64,000 nt of DNA from Bacteroidota bacterium (GTDB lineage: Bacteria; Bacteroidota; Bacteroidia; Flavobacteriales_D; Crocinitomicaceae), in the NCBI GenBank assembly GCA_016192075.1, contig JACPUU010000002.1, forward strand, positions 62,001-126,000, written 5' to 3'. Below the pieces are notes generated by a model. That model was not told the DNA's origin, searched no databases, and saw nothing but the letters and a program-made list of their open reading frames with translations. Made by a program: the position numbers and the translations under genes. Shown here one piece after another: positions 1-64,000 of the stretch (its first letter is position 1; each line of letters starts with the position of its first letter).

Positions 1-187
1 CGCATTAGGTGAAGCACACACTACCTACGGACGTATCGGAATCAAAACCTGGATTTGCAAAGGTGAGGTTTATGGTAAAAGAGATCTTTCTCCAAACATT
101 GGTTTGACACAAAAAAACAGATCAACTACTGAAAACTCAGGACCTGCTCCAAAGTCGTCAAAACCAGCACCAAGAAAAAAGAATTAA
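1..187 (+). CDS. rpsC: 30S ribosomal protein S3, C-terminal part
   Basis: The window opens inside this gene; the visible frame begins at base 2. The first residues ([22 protein letters not shown]) contain the conserved S3 C-terminal signature in which GRIG leads into a KVWI-like strand. S3 sits at the mRNA entry channel of the 30S subunit. After the fold ends there is a polar tail rich in Lys, Pro and Ser. It is followed by rplP after 21 nt, the usual S10-operon order. The 5' part lies outside the window. Confidence 0.93.
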
Positions 188-208
188 TTAAGATAAAGCA
201 GTACAATC

Positions 209-628
209 ATGTTACAGCCTAAAAGAACAAAATTCAGAAGAACCCAAAAAGGGAAAAACAGAGGCGTTGCTCAAAGAGGAGCAACCGTGGCTTTCGGTTC
301 TTTCGCATTAAAATCAATGGATGCCGGTTGGTTGACTTCTCGTCAGATCGAGGCTTCCCGTGTCGCTTTGACCCGTCACATGAAACGTGAAGGTCAGGTT
401 TGGATCCGCATTTTCCCTGATAAACCAATTACGATGAAACCTGCAGAGGTTCGTATGGGTAAAGGTAAAGGAGCTCCTAGTCACTGGGTTGCTGTTATCC
501 AGCCAGGCCGTGTGATTTTTGAAGCAGATGGTGTTTCAACTGAAACAGCAAAAGAAGCAATGCGTCTGGCTGCTCAGAAATTACCATTGCGTTGCAAATT
601 TGTAGTAAGAGCTGATTACGCTGAATAA
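209..628 (+). CDS. rplP: 50S ribosomal protein L16
   Basis: Length 139 aa, normal for L16, which sits near the A-site of the 50S subunit and helps position tRNA. The N-terminus [15 protein letters not shown] and the internal [19 protein letters not shown] are family signatures, including the loop that reaches the peptidyl-transferase region. It lies between rpsC and rpmC as in the canonical S10 operon, with a 12-nt gap to rpmC, so co-transcription is expected. Confidence 0.98.
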
Positions 629-640
629 TATTAGAAAGGC

Positions 641-835
641 ATGAAAGCAAAAGAAGTAAAAGAGTTGTCCCTGGAGGACCTGAAAGATAAGATCATTGAG
701 TTGACTGTAAAGCATGAGAAACTTGTTCTCACCAATGCAGTTACTAAATTGGAGAACCCGCTGCAGATTCGTTCAAACCGCAAAGATCTTGCACGTTTGA
801 AAACAGAACTGAGAGGAAGAGAGTTAAAGGCATAA
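641..835 (+). CDS. rpmC: 50S ribosomal protein L29
   Basis: A 64-residue two-helix protein beginning MKAKEVKELSLEDLKDKI, with the typical C-terminal NRKDLARLKTELRGRE helix. L29 sits near the exit of the 50S peptide tunnel and contributes to the docking site for SRP and trigger factor. It is placed between rplP and rpsQ as expected. No unusual feature. Confidence 0.97.
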   Translation: MKAKEVKELSLEDLKDKIIELTVKHEKLVLTNAVTKLENPLQIRSNRKDLARLKTELRGRELKA

Positions 836-859
836 TAAAAGTCAATTAAAGATTCTGTA

Positions 860-1120
860 ATGGAAACTAAAAGAAATTTAAGAAAAGAACGTATCGGTGT
901 CGTTACCAGCAACAAGATGGAAAAATCAGTGGTGGTTTCGGTAGAAAGAAAGGTGAAACACCCGAAATACGGTAAGTTCGTGAAAAAAACTACTAAATTT
1001 GTCGCCCACGATGAAAAAAACGAGTGTAACCCTGGGGATACAGTTCGCATCATGGAGACCCGTCCCCTGAGCAAGACAAAATGCTGGAGACTAGTAGAAA
1101 TTGTTGAAAGAGCTAAATAA
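860..1120 (+). CDS. rpsQ: 30S ribosomal protein S17
   Basis: Length 86 aa, an OB-fold protein that binds 16S rRNA in the 5' domain. Visible signatures are [20 protein letters not shown] near the N-terminus and [18 protein letters not shown] in the second half. Flanked by rpmC and rplN in canonical order. Confidence 0.98.
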
Positions 1121-1129
1121 GTATTACAA

Positions 1130-1498
1130 ATGATTCAGCAGGAAAGCAGGCTCACAGTAGCCGATAATAGCGGAGCAAAGGATGTGTTATGCATCCGGGT
1201 TCTGGGTGGAACCGGAAGAAGATATGCTTCGGTGGGTGATAAAATTGTAGTAAGTGTAAAAGATGCACTTCCTTCAGGTAACATAAAAAAAGGACAGGTT
1301 TCAAAAGCTGTTATTGTAAGAACGAAAAAAGAAGTTCGTCGTCCGGACGGGTCTTACATCCGTTTCGATGATAACGCAGTTGTTCTTTTGAATGAAGCCG
1401 GTGAAATGAGAGGTACTCGTATTTTTGGGCCTGTTGCCCGTGAATTAAGAGATAAACAATATATGAAAGTGGTGTCTCTGGCGCCTGAAGTACTTTAA
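1130..1498 (+). CDS. rplN: 50S ribosomal protein L14
   Basis: Length 122 aa, as in other bacteria. The N-terminus [17 protein letters not shown] and the [13 protein letters not shown] segment are diagnostic of L14, which binds 23S rRNA at the subunit interface. Follows rpsQ after 9 nt and precedes rplX. Confidence 0.98.
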
Positions 1499-1510
1499 TA
1501 CTTGATCACA

Positions 1511-1828
1511 ATGCAAAAGAAATTACACATAAAAGTTGGCGATACAGTTCGCGTAATCACTGGCGAATCGCGTGGAAGCGAAGGAAAAGTGCTGCGTATT
1601 GACCGTGCAAAAAACCGCGTGGTTATTGAAGGGGTAAACGTTGTTAAAAAACACGTTAAACCAAGCGCTTCAAATCCTCAGGGTGGTATTGAAGAAAAAG
1701 AAGCCGGAGTTCACATTTCAAATGTGATGGTGGTTGTAGGAAGTGTTGCTTCCAAAATTGGCCGCAAAAAAGCGGATAATGGTAAAATGGTAAGATTTTT
1801 AAAAAAGAACGGGGAGGTAGTTAAATAA
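1511..1828 (+). CDS. rplX: 50S ribosomal protein L24
   Basis: KOW-domain protein that starts 50S assembly. I place the start at ATG 1511 ([18 protein letters not shown]), not at the upstream in-frame TTG at 1502, because the ATG gives the usual N-terminus. That makes 105 aa. The KOW motif is the [19 protein letters not shown] segment. The TAA stop overlaps the ATG of rplE by one base, so the two are translationally coupled. Confidence 0.96.
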
Positions 1829-2379
1829 TGAGCTATACACCAAGACTTAAAGCGAAGTATTCGAACGAGATTGCAAAGGAATTGCAAAAACAATTCGGAT
1901 TTAAATCAGTAATGAGAATACCAAAGCTGCAGAAAATTGTATTGAGCCAGGGATTAGGTGATGCAATTTCTGATAAAAAACTGATCGAGTCTGCAATTAA
2001 AGACATGTCAAGCATTTCTGGCCAGGCTGCAATTGCTATGAACTCTAAAAAGGATATCTCTAACTTCAAATTGAGAAAAGGGATGCCGGTTGGAGTTAAA
2101 GTAACACTGCGTGGAGACAAAATGTATGAGTTTCTGGATCGTTTGATTAACATCGCTCTTCCAAGAACACGTGACTTCCGCGGCGTTAACCCAAAAGGTT
2201 TTGACGGTTATGGAAACTTTAATATGGGCGTAAAAGAACATATTATCTTCCCTGAGATCGATATTGATAAAGTGAATAAAATTTTCGGAATGGACATCAC
2301 TTTTGTTACTTCTACTGAAAATGATGAAGAAGCAAAAGCGTTGTTGTCAGGATTTGGATTTCCATTCGTAAAAAACTAA
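1828..2379 (+). CDS. rplE: 50S ribosomal protein L5
   Basis: Length 183 aa; binds 5S rRNA and contacts the P-site tRNA through the central protuberance. Visible L5 signatures are [19 protein letters not shown] in the middle and [18 protein letters not shown] further on. The start codon overlaps the rplX stop and rpsN follows after 4 nt. Confidence 0.98.
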
Positions 2380-2383
2380 GGAC

Positions 2384-2671
2384 ATGGCAAAAGAATCAAT
2401 GAAAGCGAGAGAGCGCAAAAGAACAAAACTTGCTGCTCGTTACGACAAAAAAAGAACTGAACTGAGAAAAGCCTCTGCTGCAGGTGACTGGGATGCAATG
2501 CTTGCTCTTCAGAAATTGCCTAAAAATTCCATGAAAATCCGCATCCACAACAGATGCCAGTTGACTGGAAGACCAAGAGGGTATATGAGACAGTTTGGTA
2601 TTTCAAGGGTTACTTTCCGTGAAATGGCTTTGATTGGAAAAATCCCGGGGGTTACAAAAGCAAGTTGGTAA
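2384..2671 (+). CDS. rpsN: 30S ribosomal protein S14 (long form)
   Basis: Length 95 aa, the longer S14 type without the two CxxC zinc pairs of the short form; only one Cys is present, in [17 protein letters not shown]. The C-terminus is the conserved [10 protein letters not shown]14 is needed for late 30S head assembly. Sits between rplE and rpsH as in the spc operon. Confidence 0.97.
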
Positions 2672-2693
2672 TAAGAAGATAATAAGATTTACA

Positions 2694-3086
2694 ATGAATA
2701 CAGATCCGATAGCAGATTATTTGACACGTGTCAGAAATGCACAGATGGCCGGCCACAAAGTGGTTGAGATTCCTGCGTCAAATATGAAAAAAGAGATTAC
2801 TAAAATCCTTGAAGAAAAAGGTTATATCCTTAGCCATAAATTCGAAGATGATGGTAGACAAGGCATCATTAAAATTGCTTTGAAGTACGCAAATAATACA
2901 CCGGCAATCCGCAAAATTGAACGTGTTTCAACTCCTGGTTTGAGAAAATACTGCGGGGCAACCGAATTGCCTCGTGTATTAAACGGACTCGGTATCGCCA
3001 TTATCTCCACTTCAAAAGGAGTATTGACTGATAAAGAAGCAAGACAACAGGGTGTGGGTGGTGAGTTAATCTGCTACGTTTATTAA
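2694..3086 (+). CDS. rpsH: 30S ribosomal protein S8
   Basis: The reading frame is open upstream to 2634, but the start is ATG 2694 ([20 protein letters not shown]), which gives the family N-terminus and 130 aa and avoids overlap with rpsN. The C-terminal [20 protein letters not shown] is the S8 signature. S8 binds the central domain of 16S rRNA and in several bacteria also represses the spc operon; no such site was looked for here. Confidence 0.97.
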
Positions 3087-3109
3087 TTAGTTAACAAGAC
3101 AAACAGTAT

Positions 3110-3661
3110 ATGTCACGTATAGGAAATGCACCGGTTCAGATTGAGAAGGGAGTTGAAGTAAAATTCGACAACAATACAATCTCTGTTAAAGGACCAAAAG
3201 GTGAACTGAAACAAGATATCGATTCAGCTATTGTTATTGAGCAAAATGAAGGCCAGCTGGTTTTCAAACGCAGCTCTGAAGACAAAGAAATCAGATCTAA
3301 ACACGGTCTGTACCGCTCATTGGTTCAGAATATGATTGTTGGAGTATCAAAAGGATTCGCTAAAAAATTAGAATTCCACGGAGTAGGTTACCGTGCTGCT
3401 GCTAAAGGACAAATTCTTGAAATGTCTGTTGGATATTCACACGGTATTTCATTTGAAATTCCAAAAGAAGTAAAAGTTTCTGCAGTTACAGAAAAAGGAC
3501 AACCCCCAATTGTTACACTTGAGTCTCACGACAAACAATTGCTTGGCCAGGTTGCGGCAAAGATCAGATCTTTCCGTAAGCCAGAACCATACAAAGGAAA
3601 AGGAATTCGTTATTCAGATGAATTTATTAGAAGAAAAGCTGGTAAATCAGCTGCGAAATAA
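3110..3661 (+). CDS. rplF: 50S ribosomal protein L6
   Basis: Length 183 aa, two tandem L6 folds. The start MSRIGNAPVQIEKGV and the C-terminal PEPYKGKGIRYSDEFIRRK are diagnostic. L6 lies at the base of the L7/L12 stalk near the sarcin-ricin loop. Position between rpsH and rplR is canonical. Confidence 0.98.
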   Translation: MSRIGNAPVQIEKGVEVKFDNNTISVKGPKGELKQDIDSAIVIEQNEGQLVFKRSSEDKEIRSKHGLYRSLVQNMIVGVSKGFAKKLEFHGVGYRAAAKGQILEMSVGYSHGISFEIPKEVKVSAVTEKGQPPIVTLESHDKQLLGQVAAKIRSFRKPEPYKGKGIRYSDEFIRRKAGKSAAK

Positions 3662-3669
3662 GATAAGTT

Positions 3670-4023
3670 ATGGCTTTAAGTAAAGTTGAAAAAAGAGCAA
3701 AAATTAAGCGCAGAATCCGCAAGAATATCTTCGGAACAACTGAGCAACCAAGATTGAGTGTTTTCAGATCCAATAAAGAGATCTATGCTCAGATCATTGA
3801 CGACGTAAAAGGTGTTACACTTGTAGCTTCATCATCGTACAAAAACAAATCCGTTGAAGGAAAAAACAAATCAGAACAAGCCGCTATTGTTGGAAAAGAG
3901 CTGGCTGAAAAAGCGGTGAAAGCCGGAGTGTCTGCAGTTGTTTTTGACAGAAACGGGTATCAGTATCACGGTCGTGTAAAATCTCTTGCAGACGGAGCAC
4001 GTGAAGCAGGGTTAAAATTTTAA
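3670..4023 (+). CDS. rplR: 50S ribosomal protein L18
   Basis: Length 117 aa. Carries the L18 signatures [18 protein letters not shown] and [20 protein letters not shown]. With L5 it packs 5S rRNA into the central protuberance. It is 8 nt downstream of rplF and 6 nt upstream of rpsE. Confidence 0.98.
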
Positions 4024-4029
4024 TAAGAA

Positions 4030-4539
4030 ATGAAAATGAATATTGTAAGAGCCGCAGATATCGAACTAAAGGACAGACTTGTCGCTTTGAATCGTGTTAC
4101 AAAGGTTACAAAAGGTGGTCGTACATTCAGCTTTTCAGCAATCGTGGTTGTTGGAAACGAAGCTGGAATCGTTGGTCATGGTCTTGGTAAAGCAAAAGAA
4201 GTTGTTGATGCTATTTCAAAAGGAGTAGATGATGCAAAGAAAAGCCTGATCCGTGTGCCTATTATTAACGGTACAGTGCCTCACGAACAAAAAGGTAAAT
4301 TTTCCGGTTCACGGATTTTCCTTAAACCTGCTTCACACGGTACCGGTGTAATTGCCGGTGGTGCAATGCGTGCAGTTCTGGAAAGTGCCGGTATTAAAGA
4401 TATCCTTGCTAAATCACAAGGCTCTTCTAACCCGCACAACGTGGTAAAAGCAACAATGGATGCGCTTGGGAAAATGAGAGATGCTGTTACTGTTGCTCAC
4501 GATCGCGGCATTTCAATGGAAAAAGTATTTAACGGTTAA
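4030..4539 (+). CDS. rpsE: 30S ribosomal protein S5
   Basis: Length 169 aa; the N-terminal double-stranded-RNA-binding fold is followed by a C-terminal S5 domain. The segment [18 protein letters not shown] and the later [19 protein letters not shown] are family signatures. S5 acts in decoding accuracy and mRNA unwinding. An in-frame ATG also exists two codons downstream (4036); either could be used. Confidence 0.97.
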
Positions 4540-4550
4540 TCAGAAATAAG

Positions 4551-4727
4551 ATGGCAACCATTAGAATAAAACAAGTTAAGAGTGCGATCAACAGACCGCT
4601 TGATCAGAAACGTACAATCAAAGCTCTTGGCTTCAGAAAATTGAACCAGGTTCTTGAGAAGGAAGCTACTCCTCAGATCCTTGGAATGATTAAAAAAGTG
4701 TCTCACCTGGTTGAGGAAGTAAAATAA
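4551..4727 (+). CDS. rpmD: 50S ribosomal protein L30
   Basis: A 58-residue reading frame ([19 protein letters not shown] ... LVEEVK) filling the gap between rpsE and rplO. The sequence matches L30: a short ferredoxin-like protein with an [13 protein letters not shown]-type segment. Its place between S5 and L15 is the normal spc-operon position. Confidence 0.95.
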
Positions 4728-4746
4728 GTATTTGAAAGGCTTTACG

Positions 4747-5199
4747 ATGAACTTAAATAATCTTAAACCGGCAGAAGGATCGGTTAAAAACAGAAAAAGA
4801 ATCGGACGTGGTCAGGGATCAGGTCACGGTGGAACATCTACCCGTGGACACAAAGGTGCTAAATCACGTTCAGGTTACAAATCTAAAATTGGATTTGAAG
4901 GTGGACAGATGCCATTACAGCGTCGCGTACCAAAATTCGGTTTTAAAAATATTAACCGCGTTGAATATAAAGGCATTAATCTTGACTCTATTCAAAAACT
5001 GGCTGAATCTGCAAACCTTGCAGAAATCAATCCGGCAATTTTGGCTGAGCACGGTTTGATTGCTAAAAAAGATAATGTAAAAATATTGGGAAGAGGCGTA
5101 TTAAAAGCAAAAGTTAAAGTAACAGCTCATGCTTTCTCTGCCACTGCAAAAGCAGCTATTGAAGCTGCCGGTGGTACTGCAGAGTCACTCAACGCCTAA
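4747..5199 (+). CDS. rplO: 50S ribosomal protein L15
   Basis: Start chosen at ATG 4747 ([20 protein letters not shown]), giving 150 aa; an upstream TTG at 4732 is possible but unlikely. The Gly/Arg-rich [20 protein letters not shown] stretch, which threads into 23S rRNA, is diagnostic. Followed after 14 nt by secY, as in nearly all bacteria. Confidence 0.97.
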
Positions 5200-5213
5200 A
5201 CCAGCTTTCAGAA

Positions 5214-6545
5214 ATGAAAAAATTTGTAGAAACAATAAAGAATATCTGGAAAGTTGACGAACTGCGCAACCGTATCCTCTTTTCACTGGGTCTGATCCTG
5301 GTGTACAGAATCGGTTCGTACATTATCATTCCGGGAATTGATCAGAGAGCATTGTCCAGCGGTGGCCAGTCAACCGGCCTTGTTGCACTGCTTGACTTAT
5401 TTGCCGGTGGAGCCTTTTCAAAAGCATCCATCATGGCTCTTGGTATTATGCCTTACATTTCGGCATCTATTATCATGCAGCTTTTGGCAATGGCTGTTCC
5501 GGTTGTTCAGAAAATCCAGAAAGAAGGTGAAAGCGGACGTCGCAAGATTAACGGTTACACCCGTGTTTTGACAATCGTGATTTGTGCATTCCAGGCTCCA
5601 AGCTACCTTCAGATGTATGTTATCGGTAAAGGTGGTATCGTAGAACCGGGTATGATGTGGTGGGTTTCATCCATTATGCTGCTGGTTGCCGGAACCATGT
5701 TTGCCATGTGGCTGGGTGAAAGAATCACTGACAAAGGAATTGGAAATGGTATTTCGCTCTTAATTACAGTTGGTATCCTTGCCCGTTTCCCGGGTGCTAT
5801 TATTTCTGAGTTTGGTATCAGAAATCAGGGTGCAGGTTCAATTTTCATGTTCATTGTTGAGTTGCTGGTGTTCTTTGCCATTATCATGTTAACAGTATTG
5901 ATTGTTCAGGGTGTTCGCCGTGTTCAGATCAACTATGCGAAACGTGTTGTTGGTGCAAAAGGTGCTGCAGCTGATCAGGGAGCAAGAAGCTACATTCCGC
6001 TTAAAGTGAATGCTTCAGGTGTAATGCCGATTATCTTTGCGCAGGCAATCATGACCATTCCAACCATGATTAATCCTGAAACATCCAATGTGGTTCTGAT
6101 TGCTTTGTCTGATTACAGAGGGTTTACCTATAACTTCATCTTTGCATTGCTGATTATCATTTTTACCTATTTCTACACAGCTATTACCATTAATCCAAAG
6201 CAAATTGCGGACGATTTGAAACGTAATGGCGGATTTATACCAGGTGTTAAACCGGGCAGTGATACAGCTTTGTTTATTGATAATATTCTTTCGCGTATTA
6301 CATTACCGGGGTCTTTATTCCTGGCGGCAATTGCAATTATACCTGCGTTTGCCATGATGTTTGGAGTGGGAGACGCATTTGCAATGTTTATGGGCGGAAC
6401 ATCCATGTTGATTATGGTGGGTGTGGTTTTAGATACATTGCAACAGATTGAAACGTATTTGTTGAATCGTCATTATGACGGTTTAATGGAAGGTGGAAAA
6501 ATACGGGGAAGACGGTCAACAGCTGAAATGACGGGTATCGCATAG
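5214..6545 (+). CDS. secY: Preprotein translocase channel subunit SecY
   Basis: Length 443 aa, about ten transmembrane segments. SecY forms the inner-membrane channel through which SecA (20364-23762 here) pushes unfolded proteins. Visible landmarks are the N-terminal [20 protein letters not shown], the plug-region [20 protein letters not shown], and the C-terminal [10 protein letters not shown] before the basic tail. infA follows after one base; adk and map, which lie here in many bacteria, are absent. Confidence 0.98.
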
Positions 6546-6546
6546 T

Positions 6547-6765
6547 ATGGCAAAACAGTCTTCTATTGAACTCGATGGAACAATTGTGGAAGCGTTGTCA
6601 AACGCAATGTTCCGGGTTGAATTGCAGAATGGTCACGTGATCACTGCGCATATTTCGGGTAAAATGAGAATGCACTATATTAAAATTTTACCCGGGGATA
6701 AAGTGAAATTGGAAATGTCTCCTTACGATTTAACAAAAGGGAGAATTACATACAGGTATAAATAA
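6547..6765 (+). CDS. infA: Translation initiation factor IF-1
   Basis: Length 72 aa, exactly the family size. The OB-fold signatures [18 protein letters not shown] and [19 protein letters not shown] are complete. IF-1 blocks the A-site during 30S initiation. It starts one base after the secY stop, which implies strong translational coupling. Confidence 0.98.
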
Positions 6766-6865
6766 AGAATAAAATGAAATAGCCATACCTGGCAGACGCC
6801 TGCGAGTAAGAAGAACAAAAAACATGGCGTATTCCATTTGGCAAATGAAAATAAACTGAGAACAA

Positions 6866-6982
6866 ATGAAAGTTAAGGCTTCTGTAAAAAAACGATCAGC
6901 AGATTGCAAGATTGTTAAACGTAATGGGGTTGTTTACGTGATCAACAAAAAGAACCCAAAATTTAAACAAAGACAAGGATAA
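6866..6982 (+). CDS. rpmJ: 50S ribosomal protein L36
   Basis: A 38-residue reading frame beginning [19 protein letters not shown] and ending in NPKFKQRQG. Only one Cys is seen, so this is the zinc-free form of L36; the zinc form has three Cys and a His. It sits between infA and rpsM as expected. The 100 nt between infA and rpmJ hold no other gene. Confidence 0.95.
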
Positions 6983-6998
6983 GATATAGTATACGACT

Positions 6999-7373
6999 AT
7001 GGCGAGAATTGCTGGAATTGATTTACCAAAGAATAAAAGAGGAGTTGTAGGACTCCAGTATGTCTATGGTATTGGAAAAAGTACTGCTGCAAGAATTTTG
7101 GAAACATGCGGTGTAAGCGAAGATATTAAGGTTGGCGAATGGAATGACGACCAGACACAAAAGATCAGGGCAATGGTTGCTGAGATTAAAGTGGAAGGTG
7201 CGCTTCGTTCTGAAGTTCAGCTTAACATCAAACGTCTGATGGATATCGGATGTTACCGTGGAGTTCGTCACCGTTCTGGTTTACCATTGCGCGGACAGCA
7301 TACAAAAAACAATTCACGTACCAGAAAAGGTAAGAGAAAAACAGTCGCTAACAAGAAAAAAGTAACTAAATAA
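6999..7373 (+). CDS. rpsM: 30S ribosomal protein S13
   Basis: Length 124 aa. N-terminal [19 protein letters not shown] and C-terminal [18 protein letters not shown] are diagnostic of S13, which bridges the head of 30S to L5 and contacts the P-site tRNA. First of the alpha-operon genes S13-S11-S4-RpoA-L17. Confidence 0.98.
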
Positions 7374-7382
7374 TAGCTGAAT

Positions 7383-7769
7383 ATGGCAAAAGTAGGCAAG
7401 GTAAAAAAGAAGAATGTTAAGGTTGATGCTGTTGGACAAGCCCACGTACAATCTTCATTTAACAATGTGATTATTTCACTTACCAACAACGCTGGCGAAG
7501 TAATTTCTTGGTCTTCAGCTGGAAAATTGGGTTTCAGAGGTTCTAAAAAGAACACTCCGTATGCTGCACAGGTTGCTGCTGAAGAGTGCTCAAAAGAAGC
7601 TTATGAGTACGGTCTTAGAAAAGTAAAAGTTTTTGTAAAAGGACCTGGTTCAGGACGTGAGTCTGCTATCAGATCAATCAACAACTCAGGAATTGAGGTA
7701 ACAGAAATAGTTGACGTTACACCAATGCCGCACAATGGATGCAGACCTCCAAAAAGAAGAAGAGTTTAA
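7383..7769 (+). CDS. rpsK: 30S ribosomal protein S11
   Basis: Length 128 aa. Contains the S11 signatures [20 protein letters not shown] and [17 protein letters not shown], and ends [12 protein letters not shown]. It lines the mRNA exit region of the 30S platform. Begins 9 nt after rpsM. Confidence 0.98.
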
Positions 7770-7795
7770 TTAATTACGAGATAAATTAAGAAGCG

Positions 7796-8401
7796 ATGGC
7801 AAGATATACAGGCCCTACCTCAAAGATTGCAAGAAGATTCAGAGATCCCATCTTTGGACCCGATAAAGCATACGAAAGAAAAAACTACCCTCCGGGACAA
7901 CACGGTCCAAACAAACGCCGTGGTAAACAGTCGGAGTATGCTATCCAGTTAATGGAAAAGCAAAAAGCAAAATATACTTACGGAATTCTTGAAAAACAAT
8001 TTGAAAATTTGTTTGAAAAAGCATCACGTATGAGAGGTATTACCGGTGAAAACCTGATGGCTCTTTGTGAAGCTCGTTTGGATAACACCGTTTATCGTCT
8101 TGGATTATCAACCACAAGAAGAGGTGCACGCCAATTGGTTACTCACAGACACATTACCGTGAATGGTGAGGTTGTTAACGTACCTTCTTATTCACTGCGC
8201 GTTGGTGATGTAGTTGCTGTTCGTGAAAAATCAAAATCACTTGAGTCTATCACTAACTCACTTGGTTCTGGCAGCAAAAAATTTGACTGGCTTGACTGGA
8301 ACGCAGGTTCTATGACCGGTAAATTTATCAGCGTGCCTGCACGTGATATGATTCCTGAAAACATTAAGGAACAATTGATTGTAGAGTTGTACTCTAAATA
8401 A
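7796..8401 (+). CDS. rpsD: 30S ribosomal protein S4
   Basis: Length 201 aa. The N-terminus [20 protein letters not shown] and the S4 RNA-binding domain ([20 protein letters not shown]) are complete. S4 nucleates 30S body assembly and in many bacteria represses the alpha operon. The 111 nt between rpsD and rpoA contain no gene and could hold a control element, but I see no specific structure. Confidence 0.98.
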
Positions 8402-8512
8402 GAATTAGTACACATAATAAATTTAATCATTGAATTTCAGCTAAAGGGTTTGCAGGACCTCTTCAATCCAGTGAACCGCGCAACTGAAGTCCAATTAAAA
8501 CGAAGATAAAAA

Positions 8513-9505
8513 ATGGCAATTCTAGATTTTCAAAAACCGGATAAGGTAATAATGATTGAATCTGATGACTTTCGTGGTCAGTTTGAATTCAGACCTTTGG
8601 AGCCGGGATATGGTGTTACAGTTGGTAATGCGCTGAGAAGAATTTTATTGTCTTCTCTGGAGGGTTTTGCCATCAGTTCAATTAAAATTGAAGGCGTTAG
8701 CCACGAATTTTCTACTATTAAAGGAGTAGTTGATGATGTGACTGAAATGATCCTTAACCTGAAACAGGTGCGTTTCAAACAGCAAATTGACGGAACTGAT
8801 TCAGAAAAAGTAATTGTTTCAATCAACGGACAGGAAAAATTGACTGCCGGTGATATCGGAAAATTTACGACCGCTTTCCAGGTTTTGAATCCTGACCTGG
8901 TAATTTGTACCATGGAGCCAAAAGTGAAACTGAACATGGAAGTGGAGATTGTAAAAGGACGCGGATATGTTCCGGCTGAAGAAAATAAAGCAGCCAATGC
9001 TTCTATCGGCACTATTTTTACAGACTCTATTTTTACGCCGATTAAAAACGTAAAATACACGGTAGAAAATTACCGCGTTGAGCAAAAAACAGATTACGAA
9101 AAATTGGTTTTTGACATCCAGACAGATGGATCAATTTCTCCAAAAGATGCTTTGCAGGAAGCTGCAAAAATTCTGATTCACCACTTCATGTTGTTCTCTG
9201 ATGAGCGCATCACACTGGATACTGAAATTAAATCAGAAACTGAAGAATTTGATGAAACATCACTGCACATGCGTCAGTTGCTTAAAACAAAACTGGTTGA
9301 TCTTGACCTTTCTGTAAGAGCACTGAACTGCCTGAAAGCTGCAGATGTAGAGACATTGGGTGATCTGGTATCATACAATAAAAATGACCTCTTGAAATTC
9401 AGAAATTTTGGTAAAAAATCATTGACTGAGTTAGAGGATCTTGTAGAAGCAAAAGGCCTTGCATTTGGCATGAATGTTTCTAAATACAAATTGGATAAAG
9501 AATAA
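8513..9505 (+). CDS. rpoA: RNA polymerase alpha subunit
   Basis: Length 330 aa with both domains: the N-terminal dimerisation domain ([34 protein letters not shown]) and the C-terminal DNA/activator-binding domain ([37 protein letters not shown]). It is the scaffold on which beta and beta' assemble. Position after rpsD and before rplQ is canonical. Confidence 0.98.
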
Positions 9506-9526
9506 TAGCGAATATTACATTAAGCA

Positions 9527-10087
9527 ATGAGACACGGGAATAAAGTTAACCACTTAGGTCGTAAATCAGCTCACAGAAAGGCAATGCTGTCAAACATGGC
9601 ATGTTCTCTTATTGAGCACAAAAGAATCAGCACCACGGTTGCAAAAGCGAAAGCGCTTAAAGGTTACGTTGAACCTTTAATCACGAAATCAAAAACAGAT
9701 TCTACTCACTCCAGAAGAACAGTGTTCAGCTATCTTGGATCAAAAGAAGCGGTAACTGAATTGTTCAGAGAAGTTGCACCTAAAGTAGCTAACCGCCCCG
9801 GAGGATACACCCGTATCATTCGCACCGGTTACAGAATTGGTGATAACGCTGAAATGTGTTTGATTGAACTGGTAGACTTCAATACACTTTACGGTGCTGA
9901 AGGTACTGCTAAGAAAACAACCAGAAGATCACGCAGTGGTAAAGGTGGTGCAAAAGGCGCCGCTGAAGCTTCAGCTGAATCTACTGATGCTGCTGCTTCA
10001 ACAGACGAAGCTGCTGCTCCAAAAGCTAAAAAAGCACCGGCTAAAAAACCTGCCCAACCAAAAGAAGGGAAAAAAGACGAAGAATAG
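9527..10087 (+). CDS. rplQ: 50S ribosomal protein L17 with Ala/Lys-rich tail
   Basis: Length 186 aa. The first ~120 residues are a standard L17 ([20 protein letters not shown] at the start, [19 protein letters not shown] later). From about residue 127 onward there is a low-complexity extension rich in Ala, Lys, Ser and Pro, ending with acidic residues. Extended L17 tails occur in Bacteroidota; the function of the tail is unknown. Last gene of the ribosomal operon, followed by a strong terminator. Confidence 0.97.
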
Positions 10088-10110
10088 TCTTCTGATTTTT
10101 GAAAGATATA

Positions 10111-10143
10111 AAAGGAGTAATGGGTTCATTACTCCTTTTTTTA
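10111..10143 (+). terminator. Intrinsic terminator of the ribosomal operon
   Basis: An 11-bp perfect stem (AAAGGAGTAAT pairing with ATTACTCCTTT) closes a six-base loop and runs directly into a T tract. It lies 23 nt after rplQ and should end the long ribosomal transcript before carA. Confidence 0.9.
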
Positions 10144-10244
10144 TGTCATCTTGTTTCGTATAATTCAATTAGTACCGGGGTCAGACCATACGGGTCAGTC
10201 AATTCAGAAATCTTGTTAAAAAGAATGTCCAGTTATGAACAAAA

Positions 10245-10276
10245 TGACATTCTGGTATAATAATCTGCTAACTTTG
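10245..10276 (+). promoter_or_regulatory. Candidate promoter of carA-eno
   Basis: A TAACTTTG element at 10269-10276 matches the Bacteroidota -7 consensus TAnnTTTG. A TGAC lies 20 nt upstream (10245-10248), a weak match to the -33 TTTG. The element is 27 nt before the carA start and after the ribosomal terminator, so a promoter is needed here. Confidence 0.5.
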
Positions 10277-10302
10277 TATTCCGGTTCACAAAATTCTTAA
10301 GA

Positions 10303-11445
10303 ATGGATAAAAATCCGGCAGTTCTGGTCCTTGAGGACGGAACAGTTTTCAAAGGTCAGGCCATAGGTAAAATAGGTACCACCAGCGGTGAAATTGCCTT
10401 TAATACTGGAATGACCGGCTATCAGGAAGTATTTACCGATCCCTCCTATTTCAAACAGATTCTCATCATGACAACCGCGCACATTGGTAATTACGGTGTG
10501 CATCCGGGTGAAATAGAATCTGATTCAATGAAAATAGCCGGGCTGGTAACCAAAAAATTTTCTCCCGGTTTTTCAAGGGCCTCTGCAAACGGATCGTTAC
10601 AGGGCTTTATGGAACGTGATGCCGTTGTAGGTATTTCAGATATTGATACGCGTGCCCTGGTCAGACACATTCGCCACAAAGGGGCCATGAATGCCATCAT
10701 CTCGTCCAGCGAACTGGATGTAGAAAAGCTCAAGGCAGGGTTAAAAACCGTACCCAGTATGGATGGCCTTGAATTATCGTCTTTTGTAACCACCGAAAAA
10801 CCGTACCTGGCAGGTAACGAATCAGCCGGATATCGGGTTGCACTGGTTGATTTTGGTGTAAAACGAAACATTATCCGCTGCCTGGTTGAACGTGATTGTT
10901 TTGTAAAAGTGTTTCCAATGAATACAACATTGGCTGAAATAAACCAGTTTAACCCCGACGGGATTATGCTTTCCAACGGGCCTGGTGATCCTGCAGCCAT
11001 GCCGGTGGCAATTGCCAACGTAGCTGAAATGGTAAAGTCTGGTACACCTATTTTTGGAATTTGCCTGGGGCACCAGATTCTGGCACTGAGCCAGGGACTC
11101 AAAACAGCAAAAATGCACAACGGTCACCGGGGAATTAACCATCCTATTAAAAATTTGCTGACCGGTAAAGGTGAAATTACGTCTCAAAATCATGGGTTCA
11201 TGGTTACCAAAGAATCCATTGATAAAAACAGCGAAATAGAAATGACGCACATACACCTGAATGATGAAACAGTGGCTGGTATGTGTTTAAAAAACAAACC
11301 GGTTTTTTCGGTTCAATACCACCCTGAGGCTTCGGCAGGGCCGCATGATTCCCGGTATTTGTTTGACCAGTTTATTGCAAATATGGCTGAAGCAAAGATG
11401 GAGGGACGGGATCGGAAAATTGAAAAAGTGATATCAAAAAAATAA
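10303..11445 (+). CDS. carA: Carbamoyl-phosphate synthase small (glutaminase) subunit
   Basis: Length 380 aa, the usual size. The N-terminal small-subunit domain begins with AVLVLEDGTVFKGQAIG and is followed by a class I glutamine amidotransferase domain. The nucleophile is Cys254 in GICLGHQ, and the His/Glu pair lies in SVQYHPEAS. CarA releases ammonia from glutamine and channels it to CarB for arginine and pyrimidine synthesis. carB is not next to it. eno follows after 6 nt, so the two are probably co-transcribed. Confidence 0.97.
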   Translation: MDKNPAVLVLEDGTVFKGQAIGKIGTTSGEIAFNTGMTGYQEVFTDPSYFKQILIMTTAHIGNYGVHPGEIESDSMKIAGLVTKKFSPGFSRASANGSLQGFMERDAVVGISDIDTRALVRHIRHKGAMNAIISSSELDVEKLKAGLKTVPSMDGLELSSFVTTEKPYLAGNESAGYRVALVDFGVKRNIIRCLVERDCFVKVFPMNTTLAEINQFNPDGIMLSNGPGDPAAMPVAIANVAEMVKSGTPIFGICLGHQILALSQGLKTAKMHNGHRGINHPIKNLLTGKGEITSQNHGFMVTKESIDKNSEIEMTHIHLNDETVAGMCLKNKPVFSVQYHPEASAGPHDSRYLFDQFIANMAEAKMEGRDRKIEKVISKK

Positions 11446-12732
<1,287 letters not shown>

Positions 12733-12763
12733 CTGAAAAAGAATGAATGACCTTATCAGGAAG

Positions 12764-12786
12764 ACGCGCTTTGAGCGCGTTTTTTT
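12764..12786 (+). terminator. Intrinsic terminator after eno
   Basis: A 7-bp GC-rich stem (ACGCGCT with AGCGCGT, loop TTG) followed by six or more T residues, 32 nt after the eno stop. Confidence 0.88.
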
Positions 12787-12938
12787 GTGTTCTGTAAAAA
12801 GCATTTTGGCTCTTTGAGGCCCTTAGTTGGTGCATAAGTGAGTTCAGTTTGGGGTTAACCTGACAAAAATCAAGGATATTTTAGCGATAATACGGCATGA
12901 TTTTAGTAGGTTCGTTAAAGCAATTTAAATCTGTATCT

Positions 12939-13364
12939 ATGAAATATTTATTCTCTGTAGCGCTGATCATAGGCGCATTATTTGGGCCTGCCGCAATGGC
13001 GCAGGACGAAGACCAGTTTGAGCGTAGCTATACCCAGGTGCGCATGTTTTGTTCAGTTGACATTCCTGAAATGGGGCTTAAAGCTGAAGAGTGGAGTGAA
13101 ATGGTAGAAGCATCCAATCGTTTTGTATTGAATTACGGCGATGAAAATGATGTGGTGGTATACAATGCCAATGGTGAACGTGATGTTTACCAACAGGCGT
13201 CAGAAATTACCGAAGGCACCAATGATGACGGTGACGTTTACCAGGAAATGGATATTACTGACGGAGACGGCGGTGAAATTACCATTATGCTCTTTGAAGA
13301 TTTTTTGAGCATGATTCATTATTACGAAGACGGTAGTTACCTGATCATTCAGTATTACGAATAA
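12939..13364 (+). CDS. Small secreted acidic protein, unknown function
   Basis: I do not recognise this family. The frame is open from 12897, but ATG 12939 gives a clean signal peptide (MKYLFSVALIIGALFGPAAM, cut near AQ) and a mature protein of about 120 aa. The mature part is acidic (repeated D/E, including EGTNDDGDVY and DGDGGEI) and rich in Tyr. It is expected in the periplasm or outside the cell. It stands alone between two terminators, so it is probably a single-gene unit. Confidence 0.75.
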   Translation: MKYLFSVALIIGALFGPAAMAQDEDQFERSYTQVRMFCSVDIPEMGLKAEEWSEMVEASNRFVLNYGDENDVVVYNANGERDVYQQASEITEGTNDDGDVYQEMDITDGDGGEITIMLFEDFLSMIHYYEDGSYLIIQYYE

Positions 13365-13397
13365 TTCAGCGTTTAGCATGTGCTACAATGAATTTGA

Positions 13398-13425
13398 AAC
13401 GTACAGCAACCCTGTGCGTTTTTTT
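13398..13425 (+). terminator. Intrinsic terminator
   Basis: Nine-bp stem with one G-T pair (AACGTACAG with CTGTGCGTT, loop CAACC) running into a T tract, 34 nt after the secreted protein gene. Confidence 0.8.
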
Positions 13426-13652
13426 GTTTTTAGCCCATTTTGGTTACCTCGTTCCTGAATGATCGCAAACCCCTGCCTGATAAACCTAAAAAACGGTATA
13501 ATCCTGAAATTGGCAGCAATAAAACCGGTTTGAATGCTAAAACCTGCTGATTGATAGTGCACTCAGGGCAGTTCCCCTGCTAACCGGGTTCCGGTGTCTG
13601 AATACCCTAAAAGTGGTATTTTTGGTGTCCTGCTTTTTTCTTGGGGCCCTTA
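13426..13652. other. Intergenic region upstream of feoA
   Basis: The gap from 13365 to 13706 has a terminator at its left end and the feoA promoter at its right end. The middle, about 225 nt, has no reading frame with coding character and no RNA structure that I can recognise. It may hold iron-responsive sites, but I see no clear Fur-type palindrome. Confidence 0.5.
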
Positions 13653-13686
13653 TTTGATGGTATGGGGAGATTAATATTTATATTTG
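13653..13686 (+). promoter_or_regulatory. Candidate promoter of the feo operon
   Basis: TTTG at 13653-13656 and TATATTTG at 13679-13686 match the Bacteroidota -33 and -7 elements with a 22-nt spacer. The -7 element ends 20 nt before the feoA start. Confidence 0.65.
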
Positions 13687-13706
13687 TTCTAAATAATTGA
13701 GACCTT

Positions 13707-13922
13707 GTGAAGCTGACAGATTTTGAAGTAAACAAAAAGGGCATTATAACAGAAATTCTGGATAACCCGGTTGCATCAAAACTGATGGAGTATGGTATTT
13801 TACCCGGCGCCAGTTTTTATGTCTTAAACAAGGCTTCCTTTAACGGCCCCATTTTTATAAGGGTTGGTTCAAACCGCATTGTGCTTAGACGTACAGAGGC
13901 AGCAGCTGTTATTGTGGAATAA
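13707..13922 (+). CDS. feoA: Ferrous iron transport protein FeoA
   Basis: Length 71 aa, an SH3-like small domain that acts on FeoB at the cytoplasmic side. The pattern VASKLMEYGILPGASFYVLN, then a FNGPIFIRVGSNRIVLR strand pair, is typical of FeoA. The start is GTG at 13707, as no ATG is available. feoB begins two bases after the stop, so the two genes form one unit. Confidence 0.92.
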   Translation: MKLTDFEVNKKGIITEILDNPVASKLMEYGILPGASFYVLNKASFNGPIFIRVGSNRIVLRRTEAAAVIVE

Positions 13923-13924
13923 GT

Positions 13925-16027
13925 GTGGCAGATCCAAAACAAGGTGTGGAAAATTTCAGGCGTATAGCCCTGGTCGGTAATCCAAACGTTGGAAAAACAT
14001 CACTTTTTAATAAACTCTGCGGTTTAAATCAGAAAACCGGTAATTATCCCGGTGTTACCATTGATAAAAAACGCGGTCAGCTTCAGCTCGCAGATCATAA
14101 AATTGAAATTATTGATTTACCCGGCATCAACAGCCTTTATCCAAATTCAGGTGATGAAGAACTGGTGGTAAATTACCTGCTGAATAATTCTTCTGAAGAT
14201 TTTCCCGATACCATTGTAATGGTGGTTTCAGCACTTAACCTGAAGCGCAACCTGTATTTGTTTGATCAGTTGTCTGACCTCGGTATTCCACTGATATTGG
14301 CCATCAATATGACTGATCTGGCAGAGAAAAGAGGAATTGCCATTGATGCGCATTTACTAAGCGCTGAACTGGGTGTACCGGTCATCAAAATTTCGGCCCG
14401 GTCAGAACAGGGAATTGATAAATTAAAACAACTGCTTCTACCTGAAGCCGCGTCAGTCAATAAAACAATTCATTACGCCGAAGAAGATAACCGGGACCTG
14501 ATTCACCAGTTTTCTAAAATTATTCATTGCAAAAATGAGTACCGGGCGTTTTTATTTCTCACGCAGGAATTTCATTTTACAACACCTGAGCTTCGGCGTC
14601 AGCGCATTGATTTTATAAATGCCAATGAAATTGATATACGAAAATGGAAAGTAAATGAATCCATTCTCCGTTACCGGTATCTGTCAGCCATTGTAAAAAG
14701 GGCAGTGGTTATAGAAAAACAAAACGCGCGTGATTTTACCACAAAGGCAGATAAAGTACTGCTGCACCCTGTTTGGGGGTACGCCTTTTTTCTGCTGATT
14801 TTGTTTTCTATTTTCCAGTCCGTCTTCTGGCTGGCAGCCTATCCGATGGATTGGATAGATTCAGCATTCTCATGGTTTTCAGGCCTGGTGAATGATTGGA
14901 TGCCTGAAGGTTATTTTTCACGTTTAGTGACCGAAGGGTTAATTCCCGGCATTGGCGGTGTGGTCATTTTTGTACCGCAGATTGCTATTTTGTTCTTGCT
15001 TTTTTCAGTGCTGGAAGAGAGTGGGTACATGCCGCGTATTGTTTACCTGATGGATCGGCTGATGCAGCGGTTTGGTATGAGCGGAAAAAGCATTGTTCCG
15101 CTTATTTCTGGTTTTGCATGCGCTGTTCCGGCAATCATGTCAGCACGAACCATTGAGAATAAAAAAGAACGGCTTATTACCATTCTGGTAACCCCGCTAC
15201 TGACCTGCTCAGCACGTATCCCCGTTTATGTAGTGGTAATTGCGCTCATTGTGCCCGATGAAATGATGGGTGTTTTTAACGCCCGGGGCATTGCCCTTAT
15301 GGCACTATACCTGCTGGGCGCATTGATGGCTATGATTGCAGCGTGGGTCTTTCATAAACTGCTTAAAAATGAATTCAAAAGTTACCTGATCCTTGAAATG
15401 CCTGAATACCTGGTGCCCGGGCTCAGGAATATACTCATCAGTGTTTGGACAAGTGTCAGGGCTTTTCTCTGGAATGCCGGTAAAATTATTGTGGCTACTT
15501 CTATCATTCTGTTTGTACTGGCCACAAATGGTCTCGATGATTTTAAAAATGCTGAAAAACAGGTGACTGAAACGTATACACAACTTCCGGCTGATGAGCT
15601 GCAGGTACTTATTGCCGCCCGGCAGTTGGAGACATCCTTCCTGGGTATGATTGGCCGGAGTATTGAACCTGCCATACGGCCGCTGGGCTATGACTGGAAA
15701 ATAGGGATCGCCATCCTATCATCCCTTTCAGCCAGGGAGGTTTTTGTTGGTACCATTTCAACCATTTATTCCATTGGCAGTGAAGAAGAGCTGAAGATTA
15801 CTGACCGCTTGCGGCAAGAGAAAAACAGCAACACCGGCCTGCCGGTATTTACCGTTGCCACCTGTGTATCACTGTTGCTTTTTTATGCATTTTCACTGCA
15901 GTGTCTGAGTACGGTTGCTGTTACCTACAAAGAAACCCAGTCATTGCGTTGGACACTTATTCAGTTTTTTTACATGACAGCCCTTGCGTATTTTGCTGCC
16001 CTTATTGCTTACCAGATTTTGAGCTGA
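13925..16027 (+). CDS. feoB: Ferrous iron transporter FeoB
   Basis: Length 700 aa. An N-terminal G domain carries G1 GNPNVGKTS at residues 18-26, G3 DLPG near 64 and G4 NMTD near 130; a helical spacer domain follows, then a membrane domain with two Gate motifs (e.g. ISGFACAVPAIMSARTI and SSLSAREVFVGTIST). It imports Fe(II) across the inner membrane in a GTP-dependent way. Start is GTG. The stop TGA overlaps the ATG of the next small gene. Confidence 0.97.
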   Translation: MADPKQGVENFRRIALVGNPNVGKTSLFNKLCGLNQKTGNYPGVTIDKKRGQLQLADHKIEIIDLPGINSLYPNSGDEELVVNYLLNNSSEDFPDTIVMVVSALNLKRNLYLFDQLSDLGIPLILAINMTDLAEKRGIAIDAHLLSAELGVPVIKISARSEQGIDKLKQLLLPEAASVNKTIHYAEEDNRDLIHQFSKIIHCKNEYRAFLFLTQEFHFTTPELRRQRIDFINANEIDIRKWKVNESILRYRYLSAIVKRAVVIEKQNARDFTTKADKVLLHPVWGYAFFLLILFSIFQSVFWLAAYPMDWIDSAFSWFSGLVNDWMPEGYFSRLVTEGLIPGIGGVVIFVPQIAILFLLFSVLEESGYMPRIVYLMDRLMQRFGMSGKSIVPLISGFACAVPAIMSARTIENKKERLITILVTPLLTCSARIPVYVVVIALIVPDEMMGVFNARGIALMALYLLGALMAMIAAWVFHKLLKNEFKSYLILEMPEYLVPGLRNILISVWTSVRAFLWNAGKIIVATSIILFVLATNGLDDFKNAEKQVTETYTQLPADELQVLIAARQLETSFLGMIGRSIEPAIRPLGYDWKIGIAILSSLSAREVFVGTISTIYSIGSEEELKITDRLRQEKNSNTGLPVFTVATCVSLLLFYAFSLQCLSTVAVTYKETQSLRWTLIQFFYMTALAYFAALIAYQILS

Positions 16028-16152
16028 TGATCGATTTTCAAACCATAGCTGTTTTTACCCTTTTTGCCCTGGCGGTAGTGTACCTCGTATACCGTGCGGT
16101 CAGATCTCGCAAAAAAAAATCATGTGGGGGTGAAGATTGTAAGTGCAATTAA
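16027..16152 (+). CDS. FeoB-associated Cys-rich membrane protein
   Basis: A 41-residue peptide: one membrane helix (IAVFTLFALAVVYLVYRAV), a basic patch, then a Cys-rich tail SCGGEDCKCN. Such peptides occur downstream of feoB in many bacteria and may help iron handling in the way that FeoC does elsewhere. The ATG overlaps the feoB stop by one base. Confidence 0.85.
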   Translation: MIDFQTIAVFTLFALAVVYLVYRAVRSRKKKSCGGEDCKCN

Positions 16153-16154
16153 TG

Positions 16155-17609
16155 TTATTCACGATGCAACGGTTTCAGTAAATCCAAAACCGTTTTTACA
16201 GGGCTGAAACAGTCACTTTCAATTTCATAGAACAGGGTGAGCCATTTGTCCATGCCGCCGTTCCAGAGTCCGGGTTCTTCAATATACTGAATGAATTTTC
16301 CCTGGTGGTTTTTTTGTACAATGAAATAGAGATCATCATTTCTGAAATTTTTAAGATCAAAAAAAGTACCCTTGAAATTTTGGGTAGAACAAACAAGTTC
16401 AACCGGGTTGAAATGAGTGGATTTTATAAGAATTTCTAATTGTTCAGGCAAGTTTGAAATTTGTGATTTTTCAACAATTTGCCGGCGCACAGTACCTGTT
16501 TTGTCTTTGACCCAAAATGGTCCGCCACCGGGTTGACCTTCATTTTTCACCATGCCACAAACACGAAGCGGGCGATCAAAAAAGTCAATCATAGCTGAAA
16601 CGTCCGTCATTTTTTCTACCGGAACGCGCAAATCAAATATTGCGTTCAGAGCCTTTATTTTTTCAACGGGGATTGATCCTTCTTCAAGCAGCGTCAGAAT
16701 ACTGAAAATTTCAGTACGCAGGTGCAGCGCAATGCCGCCCAATGCCATGCGACTTTTAATAGAGTGTGTAGATTTGGACTGATGCTGAATATTGTCAATA
16801 TTGCGGATAAAAATGAGATTGGCCTTGACTGCATTCAGGTTTTCAAGAAGTGCGCCATGGCCTGAAGGACGTGTAATCAAAGAGCCCTTTTCGTCCACGG
16901 CCGGATTCAGGTTTTCATCAAATGCAATAGCATCAGTTGCCGGATTTTGAACAGAAAAATGGCGCGTGGCTTTAATGTTCCGCCCGGATATTAATTTCTC
17001 AATAGACTGATTGATTTGTCGCTTAAAGGTCTCGTTAATTGTAAAATGAAAAACTGAATCAGGTCCCGAAATTTCAATTCCCTGCAGAATATGCTCTTGA
17101 AAAGGATTGGTGATTTTGTCTCCATAGCGGTGAAATGGAATAAGGCCTTTTGGAAGATTGCCGTAATTAAAGCCAGTGTGCTGATCAGCCATTTTATCTG
17201 AAAAAAGAAGCAGACGGATAAAATTTTTCAGGTCAATTGCACCTGTTTTCAGATCCGTTTTGATTGAATGTGGAAGTAGTTCATAAAATGCAAAATCAGG
17301 TGCACAATTAAGCAAATGCTCTACAAATTCAATTGTTTGGCTATCCGGATTGTCTGTTTGAAGAAAATTGTAAAGCGTATCAAACATGCGTGAACCTGAG
17401 CCACTTGCCGGAATGAAGTAGGCAATGGAAACCCTGGTTTTATGTTCGTTAAAGGCTGAAATCCAGGCTGCTTTTGCCTCATCAGTCAAAACTGAAATCC
17501 CGTTTCCTATGCGGCATACCTCTGAAAGTAGCAGGTTCGGATTTCCTTGTAGAAGTTTTGCCCGTTGAATTTCTATTTGACCGCTCAGATTAGTATCTTT
17601 AGTATACAT
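16155..17609 (-). CDS. DUF4301-family protein
   Basis: The frame is open to 17807, but I start at 17609 (MYTKDTNLSGQIEIQRAKLL), giving 484 aa and leaving room for divergent promoters. The protein matches the Bacteroidota DUF4301 family of unknown function. The motif FIPASGSGSRM near residues 66-76 looks like a nucleotidyltransferase Gly-rich loop, and RPSGHGALLENLN further on resembles the substrate loop of sugar-nucleotide pyrophosphorylases. A nucleotide-sugar role is therefore an inference. It is convergent with the feo operon and divergent from the methyltransferase. Confidence 0.8.
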   Translation of the reverse strand: MYTKDTNLSGQIEIQRAKLLQGNPNLLLSEVCRIGNGISVLTDEAKAAWISAFNEHKTRVSIAYFIPASGSGSRMFDTLYNFLQTDNPDSQTIEFVEHLLNCAPDFAFYELLPHSIKTDLKTGAIDLKNFIRLLLFSDKMADQHTGFNYGNLPKGLIPFHRYGDKITNPFQEHILQGIEISGPDSVFHFTINETFKRQINQSIEKLISGRNIKATRHFSVQNPATDAIAFDENLNPAVDEKGSLITRPSGHGALLENLNAVKANLIFIRNIDNIQHQSKSTHSIKSRMALGGIALHLRTEIFSILTLLEEGSIPVEKIKALNAIFDLRVPVEKMTDVSAMIDFFDRPLRVCGMVKNEGQPGGGPFWVKDKTGTVRRQIVEKSQISNLPEQLEILIKSTHFNPVELVCSTQNFKGTFFDLKNFRNDDLYFIVQKNHQGKFIQYIEEPGLWNGGMDKWLTLFYEIESDCFSPVKTVLDLLKPLHRE

Positions 17610-17659
17610 AAGAAGAATACGAAAAATAAAGATACAAGTTTCTTTTGAGGTATTTTTGG

Positions 17660-18433
17660 ATGATGCAGCTAAAGGCATATTATAATTACTGGCGCAAACG
17701 GGTAGATGCACATGGCATTCATTCACCGTTTGTATTTGATTTTTACAATACCGTTCTGTTAAAGTCAGATGATATAAATGATGCAGCCATTCAGCGTCTC
17801 CGGTCAAAACTGAAAAAAAATAAAAGCCACATTCATGTGCATGATTTTGGTGCCGGTTCTAAAACCAAATCGGGTAATCAGCGGCGCATTTCAGACATTG
17901 TAAAAAATGCGGCCATCAACCGGAAGTATGGAAAATTGCTGGCTCAAATGATTGAACGGTATCAGTTGAAACAAGTAGTTGAGCTTGGCACTTCTGTTGG
18001 TATTGGAAGTTTGTATTTGTCGCAGCAGAACTGTGTCAAAAAATTAATCACTGTTGAAGGGTCACCTGAAATTGCAAAAATTGCGCAGCAAAACCTTGAA
18101 AATTTTGGCGCCAGAAATTGTGAATTGATTGTCGGAAAATTTGAAAACGAGTTGGCCAATATTGTAAAAAAAACCGATAAAATTGATCTGGTTTACATTG
18201 ATGGAAATCACCAGTATCAACCTACACTCGACTATTTTAATTTTTTTGTGGAACACATGCACGATACTGCTTTTATTGTTTTTGATGACATTAACTGGAG
18301 TGAGGGTATGCAGCGGGCCTGGCAGGAGATTTGCGCATCGCCCAAAATTAATGTCAGCCTTGATTTATTCAGAATGGGAATTGTGTGCAAACGCCCGGGA
18401 CAAGCCAAACAGCATTTTGTTTTAAAATATTGA
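17660..18433 (+). CDS. Class I SAM-dependent methyltransferase
   Basis: Start at ATG 17660 (MMQLKAYYNYWRKRVDAHGI), 257 aa; a TTG 15 nt upstream is less likely. A SAM-binding motif I is visible (VVELGTSVGIGSLYLSQ), followed by motif II (LITVEGSPEIAKIA) and DLVYIDGNH, as in O-methyltransferases of the catechol type. Substrate unknown. A TATTTTTG sequence at 17651-17658 just before the ATG would give a leaderless message if it is the -7 element. Confidence 0.8.
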   Translation: MMQLKAYYNYWRKRVDAHGIHSPFVFDFYNTVLLKSDDINDAAIQRLRSKLKKNKSHIHVHDFGAGSKTKSGNQRRISDIVKNAAINRKYGKLLAQMIERYQLKQVVELGTSVGIGSLYLSQQNCVKKLITVEGSPEIAKIAQQNLENFGARNCELIVGKFENELANIVKKTDKIDLVYIDGNHQYQPTLDYFNFFVEHMHDTAFIVFDDINWSEGMQRAWQEICASPKINVSLDLFRMGIVCKRPGQAKQHFVLKY

Positions 18434-18440
18434 AAAGAAA

Positions 18441-19253
18441 ATGTATCCCCGGTTATACCAGAATCAATTCAAAAGAGGAACCATCCGGTTAAAGAATTGG
18501 AATTATAGTGGGCAGGGTATTTATTTTATAACCATTTGTACCCAAAATAAAGCCCATTTTTTTGGAAAAATTCAGGAAGGAAAAATGGTATTAAATGAAT
18601 TGGGACAAATTGCCCGTTTTGAATGGTTAAAGACAGAAGAAATAAGAAAAGACATGAATTTGGAATTGTTTGATTTTGTCATTATGCCCAACCACATGCA
18701 TGCCATTTTAAAAATTGGATGGAATCAGTACAACACCCAAATAATTGATCCGGGTAATCCCAATGACCCCAATAATCCCGGTAGTAGCTGCGCGACGCAT
18801 CGCGCAGCCACAAAAGATGGTGCAGCCAAACAAGATGATGCAGCCACAAAAGATGGTGCAGCCACAAAAGATGGTGCAGCCACAAAAGATGGTGCAGCCA
18901 CAAAAGATGGTGCAGCCAAACAAGATGATGTTCCATTGAATGCCAGGGTGGATAAAGATTTTGAAAAGGATATTTTTTCAGAATCAGAAATTCCCAATGA
19001 ATTGGATGAATTAATTGCCCTGAAAGAAAAATCAAATAACAGATTTGGTCCCCAGTCCAAAAATCTGGCATCCATTATCCGGGGATTCAAATCAGCAGTT
19101 ACAACAAATGCCAGAATTAATGGAGATGCAGAATTTGCCTGGCAAAGCAGGTTTCATGAGCATATTGTCAGGGATGAAAGAGCATTTAAAAACATTCAGC
19201 GATATATTATTAATAATCCCAAAAACTGGGCAAAAAAGAAACCGAAAGCATGA
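18441..19253 (+). CDS. REP-associated tyrosine transposase (Y1 HUH, RAYT)
   Basis: Length 270 aa. The Y1/HUH core is visible: GIYFITICTQNKAHFFG at the N-terminus, the HUH motif in FVIMPNHMHAILK, and the catalytic Tyr region AFKNIQRYIINNPKNW at the C-terminus. RAYTs are single-copy domesticated relatives of IS200/IS605 transposases that act on REP palindromes. An insertion of about 75 residues sits between the HUH and Tyr segments and holds a palindrome and seven 18-bp repeats, both described separately. The stop overlaps the next ATG (ATGA). Confidence 0.88.
   Translation: MYPRLYQNQFKRGTIRLKNWNYSGQGIYFITICTQNKAHFFGKIQEGKMVLNELGQIARFEWLKTEEIRKDMNLELFDFVIMPNHMHAILKIGWNQYNTQIIDPGNPNDPNNPGSSCATHRAATKDGAAKQDDAATKDGAATKDGAATKDGAATKDGAAKQDDVPLNARVDKDFEKDIFSESEIPNELDELIALKEKSNNRFGPQSKNLASIIRGFKSAVTTNARINGDAEFAWQSRFHEHIVRDERAFKNIQRYIINNPKNWAKKKPKA
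18787..18808. repeat. REP-like palindrome inside the RAYT gene
   Basis: A perfect 9-bp inverted repeat, GCTGCGCGA then CGCA then TCGCGCAGC, lies in frame within the transposase gene and encodes CATHRA. It has the form of a REP hairpin, which is the substrate of this enzyme family. I found no second copy in the window. Confidence 0.75.
18804..18929. repeat. Seven in-frame 18-bp tandem repeats
   Basis: Seven consecutive 18-bp units begin in the 3' arm of the palindrome. Units 1 and 3-6 are GCAGCCACAAAAGATGGT and encode AATKDG; units 2 and 7 are GCAGCCAAACAAGATGAT and encode AAKQDD. The pattern is a recent tandem expansion. It keeps the transposase frame open. Confidence 0.95.
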
Positions 19254-19798
19254 AAATTTACACCAAAAAAGGAGATGCAGGTAAAACCGGACTGATAGGA
19301 GGGACAAGAGTTCCCAAACACAGTGTGCGGATAGAAGCCTACGGTACAGTAGATGAATTAAATTCACATTTAGGCATTTTAAGAGACCGTGCCGTATCAG
19401 AGAAATTTAGAGAAGAAATTATTTTTATTCAGGACCGTTTATTTACCCTGGGGTCTTTGCTGGCCGTTGATCCGGCAAAATCAAAAATGGAATTGCCCCA
19501 GGTACATGCAACAGACGTGGAATACCTTGAAAAGTCAATAGACGCCATGGAGTCAGAACTTGAACCCATGAAATTTTTTGTGTTGCCCGGCGGGCATGAA
19601 ACGGTTTCATTTTGCCACATTGCCCGGTGTGTCTGCCGGCGGGCAGAAAGGCGTGTGTGCGAATTAGATGAACAAGTACCGCAAAATCCCATAATTCTGG
19701 CATTTTTAAACCGATTAAGTGATTATTTGTTCGTTTATGGCCGGTATGTTTCACATAAAACAGGTGCCATTGAAATTCCTTGGAAACCCAAGCATTGA
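19250..19798 (+). CDS. Cob(I)yrinic acid a,c-diamide adenosyltransferase (PduO type)
   Basis: Length 182 aa. N-terminal KIYTKKGDAGKTGLIGG is the ATP-binding signature of PduO-type enzymes, and VLPGGHETVSFCHIARCVCR followed by RRAERRVCEL carries the conserved active-site Arg residues. It attaches the adenosyl group to reduced cobalamin, giving coenzyme B12. The ATG overlaps the RAYT stop; this looks incidental, not functional coupling. Confidence 0.93.
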   Translation: MKIYTKKGDAGKTGLIGGTRVPKHSVRIEAYGTVDELNSHLGILRDRAVSEKFREEIIFIQDRLFTLGSLLAVDPAKSKMELPQVHATDVEYLEKSIDAMESELEPMKFFVLPGGHETVSFCHIARCVCRRAERRVCELDEQVPQNPIILAFLNRLSDYLFVYGRYVSHKTGAIEIPWKPKH

Positions 19799-19840
19799 CA
19801 AGGACTTTAAAAGCTGTGTGTAATAAAACAGGGAATAAAC

Positions 19841-19870
19841 TTGCTTTTAATAATAAAAAATCTATTTTTG
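19841..19870 (+). promoter_or_regulatory. Candidate promoter of the DUF2795 gene
   Basis: TATTTTTG at 19863-19870 fits the -7 consensus; TTGC at 19841-19844 is a partial -33 with an 18-nt spacer. It is 23 nt before the start codon. Confidence 0.5.
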
Positions 19871-19893
19871 CGAAAAAGTAAAAAACTGGAATT

Positions 19894-20115
19894 ATGTATT
19901 GGACGTTGGAATTAGCTTCTTACTTAGAAGACGCTCCGTGGCCTGCGGCTAAGGATGAATTGATCGATTTCGCGATTCGTACCGGTGCGCCACTGGAGGT
20001 AGTTGAGAATTTACAGGAAATAGAGGATGAGGGCGATATATACGAAAGTATTGAAGAGATCTGGCCCGATTACCCTACCAAGGACGACTTCTTCTTTAAT
20101 GAAGATGAATACTGA
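19894..20115 (+). CDS. DUF2795-family small acidic protein
   Basis: Length 73 aa, very acidic, beginning MYWTLELASYLEDAPWPAAK and ending in EDEY. The segment WPATKDELIDFA-like (here WPAAKDELIDFAIRTGAP) is the DUF2795 signature; function unknown. The strong terminator just downstream and the consensus-like promoter upstream suggest a well-expressed single-gene unit. Confidence 0.85.
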   Translation: MYWTLELASYLEDAPWPAAKDELIDFAIRTGAPLEVVENLQEIEDEGDIYESIEEIWPDYPTKDDFFFNEDEY

Positions 20116-20124
20116 AAGCATAAG

Positions 20125-20153
20125 AACCACGCCATACAGCGTGGTTTTTTTTT
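20125..20153 (+). terminator. Intrinsic terminator
   Basis: Eight-bp stem AACCACGC with GCGTGGTT, six-base loop, then a tract of T. It lies 9 nt after the DUF2795 gene. Between it and secA (20154-20363) there is no gene; a 10-bp direct repeat GAATCAGCCA occurs at 20209-20218 and 20244-20253. Confidence 0.9.
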
Positions 20154-20363
20154 CTCCTCAGGCCCCCGGTTTAATTCCGCACCTGAGGTGATAATGGCAG
20201 ATTTAGTTGAATCAGCCAGCCGGAATGGCTATCGTTTCAAAGAGAATCAGCCATCTTGGCAGTGTTTTCGCCTTTGGAATGATTTCTGACAAAAAGAGCT
20301 AAACGATTTAATATTCACCTGAACTTCGCTAATTTTAGCGAATTATTTTTTACAACGACGACG

Positions 20364-23300
20364 ATGTTTGGAATCCTAAAAAAACTGGTTGGCAGCAAAG
20401 AGAAAAAAGATGCAAAAATTTACCAGCCTTATGTAGATAGAATCAAGGCGGTTGAAGCATCGCTCAAAAATCTTTCAAACGATGAACTCCGCTATAAAAC
20501 GCAGGAGTTTAAAGCTAAAATCAAAAGCCGTACAGAAGGGTTGGAAAACGAAATCACTGAACTTGAAAAAAAGATGGCAGATTCTGCCTCAATGGATTTC
20601 CAGGAAAAAGACGGCATTTACACCCGAATTGATAAAATCAAAAAAGAAATTGATGAAACCATTGAGAAAGTGCTCGATGAAATTCTACCTGAAGCATTTG
20701 CCGTTGTAAAAGAAACGGCGCGTCGTTTTGCTGCCGGTGACCAGATCGAAGTTACGGCACAACCGTATGACAAAGAACTTGCAGCACAAAAAACATTCAT
20801 CGAAATTAACGGTGATAAAGCCATCTGGAAAACATCGTGGGATGCTTACGGAACCATGGTGAAATGGAACATGGTTCATTACGATGTTCAGTTGTACGGT
20901 GGATCTGTTTTGCACAAAGGAAACATTGCCGAAATGCAAACCGGTGAAGGTAAAACACTGGTAGCTACATTGCCGGTTTATTTAAATGCACTTTCAGGCA
21001 AAGGGGTTCACCTGGTAACGGTGAATGATTACCTGGCCAAACGGGATAGTGAATGGATGGGCCCGCTGTATCAGTTTCATGGTTTATCGGTTGATTGTAT
21101 TGACCGTCACCAGCCCAATTCTGCTGCCCGCAAAAATGCGTACCGTGCTGATATCACTTTTGGAACCAACAACGAATTTGGTTTTGACTATTTGCGTGAT
21201 AACATGGCGTCTGACCCTGATCAGATTGTTCAGTTAAAACATCACTTTGCTATTGTCGATGAGGTAGATTCCGTTTTGATTGATGATGCACGTACACCAC
21301 TCATTATTTCCGGTCCTACTTCAGGCGGTGACAAGCATGAGTTTATGGAACTCAAACCAAAGGTAGAACGCCTGGTAGACGCACAGCGTAAATTGATCAA
21401 CAACTACCTGATTGATGCCAAAAATAAACTGAAAGATCTTGAAAACGGATCTGCCAAAAAAGAAGACATTGAAGAGGGAAGCCTGGCACTTTTACGTTCA
21501 TTCAGAGGGTTGCCTAAAAATAAAGCCCTGATTAAATTTTTGAGTGAGCCGGGTATGAAAGCCCAGCTTCAGAAAACAGAAAATTATTACCTGCAGGACC
21601 GTGAACGTGAAATGCCTAAATGCGACAAGGAACTGTATTTCGTAATCAATGAAAAACACAATTCCATTGAGTTGACTGAAAAGGGAATTGAATTAATTGC
21701 AAAAGGTGAAGATCCGAATTACTACGTATTGCCGGACATTGGTTTAACCATGAACGACCTGGAGAAAAAAGGACTTTCAAAACCAGAATTGCTGGAACAA
21801 AAAGAACAGTTGATTTCAGATTATACCATTAAATCAGAACGCATTCATACCATTAACCAGTTACTGAAAGCCTATTCACTTTTTGAAAAAGAAGTAGAAT
21901 ATGTTATTATTGAAGGCAAGGTAAAAATTGTAGATGAACAAACCGGCCGTATTATGGAAGGCCGCCGTTATTCTGACGGGTTGCACCAGGCCATTGAAGC
22001 CAAAGAAAATGTAAAGGTAGAAGCGGCTACGCAAACCTACGCAACCATTACGCTCCAGAATTTTTTCAGAATGTACCACAAACTTGCCGGTATGACAGGA
22101 ACTGCTGAAACAGAAGCACAGGAGTTGTGGGATATCTACAAACTGGACGTGGTTGTTATTCCGCCTAACCGCCCAATCTCCAGAAAAGATGAGCAGGATT
22201 TGGTTTACCGTACACAACGTGAAAAATACCAGGCAGTAATTGATGAAATTGATCGGTTGGTGAAATTGGGAAGACCGGTGCTGGTTGGTACAACCACGGT
22301 TGAAATTTCAGAATTACTGAGCCGTATGCTTACCATGCGCAAAGTGCAGCACAACGTACTCAACGCCAAACAACATAAACGTGAGGCTGAAATTGTTGCT
22401 GAGGCCGGACTTGCCGGTAAGGTAACCATTGCAACCAACATGGCTGGTCGTGGAACAGATATTAAACTGAGTCCTGAAGTTGTAAAGGCAGGCGGACTGG
22501 CAATTATTGGTACTGAGCGGCATGATTCACGCCGGGTAGACAGGCAGCTGCGCGGACGTGCCGGCCGTCAGGGAGATCCGGGATCGTCCCAGTTTTTTGT
22601 GTCGTTGGAAGATCCGTTGATGCGCCGGTTTGGATCAGACCGTATTGCAAAAATAATGGACCGGATGGGCTATAAAGAAGGGGAGGTAATTCAGCACCGC
22701 ATGATTACCCGTTCGATTGAACGTGCTCAGAAAAAAGTGGAAGAAAATGCATTTGGTACCCGTAAGCGTTTGCTGGAATATGACGATGTCATGAATGCAC
22801 AGCGAAACGCCATTTACAAAAAACGCCGCAACGCACTTTATGGTTCACGGCTTGACCTCGATGTTCAGAATATGTTCTACGATGTTGCTGAAGAAATTGT
22901 GAATGAACATTTCCCGCGCAAAGATTACGATTCGTTTGAAGTAGATGTGATTAAATACCTCTCGATTGAATCGCCGGTGACGCGTGAACAATTTGGTGAA
23001 GCAAATCCGGGGCAGTTGATTGATACCCTGTTTGACAATGCCATGACTGCGTATGAGAAAAAGTCAGAAAAATTGGCGCTGCAGGCCAGGCCGGTTATTG
23101 AGCAGGTATTTACAACACAAAGTGATAAATACAAAACCATTGCATTCCCGATAACAGACGGACATAAAGGCATCAACACCATTATCAGTCTTGAAGAAGG
23201 GGTAAAAACACAAGGCAAATTGTTGCCAAGAACCATTGAAAAACTGATCAACCTGTCGTTTATTGACAACGAGTGGAAAGAACATTTGCGTCAGATGGAT

Positions 23301-23762
23301 GATTTGCGCACATCGGTTCAGCATGCGTCTATTGAGCAAAAAGATCCGCTGGTGATTTACAAGAAAGAGTCGTATGAACTTTTCCGTGTGATGCTTGAAA
23401 AAATGAGTAAAGAGGTGGTGTCCTTTTTGACACGTGCAAATTTACCGGCACCAAATCAAAACCAGAATCAGCAGCAGAAACAACAGCCTAAAGTAGAAGA
23501 AGTAGGCCACGCTTTTGATAAAGCCAAAGTTCAAAGCCAGCCAACCGATGGTGGAACAGACCAGGTCAATCAGGCCCGTCAGCAAAGCGGACAACAGATT
23601 CCAAAACGCCAGCCTATTATTGTTCAGCCTAAAGCAGGGCGTAATGATAAAGTAGAGATTAAAAATCTGCAGACCGGAGAAACCAAACAGATGAAATTCA
23701 AACAAGCCGAGGCTTTGGTGAAAACCGGACAGTGGATAGTGACACAGAATCTGGAGGTTTAG
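20364..23762 (+). CDS. secA: Preprotein translocase ATPase SecA
   Basis: Length 1,132 aa, long as is usual in Bacteroidota. Walker A lies in [15 protein letters not shown] near residue 195, the DEVD box ([14 protein letters not shown]) near 300, and the second motor domain has [11 protein letters not shown] and the arginine-finger region [16 protein letters not shown]. Between residues about 320 and 440 there is an insertion typical of the phylum. The C-terminus is Gln-rich and lacks the Cys zinc motif of E. coli SecA. It drives proteins through SecYEG. Confidence 0.98.
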
Positions 23763-23783
23763 CAGTCGAATTAATAGTAAAAC

Positions 23784-23812
23784 AAAAAAGGAATCCAACG
23801 GATTCCTTTTTT
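23784..23812 (+). terminator. Intrinsic terminator after secA
   Basis: A perfect stem (AAAAAAGGAATCC with GGATTCCTTTTTT, loop AAC) 21 nt after the stop codon. The flanking A and T runs make it usable in both directions, so it may also stop transcripts of the convergent XRE gene. Confidence 0.9.
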
Positions 23813-23879
23813 GTTTGTACCTATCAGAACGGAACTTCAGTTAGAGTGCTGTTATGTACGTTCTGTTTTTTCGTCATTC

Positions 23880-24248
23880 TCACTCTGTTTTGCGCACGGA
23901 ATGATTTAACTGCCCCCGCAAAAAACGAATTTCATCTTCCAGTGATTTGATGTGTTTTTCGTATTGTTCAATGAGTTTATCTGAAAGCCGGCTATAAACT
24001 GAAACAGTACCGTTGTTGGGTGAACTGGCATTAAAAACAAGGTCATCGTCAAAGGCAATCAGGTCAATTGGATTCATTTCAAAAATGGCTGCAATTTCTG
24101 CAATCCGGCTCCAGTCTATGCGCGTTTGCTGGCGTTCCAGTTTACTGAAGGAGCGCTGTGACATGGCTAATTTCTGAGCCATGTATTCTTGTGAAAAACC
24201 TTTCAGCTCACGCAACTGCCGTATTTTAAGAACAGGATTTTTGCTCAT
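23880..24248 (-). CDS. XRE-family helix-turn-helix regulator (copy 1)
   Basis: Length 122 aa. An N-terminal HTH_3 domain spans about residues 8-62 (IRQLRELKGFSQEYMAQKLA, MSQRSFSKLERQQTRIDW), then a short linker and a C-terminal coiled coil (LIEQYEKHIKSLEDEIRFLR) that should dimerise. It is a close paralogue of the regulator at 26806-27162, with the same architecture. An inverted repeat surrounds its promoter, which suggests self-repression. Confidence 0.88.
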   Translation of the reverse strand: MSKNPVLKIRQLRELKGFSQEYMAQKLAMSQRSFSKLERQQTRIDWSRIAEIAAIFEMNPIDLIAFDDDLVFNASSPNNGTVSVYSRLSDKLIEQYEKHIKSLEDEIRFLRGQLNHSVRKTE

Positions 24249-24264
24249 TTTTCCCGGATAATAA

Positions 24265-24299
24265 ACACAATAGTTTACAAATATGAGAATTAATTGTGT
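24265..24299 (-). promoter_or_regulatory. Promoter/operator of XRE copy 1
   Basis: On the minus strand CATATTTG (24278-24285) is one base from the -7 consensus TAnnTTTG. It is centred inside a perfect 7-bp inverted repeat, ACACAAT at 24265-24271 and ATTGTGT at 24293-24299. The dyad centre (24282) falls in the -7 element, the position expected of a repressor site. Confidence 0.55.
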
Positions 24300-24393
24300 A
24301 TTTTTTATGCAAAACGGGAATAATTTTTCTCACAATCCAAGCTTAGCGTAACCGGTATGCCAATGAAACAGAGGAAGAATTACAGATGGAAGA
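24300..24393. other. Intergenic, nothing recognised
   Basis: The whole gap between XRE copy 1 and the next intact gene is 24249-24751. Apart from the operator at its left end and the relic at 24394-24570 described separately, I see no gene, terminator or structured RNA here. Confidence 0.4.
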
Positions 24394-24570
24394 ATGAGGT
24401 GGAATTTAAAACAGGCCATTCATATATCCGCTTCAGATATGGCCAAGTTGCACAATAACCTGTTTAAAGAGGGTTATATTTTCAGCCCGGAAGATTACCA
24501 TTATAGTAATGCTGCTTACTATTGTGTAGGAAGAGGACTGCTGGATTGGGTTTTACCGGAGTGCATTTGA
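24394..24570 (+). pseudogene. Transposase C-terminal relic (possible)
   Basis: A 58-codon open frame (MRWNLKQAIHISASDMAKLH at the start). Residues 21-50 (NNLFKEGYIF, then SPEDYHYSNAAYY) resemble the C-terminal end of REP/IS200-type transposases, where an NPVxxGxV segment is followed by PEDYxYSSA. No HUH motif remains, so this would be a remnant. A different frame stays open to 24676 and includes FQCKVCKKDVK, a Cys pair that could be from another broken gene. The assignment is weak. Confidence 0.3.
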
Positions 24571-24751
24571 AATCCATCGGTCGTGCGAAAGGATTGACTT
24601 TGTTGAATTTTATTTTGAGCGAGGAATTCAAAAGTTCCAGTGTAAGGTTTGCAAAAAGGATGTAAAGCTTTTATAAAGATTGGGCAAAAATACCATTGAG
24701 AGCCATATTTCTCTTCTATTTCTTTCAGTTACTTTTACAGAAAACTATTTT

Positions 24752-26335
24752 ATGAAATTTATATTCTTCTATTTTGTTTTGGTATTTTTTATTCCGTTTA
24801 AGTCTTACGGGCAAATGGTTTTTTCGGATCCTGTTGAAATGAACCTCTATGACTGGAACTATGTAGGGTCTACCAAGGACTTTTCGGTATACGTGGTAAA
24901 AAAAGCACTGGGTTTAGGCGCAGAACAATTGACATACCTGAAGGTGTTTACATCAACAGGCAAGTTGGAAGTTTTTGAGCCGGAGCAAAGCAAAATGGGT
25001 GATGGTAATGGCAGCTTATTGGGAAGTTGTATTGTGGATGGTGAGTTAATGGAGGTTTATAGCGTTGTACTCAAGGCTTTTACCACCAAATGTTACATTT
25101 ATGTTGCAAAACGTAATATTGAAACGTTTAACCTCACTGAAAAAAAGTTGATCAGAGAGCAAACGGTTTTTAATTCAGAGACATTACCTGAATTAAAAGT
25201 ATTTGGTGATTCCCAAGGAATCTATATGGTTGGGCAGGATCAAGGGAATGCGGATGGTGATTACATAAAAAGAATTGATAGTTCTTTGGAAGAACGTTGG
25301 AGTGAAAATCATGCAGCTTTCTACCCAAAAGAGCGATCTGCAGTGCAGCAAATTTTTAACGATTCGTTAAATCATAACCTGATTTATGTCCTTAACCTCA
25401 AAAATTGTGATGATTGCGGTTTTTTTGACAGAGAAAAGCAAGTAACGGATTCAAAAACAGGAATTATTATTTATGGGGTGAATGGTGAAAAAAAGGTTTT
25501 TGTTCCGGAGTTTAAAGAAGGATTGATTTATAGTAATTCAAAGTATTTTTTTAACGCTCTGGATAGCACGTTGGTTGGATTATATACAACACATGAATTG
25601 GGAAAAAGTGTTTATGACGAAGCAAAGGGATTGGGTGTAACCATGTATAAGTGGAACCTGGTAACTGGAGAGATCCAAAATTTTAGTACAAAAAAAATAA
25701 CGTATGGAGATATACTTAGCAGTGGGGGGAATGATTTTCTTGCTGCTTTATTGCCAAAGGCAAAGTATGATGCGAATGCACTTTACCCAAGGTTAAGAAC
25801 TACTCCATCACTTTCTGTAACCTATGGGGCAGTGCATTATAAATTGCAAAATAATAGTTACCTCATTGGGCATTATGGTTTAGCTGGACAATATGAGGAC
25901 CCCTATAGAAATGAGAAGGTCAATGAAATTTTTGAAAATTGCTGGTATTTCGTATGCTTGGATGAAACAGGTGAACAAAAGTGGACCTTATTACACGACC
26001 ACCTTCCTGGAGAGATTAGCAAAATTATTGGTATAACAGCCAAAAATGAAATGGTAATAGCGTTTAAAGCAAAGCGGACAAATTATCCGGATGGAAATTA
26101 TCAGCTGAGCGGATCAAAAGGGGATACAGATATTTTCGGATATTCCTTAGTGGATCTGAATACTGGAAAAGTTATTAGCAGGCAGCAAGTTGCAGACGTT
26201 GATGAACGTAGATTTTGCGACTTCATGATATGGAACAGAGAAGCAGAAAGAGGTATTATATCACTTGAAGGATACAAAACGCTCACTTCCGGAAAAGATA
26301 GATTACAATTTGGTGTCCTAAATCCAGGCCAATAG
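24752..26335 (+). CDS. Large secreted protein, unknown function
   Basis: I do not recognise it. The frame is open from 24680; ATG 24752 gives a good signal peptide (MKFIFFYFVLVFFIPFKSYG, then Q) and 527 aa in total. The mature part is rich in Tyr, Asn and beta-prone segments, with no evident Cys motif, lipobox or C-terminal sorting domain. Recurrent short hydrophobic strands separated by turns suggest a beta-propeller or similar fold, which is a guess. It lies alone between two XRE regulators. Confidence 0.7.
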   Translation: MKFIFFYFVLVFFIPFKSYGQMVFSDPVEMNLYDWNYVGSTKDFSVYVVKKALGLGAEQLTYLKVFTSTGKLEVFEPEQSKMGDGNGSLLGSCIVDGELMEVYSVVLKAFTTKCYIYVAKRNIETFNLTEKKLIREQTVFNSETLPELKVFGDSQGIYMVGQDQGNADGDYIKRIDSSLEERWSENHAAFYPKERSAVQQIFNDSLNHNLIYVLNLKNCDDCGFFDREKQVTDSKTGIIIYGVNGEKKVFVPEFKEGLIYSNSKYFFNALDSTLVGLYTTHELGKSVYDEAKGLGVTMYKWNLVTGEIQNFSTKKITYGDILSSGGNDFLAALLPKAKYDANALYPRLRTTPSLSVTYGAVHYKLQNNSYLIGHYGLAGQYEDPYRNEKVNEIFENCWYFVCLDETGEQKWTLLHDHLPGEISKIIGITAKNEMVIAFKAKRTNYPDGNYQLSGSKGDTDIFGYSLVDLNTGKVISRQQVADVDERRFCDFMIWNREAERGIISLEGYKTLTSGKDRLQFGVLNPGQ

Positions 26336-26805
26336 GGTTTAAGTTTTTTTTTGAAAATACAATGTAGCGGATTAAGCCTGCTGATTTCTATGCTGCATTC
26401 AGTCTTTCAATATTTATAAGTAATAATCAAATGAGATAAACCTTAAATTTATGAACCCCTGTTTTCATAAAAATTAGTAGAACTTGGATGGTGGATAAAG
26501 CCAAATCTGATAGACCTCTAGCATCCTAAATTTGATCAGGATAAGATTTTTTTGAGACTTCCAGTCATCGGAAATTGTTGACAATAGTATGTCTCTGCTT
26601 TTTGTCTTCCGAAAATTTATTCGCATATTTTAGGCCTTACGTTGATTTTATTGAGACAAAAAGCTGGTAAAAGAACTATGTCACTAAAAGTTACTGAAAG
26701 ATTTGTTAGATGGGGTTTTGCATAGGTTTAACTTTTTCCGGTTTATTTGTTTCGTTAACTCGCAAAAAAAAATCAGGAAATGGAGGTAGAATTTTTGCCA
26801 GAGGC
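26336..26805. other. 470-nt intergenic region
   Basis: AT-rich sequence between the secreted-protein stop and the end of XRE copy 2. No reading frame with coding character, no clear terminator hairpin and no tRNA-like structure were found. Together with the relic at 24.4-24.7 kb this suggests a decayed segment. Confidence 0.5.
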
Positions 26806-27162
26806 TTATTTTCCCTTTTTCAGTTGTTCTCTCAAAAAGGTAATTTCACTTTCCATGCGTTTGATCTGCTGCTCGTATTGGTCAATCAGCTTTTCAGGAT
26901 AGTTATTTACAAAGTGATTGAATTTGCCTGATTGGGTGCAATTGTTGAAAATAAGGTTGTCGTCAAAACTTACCAGGTCCATAGGATCCATTTCAAAAAG
27001 TGCTGCAATTTCAGAAATCCGGTCCCAGTCTGCCTTGGTTTCGTTGCGTTCAATTTTGCTATAGGCCCGTTGTGAAATGGCTAGTTTTTCTGCCATATAC
27101 TCTTGTGAAAAACCTTTCAGTTCTCTCAGCTGGCGAATTTTCACTCCAATTTCTTTGCCCAT
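26806..27162 (-). CDS. XRE-family helix-turn-helix regulator (copy 2)
   Basis: Length 118 aa. The HTH domain (VKIRQLRELKGFSQEYMAEK, then ISQRAYSKIERNETKADW) is nearly identical to copy 1, and the C-terminal coiled coil (KLIDQYEQQIKRMESEITFL) is also conserved. The linker NPIDLIAFDDDLVFN of copy 1 corresponds to DPMDLVSFDDNLIFN here. The two genes are an old duplication in the same orientation about 2.6 kb apart. Confidence 0.88.
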   Translation of the reverse strand: MGKEIGVKIRQLRELKGFSQEYMAEKLAISQRAYSKIERNETKADWDRISEIAALFEMDPMDLVSFDDNLIFNNCTQSGKFNHFVNNYPEKLIDQYEQQIKRMESEITFLREQLKKGK

Positions 27163-27172
27163 AAACGGTCTA

Positions 27173-27202
27173 TTTTAGAACCAAATATACAGTTTTTAGA
27201 AC
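27173..27202 (-). promoter_or_regulatory. Promoter/operator of XRE copy 2
   Basis: Two exact direct repeats TTTTAGAAC (27173-27181 and 27194-27202) are 21 bp apart, two helical turns. Between them the minus strand reads TATATTTG (complement of 27182-27189), a perfect -7 consensus. No convincing -33 is seen. Binding of the regulator to both repeats would cover the promoter. Confidence 0.55.
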
Positions 27203-27268
27203 AAAAAAGAGCTCTTGACAGCCGGGTAAAATTTTATAAGGCTACAAATCGATCAGGGGTGGTTGTTT

Positions 27269-27676
27269 CTAATCCCAAACCTTGTCTGACCGGTAAACAG
27301 TCCCCTTAAAATGGGCCACCAATTCATTTTTCTGATTGGTAACGTCCATCATGTAAACGCCTGTTTTTCGGGTAAGTGTCAGTTGGGTTGTTTTTACGGT
27401 TAAAACATCATCTACATGCACACTTTTCAAATGAGAAATGGATGTTTCAATTGACATCGAACGAATGCCATGCGAATTGGCTGAAAAAGCCAGTGCACTG
27501 TCAGCAAGTGAATAGGTGATGCCTCCGTGCGTAACATTAAAACCATTGACCATTTCTGCACGTACGGTCATTCGCACACTCACAGATCCGGGGTCGTAAT
27601 TCAGTATTTCAATTCCCAGCCACTGACTCATTTTGTCTTCGGCCATCATTTTATCGATGATTTCTTTGGGGGTCAT
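27269..27676 (-). CDS. PaaI-type hotdog thioesterase
   Basis: Length 135 aa. The hotdog-fold signature NVTHGGITYSLADSALAFS lies in the middle, with the Asp expected to activate water in this family, followed by SIETSISHLKSVHVDDVL. These enzymes hydrolyse acyl-CoA thioesters, often aromatic ones such as phenylacetyl-CoA derivatives. No paa genes are nearby, so the substrate is open. Confidence 0.85.
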   Translation of the reverse strand: MTPKEIIDKMMAEDKMSQWLGIEILNYDPGSVSVRMTVRAEMVNGFNVTHGGITYSLADSALAFSANSHGIRSMSIETSISHLKSVHVDDVLTVKTTQLTLTRKTGVYMMDVTNQKNELVAHFKGTVYRSDKVWD

Positions 27677-27720
27677 TTCGGGTTTCCTGAAGGGTTAAAA
27701 TTGCAAGCCGGGTATACGCG

Positions 27721-28197
27721 TTAACTTACTGCTTCATTCAGCAATCCAATAATAGCAGCGCTTACAATGAAAAGTTGTGTTTTGGTTTCTTCTGTGAGTT
27801 CTTCGCCGTCTTCGTCTTTTGCTTCAATTTCGGCAACCATAAATTCCTGCAGATTAAACTGAGAAATTAATTCCTGCAAGGGTTCGTGATTTTCTTTTTG
27901 GTGAATGGCATCCAGCGCTTCCAGAAACGGTTCCTGAAATTCATCCACATCTGCCTCGGTAATTCTGCGCGGGGTTAATCCCTGTTGCAAAAATGCTTCA
28001 TAAATAATGGCAAAATAATAGATACCGTAAATGTTCAGGTCCTCATTTTCATATTCAGCACCTGCCTGCATGATATAATCAACCAGGTCTTGCTGAGAAA
28101 GCGTGTATGTTTCTATTAAATTATCCAATGCATCGTCAGACAAATTATCAATTTTATCCAATGCTTTCTCAATGCTTTCGTGGGTGATTTGTGTCAT
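27721..28197 (-). CDS. Acidic helical protein, unknown function
   Basis: Not recognised. Length 158 aa, acidic, predicted mostly helical, without signal peptide or membrane segment. The N-terminus (MTQITHESIEKALDKIDNLS) and the segment LTPRRITEADVDEFQEPFLE are features seen in conserved Bacteroidota hypotheticals. Ends just before the thioesterase start region (44 nt), same strand, so the two may be co-transcribed. Confidence 0.75.
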   Translation of the reverse strand: MTQITHESIEKALDKIDNLSDDALDNLIETYTLSQQDLVDYIMQAGAEYENEDLNIYGIYYFAIIYEAFLQQGLTPRRITEADVDEFQEPFLEALDAIHQKENHEPLQELISQFNLQEFMVAEIEAKDEDGEELTEETKTQLFIVSAAIIGLLNEAVS

Positions 28198-28299
28198 GTG
28201 CGTTAAAATTTCAATAAAGGTAAGGAGAAAAAATAATGAAACAACAAAACCTTATATTTCAGTCATACCACGTGAATGCAGGTGCTCTTTCTATTTTGG

Positions 28300-29562
28300 T
28301 CACTGAGGTGATGAATGTTTAAATCCATCAATGGTCCAATGTATGGGTTCACGCAGCAAGGGTAATGAATACAGATCTGTTTTGGTTGCAGAAAGGCTGA
28401 TGTTTGAGTCAAACAGGTAGCCGTAAATGATAAGCTCATTACCGGTGGTAGAATAATTCAATGAAGCAAAGGCCCGGTTTGATTCAGGTATTCGTTCATC
28501 TTCAAGCCGGAGTTTGTGATTCGCAGTATCAAGGTATAGTTTAAAGTCAATAAACCGGTCATCCATGGTTTGAATAATAAAGTAGGACCTACGGTGAAAA
28601 AAAATGCGTTTGAAACGATCAGGACAGGACATGCTGGCCGGTACAAGGGTTCCGTTATCGGTAAATGAAGTTACGTCATATGCACCATGGAGCGGCGGGC
28701 GCTGGGCGGTATCATCGTTGAGGTTGTTTTGTTCAAAATAAATTCCGAACGACTCATATACCAGCAGCCCGAATGCAAGTGTTTTGAGCAGTGTATAAAC
28801 CAGCAGGCTTCTTTTGGATGCAATCAATGGTTCTGGCTGTATTTTTACAGTTTCTCTGCCAATTACAAAAAAACGGTAGAGTGATGGCAGGTGTGGTGCA
28901 AGCAAAACAAGCGCCGTAAAAAGTAAAAAAAGCGAATAAACTTTTACAGTAATGTCAAACCCGAAGTTGAGCATAACCACATTCAAAAGTACACCGGTTG
29001 CAATTAAAGTACCTGCCAGGCGTGTTTTTCTGAAAAGCAGCAGCAGCGCCGGTATAATTTCAATAAGTCCGCTAAAAACGGTGTAGCTGTATGAGGTACC
29101 CATCGAACTCCAGAACAAAATATCGGGCGTAAGTTGCCCTACCGGAGTGTAGAGTGTATTAGGTTCAGGCAGGTAAAACTGATGTTTGAAAATTTTGTCA
29201 GCGCCGTATTTCAATAAAATTAATGCCAGGTAATAACTCATCAGTGTAAAAAACCATAATTTGAGTTTGGGATTTACCGGTGCTTTAGAAAGGATGGTGA
29301 AAAAGAGCGAACACACCGTTGAAAAGAGGGTCAGCAGGAATACAAAAACATAGAGTCCGGGTGAATCAGAAAGCAGTTGTGAGGTAAAATGCGGATCAAG
29401 GCCAAACCAGTTTATTCCAACAGTTTGAATGAGCGGCTGCAAAAGCGGTTCAGTCATTTTTCCGATGTCCGGAAACAAATAATAGGGAACAGGGAAAAAG
29501 AGTAAAAAGCCACAGCAAAAAAAGAGGGCAAAATAAAATGCGGCCGATTGCAATGGTTTCAT
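28300..29562 (-). CDS. Multi-pass membrane protein with DoxX-like region
   Basis: Length 420 aa with about eight transmembrane helices in the first ~260 residues, then a soluble C-terminal domain of ~160 aa. A DoxX-like four-helix segment is plausible around LLKYGADKIFKHQF and FSGLIEIIPALLLLFRKTRL, which follow the family pattern of a K-x-x-D-K helix and an ExxxALLL helix. The C-terminal part (RFKRIFFHRRSYFIIQTMDD) is typical of Bacteroidota DoxX-related proteins. Precise role unknown. Its start overlaps the end of the small gene before it. Confidence 0.7.
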   Translation of the reverse strand: MKPLQSAAFYFALFFCCGFLLFFPVPYYLFPDIGKMTEPLLQPLIQTVGINWFGLDPHFTSQLLSDSPGLYVFVFLLTLFSTVCSLFFTILSKAPVNPKLKLWFFTLMSYYLALILLKYGADKIFKHQFYLPEPNTLYTPVGQLTPDILFWSSMGTSYSYTVFSGLIEIIPALLLLFRKTRLAGTLIATGVLLNVVMLNFGFDITVKVYSLFLLFTALVLLAPHLPSLYRFFVIGRETVKIQPEPLIASKRSLLVYTLLKTLAFGLLVYESFGIYFEQNNLNDDTAQRPPLHGAYDVTSFTDNGTLVPASMSCPDRFKRIFFHRRSYFIIQTMDDRFIDFKLYLDTANHKLRLEDERIPESNRAFASLNYSTTGNELIIYGYLFDSNISLSATKTDLYSLPLLREPIHWTIDGFKHSSPQ

Positions 29563-29741
29563 ACAAATCCGTTTTTTGAATGACGCTTTGTAACCTGGCA
29601 GGGCCCTGGTCCCGTTGTGTATTCCTTGTTCCGGGGAAAGAAATGTAAAAGATTAGGGTGGTATCTGAACGCAGTCTGTTTTGTCTGCCCCCGTGCGATC
29701 AGTCCTGAAAAAATCAAGGGTATCAGCAGGGTGTGTTTCAT
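29559..29741 (-). CDS. Possible 60-residue secreted peptide
   Basis: ATG 29741 gives MKHTLLIPLIFSGLIARGQ, a short signal-peptide-like start, then 41 residues without known motif. It begins two bases after the preceding gene's stop and overlaps the start of the DoxX-like gene by 4 nt, which fits a real operon member. It could also be a decayed gene. Confidence 0.4.
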   Translation of the reverse strand: MKHTLLIPLIFSGLIARGQTKQTAFRYHPNLLHFFPRNKEYTTGPGPCQVTKRHSKNGFV

Positions 29742-29742
29742 T

Positions 29743-30321
29743 TCACGGGAGTGCAATTTGTTTTTTACCGGTGAACCAAATCAGAAATCCAACCACTGCG
29801 AGGCATCCGAAAAAAGCGGTGATGAAATACCCGAACAGGTTAGTTGTTGCATCGGGCAGGGGTGTGTTGTTATCGGTATTTACCGGCACCAGCGGTGTAC
29901 TGTTTTTTTTACGCTCTTCGTCTGATTTAATGCGTTCACGCTGTTTAGCCAATGAGTCGGCCACGGGTTCACTTTTTTTTGTGGTATCAAAACCAACCAA
30001 CTGCACGTAGTAGGGATAATACGTTTTCAAACTATCGTAACCAATTGCCGGGTTGTTGCAGTAGGGGTGATGAACTACCGTATCTGTGATCCGGTGCCAG
30101 CCATTACCCATGGATGAAATTTCAACCACAGATGTATCAGACAGCCAGATAATCGAGTCCAGCGACATTGGCGGAAGCCCCAGGTTGTCAGGCATTGAAA
30201 ACGCGTTAAAACTGCACATGCTGCCACTGTGACTCCGGTGAGCTATAACACCTGTTTGTGCAGCTGCCCCTGAACCAATCAGCAGCAAAACAGCAAGTGA
30301 AAAAACGTTTAATGTTTTCAT
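29743..30321 (-). CDS. Secreted/anchored protein with C-terminal membrane helix
   Basis: The frame is open to 30429, but ATG 30321 gives a standard signal peptide (MKTLNVFSLAVLLLIGSGAA), for 192 aa. The mature part has a repeated short Tyr/His/Ser-rich pattern with two Cys (CNNP and SMCSF). It ends with one membrane helix (LFGYFITAFFGCLAVVGFLI) and a basic tail, so the body is probably periplasmic. Function not recognised. Confidence 0.65.
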   Translation of the reverse strand: MKTLNVFSLAVLLLIGSGAAAQTGVIAHRSHSGSMCSFNAFSMPDNLGLPPMSLDSIIWLSDTSVVEISSMGNGWHRITDTVVHHPYCNNPAIGYDSLKTYYPYYVQLVGFDTTKKSEPVADSLAKQRERIKSDEERKKNSTPLVPVNTDNNTPLPDATTNLFGYFITAFFGCLAVVGFLIWFTGKKQIALP

Positions 30322-30385
30322 AGGTAATACAAGCAAACGGTAATTTACGAAAAAAAGTATTTTGTACGGCCAATCAGTGCTGCAC

Positions 30386-31048
30386 TTAGTTAACGGCAAT
30401 AGCACATGATACAGAATAGCCTTCAGCAATCAGAACGTCATTTTTATACACTTTTCCGGTGGCAGAAATCACATACCAGTCACTGCCATTCACCGCTATA
30501 TCACCGTAGCCTGAAAAGCCATCTGAAATTAATACATCATTTTTGTACACTTTTCCGGTTTCAGAATAAACGTACCAGTCTGCACCTGAAACGGCAATAC
30601 GGCACTGTGCTGAATAACCTTCAGCAATCAGCACATCGTTTTTATAAACTTTGCCGGTGGCAGAAATTACGTACCAGTCATCTCCGCTAACAGCAATATC
30701 ACCATAGCCTGAAAACCCATCTGAAATCAGCACGTCATTTTTGTACACTTTTCCGGTTTCAGAATAAACATACCAGTCGGTTCCCGAAACGGCAATACGG
30801 CACTGTGCTGAATAACCTTCGGCAATCAGTACATCGTTCTTATAAACTTTGCCGGTAGCTGAAATTACGTACCAGTCATCACCGCTTACGGCAATGTCCC
30901 CGGCACCGGAGAATCCATCTGAAATGAGTATGTCATTTTTGTAAACCTTTCCGGTTTCTGAATAAACATACCAGTCATTGTTTTGGGCAAATGCGCCTGC
31001 GGTCAGTGTTATAAAAATACCAAAGACAGCCAGTTTTAACAGGTTCAT
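30386..31048 (-). CDS. Secreted 33-residue-repeat protein
   Basis: Length 220 aa. A signal peptide (MNLLKLAVFGIFITLTAGAF, then AQ) is followed by six repeats of 33 residues. Each starts DWYV and contains GKVYKND; odd repeats read VYSETGK/ISDGFSG and even ones VISATGK/IAEGYSA, so they alternate. The pattern resembles WG-type or beta-propeller-like repeats but I cannot name the family. It should be secreted. Confidence 0.75.
   Translation of the reverse strand: MNLLKLAVFGIFITLTAGAFAQNNDWYVYSETGKVYKNDILISDGFSGAGDIAVSGDDWYVISATGKVYKNDVLIAEGYSAQCRIAVSGTDWYVYSETGKVYKNDVLISDGFSGYGDIAVSGDDWYVISATGKVYKNDVLIAEGYSAQCRIAVSGADWYVYSETGKVYKNDVLISDGFSGYGDIAVNGSDWYVISATGKVYKNDVLIAEGYSVSCAIAVN
30389..30976 (-). 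repeat. Tandem 99-bp coding repeats in alternating A/B pairs
   Basis: Six 99-bp units, arranged as three A-B pairs of 198 bp, build the repeat domain. They are close to identical in amino acids and somewhat diverged in DNA, which fits old expansion with homogenisation. Confidence 0.85.
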
Positions 31049-31095
31049 AAAAGAGGTTTCAGGAAAGGTAAGAAAAGAAATGCAGAACCCGGCTT

Positions 31096-32109
31096 TCAGA
31101 GAATATTTACTTCACGCTCAAGCGTTACATCAAAAAGTGATTTGACTGATTGAAGAATGTCTTCAGATAATTGAAAAATCTGGCTTCCGGATGCGCCGCC
31201 GTAGTTCACAAGCACCAGGGCCTGGTTTTTATGAACGCCGTAATTCCCCAGTGTTTTGCCTTTCCAGCCGGCTTTTTCAATGAGCCATCCGGCGGCCAGT
31301 TTTACGTGCTCAGCGTCTACCGGGTAAGACGGCATATCGGCATAGGTCTGTTTTAATTTTTCAAAATGCGATTTCAAAACCACCGGGTTTTTAAAAAAAC
31401 TCCCTGAGTTTCCAATTTCTTTCGGATCCGGTAATTTACTGCTGCGTATAGCAATTACAGCATTGCTGACATCACGAATGGTGGGCTGGCTGATACCTTG
31501 TTTTTGCAGTTCGTCGTTAATTGCCCCGTAAGCGGTATTGAGCACCGGATTTTTTGTGAGCCTGAACGTGACACTGATAATGATATACCGGTTTTTTAAT
31601 TCCTGTTTGAATACACTTTCACGGTAACCAAATTTGCAGTCATTCAAACCAAAGGTTTTGATTTGTCCGGTTGCAATTTCATACGCTTCCAGTTCATAAA
31701 AAGTGTCTTTGATTTCGGTGCCGTAAGCGCCAATATTCTGCATGGGAGCAGCACCAACGCTGCCCGGAATCAGGGATAGATTTTCTACACCGCCCAGGTT
31801 ATTTTCAATGGTAAATAACACAAAGTTGTGCCACACTTCACCTGCGGCTGATTTCACATAAACGGTATCCGCATCAGTTTTTACAGGTACAATTCCCGAC
31901 AATTCATTTTTGAGAACAAGGCCGTCAAAATCTTTTGTAAGCAGCAGGTTTGAACCACCACCCAGTATAAGCAGCGGCAGGTTTTTTATTTCAGGGGAAT
32001 GCAGTATTGCCGTAATTTCATCAACCGATCTGAACACCGCAAAATACGATGCCGTAACATTCATGCCAAAGGTATTGTATGCTTTAAGATTGACGTTGCG
32101 GCTGATCAT
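31096..32109 (-). CDS. murB: UDP-N-acetylenolpyruvoylglucosamine reductase
   Basis: The frame is open to 32175; ATG 32109 (MISRNVNLKAYNTFGMNVTA) gives 337 aa, the type I MurB size. The FAD-binding region LPLLILGGGSNLLL and SLIPGSVGAAPMQNIGAYG are diagnostic, and the catalytic Ser lies in GNSGSFFKNP. It reduces UDP-GlcNAc-enolpyruvate to UDP-MurNAc in peptidoglycan synthesis. Confidence 0.95.
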   Translation of the reverse strand: MISRNVNLKAYNTFGMNVTASYFAVFRSVDEITAILHSPEIKNLPLLILGGGSNLLLTKDFDGLVLKNELSGIVPVKTDADTVYVKSAAGEVWHNFVLFTIENNLGGVENLSLIPGSVGAAPMQNIGAYGTEIKDTFYELEAYEIATGQIKTFGLNDCKFGYRESVFKQELKNRYIIISVTFRLTKNPVLNTAYGAINDELQKQGISQPTIRDVSNAVIAIRSSKLPDPKEIGNSGSFFKNPVVLKSHFEKLKQTYADMPSYPVDAEHVKLAAGWLIEKAGWKGKTLGNYGVHKNQALVLVNYGGASGSQIFQLSEDILQSVKSLFDVTLEREVNIL

Positions 32110-32311
32110 CTGGATACTGCTTATATGCCGCGAAGTTAGAAAGATCCTGTATTGTAGCGCGGCCATGGGTAACAAGTTATGAAACGGCTGACGTTCATAG
32201 GCTGAAGCAGATAATTTTTGAATGGCAGCACTAAATAGAAAGCAATGGAATCACACACATTTTACCGCCCCGGCCTTCAAATTTTGAATATCTTTCGAAA
32301 AAAAAGCAGGT

Positions 32312-33133
32312 ATGTTTTCTGTTGAAAAACCCAAATACCGCGGTCAGCTAAGGCGTATTTTAGGCAAGGAATATTTTTGCCTGAAAGAACGTTGGAAATG
32401 GCAGTTTTCAGGAGAGCACTTTGCCTCTGAAAAGACAGAAAAAAAGTTGCCGTTTGAGCTGATTTCACATCAGAGTGTTTTACTTAGAAAACTCAAAGAT
32501 GTAGACATGAAACTGCAGTATAATAAAATTACCAATCTCAGGCTGGCTGCTGCAAAACTGAACGGTATTCTGATTAAACCAGGTGAAACGTTTTCTGTCT
32601 GGAAACTGGTTGGGCGGCCCAGCCGCTCAAAAGGGTATTTGCCCGGAATGACACTGCACAACGGACAGGTTGGATCAGGTACCGGTGGTGGTTTGTGCCA
32701 GCTGGGAAACCTCTTGTACTGGATGGCATTGCACTCACCACTGACGGTTACAAAACGATGGCGGCACAGTTATGATGTTTTCCCTGACAGCAACCGGACA
32801 TTGCCCTTTGGAAGCGGTGCAACCTTGTCATACAATTACATTGATTTGCAGTTGCGAAACGATACCGATCAAACCTTTCAGATAGAGGTATGGCTGAGTG
32901 AAAAAAATCTGCACGGGTCCATTCTGTCAAATCAGCAATCAGATTGGCATTACCAGGTTTTTGAACGGGCGCACCGGTTTGAACTGCAGTGGTGGGGAGG
33001 CTATACCCGGCACAATGAAATCTGGCGGAAAATACAGACCCATTCAGGTGAAGTGATTGGTGAAGAGTTAGTTACCGAAAACCACGCCGTGATGATGTAC
33101 AATCCCTTGCTGACAGGGAGTTCAAATTCTTAA
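32312..33133 (+). CDS. VanW-family protein
   Basis: Length 273 aa. The VanW core is clear: GETFSVWKLVGRPSRSKGY, then GSGTGGGLCQLGNLLYWMAL with its Cys, then HSYDVFPDSNRTLPFGSGAT. VanW occurs beside vancomycin resistance genes in Gram-positives but is also a widespread stand-alone protein of unknown role, as here. It is divergent from murB, so a link to the cell wall is possible but not shown. Confidence 0.88.
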   Translation: MFSVEKPKYRGQLRRILGKEYFCLKERWKWQFSGEHFASEKTEKKLPFELISHQSVLLRKLKDVDMKLQYNKITNLRLAAAKLNGILIKPGETFSVWKLVGRPSRSKGYLPGMTLHNGQVGSGTGGGLCQLGNLLYWMALHSPLTVTKRWRHSYDVFPDSNRTLPFGSGATLSYNYIDLQLRNDTDQTFQIEVWLSEKNLHGSILSNQQSDWHYQVFERAHRFELQWWGGYTRHNEIWRKIQTHSGEVIGEELVTENHAVMMYNPLLTGSSNS

Positions 33134-33203
33134 CGCAGCCTTTGTCTCAGGCTAATATTCAGGATACATAAAAGCGGTCTATTTGTGCAGAAAAAAGACA
33201 CAG

Positions 33204-34019
33204 ATGAAAGACGTAAAAGAACTTTTAAAAACTATCCGGAATAACGAACTGGCCGTAAAAGAACACAAAGATGAATTGATGTATGCCGGAATTTTGCAGC
33301 AGGGTTTGCTTCCGCGCCAAAGGCATTTTGACCGCATTTTTGAAGAGAGTTTTCTCATTTACAAACCGAAGAATTATGTGAGCGGTGATTTTTACTGGAT
33401 TGGTGAAAAAAACGGAATCCGGTATTTTGCCAGTGCTGACTGCACCGGGCATGGTGTACCGGCAGCAATGCTTTCAGTACTTGGGTATTCACTTTTAAAC
33501 TACGCGTTATACAACGCTGACCTGGCATCACCTTCAGAAATTTTGCAGAAGGTGGATTGCAAGTTCATTGAATCATTTGATTTTGACGGAACGGCTCACA
33601 CCACCAATGATTGGATTGATATGTCGCTGTGTGCATTTGATCCGGGAAAAATGACCCTTACGTTTTGCGGGGCTAACCGAAAAGCCCTGGTGATTTCTGA
33701 AAAAATGAGTCATGTATTGCCCGGAAACCGTTACCCCATTGGTGGCTGGCAGCTTGAAGAATACCGTGATTTCAGGGAGCATACCATTGACGTTTGCCCG
33801 GGCGATTGGGTGTACCTGGGGTCTGACGGTTACCAGGATCAGTTTGGCGGATTGATGGGAAAAAAATTCGGAAGCAGCCGTTTACATGCCATGCTGAAAT
33901 CAATTGCCCGTTTTAGCGGGACTGATCAAAAGGTCTTTCTGCAAGAGCACCTGGGCACCTGGACCAATGGACGTGAACAAACCGATGATATTTGCCTGAT
34001 GGGAATTAAAATCAGTTAG
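33204..34019 (+). CDS. SpoIIE-type PP2C serine phosphatase
   Basis: Start at ATG 33204 (MKDVKELLKTIRNNELAVKE), 271 aa. A short N-terminal coiled coil leads into the SpoIIE/PP2C domain: NYVSGDFYWIGEKNG with the metal-binding Asp, SADCTGHGVPAAMLSVLG, then VYLGSDGYQDQFGG and TDDICLMGIKI. Usually such enzymes dephosphorylate anti-anti-sigma-type or other response partners, but no anti-sigma or STAS gene is adjacent. It overlaps the convergent lipoprotein gene by 8 nt. Confidence 0.88.
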   Translation: MKDVKELLKTIRNNELAVKEHKDELMYAGILQQGLLPRQRHFDRIFEESFLIYKPKNYVSGDFYWIGEKNGIRYFASADCTGHGVPAAMLSVLGYSLLNYALYNADLASPSEILQKVDCKFIESFDFDGTAHTTNDWIDMSLCAFDPGKMTLTFCGANRKALVISEKMSHVLPGNRYPIGGWQLEEYRDFREHTIDVCPGDWVYLGSDGYQDQFGGLMGKKFGSSRLHAMLKSIARFSGTDQKVFLQEHLGTWTNGREQTDDICLMGIKIS

Positions 34020-34470
34020 CTGACCACGGATCTTCTTCTACCATATCCGGCTTGTTGATTAAAACCTGTGTCTGCGTTCCGCGTTTATACAGCGCGTGAA
34101 ATTTAACCTCGCCTTTTTTGGTATACGTGATTTGTTCACCGGTCTGAAGGTTCATGTCAAATTCTTTTTCGTCGTGAACCTGGCCGTTGTCATAATAGGT
34201 AATTACTTTGCCATGGAGCTTCCCTTCTACCAGGTTCTTAGAAATTTTTACCGTTCCGTCAGGGTAAAACTCTTCACATTTACCGGTAAACCCGACCCGT
34301 TTTTCAAATCTCCAGAAATGATTGTACGGTTGATCAAAAGTCAATTCTGTACAGTTGCAATAAAATGAATCAACCGGCTCAGCGGTAGTTTCACCCGTAC
34401 TTTTTGATCCGTCGGCGCTGCAGGAAATCAGTGCGAATGAAAGAAATGCAATGACAAAATAAGTTCTCAT
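34012..34470 (-). CDS. MORN-type repeat lipoprotein
   Basis: Start at ATG 34470 (MRTYFVIAFLSFALISCSAD), 152 aa; ALISC is a lipobox with Cys as first mature residue. The body has MORN-like segments (KCEEFYPDGTVKISKNLVEG, then GKVITYYDNGQVHDEK). Such proteins are usually tethered to the outer membrane. The last residues overlap the SpoIIE-type gene on the other strand. Confidence 0.75.
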   Translation of the reverse strand: MRTYFVIAFLSFALISCSADGSKSTGETTAEPVDSFYCNCTELTFDQPYNHFWRFEKRVGFTGKCEEFYPDGTVKISKNLVEGKLHGKVITYYDNGQVHDEKEFDMNLQTGEQITYTKKGEVKFHALYKRGTQTQVLINKPDMVEEDPWSAN

Positions 34471-34584
34471 AAGCGGCAAATAAACGAAATTGAATTGTGA
34501 CAGCAAAGGTAATTAAAAACAGGTTGGCGTAATTTTATAAGAGTCTGCCATTTTTACGCTGCGCTATCAGGTTGCCATGAAAAA

Positions 34585-35088
34585 CTAATTATCATAAACC
34601 CTTATACCCTTTGTAAGCCAGCTGCCCCAGGATTTGCTGTAGGCATGTACTTTTTCAGTTTCATTGCCGTTGGTGTCATAAACCGGGTGACCCTGATTTT
34701 TCCATTCAAAAATACCGCCGTAAAGATTATGCGTGTTTTTGTAGCCAGCAGCAATTAATTTTTCAGCAATTTTTTCAGAACGGTATCCCACCGAGCAATA
34801 TACGATCAACGTCAGTTCTTTGGATACACCGTTTAACCGGGCGGCATTAAAATCATCATACCCGCTCCACCAGGCATTTTTAAGGTGTGATACGTTGTAT
34901 TCATTTAGTTCACGTGCGTCAATAAAGGCTGCATTTTTAAGTTGCGCGGCATCTGCCACACTGATTTCCTGAACGGTATGTGACAACAATGACTGGAGCA
35001 TGTTGTCATACGATTCACTTGTTACCCGTTGTGCAAAAGTGACCGGAATACTAACGAAAAAGCAGATCGAAAAGATGGCTGATTTCAT
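34585..35088 (-). CDS. Secreted rhodanese-like protein
   Basis: Length 167 aa. A signal peptide (MKSAIFSICFFVSIPVTFAQ) precedes one rhodanese domain with an intact active-site Cys in LIVYCSVGYRSEKIA. Rhodaneses move sulfane sulfur, or use a Cys-based arsenate-reductase-like loop. It lies next to arsM in the same direction (28-nt gap), and rhodanese genes recur in arsenosugar clusters, so an accessory role in that pathway is likely. Confidence 0.85.
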   Translation of the reverse strand: MKSAIFSICFFVSIPVTFAQRVTSESYDNMLQSLLSHTVQEISVADAAQLKNAAFIDARELNEYNVSHLKNAWWSGYDDFNAARLNGVSKELTLIVYCSVGYRSEKIAEKLIAAGYKNTHNLYGGIFEWKNQGHPVYDTNGNETEKVHAYSKSWGSWLTKGIRVYDN

Positions 35089-35116
35089 ACCAAAGTGTTA
35101 TCAAAAACCGGACCGT

Positions 35117-36088
35117 TTAGCAGCATCCGCCGCCATCGTAAAACCAGGTTGATTCAGAAATAAACAAATCAGGCATAGTCAGTGCCGCCAATGCTGCTGC
35201 CGTTTTATCACACACCGCCAGGGGTTGATTTTTGAGGAGTGTATGCCCTTTCTGGTCATCAAAAAAATCAAGATCACCGTAATAAATGGCTGTCTTTCCG
35301 GTAAAAACACAAGGGCCGTCAGCCGGCATGGGGTCTTTTATGGCGCACACTTCAACGCTTTCAATGTAAATCAGTTTGTCTGTGTTGTAATGGTTGGGGT
35401 CCAGAATCCGGTAAGGTCTTTTGGCTCTTATTTCAACGGTTCCAAATCCAACATCGGTGATCATTTTTATATATGCGTTCAAAGGTAATGCACCGCTGAG
35501 ACAAAGTGCCCTTAAACGTTCATCCTGCTTAAGTGATTCAGGCATTTCCGTTTCACAGGTTGGGTCAGACAATACCAGGCGCCCGTGTGGTTTTAAAACG
35601 CGGTACATTTCAGTCAGCGCTTTTTTCAGTTCTTCGGTCTCAAAAATATTAAAGAGGCAGTTTTGTGCTGCCACATCAATGCTGCCATCAGCCACCGGTA
35701 AATTCAGGGCGTCTCCTTTTTTCAATTCAACAAATTCTGATTTGAACCAGTTGTTTTCCTGTTCGGCAATTTTAAAATTGGCCGTACTTGCCTGCAGCAT
35801 TTCATCCACAATATCCACACCAATTACACCGCCTTTTTTTCGGCTGAAATAGGCAAACTGCAGCAGTTCCATGCCGCCTCCTACACCAACGTATAAAATG
35901 GTTGGGTCATTAACCAGGTCGCGCGGGTTAACGGTGCTTCCGCAGCCATAATTCATCTCCTGCATGATGCGCGGAATGCTCAGCCCCGGCAGCTGCCAGA
36001 TGGGGGTAGTGGTGCAACAAAGACCCACATCCGGTTTCAGTGCGGCTTCTTTGTATACATTTTTAGTAGTTTCAAGATACGATTTCAT
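35117..36088 (-). CDS. arsM: Arsenite methyltransferase ArsM (arsenosugar type)
   Basis: Length 323 aa. Class I methyltransferase with motif I TILYVGVGGGMELLQFAYF and the Cys-rich N-terminal segment DVGLCCTTTPIW; NYGCGSTVNPRDLV adds another Cys. The tail ends GGGCC. These Cys should bind As(III). It methylates arsenite with SAM; the arsenosugar-type enzyme works together with ArsS, found here as well. The protein belongs to the divergent Bacteroidota group and not to the classic AS3MT-like family. Confidence 0.88.
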   Translation of the reverse strand: MKSYLETTKNVYKEAALKPDVGLCCTTTPIWQLPGLSIPRIMQEMNYGCGSTVNPRDLVNDPTILYVGVGGGMELLQFAYFSRKKGGVIGVDIVDEMLQASTANFKIAEQENNWFKSEFVELKKGDALNLPVADGSIDVAAQNCLFNIFETEELKKALTEMYRVLKPHGRLVLSDPTCETEMPESLKQDERLRALCLSGALPLNAYIKMITDVGFGTVEIRAKRPYRILDPNHYNTDKLIYIESVEVCAIKDPMPADGPCVFTGKTAIYYGDLDFFDDQKGHTLLKNQPLAVCDKTAAALAALTMPDLFISESTWFYDGGGCC

Positions 36089-36156
36089 GGTTGGTTGTTT
36101 GGAAAAACAAATTTATGGAAATTAAAAACGGAGGTGATTATTCATGGTACTAACCT

Positions 36157-36762
36157 TTACATCAGTGCAAACAAATCATCGTATTTCAGCAGGTCATTTA
36201 ATTCATCAATGTCAGGCAGTTCTGTAAGTAAATGAAATGTAAGTGCCAGTTTTTCGATATCGCCCAGGGTGTCTTTAAAAACAGACGGAGTACTCCAGGC
36301 CTTATTCTGAAACAGTGCCGGAACGTGTTCAGAAAGTCCTGCCAGGTAATAACCACCATCTGTAGCCGGACCAATAACTACCTGCTTTTGCACCAATTGC
36401 TCAAAGGCTTCCTGAATTTCTTTTTCAGTGAGTTCATAGCAGTCACTTCCAATAAGTACAACCCGTTCATACCCCCGGATGAAAGCAGATCTGAAAGCAT
36501 TTGACATACGCTCGCCCAGGTCACTGCCGGTTTGAATGGCTTGTTTAAATCCCGCTTTCTGCCAGGCATCATTGGCCGGTATAAAATCGGCGTAATAAAC
36601 TACTTTATCGGCATCTGATTTTTGGGTGATTTTTAAGGTGTGATCCAGCAGAAGCTGATAAATGCGCAGTGCTTTTTCATTGCCGATACTTGCTGCCAGG
36701 CGCGTTTTAACTTTTCCCAGCCGCGGATTGCGGATAAACAGAATAAGCAGTTCTTTTTTCAT
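36157..36762 (-). CDS. DUF2064 glycosyltransferase of the arsenosugar cluster
   Basis: ATG 36762 (MKKELLILFIRNPRLGKVKT) avoids overlap with arsS and gives 201 aa. It is a GT-A-like DUF2064 domain protein with an FIRNPRLGKVKTRLA nucleotide-binding loop and VVLIGSDCYELTEKEI in place of the usual DxD region. This family is a stable member of arsenosugar clusters, where it is thought to transfer or process the sugar. Substrates are not shown by the sequence. Confidence 0.85.
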   Translation of the reverse strand: MKKELLILFIRNPRLGKVKTRLAASIGNEKALRIYQLLLDHTLKITQKSDADKVVYYADFIPANDAWQKAGFKQAIQTGSDLGERMSNAFRSAFIRGYERVVLIGSDCYELTEKEIQEAFEQLVQKQVVIGPATDGGYYLAGLSEHVPALFQNKAWSTPSVFKDTLGDIEKLALTFHLLTELPDIDELNDLLKYDDLFALM

Positions 36763-36773
36763 ATTGTTTTTTT

Positions 36774-37817
36774 TCAGGCAACCGTTCCGCCGCAGCTTGA
36801 TCCTGCACCGGCTGTACAACCGTAGCAATGCTGCCCTGTTTTTATGTGCCGCTGCTGAAGCAATTCAGGGTCAAACGCTGAGATGTGCTGCTTGCTTTCC
36901 GGCAGACCGGTTTTTAATTCCAGCATCTGGTTAAAATCACAATCATACAAATAACCATCCCAGCCAATAGAAAGTGTGCTGCGGCACATCACATTTTCAG
37001 CCGCCGCCGGGTTGTAGGCATTGATTAGTTTTTCCATGTAGGACACATAATTGCCGCTGCGTTCAAGGTATTCCAGAAAACGACTCACCGGTAAATTGGT
37101 GATGGCAAAAAGATTGTTGAATGTAATGTCAAAATTTGATTTGAGTTTTGATTTGAATTCCCGCTCAAGGGCCAACTGATCTGCCGGCAAAAATGCACCT
37201 GCCGGATTGTATACCAGGTTCAGAATCAACCCTGATTTTTCTTTTCCATACCCTGCATCGTTCAGCATTTTAAGCGCCTGAACAGATTTATGAAAAACGC
37301 CTTCACCGCGCTGCGAATCTGTTTTTACAGAGGAGTAATAGGGGAGTGATGACACTACTTCAACCTTGTGTTTTTTGAAAAAATCAGGCAGGTCGTGGTA
37401 TTTTTTATTTGAAACAATAATGGTCAGGTTGCAGCGTACAATAATCTTTTTTTCAAGCTTCGAAATTTCTTCTACAAACCACCTGAAATCAGGATTCATT
37501 TCAGGGGCTCCGCCGGTGAGGTCAACGGTATGTGCGCCTGATTTTTCAAGGGCATTCAGGCAAAGCTGCATGGTTTCACGGGTCATAATTTCACGGCGGT
37601 CAGGTCCGGCGTCTACGTGACAATGTTTGCAAACCTGGTTGCACATTTTGCCCACGTTTACCTGAAAAATTTCAAGGGGTTTAACGCTTAACGGAAACAA
37701 CTGCTGCGCTTTCAGTTTTTCACTGAAGGGTACCTGCAGCGTGCTTTCCAGAAACTGAACCTGGTTTTTTGCCGTGGCCAGCTCATGGTTTAATGCAAAC
37801 AAAGATTTGGTGCTCAT
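36774..37817 (-). CDS. arsS: Arsenosugar biosynthesis radical SAM protein ArsS
   Basis: Length 347 aa. The radical-SAM 4Fe-4S motif is present as NVGKMCNQVCKHCHVDAG (CxxxCxxC). The C-terminus (HCYGCTAGAGSSCGG) has further Cys that may bind an auxiliary cluster or arsenic. ArsS is thought to transfer a 5'-deoxyadenosyl group to dimethylarsenic in making arsenosugars. The ATG overlaps the stop of the upstream peroxidase-like gene by one base. Confidence 0.92.
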   Translation of the reverse strand: MSTKSLFALNHELATAKNQVQFLESTLQVPFSEKLKAQQLFPLSVKPLEIFQVNVGKMCNQVCKHCHVDAGPDRREIMTRETMQLCLNALEKSGAHTVDLTGGAPEMNPDFRWFVEEISKLEKKIIVRCNLTIIVSNKKYHDLPDFFKKHKVEVVSSLPYYSSVKTDSQRGEGVFHKSVQALKMLNDAGYGKEKSGLILNLVYNPAGAFLPADQLALEREFKSKLKSNFDITFNNLFAITNLPVSRFLEYLERSGNYVSYMEKLINAYNPAAAENVMCRSTLSIGWDGYLYDCDFNQMLELKTGLPESKQHISAFDPELLQQRHIKTGQHCYGCTAGAGSSCGGTVA

Positions 37818-38149
37818 TACATCGAAAGTTCTTTGTATTTATTCATCATCTGAACACCATGAACCAGGGAGGCGCCACCCCGAATAGCTGCGGCCACATG
37901 AACGGCTTCCATTACCTGGGCTTCATCGCATCCCTTTTCAAGCGTATCCTGCGTATACGCATCAATGCAATAAGGGCACTGAATGGTGTGTGAAACAGCA
38001 AGGGCAATCAACGCTTTTTCACGCGCGGTTAATGCACCCTCTTTAAAAACATCACCGTAATAATCAAAGAATTTTTTAGCCAGGTTGGGTTCAAATTCAC
38101 TGATATTTCCAAATTTTTTCAGGTCGTCCGGGTTGTAGTACGTTTTCAT
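37817..38149 (-). CDS. Arsenosugar biosynthesis-associated peroxidase-like protein (CMD family)
   Basis: Length 110 aa, an AhpD/carboxymuconolactone decarboxylase-like helical protein. The redox motif is CPYCIDAYTQ with the two Cys and the His expected downstream. In this subfamily the gene lies directly before arsS, as here, with overlapping stop and start. A likely promoter element TACCTTTA lies upstream on the minus strand. Confidence 0.88.
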   Translation of the reverse strand: MKTYYNPDDLKKFGNISEFEPNLAKKFFDYYGDVFKEGALTAREKALIALAVSHTIQCPYCIDAYTQDTLEKGCDEAQVMEAVHVAAAIRGGASLVHGVQMMNKYKELSM

Positions 38150-38322
38150 TTTTTTTGGTTAAGGATAATAGGTATTAAAGGTACATGTTTGTCGTGAAAG
38201 AAACGGAATACTTACAGGAAACTTAATTGCTCCTTACCGGCAGTAAAGCCTGATACGAGTTGGCCGGCACGGGTTTATCCGGCTTTTTGCGCGTTGCCGG
38301 ACTTTGATGGATTGTATTTTGA

Positions 38323-39549
38323 TTAATGCTGATCCTCCAGGTAATCCAGGTCTTTGTCATGGGTTTCGTCCAGGGCAAAAATAGAAACAATGGCCAGCAC
38401 AAAAACAACCGCCCCAACAATCATAGCTGATTGAAGAATACCGCGGTCATCTGCCATAGCAAGCCATGCCCAACTCATAATAACTAATCCGCCGCGTACA
38501 AAATTAGGAACGGTGGTGGTGACGGTAGATCGTATATTGGTTCCAAACTGTTCTGACGCAACGGTCACAAAAACGGCCCAGTAGCCCATGGCTATACCCA
38601 GCAGAAAGGCAATGAGGTAATAGGTGGTGGGTGATGCGCCGGCAGAAAGAAAATACCAGGTTGATAACAGGGCCAGCGCAGTTATTGAAATGAGCAGGGC
38701 TTTTTTGCGTGAGCGGAGCAGCTGACTGATATAGGAGGTGAGTATGCTTCCAAAAGCAGCACCGGTATAATGAAGCATAACGGCTTTTCCACCGCTTATG
38801 GGGCCGGTTATTCCCAGCGCCTGTGCAAATTCACTGGACGGAATAATGAGAATACCCACTACAAACCAAACCGGTAAACCGGCCAGTATGCAGGCCATGT
38901 ATTTCACAAACCGTTTCCGGTTCGTAAACAGACTCAGAAAATTTCCGCGTTTGACGGCCGATTCTTTGACCTTGTGAAACATACCCGACTCGTGAACATA
39001 AACTCTTAAAAGCAAAAGTAAAAGGCCGAGCACACCACCAATCCAATAGGCTTCACGCCATCCCCAGGATGCCACCCAATACGCTAACACCGCACCGGCA
39101 ATTCCGACACCTGCAACCAGGCTGGTTCCCCAGGCACGCTGCTCTTTGGAAAGTACTTCAGATACCAGTGTAATGCCCACACCCAATTCACCGGCAAGCC
39201 CAAATCCGGCAATCACCCGCAGAATGGCATATTGATCAACACTGGTGACAAAACCGTTGGCAATATTTGCCAGTGAGTAAAGTAAAATGGTCATAAAAAG
39301 AGTTGACATGCGCCCTTTTTTATCACCCAGAATTCCCCAGACAATTCCACCCACTAGCATACCAAACATCTGCATGTTCATCAGGTAAGCCCCCATGGCC
39401 GTTATATCAGCCTCTGCCACACCAATATCTGTCAGGCTGGGTGTACGTACAATGCCAAATAATATCAGGTCATAAATATCTACAAAGTAACCAAGCGCTG
39501 CCACAATGACAACGATGTTGAACGGATTGGTGCTAATGTCTTTTTTCAT
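38323..39549 (-). CDS. MFS transporter
   Basis: Length 408 aa with about 12 transmembrane helices. The loop 2-3 signature appears as GGIVWGILGDKKGRMS, and FGLAGELGVGITLVSEVLSK is typical of sugar/organic-ion porters. The gene points toward the ars genes with a gap of about 170 nt, so transcription may be joint or separate. Export of an arsenical is plausible but not shown. Confidence 0.8.
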   Translation of the reverse strand: MKKDISTNPFNIVVIVAALGYFVDIYDLILFGIVRTPSLTDIGVAEADITAMGAYLMNMQMFGMLVGGIVWGILGDKKGRMSTLFMTILLYSLANIANGFVTSVDQYAILRVIAGFGLAGELGVGITLVSEVLSKEQRAWGTSLVAGVGIAGAVLAYWVASWGWREAYWIGGVLGLLLLLLRVYVHESGMFHKVKESAVKRGNFLSLFTNRKRFVKYMACILAGLPVWFVVGILIIPSSEFAQALGITGPISGGKAVMLHYTGAAFGSILTSYISQLLRSRKKALLISITALALLSTWYFLSAGASPTTYYLIAFLLGIAMGYWAVFVTVASEQFGTNIRSTVTTTVPNFVRGGLVIMSWAWLAMADDRGILQSAMIVGAVVFVLAIVSIFALDETHDKDLDYLEDQH

Positions 39550-39563
39550 AGATCGCGGTTGCC

Positions 39564-39595
39564 CAAATATAGTAAACTGTTTAGTTCTTGTTTAC
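39564..39595 (-). promoter_or_regulatory. Promoter and operator-like palindromes upstream of the MFS gene
   Basis: The minus strand has TATATTTG (complement of 39564-39571), a perfect -7 element 15 nt before the start codon. Just upstream is an 11-bp perfect palindrome TAAACTGTTTA (39573-39583), and GTAAAC at 39572 pairs with GTTTAC at 39590-39595 as a wider dyad. These overlap the spacer, where a repressor would act. Confidence 0.5.
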
Positions 39596-39635
39596 GCTCC
39601 CGGGATCTGCGTGCTGAGACAAAAGTACCTGACCG

Positions 39636-40784
39636 CTATTCAGCCTGCTTGTTCAGTTCAGCATTCAGGTAATAAGCTCCCTTGATAACAAATTGCCGGC
39701 CGGCATCTTCAGGGTTCAGAAAAATTATTTCAGCTTTATTTCCCTCCGATGCGCCCGGTTTCACTTCTATTTTTTCAAAGGTGTTTGCGACGCCTTCTTT
39801 TTGGCAGAATACATAATAAAGTCCTCCTTCTTCAATCAGTGATTCCCGCGGGAGAACGGTTGTCATGTTACTGTCCAGTTCAATGTGCCCGTTCACATAC
39901 ATGCCCGGTATCAGGTGATCTTTAGGTCCTGAAATATCAGCATACACTTTAATGGCTTTTTGATCTTTTTCAAAGGCTTTACCTACTGCAAACAATTGAC
40001 CGCTGAACATGTTTTCAGGATTTGATGAAGTGTAAAAATGAACGTTCTGACCTTCCCTGATTCTGGCAATGTCTTTTTCATACACCAAAAGTTCCAGGTG
40101 CAGGTGATCGTTGTCAACAATTTCAAAAAGTGATTGCGCCGGTTCAATGTATTGACCCAGGTTTAGCTCAATCAATCGTATATAACCATCAATGGGTGAC
40201 CGTACCGGAATTGCCGAAAGCAAATCACCCTGTTCCAGTTTTTTCAAATCAATACCAATCAGTTCAAGTTGTGTTTTTATACCCTTGAATTTAAACAGCG
40301 CATCGTTGTATTCATTCTCTGTTTTTGCAAATGATTTTTCTGAATTGATCTGCTGATCACGCAGCATTTTTGCCCGCTCGTATTCTTTCTCCAGGTAAAT
40401 TACCTGGTTTCTGGAGGTCAGATAATCCTGCTGCAGTGTAATAAATTCTGGATTTTCAAGGGTTGCCAGCAGCTGGCCTTTTTTCACTTTATCACCTTGT
40501 ATTACCTGTATGTTGCGTACCCGTCCACCAATAATGGCGCTCAGGCTTGCCTTATTTTGCGGTGGCAATTCCAGCGTACCATTTGTTTCAACGGTGTAGG
40601 CCATGTTCATTTTTTCAGCAGGTGCCACGGTTATTTCCATCATAGCTATTTGCTCATCACTCAATTCAACGGTGTTTTGAGGTACAGCAACCGTCTTATC
40701 AGTTGATGTCTGTAATACTGTTCCACCGCATGAAACCAGAAACAGCGTAGCTGCAAGGGTGGTTATTTTATTTTTTGTTTTCAT
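39636..40784 (-). CDS. RND efflux periplasmic adaptor (CusB/CzcB type)
   Basis: Length 382 aa. Signal peptide ends in a lipobox (TLFLVSCGG), so it is a lipid-anchored adaptor. It has the barrel-sandwich hybrid (IIGGRVRNIQVIQGDKVKKG), a helical hairpin (residues about 115-170) and a beta-barrel (QSLFEIVDNDHLHLELLVYE). It links the CusA-type pump upstream to the outer membrane. Start is 14 nt after the RND gene, so one operon. Confidence 0.9.
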   Translation of the reverse strand: MKTKNKITTLAATLFLVSCGGTVLQTSTDKTVAVPQNTVELSDEQIAMMEITVAPAEKMNMAYTVETNGTLELPPQNKASLSAIIGGRVRNIQVIQGDKVKKGQLLATLENPEFITLQQDYLTSRNQVIYLEKEYERAKMLRDQQINSEKSFAKTENEYNDALFKFKGIKTQLELIGIDLKKLEQGDLLSAIPVRSPIDGYIRLIELNLGQYIEPAQSLFEIVDNDHLHLELLVYEKDIARIREGQNVHFYTSSNPENMFSGQLFAVGKAFEKDQKAIKVYADISGPKDHLIPGMYVNGHIELDSNMTTVLPRESLIEEGGLYYVFCQKEGVANTFEKIEVKPGASEGNKAEIIFLNPEDAGRQFVIKGAYYLNAELNKQAE

Positions 40785-40797
40785 AAGTCGTGCGGAT

Positions 40798-43700
40798 TTA
40801 ATTTCCCATTAAATAATTAATTCGTAAAATGATCTGGTTGGCCGTGTTAAGCGTTAGCAGGTAATTCTGCCTGATCTGGTTAGAGCGCTCCAGCCCGTCA
40901 ATAAATTCAAAGTATTCGATTTCACCCCGGGCATAATTCTCCTGGGCGGTGTGGTTTAAAAGTTCAGCCAGTTTCAGTCCCTGATTCTCGTAATAGTCAA
41001 GTGATATTCTGGCATTTTTATACGATTCAAAGAGCTGATAAATTTCACGCTGAAGTTGTGTAAGAACTAATTCCTGTTCCTGCAGAATGATCTCATGGTT
41101 GAGGTTTGCAATTTGAACACCGGCACTTTTTTCGTGCACAAAAAGCGGAATACGAAGTCCTACGCTATAAGCGTTCAATCCTTTAACACCTTCAATTTGT
41201 TGATTGGTATATCCAATACTGATATCCGGCAAATAGCCTGAACGGGCCAGTTTGATTTCCTGCTTGGTCATTTCAGCCAACTGGGTGTAATAACTTAGCA
41301 TTGGATTGTTTTGCAGACTGCCGGTATCAGGCTGAATAAAATTGATTAACTGAAAACCGGTATCACTTAATTCAAACACATCTGATGTTCTCAACAGGGT
41401 TTGTAAACTGTTTTGGTAAATAGCCCGGTTGTTGATTTCAGTGCGTATCTGTAACGCAACTTCTTCTTTTTTAGCCTGTGCAAGACTCAGCTCCAGTAAG
41501 GTTCCGTCGCCTGCCTCCAATCTTATGCGTGCGGCATTTTCAAAATTAATGTACGCATTTTGAAGATTGGTGAGCACAGCAATTAACTGGTTCAGGTAGA
41601 TCAGTTGATGGCAGGTAGCTCTTACTTCAAGTTCCAGTTCTTTTTTAGAAAGATCAAGAGCCGCATCTGCAACATCTGTCCGTTCAGCATTCACTTTTTG
41701 CTGAGCTGCATATACAGTTGGAAAATAAAACTGCTGATTGAAGTTTAACTGGTAATCATTTACCGCCGCATTGATTTGACCATAGCCAAAAGTGACTGCC
41801 AGTTTATCTGATTCGTATGATTTCCGGTTGATGTAGTTCACCTGTTCAGCTTCCAGATTCCGGATGCGGACCGACGGATTGTTGGCAATGGCAATGGTAA
41901 CCGCATCATCAATGGATCCGCTGTTTTGCTGTGCTGAAAGGGTACCGGCAGTAATCAGCAGCGCCATTGTTCCGGCTACTTTAGCGGCTTTGATTTTTCT
42001 CTTTTTCTGCGGTTTGCTCATCACTAAATGATAGAGTACCGGCAGCACAATTAAGGTTAAGAGTGTTGCGGTAATCAACCCGCCAATGACAACAGTTGCA
42101 AGGGGTTGTTGCACTTCAGCCCCGGGTGCAGTTGAAACGGCCATTGGTATAAACCCTAAAGCCGGTGCAAGCGAAGTAAGCAATACCGGCCGGATACGTT
42201 GTTTGGTTCCCAGTATGATGATATCTTTCAGTGATTCATTGCGATGTTGTTTCATCTCTTTGAAATGCTCAATCAAAACAATGCCGTTCAAAACAGCTAC
42301 GCCAAAAAGCGCAATGAATCCAACACCGGCAGAGATACTGAAAGGCAGATCCCTGAGCCAGAGTGAAAGAATGCCTCCGGTGGCGGCCAGCGGAATGGCG
42401 GCATAAACCAGCAGTGCTTCTTTGACTGAGGTAAAGGTGAAATAGAGCAGAATAAAAATGAGCAAAAGTGCAACCGGTACAGCGGTGGCAAGCCTTTCTT
42501 TGGCGTGATTCATGTTTTCAAATTGGCCGCCATACGTCAGGGTATAACCATCCGGTAAATCCAGTTTTTCATTTAAAATTCCCTGAATTTCTTCTACTAC
42601 AGACTGAAGGTCGCGGTTGCGTACATTCACCCCAATTACAATCCGCCGTTTGGTATTTTCGCGTGAAATTTTTGCCGGACCTTTTGTGTAGGTAATTTCG
42701 GCTACTTCACGCAAAGGTATTTTGTTTCCGTCGGGCAAATCAATAAACAGGTTTGATAAATCCTGCAGGTCTTTTCGTTCATCTTCACGCAGGCGGACAA
42801 CCAGGTCAAACTTTTTTTCTCCTTCAAAAACATCGCCGGTCTTTTTTCCGCCAAAGGCAATTTCAATCAGGTCATTTAATTCCTGAATTTTCAACCCGTG
42901 CTGCGCAATTTTTTTCCGGTCATAACGCACCAGCATCTGCGGCAATCCTTCTGTTTTTTCAACACTGATATCTTCAGCCCCTTCAACGTCTGAAATCAAG
43001 GCTTTAATTTCATTGGCTTTCCGGGCTAATATCTCAAGGTCGTGCCCGTAAATTTTAATGGCCAGGTCAGCGCGCACACCGGTTATCAGTTCGTTGAAAC
43101 GCATTTCAATGGGTTGTGTAAATTCATAATCAATACCAGTCATTACACTTAGTTTTTCACGCATCCGGCCAATCAGTTCTTCTTTGGTGCCTCCGTTTTC
43201 CCATTCTGATTTGGGGCGCAGTTTAATGATCACATCCGCCTCTTCCATACTCATCGGGTCAGTAGGAATTTCAGCCGCTCCGATCCTGGAAACTACCTGC
43301 TCAATTTCGGGAAAATTGGTTACCAGAATCTTTTCAATTTTGGTAGTTAATTCAATTGTTTCAGTGAGCGATGTACCGGTAGGTATAATGGGTTGAATAA
43401 CCATGTCTCCCTCATCCAGGGTGGGAACAAACTCACCACCCATGGTAGTGAACAGGTAAAATGAACCACCCAGCCAGAAAACAGAAAGTGCAACCACACC
43501 CATTCTGAACCGGAGTGCCAGTTTAATAACAGGGTCGTATAACCGCGCCAAAAAATTCATGAAACGGTCTGACGCAGATTCTTCTTTTTTAGGTGGTTTG
43601 ATAAATAAAGCCGCCATAACCGGTATATAGGTTAAGGAAAGAATCAGTGCGCCAATCAATGCAAAACAAAAGGTAAGCGCCATGGGTCTGAACATTTTGC

Positions 43701-45126
43701 CCTCAATACCACTAAGTGCCAGAATAGGAATAAATACAATCAGAATGATTAACTGGCCAAACATGGCTGAACGCATCATTTTGGCTGAACTTTTAACGGT
43801 TATTTCGTCTTTTTTTGAAGCAAGTGCACCGCTGTCTGAAAGATTATCCAGCAATTTTCTGTTTGAGTTCATGGAGAAAAAAACAAACTCTACAATGATA
43901 ATGGCGCCGTCAATAATAATTCCAAAATCAATGGCTCCCAGTGACATCAGGTTGGCTGAGATTCCAAAAAGCTGCATGAGTGCAATGGCGAATAAAAGAC
44001 ACAATGGAATGAGTGATGAAATAATGATACCGGCGCGGAAATTGCCCAACAGCAAAATAACAATGACAATGGTGATCAGTGCACCAAGTATCAGGTTTTC
44101 TGCAACCGTGAAGGTTGTTTTTCCAATCAGTTCACTGCGCTCCAGAAAAGGGTTAATGTAAACCCCTTCAGGCAATGTTTTTTGAATTTCTTTAACCCGT
44201 TCTTTAACAAGTTCCAGCACATTGCTTGAGCTGGCGTCTTTGAGCAGCATAATCTGGCCCATTACTTTTTCACCTGTACCATTTCCTGTAATAGCTCCAA
44301 AACGCGGCGCTGTTCCAAAGCGCACTTCAGCTATATCTTTTACCAGAACCGGGAGACCGTTTTGGGTTTTGACAACGATGTTTTCAATGTCTTCAAGAGA
44401 TGTAATTAAACCTTCACCCCGAATGAAATAAGCCTGGTTACTTTTTTCAATATAACCGCCGCCGCCAATGCTGTTATTGTATTCAATGGCATCAAATACT
44501 TCGGTGGCAGAAATGTTCAGCGCTTTAAGTTTGTTTGGATCAAGTGCGGCCTCATACTGCTTGAGATGCCCGCCCCATGTATTGATTTCCACCACACCCG
44601 GAATTCCGGAAAGCTGGCGTTTAACCTGCCAGTCCTGAATGGTTCGTAGATCGGTAGAAGAATAGGTATCTTCATAACCGGGTTTTACATCCAGCGTATA
44701 TTGATAGATTTCACCTAGCCCGGTGGTGATGGGGCCCATAAATGGTGTACCAAATCCCTGCGGAATATTTGCCTCAGCTGTTTTGAGTTTTTCAGTGATC
44801 AGCTGCCGGGGCAAAAATGTTCCAATCTCGTCTTCAAAAACAACGGTTACTACGGAGAGTCCGAATTTTGAAACAGAGCGTATTTCTTTTACGCCGGGTA
44901 TATTGGCCATTTCCAGTTCAACCGGATAGGTCAGAAACTGTTCTACATCTTGCGTAGACAGGTTTTTACTGGTGGTAATAATTTGTACCTGATTGTTTGT
45001 GATGTCTGGTACCGCATCAATGGGTATGTTCCGCAGGGCATAAACGCCCCAGAAAATCATACCGGAAATTCCTAAGAGTACGAAAAACTTATTGTTTACC
45101 GAAAACTCAATGATTTTTTTGATCAT
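40798..45126 (-). CDS. Heavy-metal RND pump fused to TolC-like outer-membrane factor (CusA-CusC)
   Basis: Length 1,442 aa. Residues 1 to about 1045 are a CusA/CzcA-type pump with 12 transmembrane helices; the charged TM4 motif is visible in SLGAIDFGIIIDGAIIIVEF. About residue 1055 a second membrane segment or signal-like stretch (KVAGTMALLITAGTLSAQ) begins, followed by a TolC/OEP domain to the end, with two repeats of long helices. The fusion puts inner-membrane pump and outer-membrane duct on one chain. Substrate is probably Cu, Co, Zn or Cd. Confidence 0.93.
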   Translation of the reverse strand: MIKKIIEFSVNNKFFVLLGISGMIFWGVYALRNIPIDAVPDITNNQVQIITTSKNLSTQDVEQFLTYPVELEMANIPGVKEIRSVSKFGLSVVTVVFEDEIGTFLPRQLITEKLKTAEANIPQGFGTPFMGPITTGLGEIYQYTLDVKPGYEDTYSSTDLRTIQDWQVKRQLSGIPGVVEINTWGGHLKQYEAALDPNKLKALNISATEVFDAIEYNNSIGGGGYIEKSNQAYFIRGEGLITSLEDIENIVVKTQNGLPVLVKDIAEVRFGTAPRFGAITGNGTGEKVMGQIMLLKDASSSNVLELVKERVKEIQKTLPEGVYINPFLERSELIGKTTFTVAENLILGALITIVIVILLLGNFRAGIIISSLIPLCLLFAIALMQLFGISANLMSLGAIDFGIIIDGAIIIVEFVFFSMNSNRKLLDNLSDSGALASKKDEITVKSSAKMMRSAMFGQLIILIVFIPILALSGIEGKMFRPMALTFCFALIGALILSLTYIPVMAALFIKPPKKEESASDRFMNFLARLYDPVIKLALRFRMGVVALSVFWLGGSFYLFTTMGGEFVPTLDEGDMVIQPIIPTGTSLTETIELTTKIEKILVTNFPEIEQVVSRIGAAEIPTDPMSMEEADVIIKLRPKSEWENGGTKEELIGRMREKLSVMTGIDYEFTQPIEMRFNELITGVRADLAIKIYGHDLEILARKANEIKALISDVEGAEDISVEKTEGLPQMLVRYDRKKIAQHGLKIQELNDLIEIAFGGKKTGDVFEGEKKFDLVVRLREDERKDLQDLSNLFIDLPDGNKIPLREVAEITYTKGPAKISRENTKRRIVIGVNVRNRDLQSVVEEIQGILNEKLDLPDGYTLTYGGQFENMNHAKERLATAVPVALLLIFILLYFTFTSVKEALLVYAAIPLAATGGILSLWLRDLPFSISAGVGFIALFGVAVLNGIVLIEHFKEMKQHRNESLKDIIILGTKQRIRPVLLTSLAPALGFIPMAVSTAPGAEVQQPLATVVIGGLITATLLTLIVLPVLYHLVMSKPQKKRKIKAAKVAGTMALLITAGTLSAQQNSGSIDDAVTIAIANNPSVRIRNLEAEQVNYINRKSYESDKLAVTFGYGQINAAVNDYQLNFNQQFYFPTVYAAQQKVNAERTDVADAALDLSKKELELEVRATCHQLIYLNQLIAVLTNLQNAYINFENAARIRLEAGDGTLLELSLAQAKKEEVALQIRTEINNRAIYQNSLQTLLRTSDVFELSDTGFQLINFIQPDTGSLQNNPMLSYYTQLAEMTKQEIKLARSGYLPDISIGYTNQQIEGVKGLNAYSVGLRIPLFVHEKSAGVQIANLNHEIILQEQELVLTQLQREIYQLFESYKNARISLDYYENQGLKLAELLNHTAQENYARGEIEYFEFIDGLERSNQIRQNYLLTLNTANQIILRINYLMGN

Positions 45127-45205
45127 TGCAAATGAATTTGAATTGAAAAAAAGGGTATTAACACCCTGAAAGGGTGCATTTATTCAGCCGGATGCTGAGC
45201 GGGAA

Positions 45206-45577
45206 TTAAGCGATTGGCGGACCTCTGTGTGAGAATCCATTCACGTTCAGTGATTTGAACGCAGTGTTGGGGGCAAAATACACCCTTTGGGGCTGCTGAA
45301 AATCAGCGGTACGAATTCCAAAAAGGGCAACGGAAATAACAGCAATGAGTTGCTGCTGACCAGGTTCAGGAGTTGCTACTTCAGCCGGAAAATGTTCCAG
45401 TTGTCCATCTGCCTGTGACAGGTGAAATCCCAGTGCAATATGGCCTAGAATAGATTCAGGGCTATGGCCGGAACCAATCGTATCACCCTCACTGAAATGG
45501 TGTTCATGCGGAACGAGCACGTGCAACACTAAAATGAGTGTTGCGAGCGCAAAGGTTATGTTCCGGATAAATTTCAC
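45206..45577 (-). CDS. Small His-rich membrane/periplasmic protein near metal efflux genes
   Basis: The frame is open to 45625, but TATCTTTG on the minus strand (complement of 45582-45589), a perfect -7 match, lies inside that extension. I therefore use GTG 45577 (VKFIRNITFALATLILVLHV), 123 aa. The N-terminal helix is followed by PHEHHFSEGD with potential metal-binding His. It lies 80 nt before the CusA-CusC gene on the same strand and probably belongs to the same operon as a metal-binding helper. Function inferred from context only. Confidence 0.65.
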   Translation of the reverse strand: MKFIRNITFALATLILVLHVLVPHEHHFSEGDTIGSGHSPESILGHIALGFHLSQADGQLEHFPAEVATPEPGQQQLIAVISVALFGIRTADFQQPQRVYFAPNTAFKSLNVNGFSHRGPPIA

Positions 45578-45581
45578 AGGA

Positions 45582-45589
45582 CAAAGATA
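45582..45589 (-). promoter_or_regulatory. Promoter -7 element of the metal efflux operon
   Basis: TATCTTTG on the minus strand matches TAnnTTTG. No convincing -33 is seen. Its position just upstream of GTG 45577 implies a very short or absent leader. Confidence 0.45.
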
Positions 45590-45675
45590 TAAGAATGAAA
45601 CCAAAAAGCCTGTGACAAATGTCATAGAGCGCGTTAAATAACTTTAAAACAGGGCAGAATAATTTTTTGACAATA

Positions 45676-45707
45676 TTTGGTCAGGCAAGAAACAAGCGCT
45701 ATATTTG
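45676..45707 (+). promoter_or_regulatory. Promoter of the initiator tRNA gene
   Basis: TTTG at 45676-45679, a 20-nt spacer and TATATTTG at 45700-45707 form a full-consensus Bacteroidota promoter, 37 nt before the tRNA. Confidence 0.8.
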
Positions 45708-45744
45708 TACCCGCAAACGAAGCAAACAAGTAAAGAAGATATAT

Positions 45745-45816
45745 TGCGGGGTGGAGCAGTGGTAGCTCGTCGGGCTCATAACCCGAAGGCCGTCGGTTCG
45801 AGTCCGGCCCCCGCTA
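45745..45816 (+). tRNA. tRNA-fMet (CAT), initiator
   Basis: A complete cloverleaf fits: acceptor TGCGGGG/CCCCGCT, D stem GAGC/GCTC, anticodon stem TCGGG/CCCGA with loop CTCATAA (anticodon CAT at 45777-45779), T stem GTCGG/CCGGC with TTCGAGT loop. Three consecutive G-C pairs in the anticodon stem, the 1-72 mismatch and the A11-U24 pair are initiator hallmarks. The 3' end is A then CTA, so CCA is not encoded exactly. Confidence 0.95.
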
Positions 45817-45871
45817 CTAATACAAAAAGAGAGTTAAATCCTCTCGCCGCAAGGCACTTAGAATTGTTTAC

Positions 45872-45907
45872 AAAAAAAGGGCTCCCGTAAAATGGAGCCC
45901 TTTTTTT
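45872..45907. terminator. Bidirectional terminator between tRNA and integrase
   Basis: AAAAAAAGGGCTCC, eight-base loop, GGAGCCCTTTTTTT: a strong symmetric hairpin with A and T tracts on both sides. It would stop the tRNA transcript and insulate the tRNA from element transcripts coming the other way. Confidence 0.88.
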
Positions 45908-45912
45908 GGTCA

Positions 45913-45938
45913 GGTGTTTCAAAGTGGTGTTTCAAAGT
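45913..45938. repeat. Adjacent 13-bp direct repeats next to the integrase
   Basis: GGTGTTTCAAAGT occurs twice with no gap (45913-45925, 45926-45938), between the terminator and the integrase stop. This is where integrase arm sites or the end of attL would be expected; the role is inferred. Confidence 0.6.
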
Positions 45939-45953
45939 ATCAACTTTTCGTTG

Positions 45954-47267
45954 TCATTTGAAGACAGAAAAGCTGGTTACCGCCTGAACAAGTTGCTGCT
46001 GGTTTAAGTAGTGATTTTTAATTACTTCAATGCCTGAGTGATTACTAATGATCTTAGCGTTTTCTCCGAAATTTTCAACCAGGGCAGTGATATACGTTTT
46101 ACGTAAGCTTTTAAGTGAAATTTCCTTGTCAATTCCGGTATGCGCCCAGAACTGGGAAAACGACTTTGTCACAAGTTGAATGAGCGTATTTCTATTAGCA
46201 GGATCTTCGGCTCCAATAAGATAGCGATCAGTTTTTCTATGTGTTTTATAGTCTAACCGATCTAATACCTTCATAAGATCGCCTGTAATAGGAACAATTT
46301 TTGTTTGTCCTCCCTCCTTATCTTCAGAGCCTTGCGCTCTGTTGACTTTGTAATTTTGCTGCTTGATTAGCACGGGTAGCTGATTGTCGCCTTCAATAAT
46401 ATCCGAAAAACGCAATGTCATAAACTCTTCACGTCTAAAACCGGTATTGAGTGCAATTATTAGGGCATCTTTTGTCCATTCTCGATAATAATTTCTTTGG
46501 TCTCCATTTGCAAAGGTTTTAACTCCGTTTTCCGGGCAAATTACATCATAGAGTTTTTGTACATCATCCTTTGTTGCTGTAACCACTTTCGTTGTTACCC
46601 TCTTTTTCGTCACATCAGAGAAGGCATTTTTCATCTCATATCCTTTTTCGCTGATCAACCAATCAACAAACTGACCAAGGCTACTCATGAATTTGTTGTA
46701 TGTCTTGTTTTGGTATTTTAAGTCTTCAATAAGGTACTTATGAAGCATTCCGACAACCACATCATTCAATTGGTCAATTCTGAAAATCGTGTGATCGAGG
46801 TCATTTGCTTTTAAACATAGGCAGACATATTTAAAGTACCTGATAAAGTCGCCGATGTGTTTTTTGGATCGCACCTTAACTTTATGTTCTGGTACTCCAA
46901 CATTATTGAGAAAGTCAATATAATGTGCCATACATTCGATTAGCAGGTGTGCTTCCATTTCAGGTTGCGGTAAATGTTTAGTAGTTTGTTGGTAACCGTT
47001 TGCCTTCATTTCTTCGTCAAATTCGAGTTTCATCCGAATCGCTTCTGTTATATCTCTGGTGTTGAAAAATCGCGTTTTTCTTTTTGCTCCACCTGTGCCC
47101 GGAACCGCAATAAATGCACGGAATCCGTGTTGGTTTGTGTTTTCACACGAACTTAGTCTTTTTCCTGTGTCACCGCATTTGCCTTTCTCGATGACACGAT
47201 CACATTTCTTACAAAAGACAAACAGCCCTTTCACTTTGTCTTTTTTTGCAACTATTATTGGTTCCAT
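45954..47267 (-). CDS. Tyrosine recombinase/integrase with N-terminal zinc finger
   Basis: Length 437 aa. The N-terminus has CKKCDRVIEKGKCGDTGKRL followed by another Cys, a zinc-finger-like cluster. The catalytic domain has Arg in NTGFRREEFMTLRFSDI (about 272), a Lys-rich beta region, SLKSLRKTYIT in place of the usual HxxR box (His not present), NHSGIEVIKNHYLN with His and the nucleophile Tyr near 418. It should integrate the element next to the tRNA gene. It is convergent to the tRNA with a terminator between. Confidence 0.9.
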   Translation of the reverse strand: MEPIIVAKKDKVKGLFVFCKKCDRVIEKGKCGDTGKRLSSCENTNQHGFRAFIAVPGTGGAKRKTRFFNTRDITEAIRMKLEFDEEMKANGYQQTTKHLPQPEMEAHLLIECMAHYIDFLNNVGVPEHKVKVRSKKHIGDFIRYFKYVCLCLKANDLDHTIFRIDQLNDVVVGMLHKYLIEDLKYQNKTYNKFMSSLGQFVDWLISEKGYEMKNAFSDVTKKRVTTKVVTATKDDVQKLYDVICPENGVKTFANGDQRNYYREWTKDALIIALNTGFRREEFMTLRFSDIIEGDNQLPVLIKQQNYKVNRAQGSEDKEGGQTKIVPITGDLMKVLDRLDYKTHRKTDRYLIGAEDPANRNTLIQLVTKSFSQFWAHTGIDKEISLKSLRKTYITALVENFGENAKIISNHSGIEVIKNHYLNQQQLVQAVTSFSVFK

Positions 47268-47270
47268 AGT

Positions 47271-47765
47271 TTAGAGTTTTTTTAGGGTTGACAAAAACGA
47301 TTTTCCGGTTTCACTTTTTGGCGTATAAATTTTGGATGTCAAAGTTTTTTCGGAAGCTTCAGCAGTCGTGAGTTTTGGTTTAACAGTAGCGATGCTTTTT
47401 AAGTGTTCCATTAAAGGCTTATGAAAGGAGGCGAGGAACTCAAGTTTGCTAACCAGATGTCGCTTGCCTTGCTCAAGAATAAAGACACCATGTTTTTTAC
47501 ACCATTGCGCGACTGATCTCAGGTCTTTGTAGTTGAGCGATTTTTTGACTTCTTCTATATCCAGGTACTTCTCGTTTACCGTTTCAGTCTTTTTAATATA
47601 GCTTTCCAATAATAATATTCCAAATTGTTCCATAAATTCTATTATTTTGTTATTTTTATTTGATTTGAAATTACAACAATCAAATATAATGCCAAAATCC
47701 TCATTTTCAATAACTTGCCTAACAAATTTTTTGATAAATGCCGTATTTACTTCTCTGCCACTCAT
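47271..47765 (-). CDS. Excisionase-like small DNA-binding protein (possible)
   Basis: Length 164 aa, ends 3 nt before the integrase start. Its middle (YLDIEEVKKSLNYKDLRSVA, then QWCKKHGVFILEQGKRHLV) looks like a winged helix of the excisionase/MerR type. The C-terminus is Thr/Lys-rich. Position beside an integrase supports a role in directional recombination; no closer family was recognised. Confidence 0.55.
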   Translation of the reverse strand: MSGREVNTAFIKKFVRQVIENEDFGIIFDCCNFKSNKNNKIIEFMEQFGILLLESYIKKTETVNEKYLDIEEVKKSLNYKDLRSVAQWCKKHGVFILEQGKRHLVSKLEFLASFHKPLMEHLKSIATVKPKLTTAEASEKTLTSKIYTPKSETGKSFLSTLKKL

Positions 47766-47886
47766 AATACCCTGCTATTAAAACCCAGCTTTGCCATTAA
47801 TTCCGCGTGTTCCCCACCGTTAAAGCCCCCTCCGCTTAAAACGAGTGCATATTTTTTCTCTCTCTTCATATCTCTCTTTTTTAAAA
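47766..47886. other. Gap in the element, nothing recognised
   Basis: 121 nt between the RecA-fold ATPase and the excisionase-like gene. No terminator or clear promoter; the longest frames overlap the neighbouring genes. Confidence 0.4.
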
Positions 47887-49380
47887 TTATACGACTTCGT
47901 TAAAAGCAATTTGCATTGATCCACCGGCATTGAACCTGCCATACTGAATTGCTTTTCCGCGTTCCGGTATTTCAATGATAATATCAACGTCATGCTGGAA
48001 TCCGTTTCCACCTCGGAAAATTCCTTGTTTTGTCACCTGGAAAATGTAGATAAAAGCCTTGTCAGGATATTGTGCTTTTAATTCGTCCAGGTCTGATGGT
48101 CGTAGCCCAAGTTTCGTTACGCTATCCAGGAAAATAAATTGATATGCACTCAAATCTTCCGGCAGGTAATTTGACACGTCCAGTTTTTCATGGGCGACGC
48201 TTTGCAACTTCTCCTTAATCGTATCATCAATTCCTTCTTCCTGGGCGACATACAATACACGTCCGTGATTGCGGGCAAGATAACCTGCCCACTCAACGGC
48301 AAAATAGGATTTGCCCATTTTCGGTTTGCCTGAAATCATAGCGGTAAAATCAGGTGAAGGATCGCCAATTAATTCTAACCACTTTCCGGTAAAACCGAGT
48401 TTTGGAAAATCCATTTCCACCACATCAAGACTATTCATTATGGTTTTTTCAGGTACTCGGCTAATACCATTCAGGACACCGCTTATTTCACAACCGCAAT
48501 CACTCAAAATTCCGTTCAGACCATTCAGTTCACGTTGGTCAATCCGCAAAAGACCTGTTCGCGGATTCTCGCGGATAAAGGCTTCAAGACGTTTCGTGAT
48601 TTTGAGAATTTCCGGCCAGTATTTGTCTTTCTCGTCAACCTTTTTCGGGATCGCATTTTTAATTCGTGCAGCAAGACTTTTTACTTTTTGCGTTTCAATC
48701 ACTTTTCCCTGAAGACTGATATAGCTCTTTATGAATTTGACCGAAGGATATTCGATTTCATTTCCAAGCAGAGGACGCAATTCATTCAGGAGCGATTCAT
48801 TCAGCTCCACCACAATTCCATGCCGGTCATTGCGGAATTTGGAATGAAGTTTCAATAACAGTTCCTGTATGCGCATGATCTCAGGAGCATATTTCGAGGT
48901 CTTGGTGATCTTGCGTTCCCGGATTGATTTTTGCAGGGCATTGATGAACAGCCGGATTTGATTCCGGTCTTTCTTTTTGTCGTTGAGATTAACGAACCTG
49001 CGAATGAATTTCAGTTCCAGGCTGGTCAGCTCCACAAGGTTTGACCGGTGTGATTTCGCTGGCTCCTTCTTTGCCTGTGAAGCTGTTTTTCGCTCCTTTG
49101 GTATAGCAGTCCTGGGTTTATCCTCCGACTTTTTTTCGGTTTCTTTTTTGGTTGTTGCCGCTTTCGGTTTCTCCAGGCTTTTAAAATACTCATCCAGTGT
49201 CTTGAAATAGGTATTAACGATGCGATTAATATTTTCGCTCGTGTCATACTTTTGCCAGGTTGTTCCGTCTTGGGTAGCTTTGCTGACAAAGTCAAATCCC
49301 TTTTGGAGGGCTGGTGGTAAATCGTTACGATTAATTTCACCCTTCTCTACCTTTTCAAAATAATTCCGTTGCGTAATCAT
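47887..49380 (-). CDS. RecA-fold ATPase with helical N-terminal region
   Basis: Length 497 aa. The C-terminal ~170 residues form a RecA/RepA/KaiC-type ATPase: Walker A SGKPKMGKSYFAVEW near residue 349, a Walker B-like FIFLDSVTKL near 413 and an IYIFQVTKQ strand. The first ~290 residues are Lys-rich and helical with two repeated-looking segments (LTSLELKFIRRFVNLNDKKK; YPSVKFIKSYISLQGK), perhaps a DNA-binding region. It could be a helicase loader or replication protein. It is not an A32/FtsK-type packaging ATPase. Confidence 0.75.
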   Translation of the reverse strand: MITQRNYFEKVEKGEINRNDLPPALQKGFDFVSKATQDGTTWQKYDTSENINRIVNTYFKTLDEYFKSLEKPKAATTKKETEKKSEDKPRTAIPKERKTASQAKKEPAKSHRSNLVELTSLELKFIRRFVNLNDKKKDRNQIRLFINALQKSIRERKITKTSKYAPEIMRIQELLLKLHSKFRNDRHGIVVELNESLLNELRPLLGNEIEYPSVKFIKSYISLQGKVIETQKVKSLAARIKNAIPKKVDEKDKYWPEILKITKRLEAFIRENPRTGLLRIDQRELNGLNGILSDCGCEISGVLNGISRVPEKTIMNSLDVVEMDFPKLGFTGKWLELIGDPSPDFTAMISGKPKMGKSYFAVEWAGYLARNHGRVLYVAQEEGIDDTIKEKLQSVAHEKLDVSNYLPEDLSAYQFIFLDSVTKLGLRPSDLDELKAQYPDKAFIYIFQVTKQGIFRGGNGFQHDVDIIIEIPERGKAIQYGRFNAGGSMQIAFNEVV

Positions 49381-49387
49381 AACTCTA

Positions 49388-52300
49388 CTATTTAAATGAC
49401 AGGAGCAACAGCTCCAATTCTAACTCCAATGCTTCCGCCTCCAATTCCAGAAGCTCCATATCGTCACCCTCGTCTTCACTTGCACTCTCTTGGGGTGGCA
49501 GATCAATTTTTATTTTTCGTTTTGATTGGGTTTCCACCAAGCCGACTGCATCAATCTGAGCCTGATACAGCGCAACTGTAATTCCAAGGTCGTTTTGCAG
49601 TATTTCAGTAAACCCAACCAGATTTTTTTCGTGCAGTGTTGCCACCATCCGGTCAGAAACTTTTTCAAAAATGTTTCGCTCGACGAGGGATAACAAACCC
49701 TGATGCAGGTAAATGTCACCGCCCCGTTTTTTGGAAGCTGGAACATTCACTTTGTATTCCTCATCATTTTGTTTGAAAAAAGCAATGTCGCCACTGGCCT
49801 CAACCACCGAACCTTTTGTCAGGGACTGAATAACACGGATGGCTTTTGCAATTGGAACAATCACCTTGCCGTCCGTTTCCTTTTCCAGTTCCCAATATTC
49901 CGGAAGCAGAATTCCTTTTCGCACTTGTTCATCAGCCGTTGTAAAACTGACCAGCTTGCCTTTGAAATCAGAAAATGCTTGCAGCAAGTTTCCGGTAACA
50001 ATGTGCCGGATACCCCGATCTTTGGTATTGCGCGTAATGCGCTGTTCCCATTCTTTGAGCGTAGCTTCTAATCCATTATCGGCTATGTTGAATGTTGCAC
50101 CTTTAATTGAATTCAGCTCTTTGATGTAGCTTGCGGGAATTGCTACAAATTTCTGACTACTTGCAACGGCAAATTTTAGCAGTACTGCACTTGGCGCAAA
50201 AGGATTTTTTTTCTTCCGATCAATATGAAATCCGGTAAAAATGGCCAGTTGATTTGCAATAGCTCCTTCGTAAAAATCGACCGGGTATTCAATCCGGCGG
50301 CCAATGGTAAAGAATTTGAAAAGCCCCCGCAAAAAGGTATTTTGGTTCGTGGATCGGATTTGTTCGTCATCAATGCGTTTTAATTTAGCTGTCTCCAATT
50401 CTTTGATTCGTTCCTGGATCAATGTCTGGGCATGTGCAGCCTTTCCCATTTCGTAAAGTTTCTGAACTTTCTTTTCATTGGGAACTTCTTTGATGAGGTC
50501 ATGGTAATGATCGCTTACTTCATTGATTTTTAACTGGAGTAAATTTGCTGCAATACCTTCATGTTCTTCCACCAGCGCATTCATAATTTGATCTGGTGTT
50601 TTTCCATCCAGGTTATCCTGGATCAGGTTTTTCACTTCCGTTGTTTTGAACGGTTTTTTTAAAATGTTGACTTCGCATTTTTCCAGAATACTATCCTCGC
50701 CAAAACTGCTAAAGCCCCCTTTGCCAATTTTAACAACCGATTTGGAAATCATTTTGGCTTTTAAATCCAACTGTTCCACTTCCAGATCATAATCACCCGT
50801 TTGCCGGAGGTATTCTACATAGGTATCATATCGTTCTTTGATCTCCCGGTAAAAATCTTCCTGCATCTTGGTAGAAAGAACCGCTACACGACCAGAGACT
50901 TTGTGCGCAGCACCTTCTTTTACCGGCATATCACCATCCTCAGCCATGCCCAGGGGATCGCCTAAGAGCAGATTGATTTCAGGATTTTCTTTCAGGTATT
51001 CAACCACCACATCATCGCCATACTTGTTCAGAAAATCGGGTACGTCTAAAATGTCATTACTCTGCTTTTGATTGGATGAAGTATTAGCATCGAGACTTTT
51101 GAGTTTCTTTTGCAGCATCATCATCAATCGTTGTTCGGCTGGAATGGCCGAGTTCATATAATCGTAAATCGGTTTTAAAATTTGTCCGGTGCGGTGAATG
51201 CGTCCGCGCTTTTGTACTTCGGTGTTAATATCCAGTTCCGGTTGCAGCACGATCATAACCCGTTGGCGAACTTTGTCAGCCGGTACTTTGTCAGTTACGA
51301 TAGCATGGGCAGAAGCTCCGGTGCTACCGGATTGATTAATCAGCAGCACATCAATTTCATTGTCGTTAAATTGCCGGAACGCATCGTTTGTGTTCACCCG
51401 TTTGCGTGGTTTGATTAAACCCATTCCCGTCTCCAGGTTGAGTTGCAGCCTCACTTTTCTTCCCGTTACTTCGGCAACCGAATAGCCCGCCTTTTGAATC
51501 CGTTGAACGATTACATCTATTGGAGAAATTGTAATTCCGGTGGAGACGGTGCGGATCTCGCGCATGATGCGTGCGTACTCATTTTGTGCATCGATGGAAA
51601 ACTCCGTCAGGTCAAAGAGCTTGTAGGTTTTTGACCCATCCGGTGCAATCACCGTATAACGCAGCACTCCTTCCAAACCCTTTTCCAGGACAATGGCAAA
51701 ATCAGCACGAACCGTATCACCTTCCACCACATGTTCACCCGCTTCATCTTCCATCTTCTCAATGAAACTTCCCATTGTACTGGAAAACGCAATCAGCGGT
51801 TTTTTGCCTTCTTTCAAGCGGACAATGGCACGTTCTGCCACCGCTTCCGCTTTGATCGAAAACAACATCTGGTTGATGATGTTGAACACTTTGGAAAAAT
51901 AAGGCAGGTTGTCTACACCCGCCTTGTTGGTTCCCTCACGCAGGTCAACCTCTTCTCCTTCGGCGGCGGCAATTTCATCCATTTCACTCACCCGTGTGGT
52001 CACATATTTTTCCTGGAAGGCGATAATGGCACGGATAATCCGGGTGATGTTGTCTGCGATACTCATGTGTGCCTGTGCTAATTCGGTAAGCGTGATATAG
52101 TTCACTTCCACGCCCTCATAGGTGCGTTCCCTGCGGATCATCTGACCTTCGGCTACGAGCTGGCTGGCTAATACTTCCTGAAGTGCAACACCCCCTTTGA
52201 GAATGGCCATCACCAGTTCCTCTTTGGTCATATTGGCTTCGGAGATAGCCGTTTTCATCGCATAGATCGGCATGTTGTCCGGGCGTTTGGCAAAGGTTGC

Positions 52301-54610
52301 AGAAAGGAAAACCGCACCTCGCGCTTTTTCCAGAACCGACTGCATATACACCCCGGTATTGGATGAACCGCTGGCGTTGTGGCTTTCATCCATGATGACA
52401 ATTGCCCCGTTGGCAATTTCATTGAGCCATTTTGGTTTTTCTGATTTTTTTTCTGGTGAATTAAATTGAGAATAAGTCGCCACCACATAATCAAATCGTG
52501 AAGGAACAGCCCCGGATTCAAAAACCTGCTTTTGTTCAGGTGTGGTTAGCGCTTCATAAATGACCTCTCCGTTTTCATCTTTGACCTGGGTTTTTGCATC
52601 CCGCGCATTGACAATAAAAGGAACAAGGTGTGCAGAGCCAATCGCTTTTAAATCGCGGTAAATGTCAGAAAAGAGGTTTGCCTTTTCCGTTAAAAATATC
52701 GGCGTCACGCCCTGCTGCACCGCATAACGAATGACCGCTGCTGCTACGCGCCCTTTCCCGATTCCGGTTTGGTCGCCAATGATGACTGATTGATTTAAGG
52801 CTTCAATGTTGTAGATAGCCAGACCCACTGCATCAATCTGTTCAGCCGAGAGAGCTTTGCATAATTTTAGTTTGGTTGGATAACCCAGCCGATGCCGCAC
52901 AAAATTATCCATGTCTCCACCGACTTCTTCTTTTATTTTACGCACCGCTTCGTGCATTTCAAAACTCATGGCATCGGGTACTTGCGTTTCCAGTGTAAAG
53001 CAGGATTCAGAAGCGGGTACGTATGGTGCGTCCAGGGTTTGTGCTAATAATTCCGCTTCCAGTTCCAGGGCTTCCAATTCCAGGTCAGTCAGCGAATTTG
53101 TATTTTCATGCTTAGTGGTTTCGTCCGCCATAATCCGGTTATACAGCTCGTCAAAGGACCGGACAACATGTGCTGCCTCATCCGTTCTGAGTGGAGCTGC
53201 CCCGTAAGGAATTACTTTGCGGCTGTCGATCAGAATCAATCGCGTATCGAACGATGTTCCCTGGCGGGAATATAAACTTGCGCCATCAATGGCAATAACA
53301 TCCAGCACATTATAATGACTGTACAGGTAATTAAAAAAAATCCGGTTTTTTCCTTTTTGAATTCTTCCCTGTTCATCCCATTTGGTATGCCCGCCGATAA
53401 TGATAGCAGCCATTCCGTCATCCTGCATGGTGTCCAGGGCTATCAGTGCCATCAGGTGATCCAGTTCCTTAATCGGAAATGATCCATACATGACGGGCTT
53501 ATCCAGCGTTCCAAAGGGAGGGTTTGTTAATACAACATCGAATTTTTTTTGGTATTCTGTAAATGGTTGCGAGGCATCTTGCGCAGTGACCAATTGATAA
53601 TCCTGTGCTTCCAGATTTTTGCGCCGGATGGGATCAACTTCATTGACAATCACATTTTGCGGATCGGAAAGAATCGTCAAAAGACCGTTTCCTGCGGAAG
53701 GTTCAAAGACGGATTTTGGTTCGTGTATTTCCGTGAACAATCCCATTAAAAATGCAATAGGTGCGGGTGTAGAATATTGTTGCAATAAAATACTTTTTGA
53801 CGTGCGGAAAGATAAGTTTGCCTGTTGCTGATAAACGGCGGCAATTTTAGTATACCGCTCCCGGAATGAACCTGATCCCCGAGCAATGGATCGCGTAACT
53901 TTTACAATAGCCAGTTCAGTCAGCTCTTTGATTTTTGTTTTATCCGCAATGGAAAAAGATTTTGCAAGTTTTTCTAAATCCGTTCTTGACTTTTTTTCCT
54001 TATTGGCCAGTGATAAAACCACTGCCTCCACATACTTTTTTTCTTGCACTGCACTATTGGTCTTCTGTGATTCTGCGCTACTGTGGTTTTGCCGGATAAG
54101 CTCAGTTTCTATTGGAATAATCGGATAGGGGCTGGATGTATGTCCCATCAAACCCTGAACCTCGAACGAATAGAAACCATCCCTCGTGACAATGATATGA
54201 TCGAGCAGGTGAATACCGAGAAGTTTAGCCGCCACTTTTAATTGTTTTGTCGTATTCAGATCTGCCGGGCTTGGGATTAAATTTCCGCTTGGATGATTGT
54301 GACAAATAACCATTGCTGTGGCCAACCCCTTGAGCGCTGCGGCAAGGATTATTCTGCGGTCAACCGAAGTAGCATCAATTCCTCCGGTTGAATGCCGGTA
54401 ATACCCGATAGGATAAAAATTGTTGTTCAGGTAAATGACGAACATACTTTCATTCATTTGAATTTCGCCCGATGCAAAAAAAGATCGGAGCGCAACCGCT
54501 AAATCTTCTGGTGTATTGACCTGCTTAAATCCCTTAGCGACTTCCCAATTGTAATGCAGGGTGATTTCAGGTATCTCAATTTTTCTGCTATTGTTTTCTG
54601 CGTCATTCAT
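49388..54610 (-). CDS. RadC-like / N6 methyltransferase / Strawberry-notch helicase fusion
   Basis: Length 1,740 aa. Residues about 1-155: RadC/JAMM domain with HNHPSGNLIPSPAD. About 260-480: adenine methyltransferase with motif I FEPSAGNG (near 303) and NPPF (near 362). About 600-1180: SF2-like Strawberry-notch helicase with Walker A GDQTGIGKGR (near 612), DESHN (near 737), SGSTGASAHA (near 1090) and RGRIHRTGQ (near 1133). A C-terminal part to 1740 has no match that I know; it ends in acidic Leu-rich repeats. Phage P1 DarB, an antirestriction protein injected with DNA, has the same methyltransferase-helicase logic. Confidence 0.9.
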   Translation of the reverse strand: MNDAENNSRKIEIPEITLHYNWEVAKGFKQVNTPEDLAVALRSFFASGEIQMNESMFVIYLNNNFYPIGYYRHSTGGIDATSVDRRIILAAALKGLATAMVICHNHPSGNLIPSPADLNTTKQLKVAAKLLGIHLLDHIIVTRDGFYSFEVQGLMGHTSSPYPIIPIETELIRQNHSSAESQKTNSAVQEKKYVEAVVLSLANKEKKSRTDLEKLAKSFSIADKTKIKELTELAIVKVTRSIARGSGSFRERYTKIAAVYQQQANLSFRTSKSILLQQYSTPAPIAFLMGLFTEIHEPKSVFEPSAGNGLLTILSDPQNVIVNEVDPIRRKNLEAQDYQLVTAQDASQPFTEYQKKFDVVLTNPPFGTLDKPVMYGSFPIKELDHLMALIALDTMQDDGMAAIIIGGHTKWDEQGRIQKGKNRIFFNYLYSHYNVLDVIAIDGASLYSRQGTSFDTRLILIDSRKVIPYGAAPLRTDEAAHVVRSFDELYNRIMADETTKHENTNSLTDLELEALELEAELLAQTLDAPYVPASESCFTLETQVPDAMSFEMHEAVRKIKEEVGGDMDNFVRHRLGYPTKLKLCKALSAEQIDAVGLAIYNIEALNQSVIIGDQTGIGKGRVAAAVIRYAVQQGVTPIFLTEKANLFSDIYRDLKAIGSAHLVPFIVNARDAKTQVKDENGEVIYEALTTPEQKQVFESGAVPSRFDYVVATYSQFNSPEKKSEKPKWLNEIANGAIVIMDESHNASGSSNTGVYMQSVLEKARGAVFLSATFAKRPDNMPIYAMKTAISEANMTKEELVMAILKGGVALQEVLASQLVAEGQMIRRERTYEGVEVNYITLTELAQAHMSIADNITRIIRAIIAFQEKYVTTRVSEMDEIAAAEGEEVDLREGTNKAGVDNLPYFSKVFNIINQMLFSIKAEAVAERAIVRLKEGKKPLIAFSSTMGSFIEKMEDEAGEHVVEGDTVRADFAIVLEKGLEGVLRYTVIAPDGSKTYKLFDLTEFSIDAQNEYARIMREIRTVSTGITISPIDVIVQRIQKAGYSVAEVTGRKVRLQLNLETGMGLIKPRKRVNTNDAFRQFNDNEIDVLLINQSGSTGASAHAIVTDKVPADKVRQRVMIVLQPELDINTEVQKRGRIHRTGQILKPIYDYMNSAIPAEQRLMMMLQKKLKSLDANTSSNQKQSNDILDVPDFLNKYGDDVVVEYLKENPEINLLLGDPLGMAEDGDMPVKEGAAHKVSGRVAVLSTKMQEDFYREIKERYDTYVEYLRQTGDYDLEVEQLDLKAKMISKSVVKIGKGGFSSFGEDSILEKCEVNILKKPFKTTEVKNLIQDNLDGKTPDQIMNALVEEHEGIAANLLQLKINEVSDHYHDLIKEVPNEKKVQKLYEMGKAAHAQTLIQERIKELETAKLKRIDDEQIRSTNQNTFLRGLFKFFTIGRRIEYPVDFYEGAIANQLAIFTGFHIDRKKKNPFAPSAVLLKFAVASSQKFVAIPASYIKELNSIKGATFNIADNGLEATLKEWEQRITRNTKDRGIRHIVTGNLLQAFSDFKGKLVSFTTADEQVRKGILLPEYWELEKETDGKVIVPIAKAIRVIQSLTKGSVVEASGDIAFFKQNDEEYKVNVPASKKRGGDIYLHQGLLSLVERNIFEKVSDRMVATLHEKNLVGFTEILQNDLGITVALYQAQIDAVGLVETQSKRKIKIDLPPQESASEDEGDDMELLELEAEALELELELLLLSFK

Positions 54611-54812
54611 GATACACCATATTTGCCCTCAACTCATCCACTTCCTGCCTGAGTTCACGATTTTCGTGTTCCAGCTGCTCCATCCTTTCATCCTCTCCAC
54701 TATACACCTGGCGCAGCACACCCACATAAAATCCGATGCTTCCAATAAATCCAATGACTGATAAAATGAACGTGGCTTTGTCGTATGCTATTTTTCCTTC
54801 CTTCGTCTTCAT
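54603..54812 (-). CDS. Membrane/coiled-coil peptide
   Basis: Length 69 aa: one membrane helix (FILSVIGFIGSIGFYVGVL) followed by a coiled coil (RMEQLEHENRELRQEVDELR). The stop overlaps the start region of the large fusion gene by 8 nt. A spanin-like or virion-membrane role is possible; nothing specific is recognised. Confidence 0.7.
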   Translation of the reverse strand: MKTKEGKIAYDKATFILSVIGFIGSIGFYVGVLRQVYSGEDERMEQLEHENRELRQEVDELRANMVYHE

Positions 54813-54828
54813 ATCCTTCTCTTTTTTG

Positions 54829-55527
54829 TCAGGCTCTCACGGGCTTCTTTTGATCCAATTGTTCCAGCCACAGATAACCAAGGGTGAGTATGGTCACTAC
54901 GGCAAGACCAATTGCCGCCCGGCGCATTGTCGCTTTAAACTCCATGCGCTGATCGATCAGCGTGTAGGTGAATCTGTTGCCGTACAATTTGCGGTGAGCC
55001 TCACAGAGTTTCATAAAAATTTCAAATTCAACTGCCTTTTGAAAGACCTGACAACCGGCAGAATGACTTTCAACTTCGTAGGTTGTTCCGGTCCTTTTTG
55101 CACGATGAATATTTACCCCAAACATTCCGCTATATAGTTTGCCGTTATTAAAATCCAGAATGGCATTGCGATTATAATCACGGTAAACGTTCACCTTTTG
55201 CAACCGCTGACACAGCGCTTTGTATTTGCCCAGGTGCAGATCAATTTGATAGGTGTCCACGTACTGCCCAGGTGCAAGCATCGCCGTTCCCTGCGGGTGC
55301 AGCGGGTTTCTGAGCCAGTATGTTCCCGGATCAGTTGTACATTTAAAAACAAAATACGCCCACTTTGCAATCCGTGTTTTAGAAGTATTGAAAAACACGT
55401 GCAGCTCATCATCAAACTTGTTGGGTTCTTCGTTCTTTGAACGGATTCCCCAAATATTCAATTTGAACGGTTCGCGATAGATCACGAAATTATTCTTACG
55501 GGCAATATTTCTGATTTTCCCGATCAC
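54829..55527 (-). CDS. Cell-wall-hydrolase-like protein with YkuD-type motif (copy A)
   Basis: Length 232 aa. An N-terminal domain (KNNFVIYREPFKLNIWGIRS) is shared with the next gene. The second half has GVNIHRAKRT and SHSAGCQVFQ, that is His138-x16-Cys155 in S-x-G-C, the arrangement of L,D-transpeptidase or related peptidase cores. A membrane helix (RAAIGLAVVTILTLGYLWL) is at the C-terminus. It may open or remodel peptidoglycan during entry or exit. The family assignment is inference. Confidence 0.6.
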   Translation of the reverse strand: MIGKIRNIARKNNFVIYREPFKLNIWGIRSKNEEPNKFDDELHVFFNTSKTRIAKWAYFVFKCTTDPGTYWLRNPLHPQGTAMLAPGQYVDTYQIDLHLGKYKALCQRLQKVNVYRDYNRNAILDFNNGKLYSGMFGVNIHRAKRTGTTYEVESHSAGCQVFQKAVEFEIFMKLCEAHRKLYGNRFTYTLIDQRMEFKATMRRAAIGLAVVTILTLGYLWLEQLDQKKPVRA

Positions 55528-56090
55528 GCGTTTTCCTGTTTAAAATCGATTTCTTCCAGCATGGTACAGGCACATAAATTGCCGTGACTGATCGCCTGGG
55601 TAAAAAGGAATAGTAGGGTTTCAAATCCGCAGCTTCCTTTGCGAAATTTGCCGAATGCCTGAACTGCGACACCTTTTTCTGACGGATGATTTAACTCGAT
55701 CTGGTGCGCTCTCAGGCCATAAATCAGATCGTACTTTTGTGCAATGATTTCTTCTGCGTCACAAGGGTTAGCTATGTCTTCACTGATTCGTGCGTCATAC
55801 AGAATTTTGTCCCGGGCGTGTGGCTTCCGGTCGATGAATGAACAAGCATCCAAACCTAGTTCCGTTTTAATATATTCCAATGCCTCCTGCATGGTAAATG
55901 GAAAATAAACGATGTGCTGTTCGTCATAATCGTCCTGAAAAACAACAACAACCATTTCGTGAAACGAGTTGTCTGATGTACGTCCGCAGCGAATGCCAAT
56001 AACGTTCAGCTTATAGGATTTTTCTTCGTGCAACACAAAGTTCTTGTGAGCAAAAACCCGTTTGATTTGTTTGATAGTTGGCTTAAACAT
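55524..56090 (-). CDS. Paralogue of the hydrolase-like protein (copy B, motif changed)
   Basis: The frame is open to 56261, but ATG 56090 (MFKPTIKQIKRVFAHKNFVL) gives 188 aa and avoids most overlap. Its N-terminal half aligns with copy A (KSYKLNVIGIRCG against PFKLNIWGIRSK). Where copy A has NIH and SAGC, copy B has YGLRAHQIE and RKGSCGFE, so the His-Cys pair is not conserved in the same form. No C-terminal membrane helix. It overlaps copy A by 4 nt. It could be an inactive partner. Confidence 0.6.
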   Translation of the reverse strand: MFKPTIKQIKRVFAHKNFVLHEEKSYKLNVIGIRCGRTSDNSFHEMVVVVFQDDYDEQHIVYFPFTMQEALEYIKTELGLDACSFIDRKPHARDKILYDARISEDIANPCDAEEIIAQKYDLIYGLRAHQIELNHPSEKGVAVQAFGKFRKGSCGFETLLFLFTQAISHGNLCACTMLEEIDFKQENA

Positions 56091-57009
56091 AACAGATACA
56101 TTTTGTGTTCGTGTAAAGAATTTGTCCGTCCAATGTCTGAAAGCGGGTGATACCGTTTCGTCCGTCCAGAAATTCACCCAGGACCGTATGGCGCGGAACG
56201 TTGATAGCAGTTCCTTTGGCATTCCAAACACGGGTAGGTGCAATGGATTTGATCTGGTCACACAGAATTTGTCCTACACCGCTCAATGACCATTGGCTGC
56301 CGTCGTACTTCAAACCCATGCGGTAAAATTGTTCGTTGAGTTTTTTCTTTTGAGCGTCCTGGTAGAATTTTGTCAGCAAGGCGTTTACAATTGTTTTTCG
56401 TACACCGTTAATTCTTGTTTTCTTGAATTCTTCATTGACTGTTGTATATCCTTTTACCGTGAATATTTTACTCAGGGAGGTGAGTGCTTTGTCCAGGTTG
56501 TTATCCAGGATCGCCAGGCGCAAATTGGTAGCAAGCAACACCGGATCAAATTTGGGTTTGTCGGTTGTGGTAGTCGTTGCCGGAATATTTGTTGTGGTGA
56601 TGAGTTGCGTAAAAGCATCTGCATCAATATTCGTAGGAAGACCTTTTGCTATCAACGCCGTGTCCATTTCAGAACCCCATACGCCATCTGCTCCGTATTT
56701 TGGCAGAATCGCAGCGCCGTATTTTTGAATCAGCATCTGCTGAATATTTTTCACCAGCTCTCCACGGCTGCCTTTTTTCAGCGGAAAGCCGCTGGAGCTT
56801 CCGCCGGATGATGCGCTCGATTTTGGTTCATCTTCTTCTGCTGTTGGAAAAAGCAGATCATCCGACACCATACTACTCGTTGACTTGTTCCGGTTGGCCA
56901 TATAATAGATGCCTCCGGCAAGTGCCACAATACCAAATCCGATCAGAATATATTTTCCGGTATTGCTTTTTTTCTCCAGCTGTTTCGTATTCCCTTTTTT
57001 CTTTTCCAT
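56083..57009 (-). CDS. Membrane-anchored peptidoglycan-binding protein
   Basis: Length 308 aa. A membrane helix near residues 19-38 (YILIGFGIVALAGGIYYMA), a Ser/Gly-rich linker, then a PG_binding_1 domain at about 74-118 (FPLKKGSRGELVKNIQQMLI, GADGVWGSEMDTAL). The rest (RVWNAKGTAINVPRHTVLGE) is beta-rich and unassigned. A Shine-Dalgarno AGGAGAG precedes the ATG. It fits attachment of a membrane-containing particle to the cell wall or envelope passage. Confidence 0.75.
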   Translation of the reverse strand: MEKKKGNTKQLEKKSNTGKYILIGFGIVALAGGIYYMANRNKSTSSMVSDDLLFPTAEEDEPKSSASSGGSSSGFPLKKGSRGELVKNIQQMLIQKYGAAILPKYGADGVWGSEMDTALIAKGLPTNIDADAFTQLITTTNIPATTTTTDKPKFDPVLLATNLRLAILDNNLDKALTSLSKIFTVKGYTTVNEEFKKTRINGVRKTIVNALLTKFYQDAQKKKLNEQFYRMGLKYDGSQWSLSGVGQILCDQIKSIAPTRVWNAKGTAINVPRHTVLGEFLDGRNGITRFQTLDGQILYTNTKCICYV

Positions 57010-57030
57010 CTCTCCTTTTTTTAGTGAGTA

Positions 57031-57795
57031 TTATTTTCTTGGTTTGCTTAAAACCATGCGTCGGTATTTATTCATTTCTTCCGCTGACAGATCGCCTCCC
57101 AGATCGTCCATGATTTTTACACCATATTCAATCTCATATTCTTTGGCAGTGTCTAAAAAGGCTTGTTGCGTGGGTATTTCCAGGACAACAGCATCAATGG
57201 CATCTATGTCTGTTCCCCAAAACATTCCCCAGGTCTGGTAATTCACGGCGGCATTAATGCGCTGCGCCCAACCTTTCGGATCGTAAACTGCAACTCCTTT
57301 TTTTGCATCCTTTGCTTTTTCCGGTTTGCTTTTGATGATGGCAAGCATTTCAGTGTATTCAGTTTGCGAAAGCTCACCAGTCATATCTGACACTAACTCT
57401 TTACCCTCTGTCATGCGTCGGTATGAATCGCTGACTTTTTCAAAGTCCTCACGCGAAGGAATTTCGCGGAGTGTTTTCCGCAGGAGCGGTTCATTTGTAC
57501 CGGGTTTGTAGTCATTGATAAAGGCGTTGCTGATTTGTTTTGCCCAGGTTGCGTGCTGATCTTCACCCAAACTTTTACTTTGCTCGTGGCTGGCAACTTT
57601 TTCTTTGATGATCTTGTTGCCAAAATAAAAAGCAGCCACAGCAATCACAGAGATACCCAACGCGATCGCAGTTGATGTTATGATCTTGCGCTGCCCTGGG
57701 GTAAGACTTGTCCACCAGGATTGTTTACCTGCTTGCTGAACAACTACGGTGGTCTTATCTTCCCGCTGCTGTGCTATGGCTTTTGACTGGCTCAT
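57031..57795 (-). CDS. Membrane protein with two annexin-like repeats
   Basis: Length 254 aa. A membrane helix lies at residues 38-58. Two 59-residue repeats follow, 99-157 (GTNEPLL ... GELSQTEYTEM ... SKP) and 194-252 (GTDIDAIDAVVLEIPT ... KEYEIEYGVKIMDDLGGDLS). They follow the annexin repeat pattern: GTDE start, a helix, Y-x3-YG-x-DL-x-x-DL and a Gly-x-LS step. Annexin repeats bind Ca2+ and membranes in eukaryotes; bacterial versions are rare. Topology puts the repeats on the far side of one membrane. Confidence 0.65.
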   Translation of the reverse strand: MSQSKAIAQQREDKTTVVVQQAGKQSWWTSLTPGQRKIITSTAIALGISVIAVAAFYFGNKIIKEKVASHEQSKSLGEDQHATWAKQISNAFINDYKPGTNEPLLRKTLREIPSREDFEKVSDSYRRMTEGKELVSDMTGELSQTEYTEMLAIIKSKPEKAKDAKKGVAVYDPKGWAQRINAAVNYQTWGMFWGTDIDAIDAVVLEIPTQQAFLDTAKEYEIEYGVKIMDDLGGDLSAEEMNKYRRMVLSKPRK

Positions 57796-57814
57796 GTCAT
57801 CTGCTAAGTTGATT

Positions 57815-57994
57815 TCACACTCCTAAAAACTTCTTAGCCAATGCCACTTTGCCAGGATCAGATTTTACAACTTCCGCTAACTTCTTTAGCGTTGCAGCAT
57901 CTAAGTAAGCTGCCAATGTTGCCAATGCTTCTGCCTTTTGTCCGGCTTCTTGCTTAGTACCACTGATGGTAATTTTGAAACTATGCTTTTCCAT
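57815..57994 (-). CDS. 59-residue conserved-looking small protein
   Basis: A short reading frame (MEKHSFKITISGTKQEAGQK ... KFLGV) in an otherwise unexplained gap. It starts 13 nt inside the end of the preceding gene, as most genes here do. The sequence is a plausible compact alpha/beta domain with KITISGTKQE and TLKKLAEVVKSDP. Not recognised. Confidence 0.55.
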   Translation of the reverse strand: MEKHSFKITISGTKQEAGQKAEALATLAAYLDAATLKKLAEVVKSDPGKVALAKKFLGV

Positions 57995-58793
57995 TTTCTG
58001 TCTTTTTTTGATCCAACGCCTCTTTTATTTTCTCCCCGATGTCCGGGTTAGCTGCTAATACCGCCAGCCAGGTGAAGGCTTTTATGATCGTTTCCTCTCC
58101 AAACTTTTCATGCAGGCGTTTGTAGATTTTTAATGATTCGGTTTCATCCGTTTCTTCTTCTTCCTCCCCGTCCGGCTCGATACTTGCCTCTGCTTGCGGT
58201 TGTACTGGCGTACCAGCTAAGCCGGAATTTTTGGCGGCTGCGATGTTTGAAAATACCCCGCCGATGGTGTTTACCCACTTTTCGGCAGTGTCTGCACCAC
58301 TGGGTATTTCTTCTTTGAGCTTTTTGATTTTTTTATCCTTTTTCAGGATGGCCTCCTGCGCTTCAATCAACTTGGTCCTGGTGTTTTCCAATTCCATTTT
58401 CACGCGTTGTTCTTCCACCGCACGGTCAATCTGTGATTGCATGTCGGTTGCTCCAACCATGCCTAAACCACTTGCAGATTTATTCGGAATAGTGAAAACA
58501 TATTTGTTGCAGTTGGGTGAAGTACCCTGGAACATTTTAACTTCCACATGGCGGGTGTACTCGCACAGGAAGCGTTCGTAGTCATCAAATTTCCGGCTGT
58601 CACAGGTACGCTGCACAACTGTTTCACCGTCCACACTGATGGAGTAATATTTGTATTCACTCTGGTTAAAAAAAGCCAGGATTAAGTTTTTCAGCCGTGC
58701 GATAGCAGCTCTGCTGTATGGCTCGGTAAAGACCTGGGTTCCGTTTCCTCTTACCTCAATGTCTTTTTCGTTTGTGTTTTCTTGTTGTTCCAT
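57981..58793 (-). CDS. Element protein with N-terminal alpha/beta domain and coiled coil
   Basis: Length 270 aa, not recognised. Residues 20-105 form a compact domain (RAAIARLKNLILAFFNQSEY, GETVVQRTCDSRKFDDYERF), followed by a coiled coil (about 120-170), an acidic linker with a run of Glu and a helical C-terminus. No membrane segment. A structural or scaffolding role is possible. Confidence 0.65.
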   Translation of the reverse strand: MEQQENTNEKDIEVRGNGTQVFTEPYSRAAIARLKNLILAFFNQSEYKYYSISVDGETVVQRTCDSRKFDDYERFLCEYTRHVEVKMFQGTSPNCNKYVFTIPNKSASGLGMVGATDMQSQIDRAVEEQRVKMELENTRTKLIEAQEAILKKDKKIKKLKEEIPSGADTAEKWVNTIGGVFSNIAAAKNSGLAGTPVQPQAEASIEPDGEEEEETDETESLKIYKRLHEKFGEETIIKAFTWLAVLAANPDIGEKIKEALDQKKTENGKA

Positions 58794-58796
58794 GAT

Positions 58797-59126
58797 TTAT
58801 GATTTTTGTTTTTTCTTTTGCCTGGGTATTGCCTGGATGAATCGGGCATCATTTTGTACCAGGCTTTGATTTGTTACAGAGATGATTCCGCGATGCAAAT
58901 GTTGTTGCTCGTTGATGGTCTGATCACGCATATCGTAAATCCCGGCCTTACTCTCCACTTTGATGTTGGCTTGCGGATCTATCAAAACAAAGAGGTGATT
59001 CTCTGCTTTAATAATTCGCTTTTCGCTTTCTTTCAGGCGCAGATGGCGATAGCGGACGATGTAATCAATCACACCTAATTCGCACATCTGGTAGCGGATA
59101 ATTTCTATGGCAGCTCCTTCAGTCAT
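58797..59126 (-). CDS. Element protein, unknown function
   Basis: Length 109 aa, basic, no membrane segment. Visible segments are EIIRYQMCELGVIDYIVRYR near the N-terminus and RDQTINEQQHLHRGIISV in the second half. It overlaps the beta-rich gene at 59119-59565 and ends 4 nt before the next gene. Not recognised. Confidence 0.6.
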   Translation of the reverse strand: MTEGAAIEIIRYQMCELGVIDYIVRYRHLRLKESEKRIIKAENHLFVLIDPQANIKVESKAGIYDMRDQTINEQQHLHRGIISVTNQSLVQNDARFIQAIPRQKKKQKS

Positions 59127-59565
59127 TGATTTCGAGTTCTATGTAAATTCTCAGTGAATAGCTGACCGCCGACAGTGGTGTTTCGTCCACGTAATAACCT
59201 TCAATAATTGTTTCTTCGATGGCAACGTGTGTAGTAAAGAAGTCGCGCTTCCAGCCGCTGAACCACCATTCGGGTTGTGTAGTCAGGATCGGTGGCGTGA
59301 TGGTGTGAAATTCAACCTGCAAATGGTTGTATTCTTTTACATCCTCTGCGTAGAATACATCCCGGCATTCTGGGATGCGCAGCCACAATGAACCGGTACT
59401 TTCCACGCGCGGATCTTCGCCTTCAACCGGTACATATTCGGTGTTGGGGCTGATCGTTGCCAGCAAGCCTGTTATACATTTGCACGTGACGGGTAACTTG
59501 ACCTGGAACTGTATTTTGGACTGACGGCTTTTAATTTCTTCAATATGGATGATCACTTTTTTCAT
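59119..59565 (-). CDS. Beta-rich candidate structural protein
   Basis: ATG 59565 (MKKVIIHIEEIKSRQSKIQF) gives 148 aa. Strand-rich with alternating hydrophobic residues (LPVTCKCITGLLATISPN, YSLRIYIELEIND), consistent with a single jelly-roll or similar sandwich. It overlaps the stop of the preceding gene by 4 nt. Function unknown; capsid or spike-like role inferred from context. Confidence 0.6.
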   Translation of the reverse strand: MKKVIIHIEEIKSRQSKIQFQVKLPVTCKCITGLLATISPNTEYVPVEGEDPRVESTGSLWLRIPECRDVFYAEDVKEYNHLQVEFHTITPPILTTQPEWWFSGWKRDFFTTHVAIEETIIEGYYVDETPLSAVSYSLRIYIELEIND

Positions 59566-59960
59566 GAAATGGTTTTTGATTTCACTGTTGAAAAAAAGTA
59601 GAAGCTCACGCGATAGGCACTGAATGGTGCGCTTGGGTGTGCAGTGTCTTTGAACCACACTTCAACTTTTCCGTTGCCGGTTGAAATGAAGCCGATTTTA
59701 ACCACCCGTGAATTAGGTGCAACACCTAAACCCGACATGAGTAGCTTGGATTCAAAATCTTCCGGAAAAAGTTCCTGGTCATTGATCTGGATTTTTTGCG
59801 AACCCCGGTAGTACAGATGACCATCGTTGTCACTGGTTACTGCAATACCAAAAAGGCGGTCTGCGTTTTTATCCAGTTCAAATTCTCCTTTTTTAACCTC
59901 ACCTGCGGTGCTGACCAAAATGTCGAACCTCTCTTTTAATGTATTGTGCTTGTAGCTCAT
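59562..59960 (-). CDS. Beta-rich candidate structural protein
   Basis: Length 132 aa. Begins with a short helix then GEFELDKNADRLFGIAVTSD, GSQKIQINDQELFPEDFE and KIGFISTGNGKVEVWFKD. A GEFxLxxN segment also occurs in the candidate capsid protein at 60059-60766 (GEFSLKANKKQI), suggesting a shared fold. It is the first gene after the terminator that follows that gene. Confidence 0.6.
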   Translation of the reverse strand: MSYKHNTLKERFDILVSTAGEVKKGEFELDKNADRLFGIAVTSDNDGHLYYRGSQKIQINDQELFPEDFESKLLMSGLGVAPNSRVVKIGFISTGNGKVEVWFKDTAHPSAPFSAYRVSFYFFSTVKSKTIS

Positions 59961-59992
59961 AAAGCGTGTTATTAATTCGTGATTGAGTTTTG

Positions 59993-60042
59993 AAAAAAAA
60001 GGCGGGCGAGTGGGAAAACCCCTTCTCTAAAAACCACCCGCC
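59993..60042 (-). terminator. Strong terminator after the candidate capsid gene
   Basis: On the minus strand GGCGGGTGG (complement of 60034-60042) pairs across a loop with CCACTCGCCCGCC (with a small bulge), followed by eight T. It is the only strong terminator seen inside the element and lies 16 nt past the 60059 stop. Confidence 0.75.
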
Positions 60043-60058
60043 GCCTCTCACTTACCCG

Positions 60059-60766
60059 TCAGGGTGTAGTGGCTGTTCCGTCCAACGCGCAGTAGAGATA
60101 CTGTTCTGGTGGAATGGAGAAAGTTGTTCCCAACTCGACCACGAACTCAATGACCTCTTCGTCCCGAATCAATCGTGGATTGTCAAGCTTGTAGTAACCC
60201 ATCTGAACGGTGGTGTCATTGTCGGTAATGAACCGGCGGTTAGACTGATTCTCCGGGATGATCTGTTTTTTGTTTGCTTTGAGACTGAACTCTCCGTTGG
60301 CAATTGCCGGTATTGCGGAAATAGTCCGGTAGTTGACTGCTTTATTCGCTTCCGGGTCGGCGAGGTTGGTTGTTACCCCGGTCAGGAGAATCAAACCACT
60401 TACCATGAACACCGAATTTTTCGGAAGTTTTGCATTGGAAATATTGCGAACCCCGACTTCTTTGTCGTCCTGCGATTCAAACATTTTGATCGTTTTGGAC
60501 GTGATTCGTTTTGTTGAATAAATCGTCCAGTCTGCCAGGCGCAAAGTTCCCTTAATCAATTCTTGTTTTACATTGTCTGGTAATTGTTTAAAGAACTTTT
60601 CCATCTCGCCGCGTGAACGGCGCGAGTTTTTGACCTGCTTTGACATTTGGGAGATAGCTTTTACACGTTGTTCGGGCGACATATTCCGTGTCGCTTTTTC
60701 GATCTCTCCGAAGCCAAACAATTCTCCCACATTGTTGTACTCCGAATCCATGATTTCATCAATCAT
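60059..60766 (-). CDS. Candidate major capsid or structural protein
   Basis: Length 235 aa. Residues 1-85 are helical and basic (GEIEKATRNMSPEQRVKAIS; SRRSRGEMEKFFKQL), and from about 85 onward the protein is strand-rich (NISNAKLPKNSVFMVSGLIL, DNDTTVQMGYYKLDNPRLI, ELGTTFSIPPEQYLYCALDG). The size is too small for a double jelly-roll but fits a single one plus an N-terminal arm. A private terminator follows, as expected of an abundant product. No family hit can be claimed without structure prediction. Confidence 0.55.
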   Translation of the reverse strand: MIDEIMDSEYNNVGELFGFGEIEKATRNMSPEQRVKAISQMSKQVKNSRRSRGEMEKFFKQLPDNVKQELIKGTLRLADWTIYSTKRITSKTIKMFESQDDKEVGVRNISNAKLPKNSVFMVSGLILLTGVTTNLADPEANKAVNYRTISAIPAIANGEFSLKANKKQIIPENQSNRRFITDNDTTVQMGYYKLDNPRLIRDEEVIEFVVELGTTFSIPPEQYLYCALDGTATTP

Positions 60767-60887
60767 AACATTTGTTTTGTGCTTTCCCTTTTTTTTGAAT
60801 CAGGGTAGGCGGTTAGTATTCGCTGGCTATGCCAGCAACTCCTTTGGGGTTGTTATTGCCTTGTGATTAGGTTGGCAGCTGTTGCCG
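60767..60887 (-). other. Leader of the candidate capsid gene with small hairpin
   Basis: 120-nt gap in a region where most genes touch. It has a 6-bp perfect hairpin (GCTGGC, three-base loop, GCCAGC at 60822-60836), which could be part of a promoter leader or mRNA stabiliser. No clear promoter elements were found. Confidence 0.4.
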
Positions 60888-61511
60888 TTAAAGGGTATTG
60901 AAGTCCAGCTCTTCTTCCATCAGAGCATAGTTCAATCCTTCTAAAATTTCCCCTTCACTTGATCCTTCTTCCTGTTGTGCTTTTTTCAATTCGTATTTCA
61001 CTGCAGCTTCTTTGTTGAGGGTCTCAAAGGCATCTAACTCCGTCAGGTCAATTGCACCTACCGGCGCATCCTCTGCTGGTGCATCGGTTTTTGGCCCGAT
61101 GAGTTTGTCCAGAAAGGTTGCTTTGAGCCAGTTGTCTTTCAGATCAATCAACCGTTCTTTTGCTCCGGTTGCAATTGCTCCCAGAGTGATTCCTTCAACT
61201 ACTGCTGCTGAAGCAGATGCACGGTTTTCTTTTGCTTTGGCAATTCCGTAACCAATACAGGCTGCACCTGTAATTCGCAGTAAACCGGTTTTGTCTCCAA
61301 AATAATGACCGGTTCCGATGAGCAGCAGACCCAATAGCGGAGACCATACTCCGAATAATGCGCCAGCACCTGCTCCGGCTACGGTAGCCGAAGCGCCTTC
61401 GACAACCATCTTAATTGCCGAGTGTCCGACTTTTCCTTTTGAATCCTCCACGTAACGCTCGTACATTTTTTTGCCTTTCGAGCCGTTACCATTTCCTTTT
61501 TTCTTAGCCAT
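60888..61511 (-). CDS. Gly/Ala-rich membrane protein
   Basis: Length 207 aa. The start is basic and Gly-rich (MAKKKGNGNGSKGKKMYERY), followed by hydrophobic stretches (ASATVAGAGAGALFGVWSPL, LGLLLIGTGHYFGDKTGLLR, AACIGYGIAKAKENRASASA) and an acidic tail (EEGSSEGEILEGLNYALMEE). Alternate small residues in hydrophobic segments are typical of membrane proteins in internal-membrane viruses, but also of others. No family recognised. Confidence 0.65.
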   Translation of the reverse strand: MAKKKGNGNGSKGKKMYERYVEDSKGKVGHSAIKMVVEGASATVAGAGAGALFGVWSPLLGLLLIGTGHYFGDKTGLLRITGAACIGYGIAKAKENRASASAAVVEGITLGAIATGAKERLIDLKDNWLKATFLDKLIGPKTDAPAEDAPVGAIDLTELDAFETLNKEAAVKYELKKAQQEEGSSEGEILEGLNYALMEEELDFNTL

Positions 61512-61537
61512 AATTCAATGTGTTAATGACTTGTTTT

Positions 61538-63406
61538 TTACAGCAGCTCAATTCGCTTTGCTGTGTATTTTTTACTTTTATTTTTAGCAGGTTTTTGTTT
61601 TGTGGCAGACTTGCTTTTATTTTTGCTCTTGCCTTTGGGTAATCCGTCAACGCCGTTCTTTGCTCCTTTGGATTTTCCCTTTTTAGATTTCACAAGAGCG
61701 CGGATTCCAAAAAATGCCCCGGCTGCTAATCCCAAACCGATCAGGGAAGCTGTCACTTTGTTATCTGAGATCCATTGCCCCAAGCCTTTTTTCTCACCAC
61801 CGTCTGCTGCGGCATCCCGGTTCTGAACTGGGCTATCACCGCTACCAGTCTCGTCTGCGTTTGCGGTATCATCTCCACCCGTATATTCATCTTCGGGGAT
61901 GATTTCCAAATTGTCCTCATAAGCCGGATCTTCTTCGGTTACAATGATCTGTTCACCGGTATCGGTTGACCCGGGTGATTCTGATTTTTTCAACGCTTTG
62001 TTTTCGCGGCGCTGTTGGATTTTGGATTTCACCTTGCTTACAATGTTCTTTACGCTGAACTTGCGGGTCGCTTCGGCAGCGTTGTCGGTGTTCGCTTTGA
62101 TCTGCATTTTCTGTTCACCGATTGACCCCTTCTTAAACAGGCCACCCAACTTTTTAACTAGGGCAGAAATGGAGGCAAGCACACCACTTGCTGCGGTTAC
62201 CGCTGCACCGGCTGCTATCGCTGATCCAAGGTTGCCCAGGCCATGCAGCCCGTCAAACCCGGCAAGTTCCTGGTAAAAAATATCGTCTCCCAGGATTTTT
62301 TGTAAGTCGTCTTCGTCGCGCACTTCAGGAATGATTGCACCCAATCCGTTTAGCTGAACCAGTTTGTCCTGGTTTCCTTTTCCTTTCAGGATTGATTCTT
62401 TCAGCGCGTTTGCATTTCCACCTGCGGTATAGTAAATTTTTTCCAGCTTCACCCTGATCTGTTGGAGCTGGTCAAATTTTTCCATGTCCATCTGGTTCTT
62501 TTCTGCTTCTGCTTTTGTCCAGTAGGCAAAGCGCAGGTTACTTGCGACCTTGAATAAATTGAGCTTCATTGAAGCCAGGATTCCGGCACGCAGCAAAGCC
62601 GTAGCAGGGTTGAGCTTGTTCACCGCGTTTATTCCTTTTTTGAGCGCCGCTTTTACTTTTGCTTTCACCTGTCCAGGATTCGCTTTGCGCTCTGCTTTTT
62701 TTTCCCGGCGTTCAGCTCTTTTTGCTGCATCACCAAGTCCATAGAATTCTATTTCATCCCGAAACAAATCCTCGGCATCTATCGGCAGCTCGTGAATGAA
62801 TTTGACCTTTTCGCCAAAATCATTGTCGCGTTCTCCCTCGATGCCATTCAAATACTGTAAATCCATTTGTTCGTCTTTTTTTTGTGTGTATGGCACTTCA
62901 TAATTGAATTGATGCACTACACAGTCGATGATTATTTCTTGTCCATCGGGGCTTATTGCTACGGGGTAGATGTGTTCAAAATCTGCCGCCTTGTAGCGGG
63001 TCATTCGCATAATAAATGGTATTCCCAGGTTGGTCAGAATTGACCCGATAAGAACTGTGAAGCAGTCACAATCCACTCCAACGTCTAAGCGGATATTGTC
63101 CCCGCGATCTGCCCAGGAACGTGCCGGTCGCCGCACCTGTTCCTTCCGCTCTTCGTCCTTCTTGTACTGGAAGTGCCAAAAGCAGAAGTTCCAGATTTTC
63201 TTACAGGTCGGTAACACACCCGCTCCCTGTAAATGGTGTGCGATTTTTTTTGTGTCATCAAGCGTCTCTTCGATGACTCTTTTGATAAGCGACATGGTAT
63301 CATCCAACGTCGCTCCTTTTTTGACCATAATGAAGTCTCCTTCAGTCTTTGGAAAGTAGCTGTTAAATTCTCTGCCATTGACGATATTTCTCCAACCAGT
63401 TTTCAC
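61538..63406 (-). CDS. Transglutaminase-like/papain-fold membrane protein
   Basis: GTG start at 63406, 622 aa. The N-terminal ~220 residues have a transglutaminase-like triad: Cys in DVGVDCDCFTVLIGSILT (near 112), His in FEHIYPVAISPDG (near 144), Asp in EIIIDCVVHQF (near 159). A Lys/Ala-rich middle leads to NPATALLRAGILASMKLNLF, a Gly/Ala-rich stretch and a C-terminal membrane helix (ASLIGLGLAAGAFFGIRALV). Such domains cut or cross-link protein or peptidoglycan. A maturation or entry role is inferred. Confidence 0.7.
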   Translation of the reverse strand: MKTGWRNIVNGREFNSYFPKTEGDFIMVKKGATLDDTMSLIKRVIEETLDDTKKIAHHLQGAGVLPTCKKIWNFCFWHFQYKKDEERKEQVRRPARSWADRGDNIRLDVGVDCDCFTVLIGSILTNLGIPFIMRMTRYKAADFEHIYPVAISPDGQEIIIDCVVHQFNYEVPYTQKKDEQMDLQYLNGIEGERDNDFGEKVKFIHELPIDAEDLFRDEIEFYGLGDAAKRAERREKKAERKANPGQVKAKVKAALKKGINAVNKLNPATALLRAGILASMKLNLFKVASNLRFAYWTKAEAEKNQMDMEKFDQLQQIRVKLEKIYYTAGGNANALKESILKGKGNQDKLVQLNGLGAIIPEVRDEDDLQKILGDDIFYQELAGFDGLHGLGNLGSAIAAGAAVTAASGVLASISALVKKLGGLFKKGSIGEQKMQIKANTDNAAEATRKFSVKNIVSKVKSKIQQRRENKALKKSESPGSTDTGEQIIVTEEDPAYEDNLEIIPEDEYTGGDDTANADETGSGDSPVQNRDAAADGGEKKGLGQWISDNKVTASLIGLGLAAGAFFGIRALVKSKKGKSKGAKNGVDGLPKGKSKNKSKSATKQKPAKNKSKKYTAKRIELL

Positions 63407-63921
63407 ACCTCAATTGTTGAAATAGAATCGTAAGGGTAGTTGCCAACTGCGGTGAACACGGTCGAGTTGATCTCTGCCTGAAACTTAACTGCTACTTGCT
63501 CTGCGGACGGGTCAAGCTTGTTTTTGAGTCTGGTTAACAGGTTGGCTCCTGTACCAACCAGTGAAATAAGTGGAAGAAGTATCTTCGTGGAAATAATACC
63601 TGTCTCGTTGTACGGTACTATTCTGATTCGCCCGTTGGCGGTTCTCACCGCTTCCGGAATCTCCACGAGCGCCATTGAACTGGAAGCTAATATCTTGCCG
63701 TTATGAGAGAGCTTCACTAATGGGATAGCCATCTCGATATTGCTGTTGGTGGGGTTTTTGATGTTGAATCTCAGTTCAATCCAAACCCCGTTCAAGGCCA
63801 CTTTATCCACTTTTCCGCTGGCTTCAACAACTGCTTTGTTTTGCGCCCGGTTGAGTGAAAAGAGGTATCTGCCGCCTAAAAAAACGGCTCCTCCGATTAC
63901 TATTATCCCTAATGCTTTCAT
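63403..63921 (-). CDS. Membrane-anchored LEA-2-like protein
   Basis: Length 172 aa. One membrane helix (MKALGIIVIGGAVFLGGRYL) and then a domain with WIELRFNIKNPTNSNIEMAI followed by KLSHNGKILASS, the pattern of LEA-2/WHy domains: a beta-sandwich with an NPT/NPN step. Usual roles are membrane or envelope contacts. Overlaps the transglutaminase-like gene by 4 nt. Confidence 0.6.
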   Translation of the reverse strand: MKALGIIVIGGAVFLGGRYLFSLNRAQNKAVVEASGKVDKVALNGVWIELRFNIKNPTNSNIEMAIPLVKLSHNGKILASSSMALVEIPEAVRTANGRIRIVPYNETGIISTKILLPLISLVGTGANLLTRLKNKLDPSAEQVAVKFQAEINSTVFTAVGNYPYDSISTIEV

Positions 63922-64000
63922 GCTTTTGTTTTGTTTTCGTTATCCAGCTTGTGCATTCTTTTTTTTACCGATTTGATGTGCGTGTTCACTTTCAAAGACA
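63918..64000 (-). CDS. C-terminal end of a further element gene (partial)
   Basis: The minus-strand frame ends ...HIKSVKKRMHKLDNENKTKA then TGA, overlapping the next ATG as ATGA. Basic and helical; the rest is outside the window. Confidence 0.5.
   Translation of the reverse strand, partial: SLKVNTHIKSVKKRMHKLDNENKTKA

Follow-up and report, generated by a model that had tools for sequence, protein, structure and literature searches.

Annexins are best known as calcium-dependent membrane-binding proteins of animals and plants, and the occurrence of annexin-like repeats in a protein encoded within an apparent mobile element of a Bacteroidota bacterium raises the question of what such a protein does there. 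The window analyzed here is the whole stretch of 64,000 nucleotides of contig JACPUU010000002.1, and the gene lies at 57031-57795, where the initial annotation had placed it. No strand had been given, and it proved to be the minus strand: the open reading frame runs from 57795 to 57031 and encodes 254 residues, whereas the plus strand across this interval contains 8 stops. The open reading frame, profile, model and structure matches support the view that the product combines a membrane anchor with two annexin repeats. A Kyte-Doolittle scan gave one hydrophobic segment, residues 37-60 (57616-57687, minus strand; value 2.27), in agreement with the single membrane anchor described ahead of the repeats; in the predicted model it falls within a helix spanning residues 33-75, with low pLDDT in that region.

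The two repeats comprise residues 78-158 (57322-57564, minus strand; helices 80-92, 102-111, 115-128, 134-141 and 144-156) and residues 172-252 (57040-57282, minus strand; helices 173-184, 197-206, 210-224, 228-235 and 238-249). Residues 99-157 and 194-252 do extend from GTN or GTD to SKP, and the internal duplication first recognized from them stands. The proposed unit of 59 residues is nevertheless too short, because helix A stands before the GTD motif; the true units are of about 80 residues. Similarly, the 35-residue linkers described between the units had to be abandoned, as they contain helix A and the actual joint between the repeats is about 13 residues. The duplication is not a product of chance: the Smith-Waterman score of repeat 1 against repeat 2 is 79, compared to a mean of 23.8 (sd 4.2) for shuffled sequences, none of 2000 reaching 79, and a profile comparison in hhalign, with 55 rows for each repeat, gave a probability of 99.8.

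Taken alone, the window protein matches the annexin model PF00191 at E 0.0057 with 17.2 bits, under the Pfam cut-off of 25, and annexin III weakly (E 0.0016 for the whole sequence, with no single stretch passing alone). At the level of the family, PF00191 is matched by 14 of the 16 aligned members, the window protein included, when matches are taken at E up to 1 (best E 9.3e-10), and several relatives exceed the Pfam cut-off (among them L103, 39.0 bits; L102, 25.7 bits; G829, 32.8 bits). A search of the PDB with the family profile returned 76 matches (best E 1.5e-13), the best 60 of the 76 all being annexins or annexin fusions. The AlphaFold2 model (mean pLDDT 73.8, pTM 0.60) contains five helices in each of the two repeats. 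Among the 50 Foldseek matches listed, 39 are titled annexin and the other 11 are PDZ-domain entries, three of which are named annexin A2 fusions in the PDB profile matches; the remaining eight we presume to be annexin A2 fusions of the same series. VIA-align Z-scores against annexins were 9.8-11.9 among the matches listed, values near 12 not being decisive on their own for helical folds. When the two repeats are taken together, the Foldseek TM-scores are low, at 0.26-0.33, and the rmsd is mostly 8-9 A; either the repeats pack against each other in another way than in annexins, or the model lacks precision. Profile and fold, the two grounds on which the initial annotation could have been refuted, thus uphold the annexin reading, and the window protein is an annexin-repeat protein of the bacterial kind. 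It is classed in this way, and not as a eukaryotic-type annexin, because the core of the latter is built of four tandem repeats and the window protein has two; a single repeat is found in L094, L099, L101 and L015.

The annexin gene is located inside a block of genes all on one strand, which starts at a tyrosine integrase (45954-47267, minus strand; PF00589, E 1e-7) and continues beyond the window, reaching at least 64.5 kb. A host tRNA-Met (45745-45817, plus strand; tRNA scan) lies beside the integrase end, and on the right side the first clearly host-type open reading frame, in our reading, starts near 66.7 kb in window numbering. The element would thus measure about 19-20.5 kb, its right end not being fixed because no convincing att repeat was found: the best exact repeats around the window element are of 14 bases (45315/68172, E 0.06), 13 bases and 11 bases (45824/66398), none beyond what chance would give over the lengths searched, and in G061 and G005 the surroundings of the block ends contain none of 12 bases or more. 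A tRNA gene was present at the element in four of five scanned stretches, namely tRNA-Met in the window, tRNA-His in both G061 and G005, where it is located at the end of the block, and tRNA-Asp near a second copy; the scan of G069 returned none, its 10.8-kb contig lying within the element. The second, diverged copy resides in the same genome as the window, near the tRNA-Asp (G000:C16:194000-210000; L020, L021); its annexin is 62% and its capsid-like protein 83% identical to those of the window copy.

G061 and G005, which belong to different families, have 20,198 bp in common at 96.45% identity; between G069 and G061 the common sequence is 10,850 bp at 97.0% identity. The occurrence of a near-identical element in genomes of different families indicates that the unit moves horizontally. 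The copies at L028 with L029, L030 with L031, and L032 come from three genomes, each placed in a different bacterial family, and their identity of 96-97% is a sign of recent transfer; L032, a short contig from a draft assembly, may have been misbinned. The description of the product as a membrane protein of a mobile element is therefore borne out by its hydrophobic segment, a conserved gene module, the tRNA sites and the 20,198-bp element common to two families.

The module was examined in 59 loci found in GTDB contigs with the annexin alignment as query, using tblastn at E 1e-3. Relatives of the protein encoded directly downstream from the annexin gene, a membrane-anchored member of a family with a peptidoglycan-binding domain (56083-57009, minus strand; 308 aa; phrog endolysin matches; hydrophobic segment 20-39), are present in 59/59 loci; PG_binding_1 itself is detected in two of six aligned members, the window member not among them. 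A small 59-aa protein (57815-57994) and a 109-aa protein (58797-59126), both on the minus strand like all module genes given here, each have relatives in 57 loci. They are followed in frequency by a 232-aa protein of the phrog_3000/endolysin-associated family with a C-terminal hydrophobic segment (54829-55527; 56/59), a 132-aa protein (59562-59960; 55/59) with one weak match only in a PDB profile search (E 0.16), a predicted capsid-like protein of 235 aa (60059-60766; 54/59) and a 622-aa protein with three hydrophobic segments (61538-63406; 52/59). In the five loci lacking a 235-aa match (L050, L060, L088, L093 and L096), the annexin match begins less than 2.8 kb from the locus start in every case. 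For the 622-aa protein no relative of solved structure was found; two of six aligned members of its family, the window member not among them, carry a DUF553 transglutaminase-like domain.

The other module genes are less widely shared: a 207-aa protein with a hydrophobic segment (60888-61511; 38/59 loci), a 1740-aa fusion of RadC/JAB, methyltransferase-like and Strawberry-notch helicase regions (49388-54610; 37/59), a 172-aa protein with an N-terminal hydrophobic segment (63403-63921; 34/59), a 270-aa protein (57981-58793; 31/59), a 179-aa protein (59119-59658; 18/59), a small 69-aa protein with a hydrophobic segment (54603-54812; 16/59) and a 245-aa open reading frame (55524-56261), with relatives in only 7/59. 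A 497-aa P-loop ATPase resembling AAA_24/AAA_25 and phrog_6891 lies at 47887-49380, minus strand; its matches to AAA_24/AAA_25 are below the cut-offs of these families, and its P-loop region has a weak phrog match named Zot-like toxin (E 0.086). In Lishizhenia tianjinensis CGMCC 1.7005, another carrier of the element, a patatin-like phospholipase gene (L044:18696-19874) stands beside the ATPase gene, near that element's end. With the Kyte-Doolittle line set at 1.6, six module proteins besides the annexin (69, 232, 308, 207, 622 and 172 aa) contain a hydrophobic segment capable of anchoring; the 235-aa protein, in a predicted strand, and the 1740-aa protein reach 1.62, barely above the line.

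Few module proteins are as well conserved as the one of 235 aa, which has 38-83% identity to 30 relatives. Its model (pTM 0.69) consists of N-terminal helices and eight strands, and VIA-align Z-scores were 8.6 for PBCV-1, 8.4 for SPV1, 8.0 for EhV-201, 7.5 for SH1, 7.3 for PRD1 and 7.2 for both HCIV-1 and P23-77; Foldseek matched EhV-201, SGIV and SPV1 at E 6e-5 to 6e-4. A non-viral peptidylglycine monooxygenase scored 7.2-7.7 in the same VIA-align list, the non-viral rows of the two lists comprising this enzyme, furin, BcsB and Kex2, and a viral structure library returned a mixture of capsid, movement and uncharacterized proteins for the model. Owing to these non-viral rows, the capsid reading rests on fold plus context. 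Given the integrase, the lysis-type genes and the synteny, the best reading of this predicted structure is a single jelly-roll capsid protein.

The linkage between the two genes was assessed with PF00191, a model independent of the window family, in three overlapping Bacteroidota samples and 14 control genomes. Positive genomes were 2 of 296 in the phylum sample (3 places), 8 of 399 in the order sample (10 places) and 12 of 395 in the class sample (15 places), with none among the 14 control genomes in all three runs. After removal of five class places already counted and the merging of two that share a gene, 22 distinct genes in 18 genomes remain. For 21 of these 22, a capsid-like homologue is located 2.1-3.2 kb away on the same strand, in one of them (L182) as an open reading frame split into two pieces; in the lone exception, G791:C121, the annexin gene is 2.0 kb from the contig start. 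Many bacterial annexins detectable with Pfam thus have a consistent genomic setting, beside one capsid-like gene. Divergent members escape PF00191, the window protein at E 0.001 among them, and the test is accordingly limited to genes detectable with this model.

Conversely, an annexin gene is present at 32 of the 34 capsid-like places of the order sample, the two others being G548:C24, a fragment, and G661:C670, whose contig ends after 2.5 kb on the side where the annexin gene would stand. Searching IMG/VR with the capsid-like gene yielded two contigs, and each of them has an annexin gene as well. The annexin alignment query, a scan which rests on two short peptide patterns, found none in IMG/VR, and single-protein scans of IMG/VR and GTDB contigs with the window protein returned no relatives. 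Plasmid tblastn matches in Komagataeibacter and Acetobacter (E 0.7 and 0.8) were weak and taken as chance. Collectively, the linkage of annexin-type genes to a capsid-like gene in the sampled genomes suggests that annexins can be parts of viruses.

Four architectures of the annexin protein occupy the same place in the module: 1) a transmembrane helix and two repeats, in the window and most loci; 2) a transmembrane helix and one repeat (L094 of Fulvivirga, 144 aa; L099 and L101 of G145; L186); 3) a transmembrane helix and one repeat with a C-terminal extension, 322-358 aa in total (for example L015, L156-L160, L164, L179 and L187); and 4) a divergent single repeat in a 150-aa protein of the circular plasmid pPP10. 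A simple reading of this distribution would be a single-repeat ancestor with a later duplication.

From these data, the annexin protein is probably a membrane protein that serves in the virion or in its assembly; the provirus encoding it would be tailless and is likely to contain a membrane, and the repeats would provide Ca2+-dependent membrane contact. The annexin gene would be conserved within the structural gene set of a provirus of about 20 kb integrated at a tRNA gene. The virus itself would lack a tail and have a capsid protein of the single jelly-roll type; the many membrane-anchored module proteins make an internal membrane probable. In the proposed mechanism, the single transmembrane helix would anchor the protein in the membrane that supplies the virion membrane. 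Each of the two repeats would coordinate Ca2+ with its GT loop and the acidic residue of its D/E turn and, through this ion, attach to acidic phospholipid. The protein may in this way hold the viral membrane to a second membrane, either that of the host at entry or a vesicle fitted into the capsid during assembly. What the computations give is annexin homology with a predicted fold, the anchor, the duplication, site residues kept throughout the close family, and a capsid-like gene linked to the annexin gene; we infer from this that the jelly-roll protein would serve as capsid, that virions may form and include the annexin protein, and that the latter would bind calcium and lipid. Phage sequences weigh against this reading: tblastn detected neither the annexin nor the 235-aa protein in 50,697 phage records, and the 24 of these records with a relative of the 232-aa protein include crAss-like and other Bacteroides phages, which we take to be tailed.

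The calcium site bears on this mechanism. The type II site of annexins, as described in the 2014 survey, consists of GxGTD between helices A and B and a glutamate in the D/E turn (PMC3894181). Its residues were compared in 58 distinct annexin sequences (E < 1e-5), rows without letters being excluded for each column. In the close family, GT is found in 57/57 rows with letters in repeat 1, where Asp or Glu occupies position 141 in 57/57; in repeat 2, GTD is found in 55/55 and Asp or Glu at position 235 in 56/56. The loops of the window protein read KPGTN in repeat 1 and FWGTD in repeat 2, those of relatives GWWGTD and GWGTD. The first glycine of GxGTD is often absent or shifted in the family, and the window protein lacks it in its first loop. 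Within a sister group of one-repeat proteins, TT stands in place of GT in L158, L160 and L182, and the calcium site is thus not universal. Judged by these residues, Ca2+ binding by the annexin repeats is plausible.

In an alternative explanation, the annexin fold would have been kept as a scaffold that binds capsid or other virion proteins, with calcium or lipid binding lost or never present. The loop lacking the GxG glycine, the TT substitutions, the low TM-score over the repeat pair and the divergent single repeat of the pPP10 relative would all fit this explanation. We nonetheless hold it to be rather unlikely, since the invariance of GT and of the acidic residue in the 55-57 rows of the close family goes beyond what a scaffold would be expected to need.

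Another possibility is that the virion reading misplaces the protein, which would instead act from the host inner membrane as a host-takeover or lysis factor, remodeling the envelope or spanning the membranes for egress, and stay outside the virion. The gene environment offers several arguments for such a function: the gene directly downstream from that of the annexin belongs to the family with a peptidoglycan-binding domain, the phrog_3000/endolysin-type protein comes next, and Amidase_2 genes follow as neighbors in L056 and L062. However, the annexin gene stays within 2.1-3.2 kb of the capsid-like gene with small conserved genes between them, and the peptidoglycan-binding neighbor is itself membrane-anchored and could also be a virion protein. 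A role in lysis or host takeover is therefore considered unlikely.

The viral nature of the element has also to be weighed against a non-viral, integrative plasmid-like element in which the jelly-roll protein would build a structure other than a capsid, served by the annexin protein. The plasmid pPP10 of Persicobacter psychrovividus (NZ_AP025302.1; L098, L168) lends this some weight. It encodes relatives of the capsid-like, 622-aa, Strawberry-notch and ATPase proteins and, at the same place, the 150-aa transmembrane protein with one annexin-like repeat (PF00191, E 0.005; family profile, E 5.1e-5). It differs from the window element in being a circular 53-kb replicon with ParA, ParB and replication genes, its module genes being annotated mostly as hypothetical. 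Moreover, no terminase, portal or FtsK-like packaging gene was recognized among the proteins scanned, nor an FtsK/HerA-type packaging ATPase, the only P-loop ATPase found looking AAA_25-like. Against a non-viral element stand the top structural matches, which are capsid proteins of tailless or giant viruses, the lysis-type genes, the integrase with its tRNA site and the two relatives in IMG/VR; phage-plasmids would account for pPP10, which is likely to be one. An element of non-viral nature thus appears improbable, and the provirus reading is retained.

Compared to SPV1 and to the tailless single jelly-roll viruses with an internal membrane, SH1, HCIV-1, HHIV-2 and P23-77, the element is alike in its predicted single jelly-roll protein, with moderate fold matches to their capsid proteins. 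Their second capsid protein and FtsK-like ATPase were not recognized here, and the hosts are Bacteroidota. We know of no annexin protein in these viruses. Simuloviridae genomes are given as 16-19 kb, and the window element is of similar size.

Eukaryotic annexins and giardins of the PF00191 family share with the window protein the five-helix repeat, the GT loop between helices A and B, the acidic residue of the D/E turn and the tandem arrangement of repeats. The protein differs from them by having two repeats in place of four, by its own transmembrane anchor and, in many relatives, by a longer loop before GT; the packing of the pair may differ as well. That short helical repeats built around a GTDE turn have converged on an annexin-like form is highly improbable, for although the single-sequence scores are weak and chance alone gives helical repeats middling structure scores, the order of helices A-E and both site residues agree with annexins, several relatives are over the Pfam cut-off, and the family-profile result, with only annexins and annexin fusions among the best 60 of its 76 matches, rules out chance.

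Among bacterial annexins, the 2014 survey describes proteins of one to five divergent domains, some with transmembrane regions and many from Bacteroidetes (Kodavali et al., 2014; PMC3894181). The proteins described here likewise contain divergent annexin domains significantly similar to the eukaryotic profile, and differ in that the gene belongs to a fixed, provirus-like module. The survey reports no annexins in viruses and no general clue from gene neighborhoods (PMC3894181). It also mentions Kordia pairs near metalloproteases and Microscilla proteins with lipase and toxin domains (PMC3894181), which implies that not every Bacteroidetes annexin is of the provirus kind. The three Bacteroidota samples did not show such settings. 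In the open-licence PMC literature without preprints, no viral, phage or provirus annexin of this kind was found among the matches listed.

Annexin domains have also been described in polymorphic and PVC-type (eCIS) toxins, as parts of bacterial proteins (PMC3482391; PMC8213781), which is the likeness to the present case. A toxin or eCIS role was considered and rejected: the scanned annexin-type proteins carry no toxin domain and, besides Annexin, only scattered weak families. Toxin, metallopeptidase and contractile-injection matches were likewise absent from the scanned module proteins, the weak Zot-like phrog match apart.

As a tentative extension, many, perhaps most, Bacteroidota annexins might not be genes of the cell but virion membrane proteins of a widespread, undescribed family of tailless proviruses with a single jelly-roll capsid, acting in Ca2+-triggered docking or fusion; we regard this as possible, with considerable doubt, in part because Bacteroidetes annexins are also reported from other settings (PMC3894181). 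If true, the patchy spread of bacterial annexins would be largely the spread of a virus, and virus-borne annexins would become candidate sources of the eukaryotic family. The linkage to the capsid gene would explain much of the patchy distribution, an open point in the 2014 survey (PMC3894181). Confirmation would add a membrane-contact module to the repertoire of tailless viruses and bring viruses into the debate on the origin of annexins.

Two further open reading frames of the window, away from the element, contain repeated sequences. At 30386-31048, a host protein is made of near-identical repeats (DWYVYSETGKVYKNDVLI...). At 18441-19253, an open reading frame of 270 aa, possibly a REP-type transposase-like protein, includes an internal run of the unit ATKDGA/KQDDA, which may be an expanded repeat.
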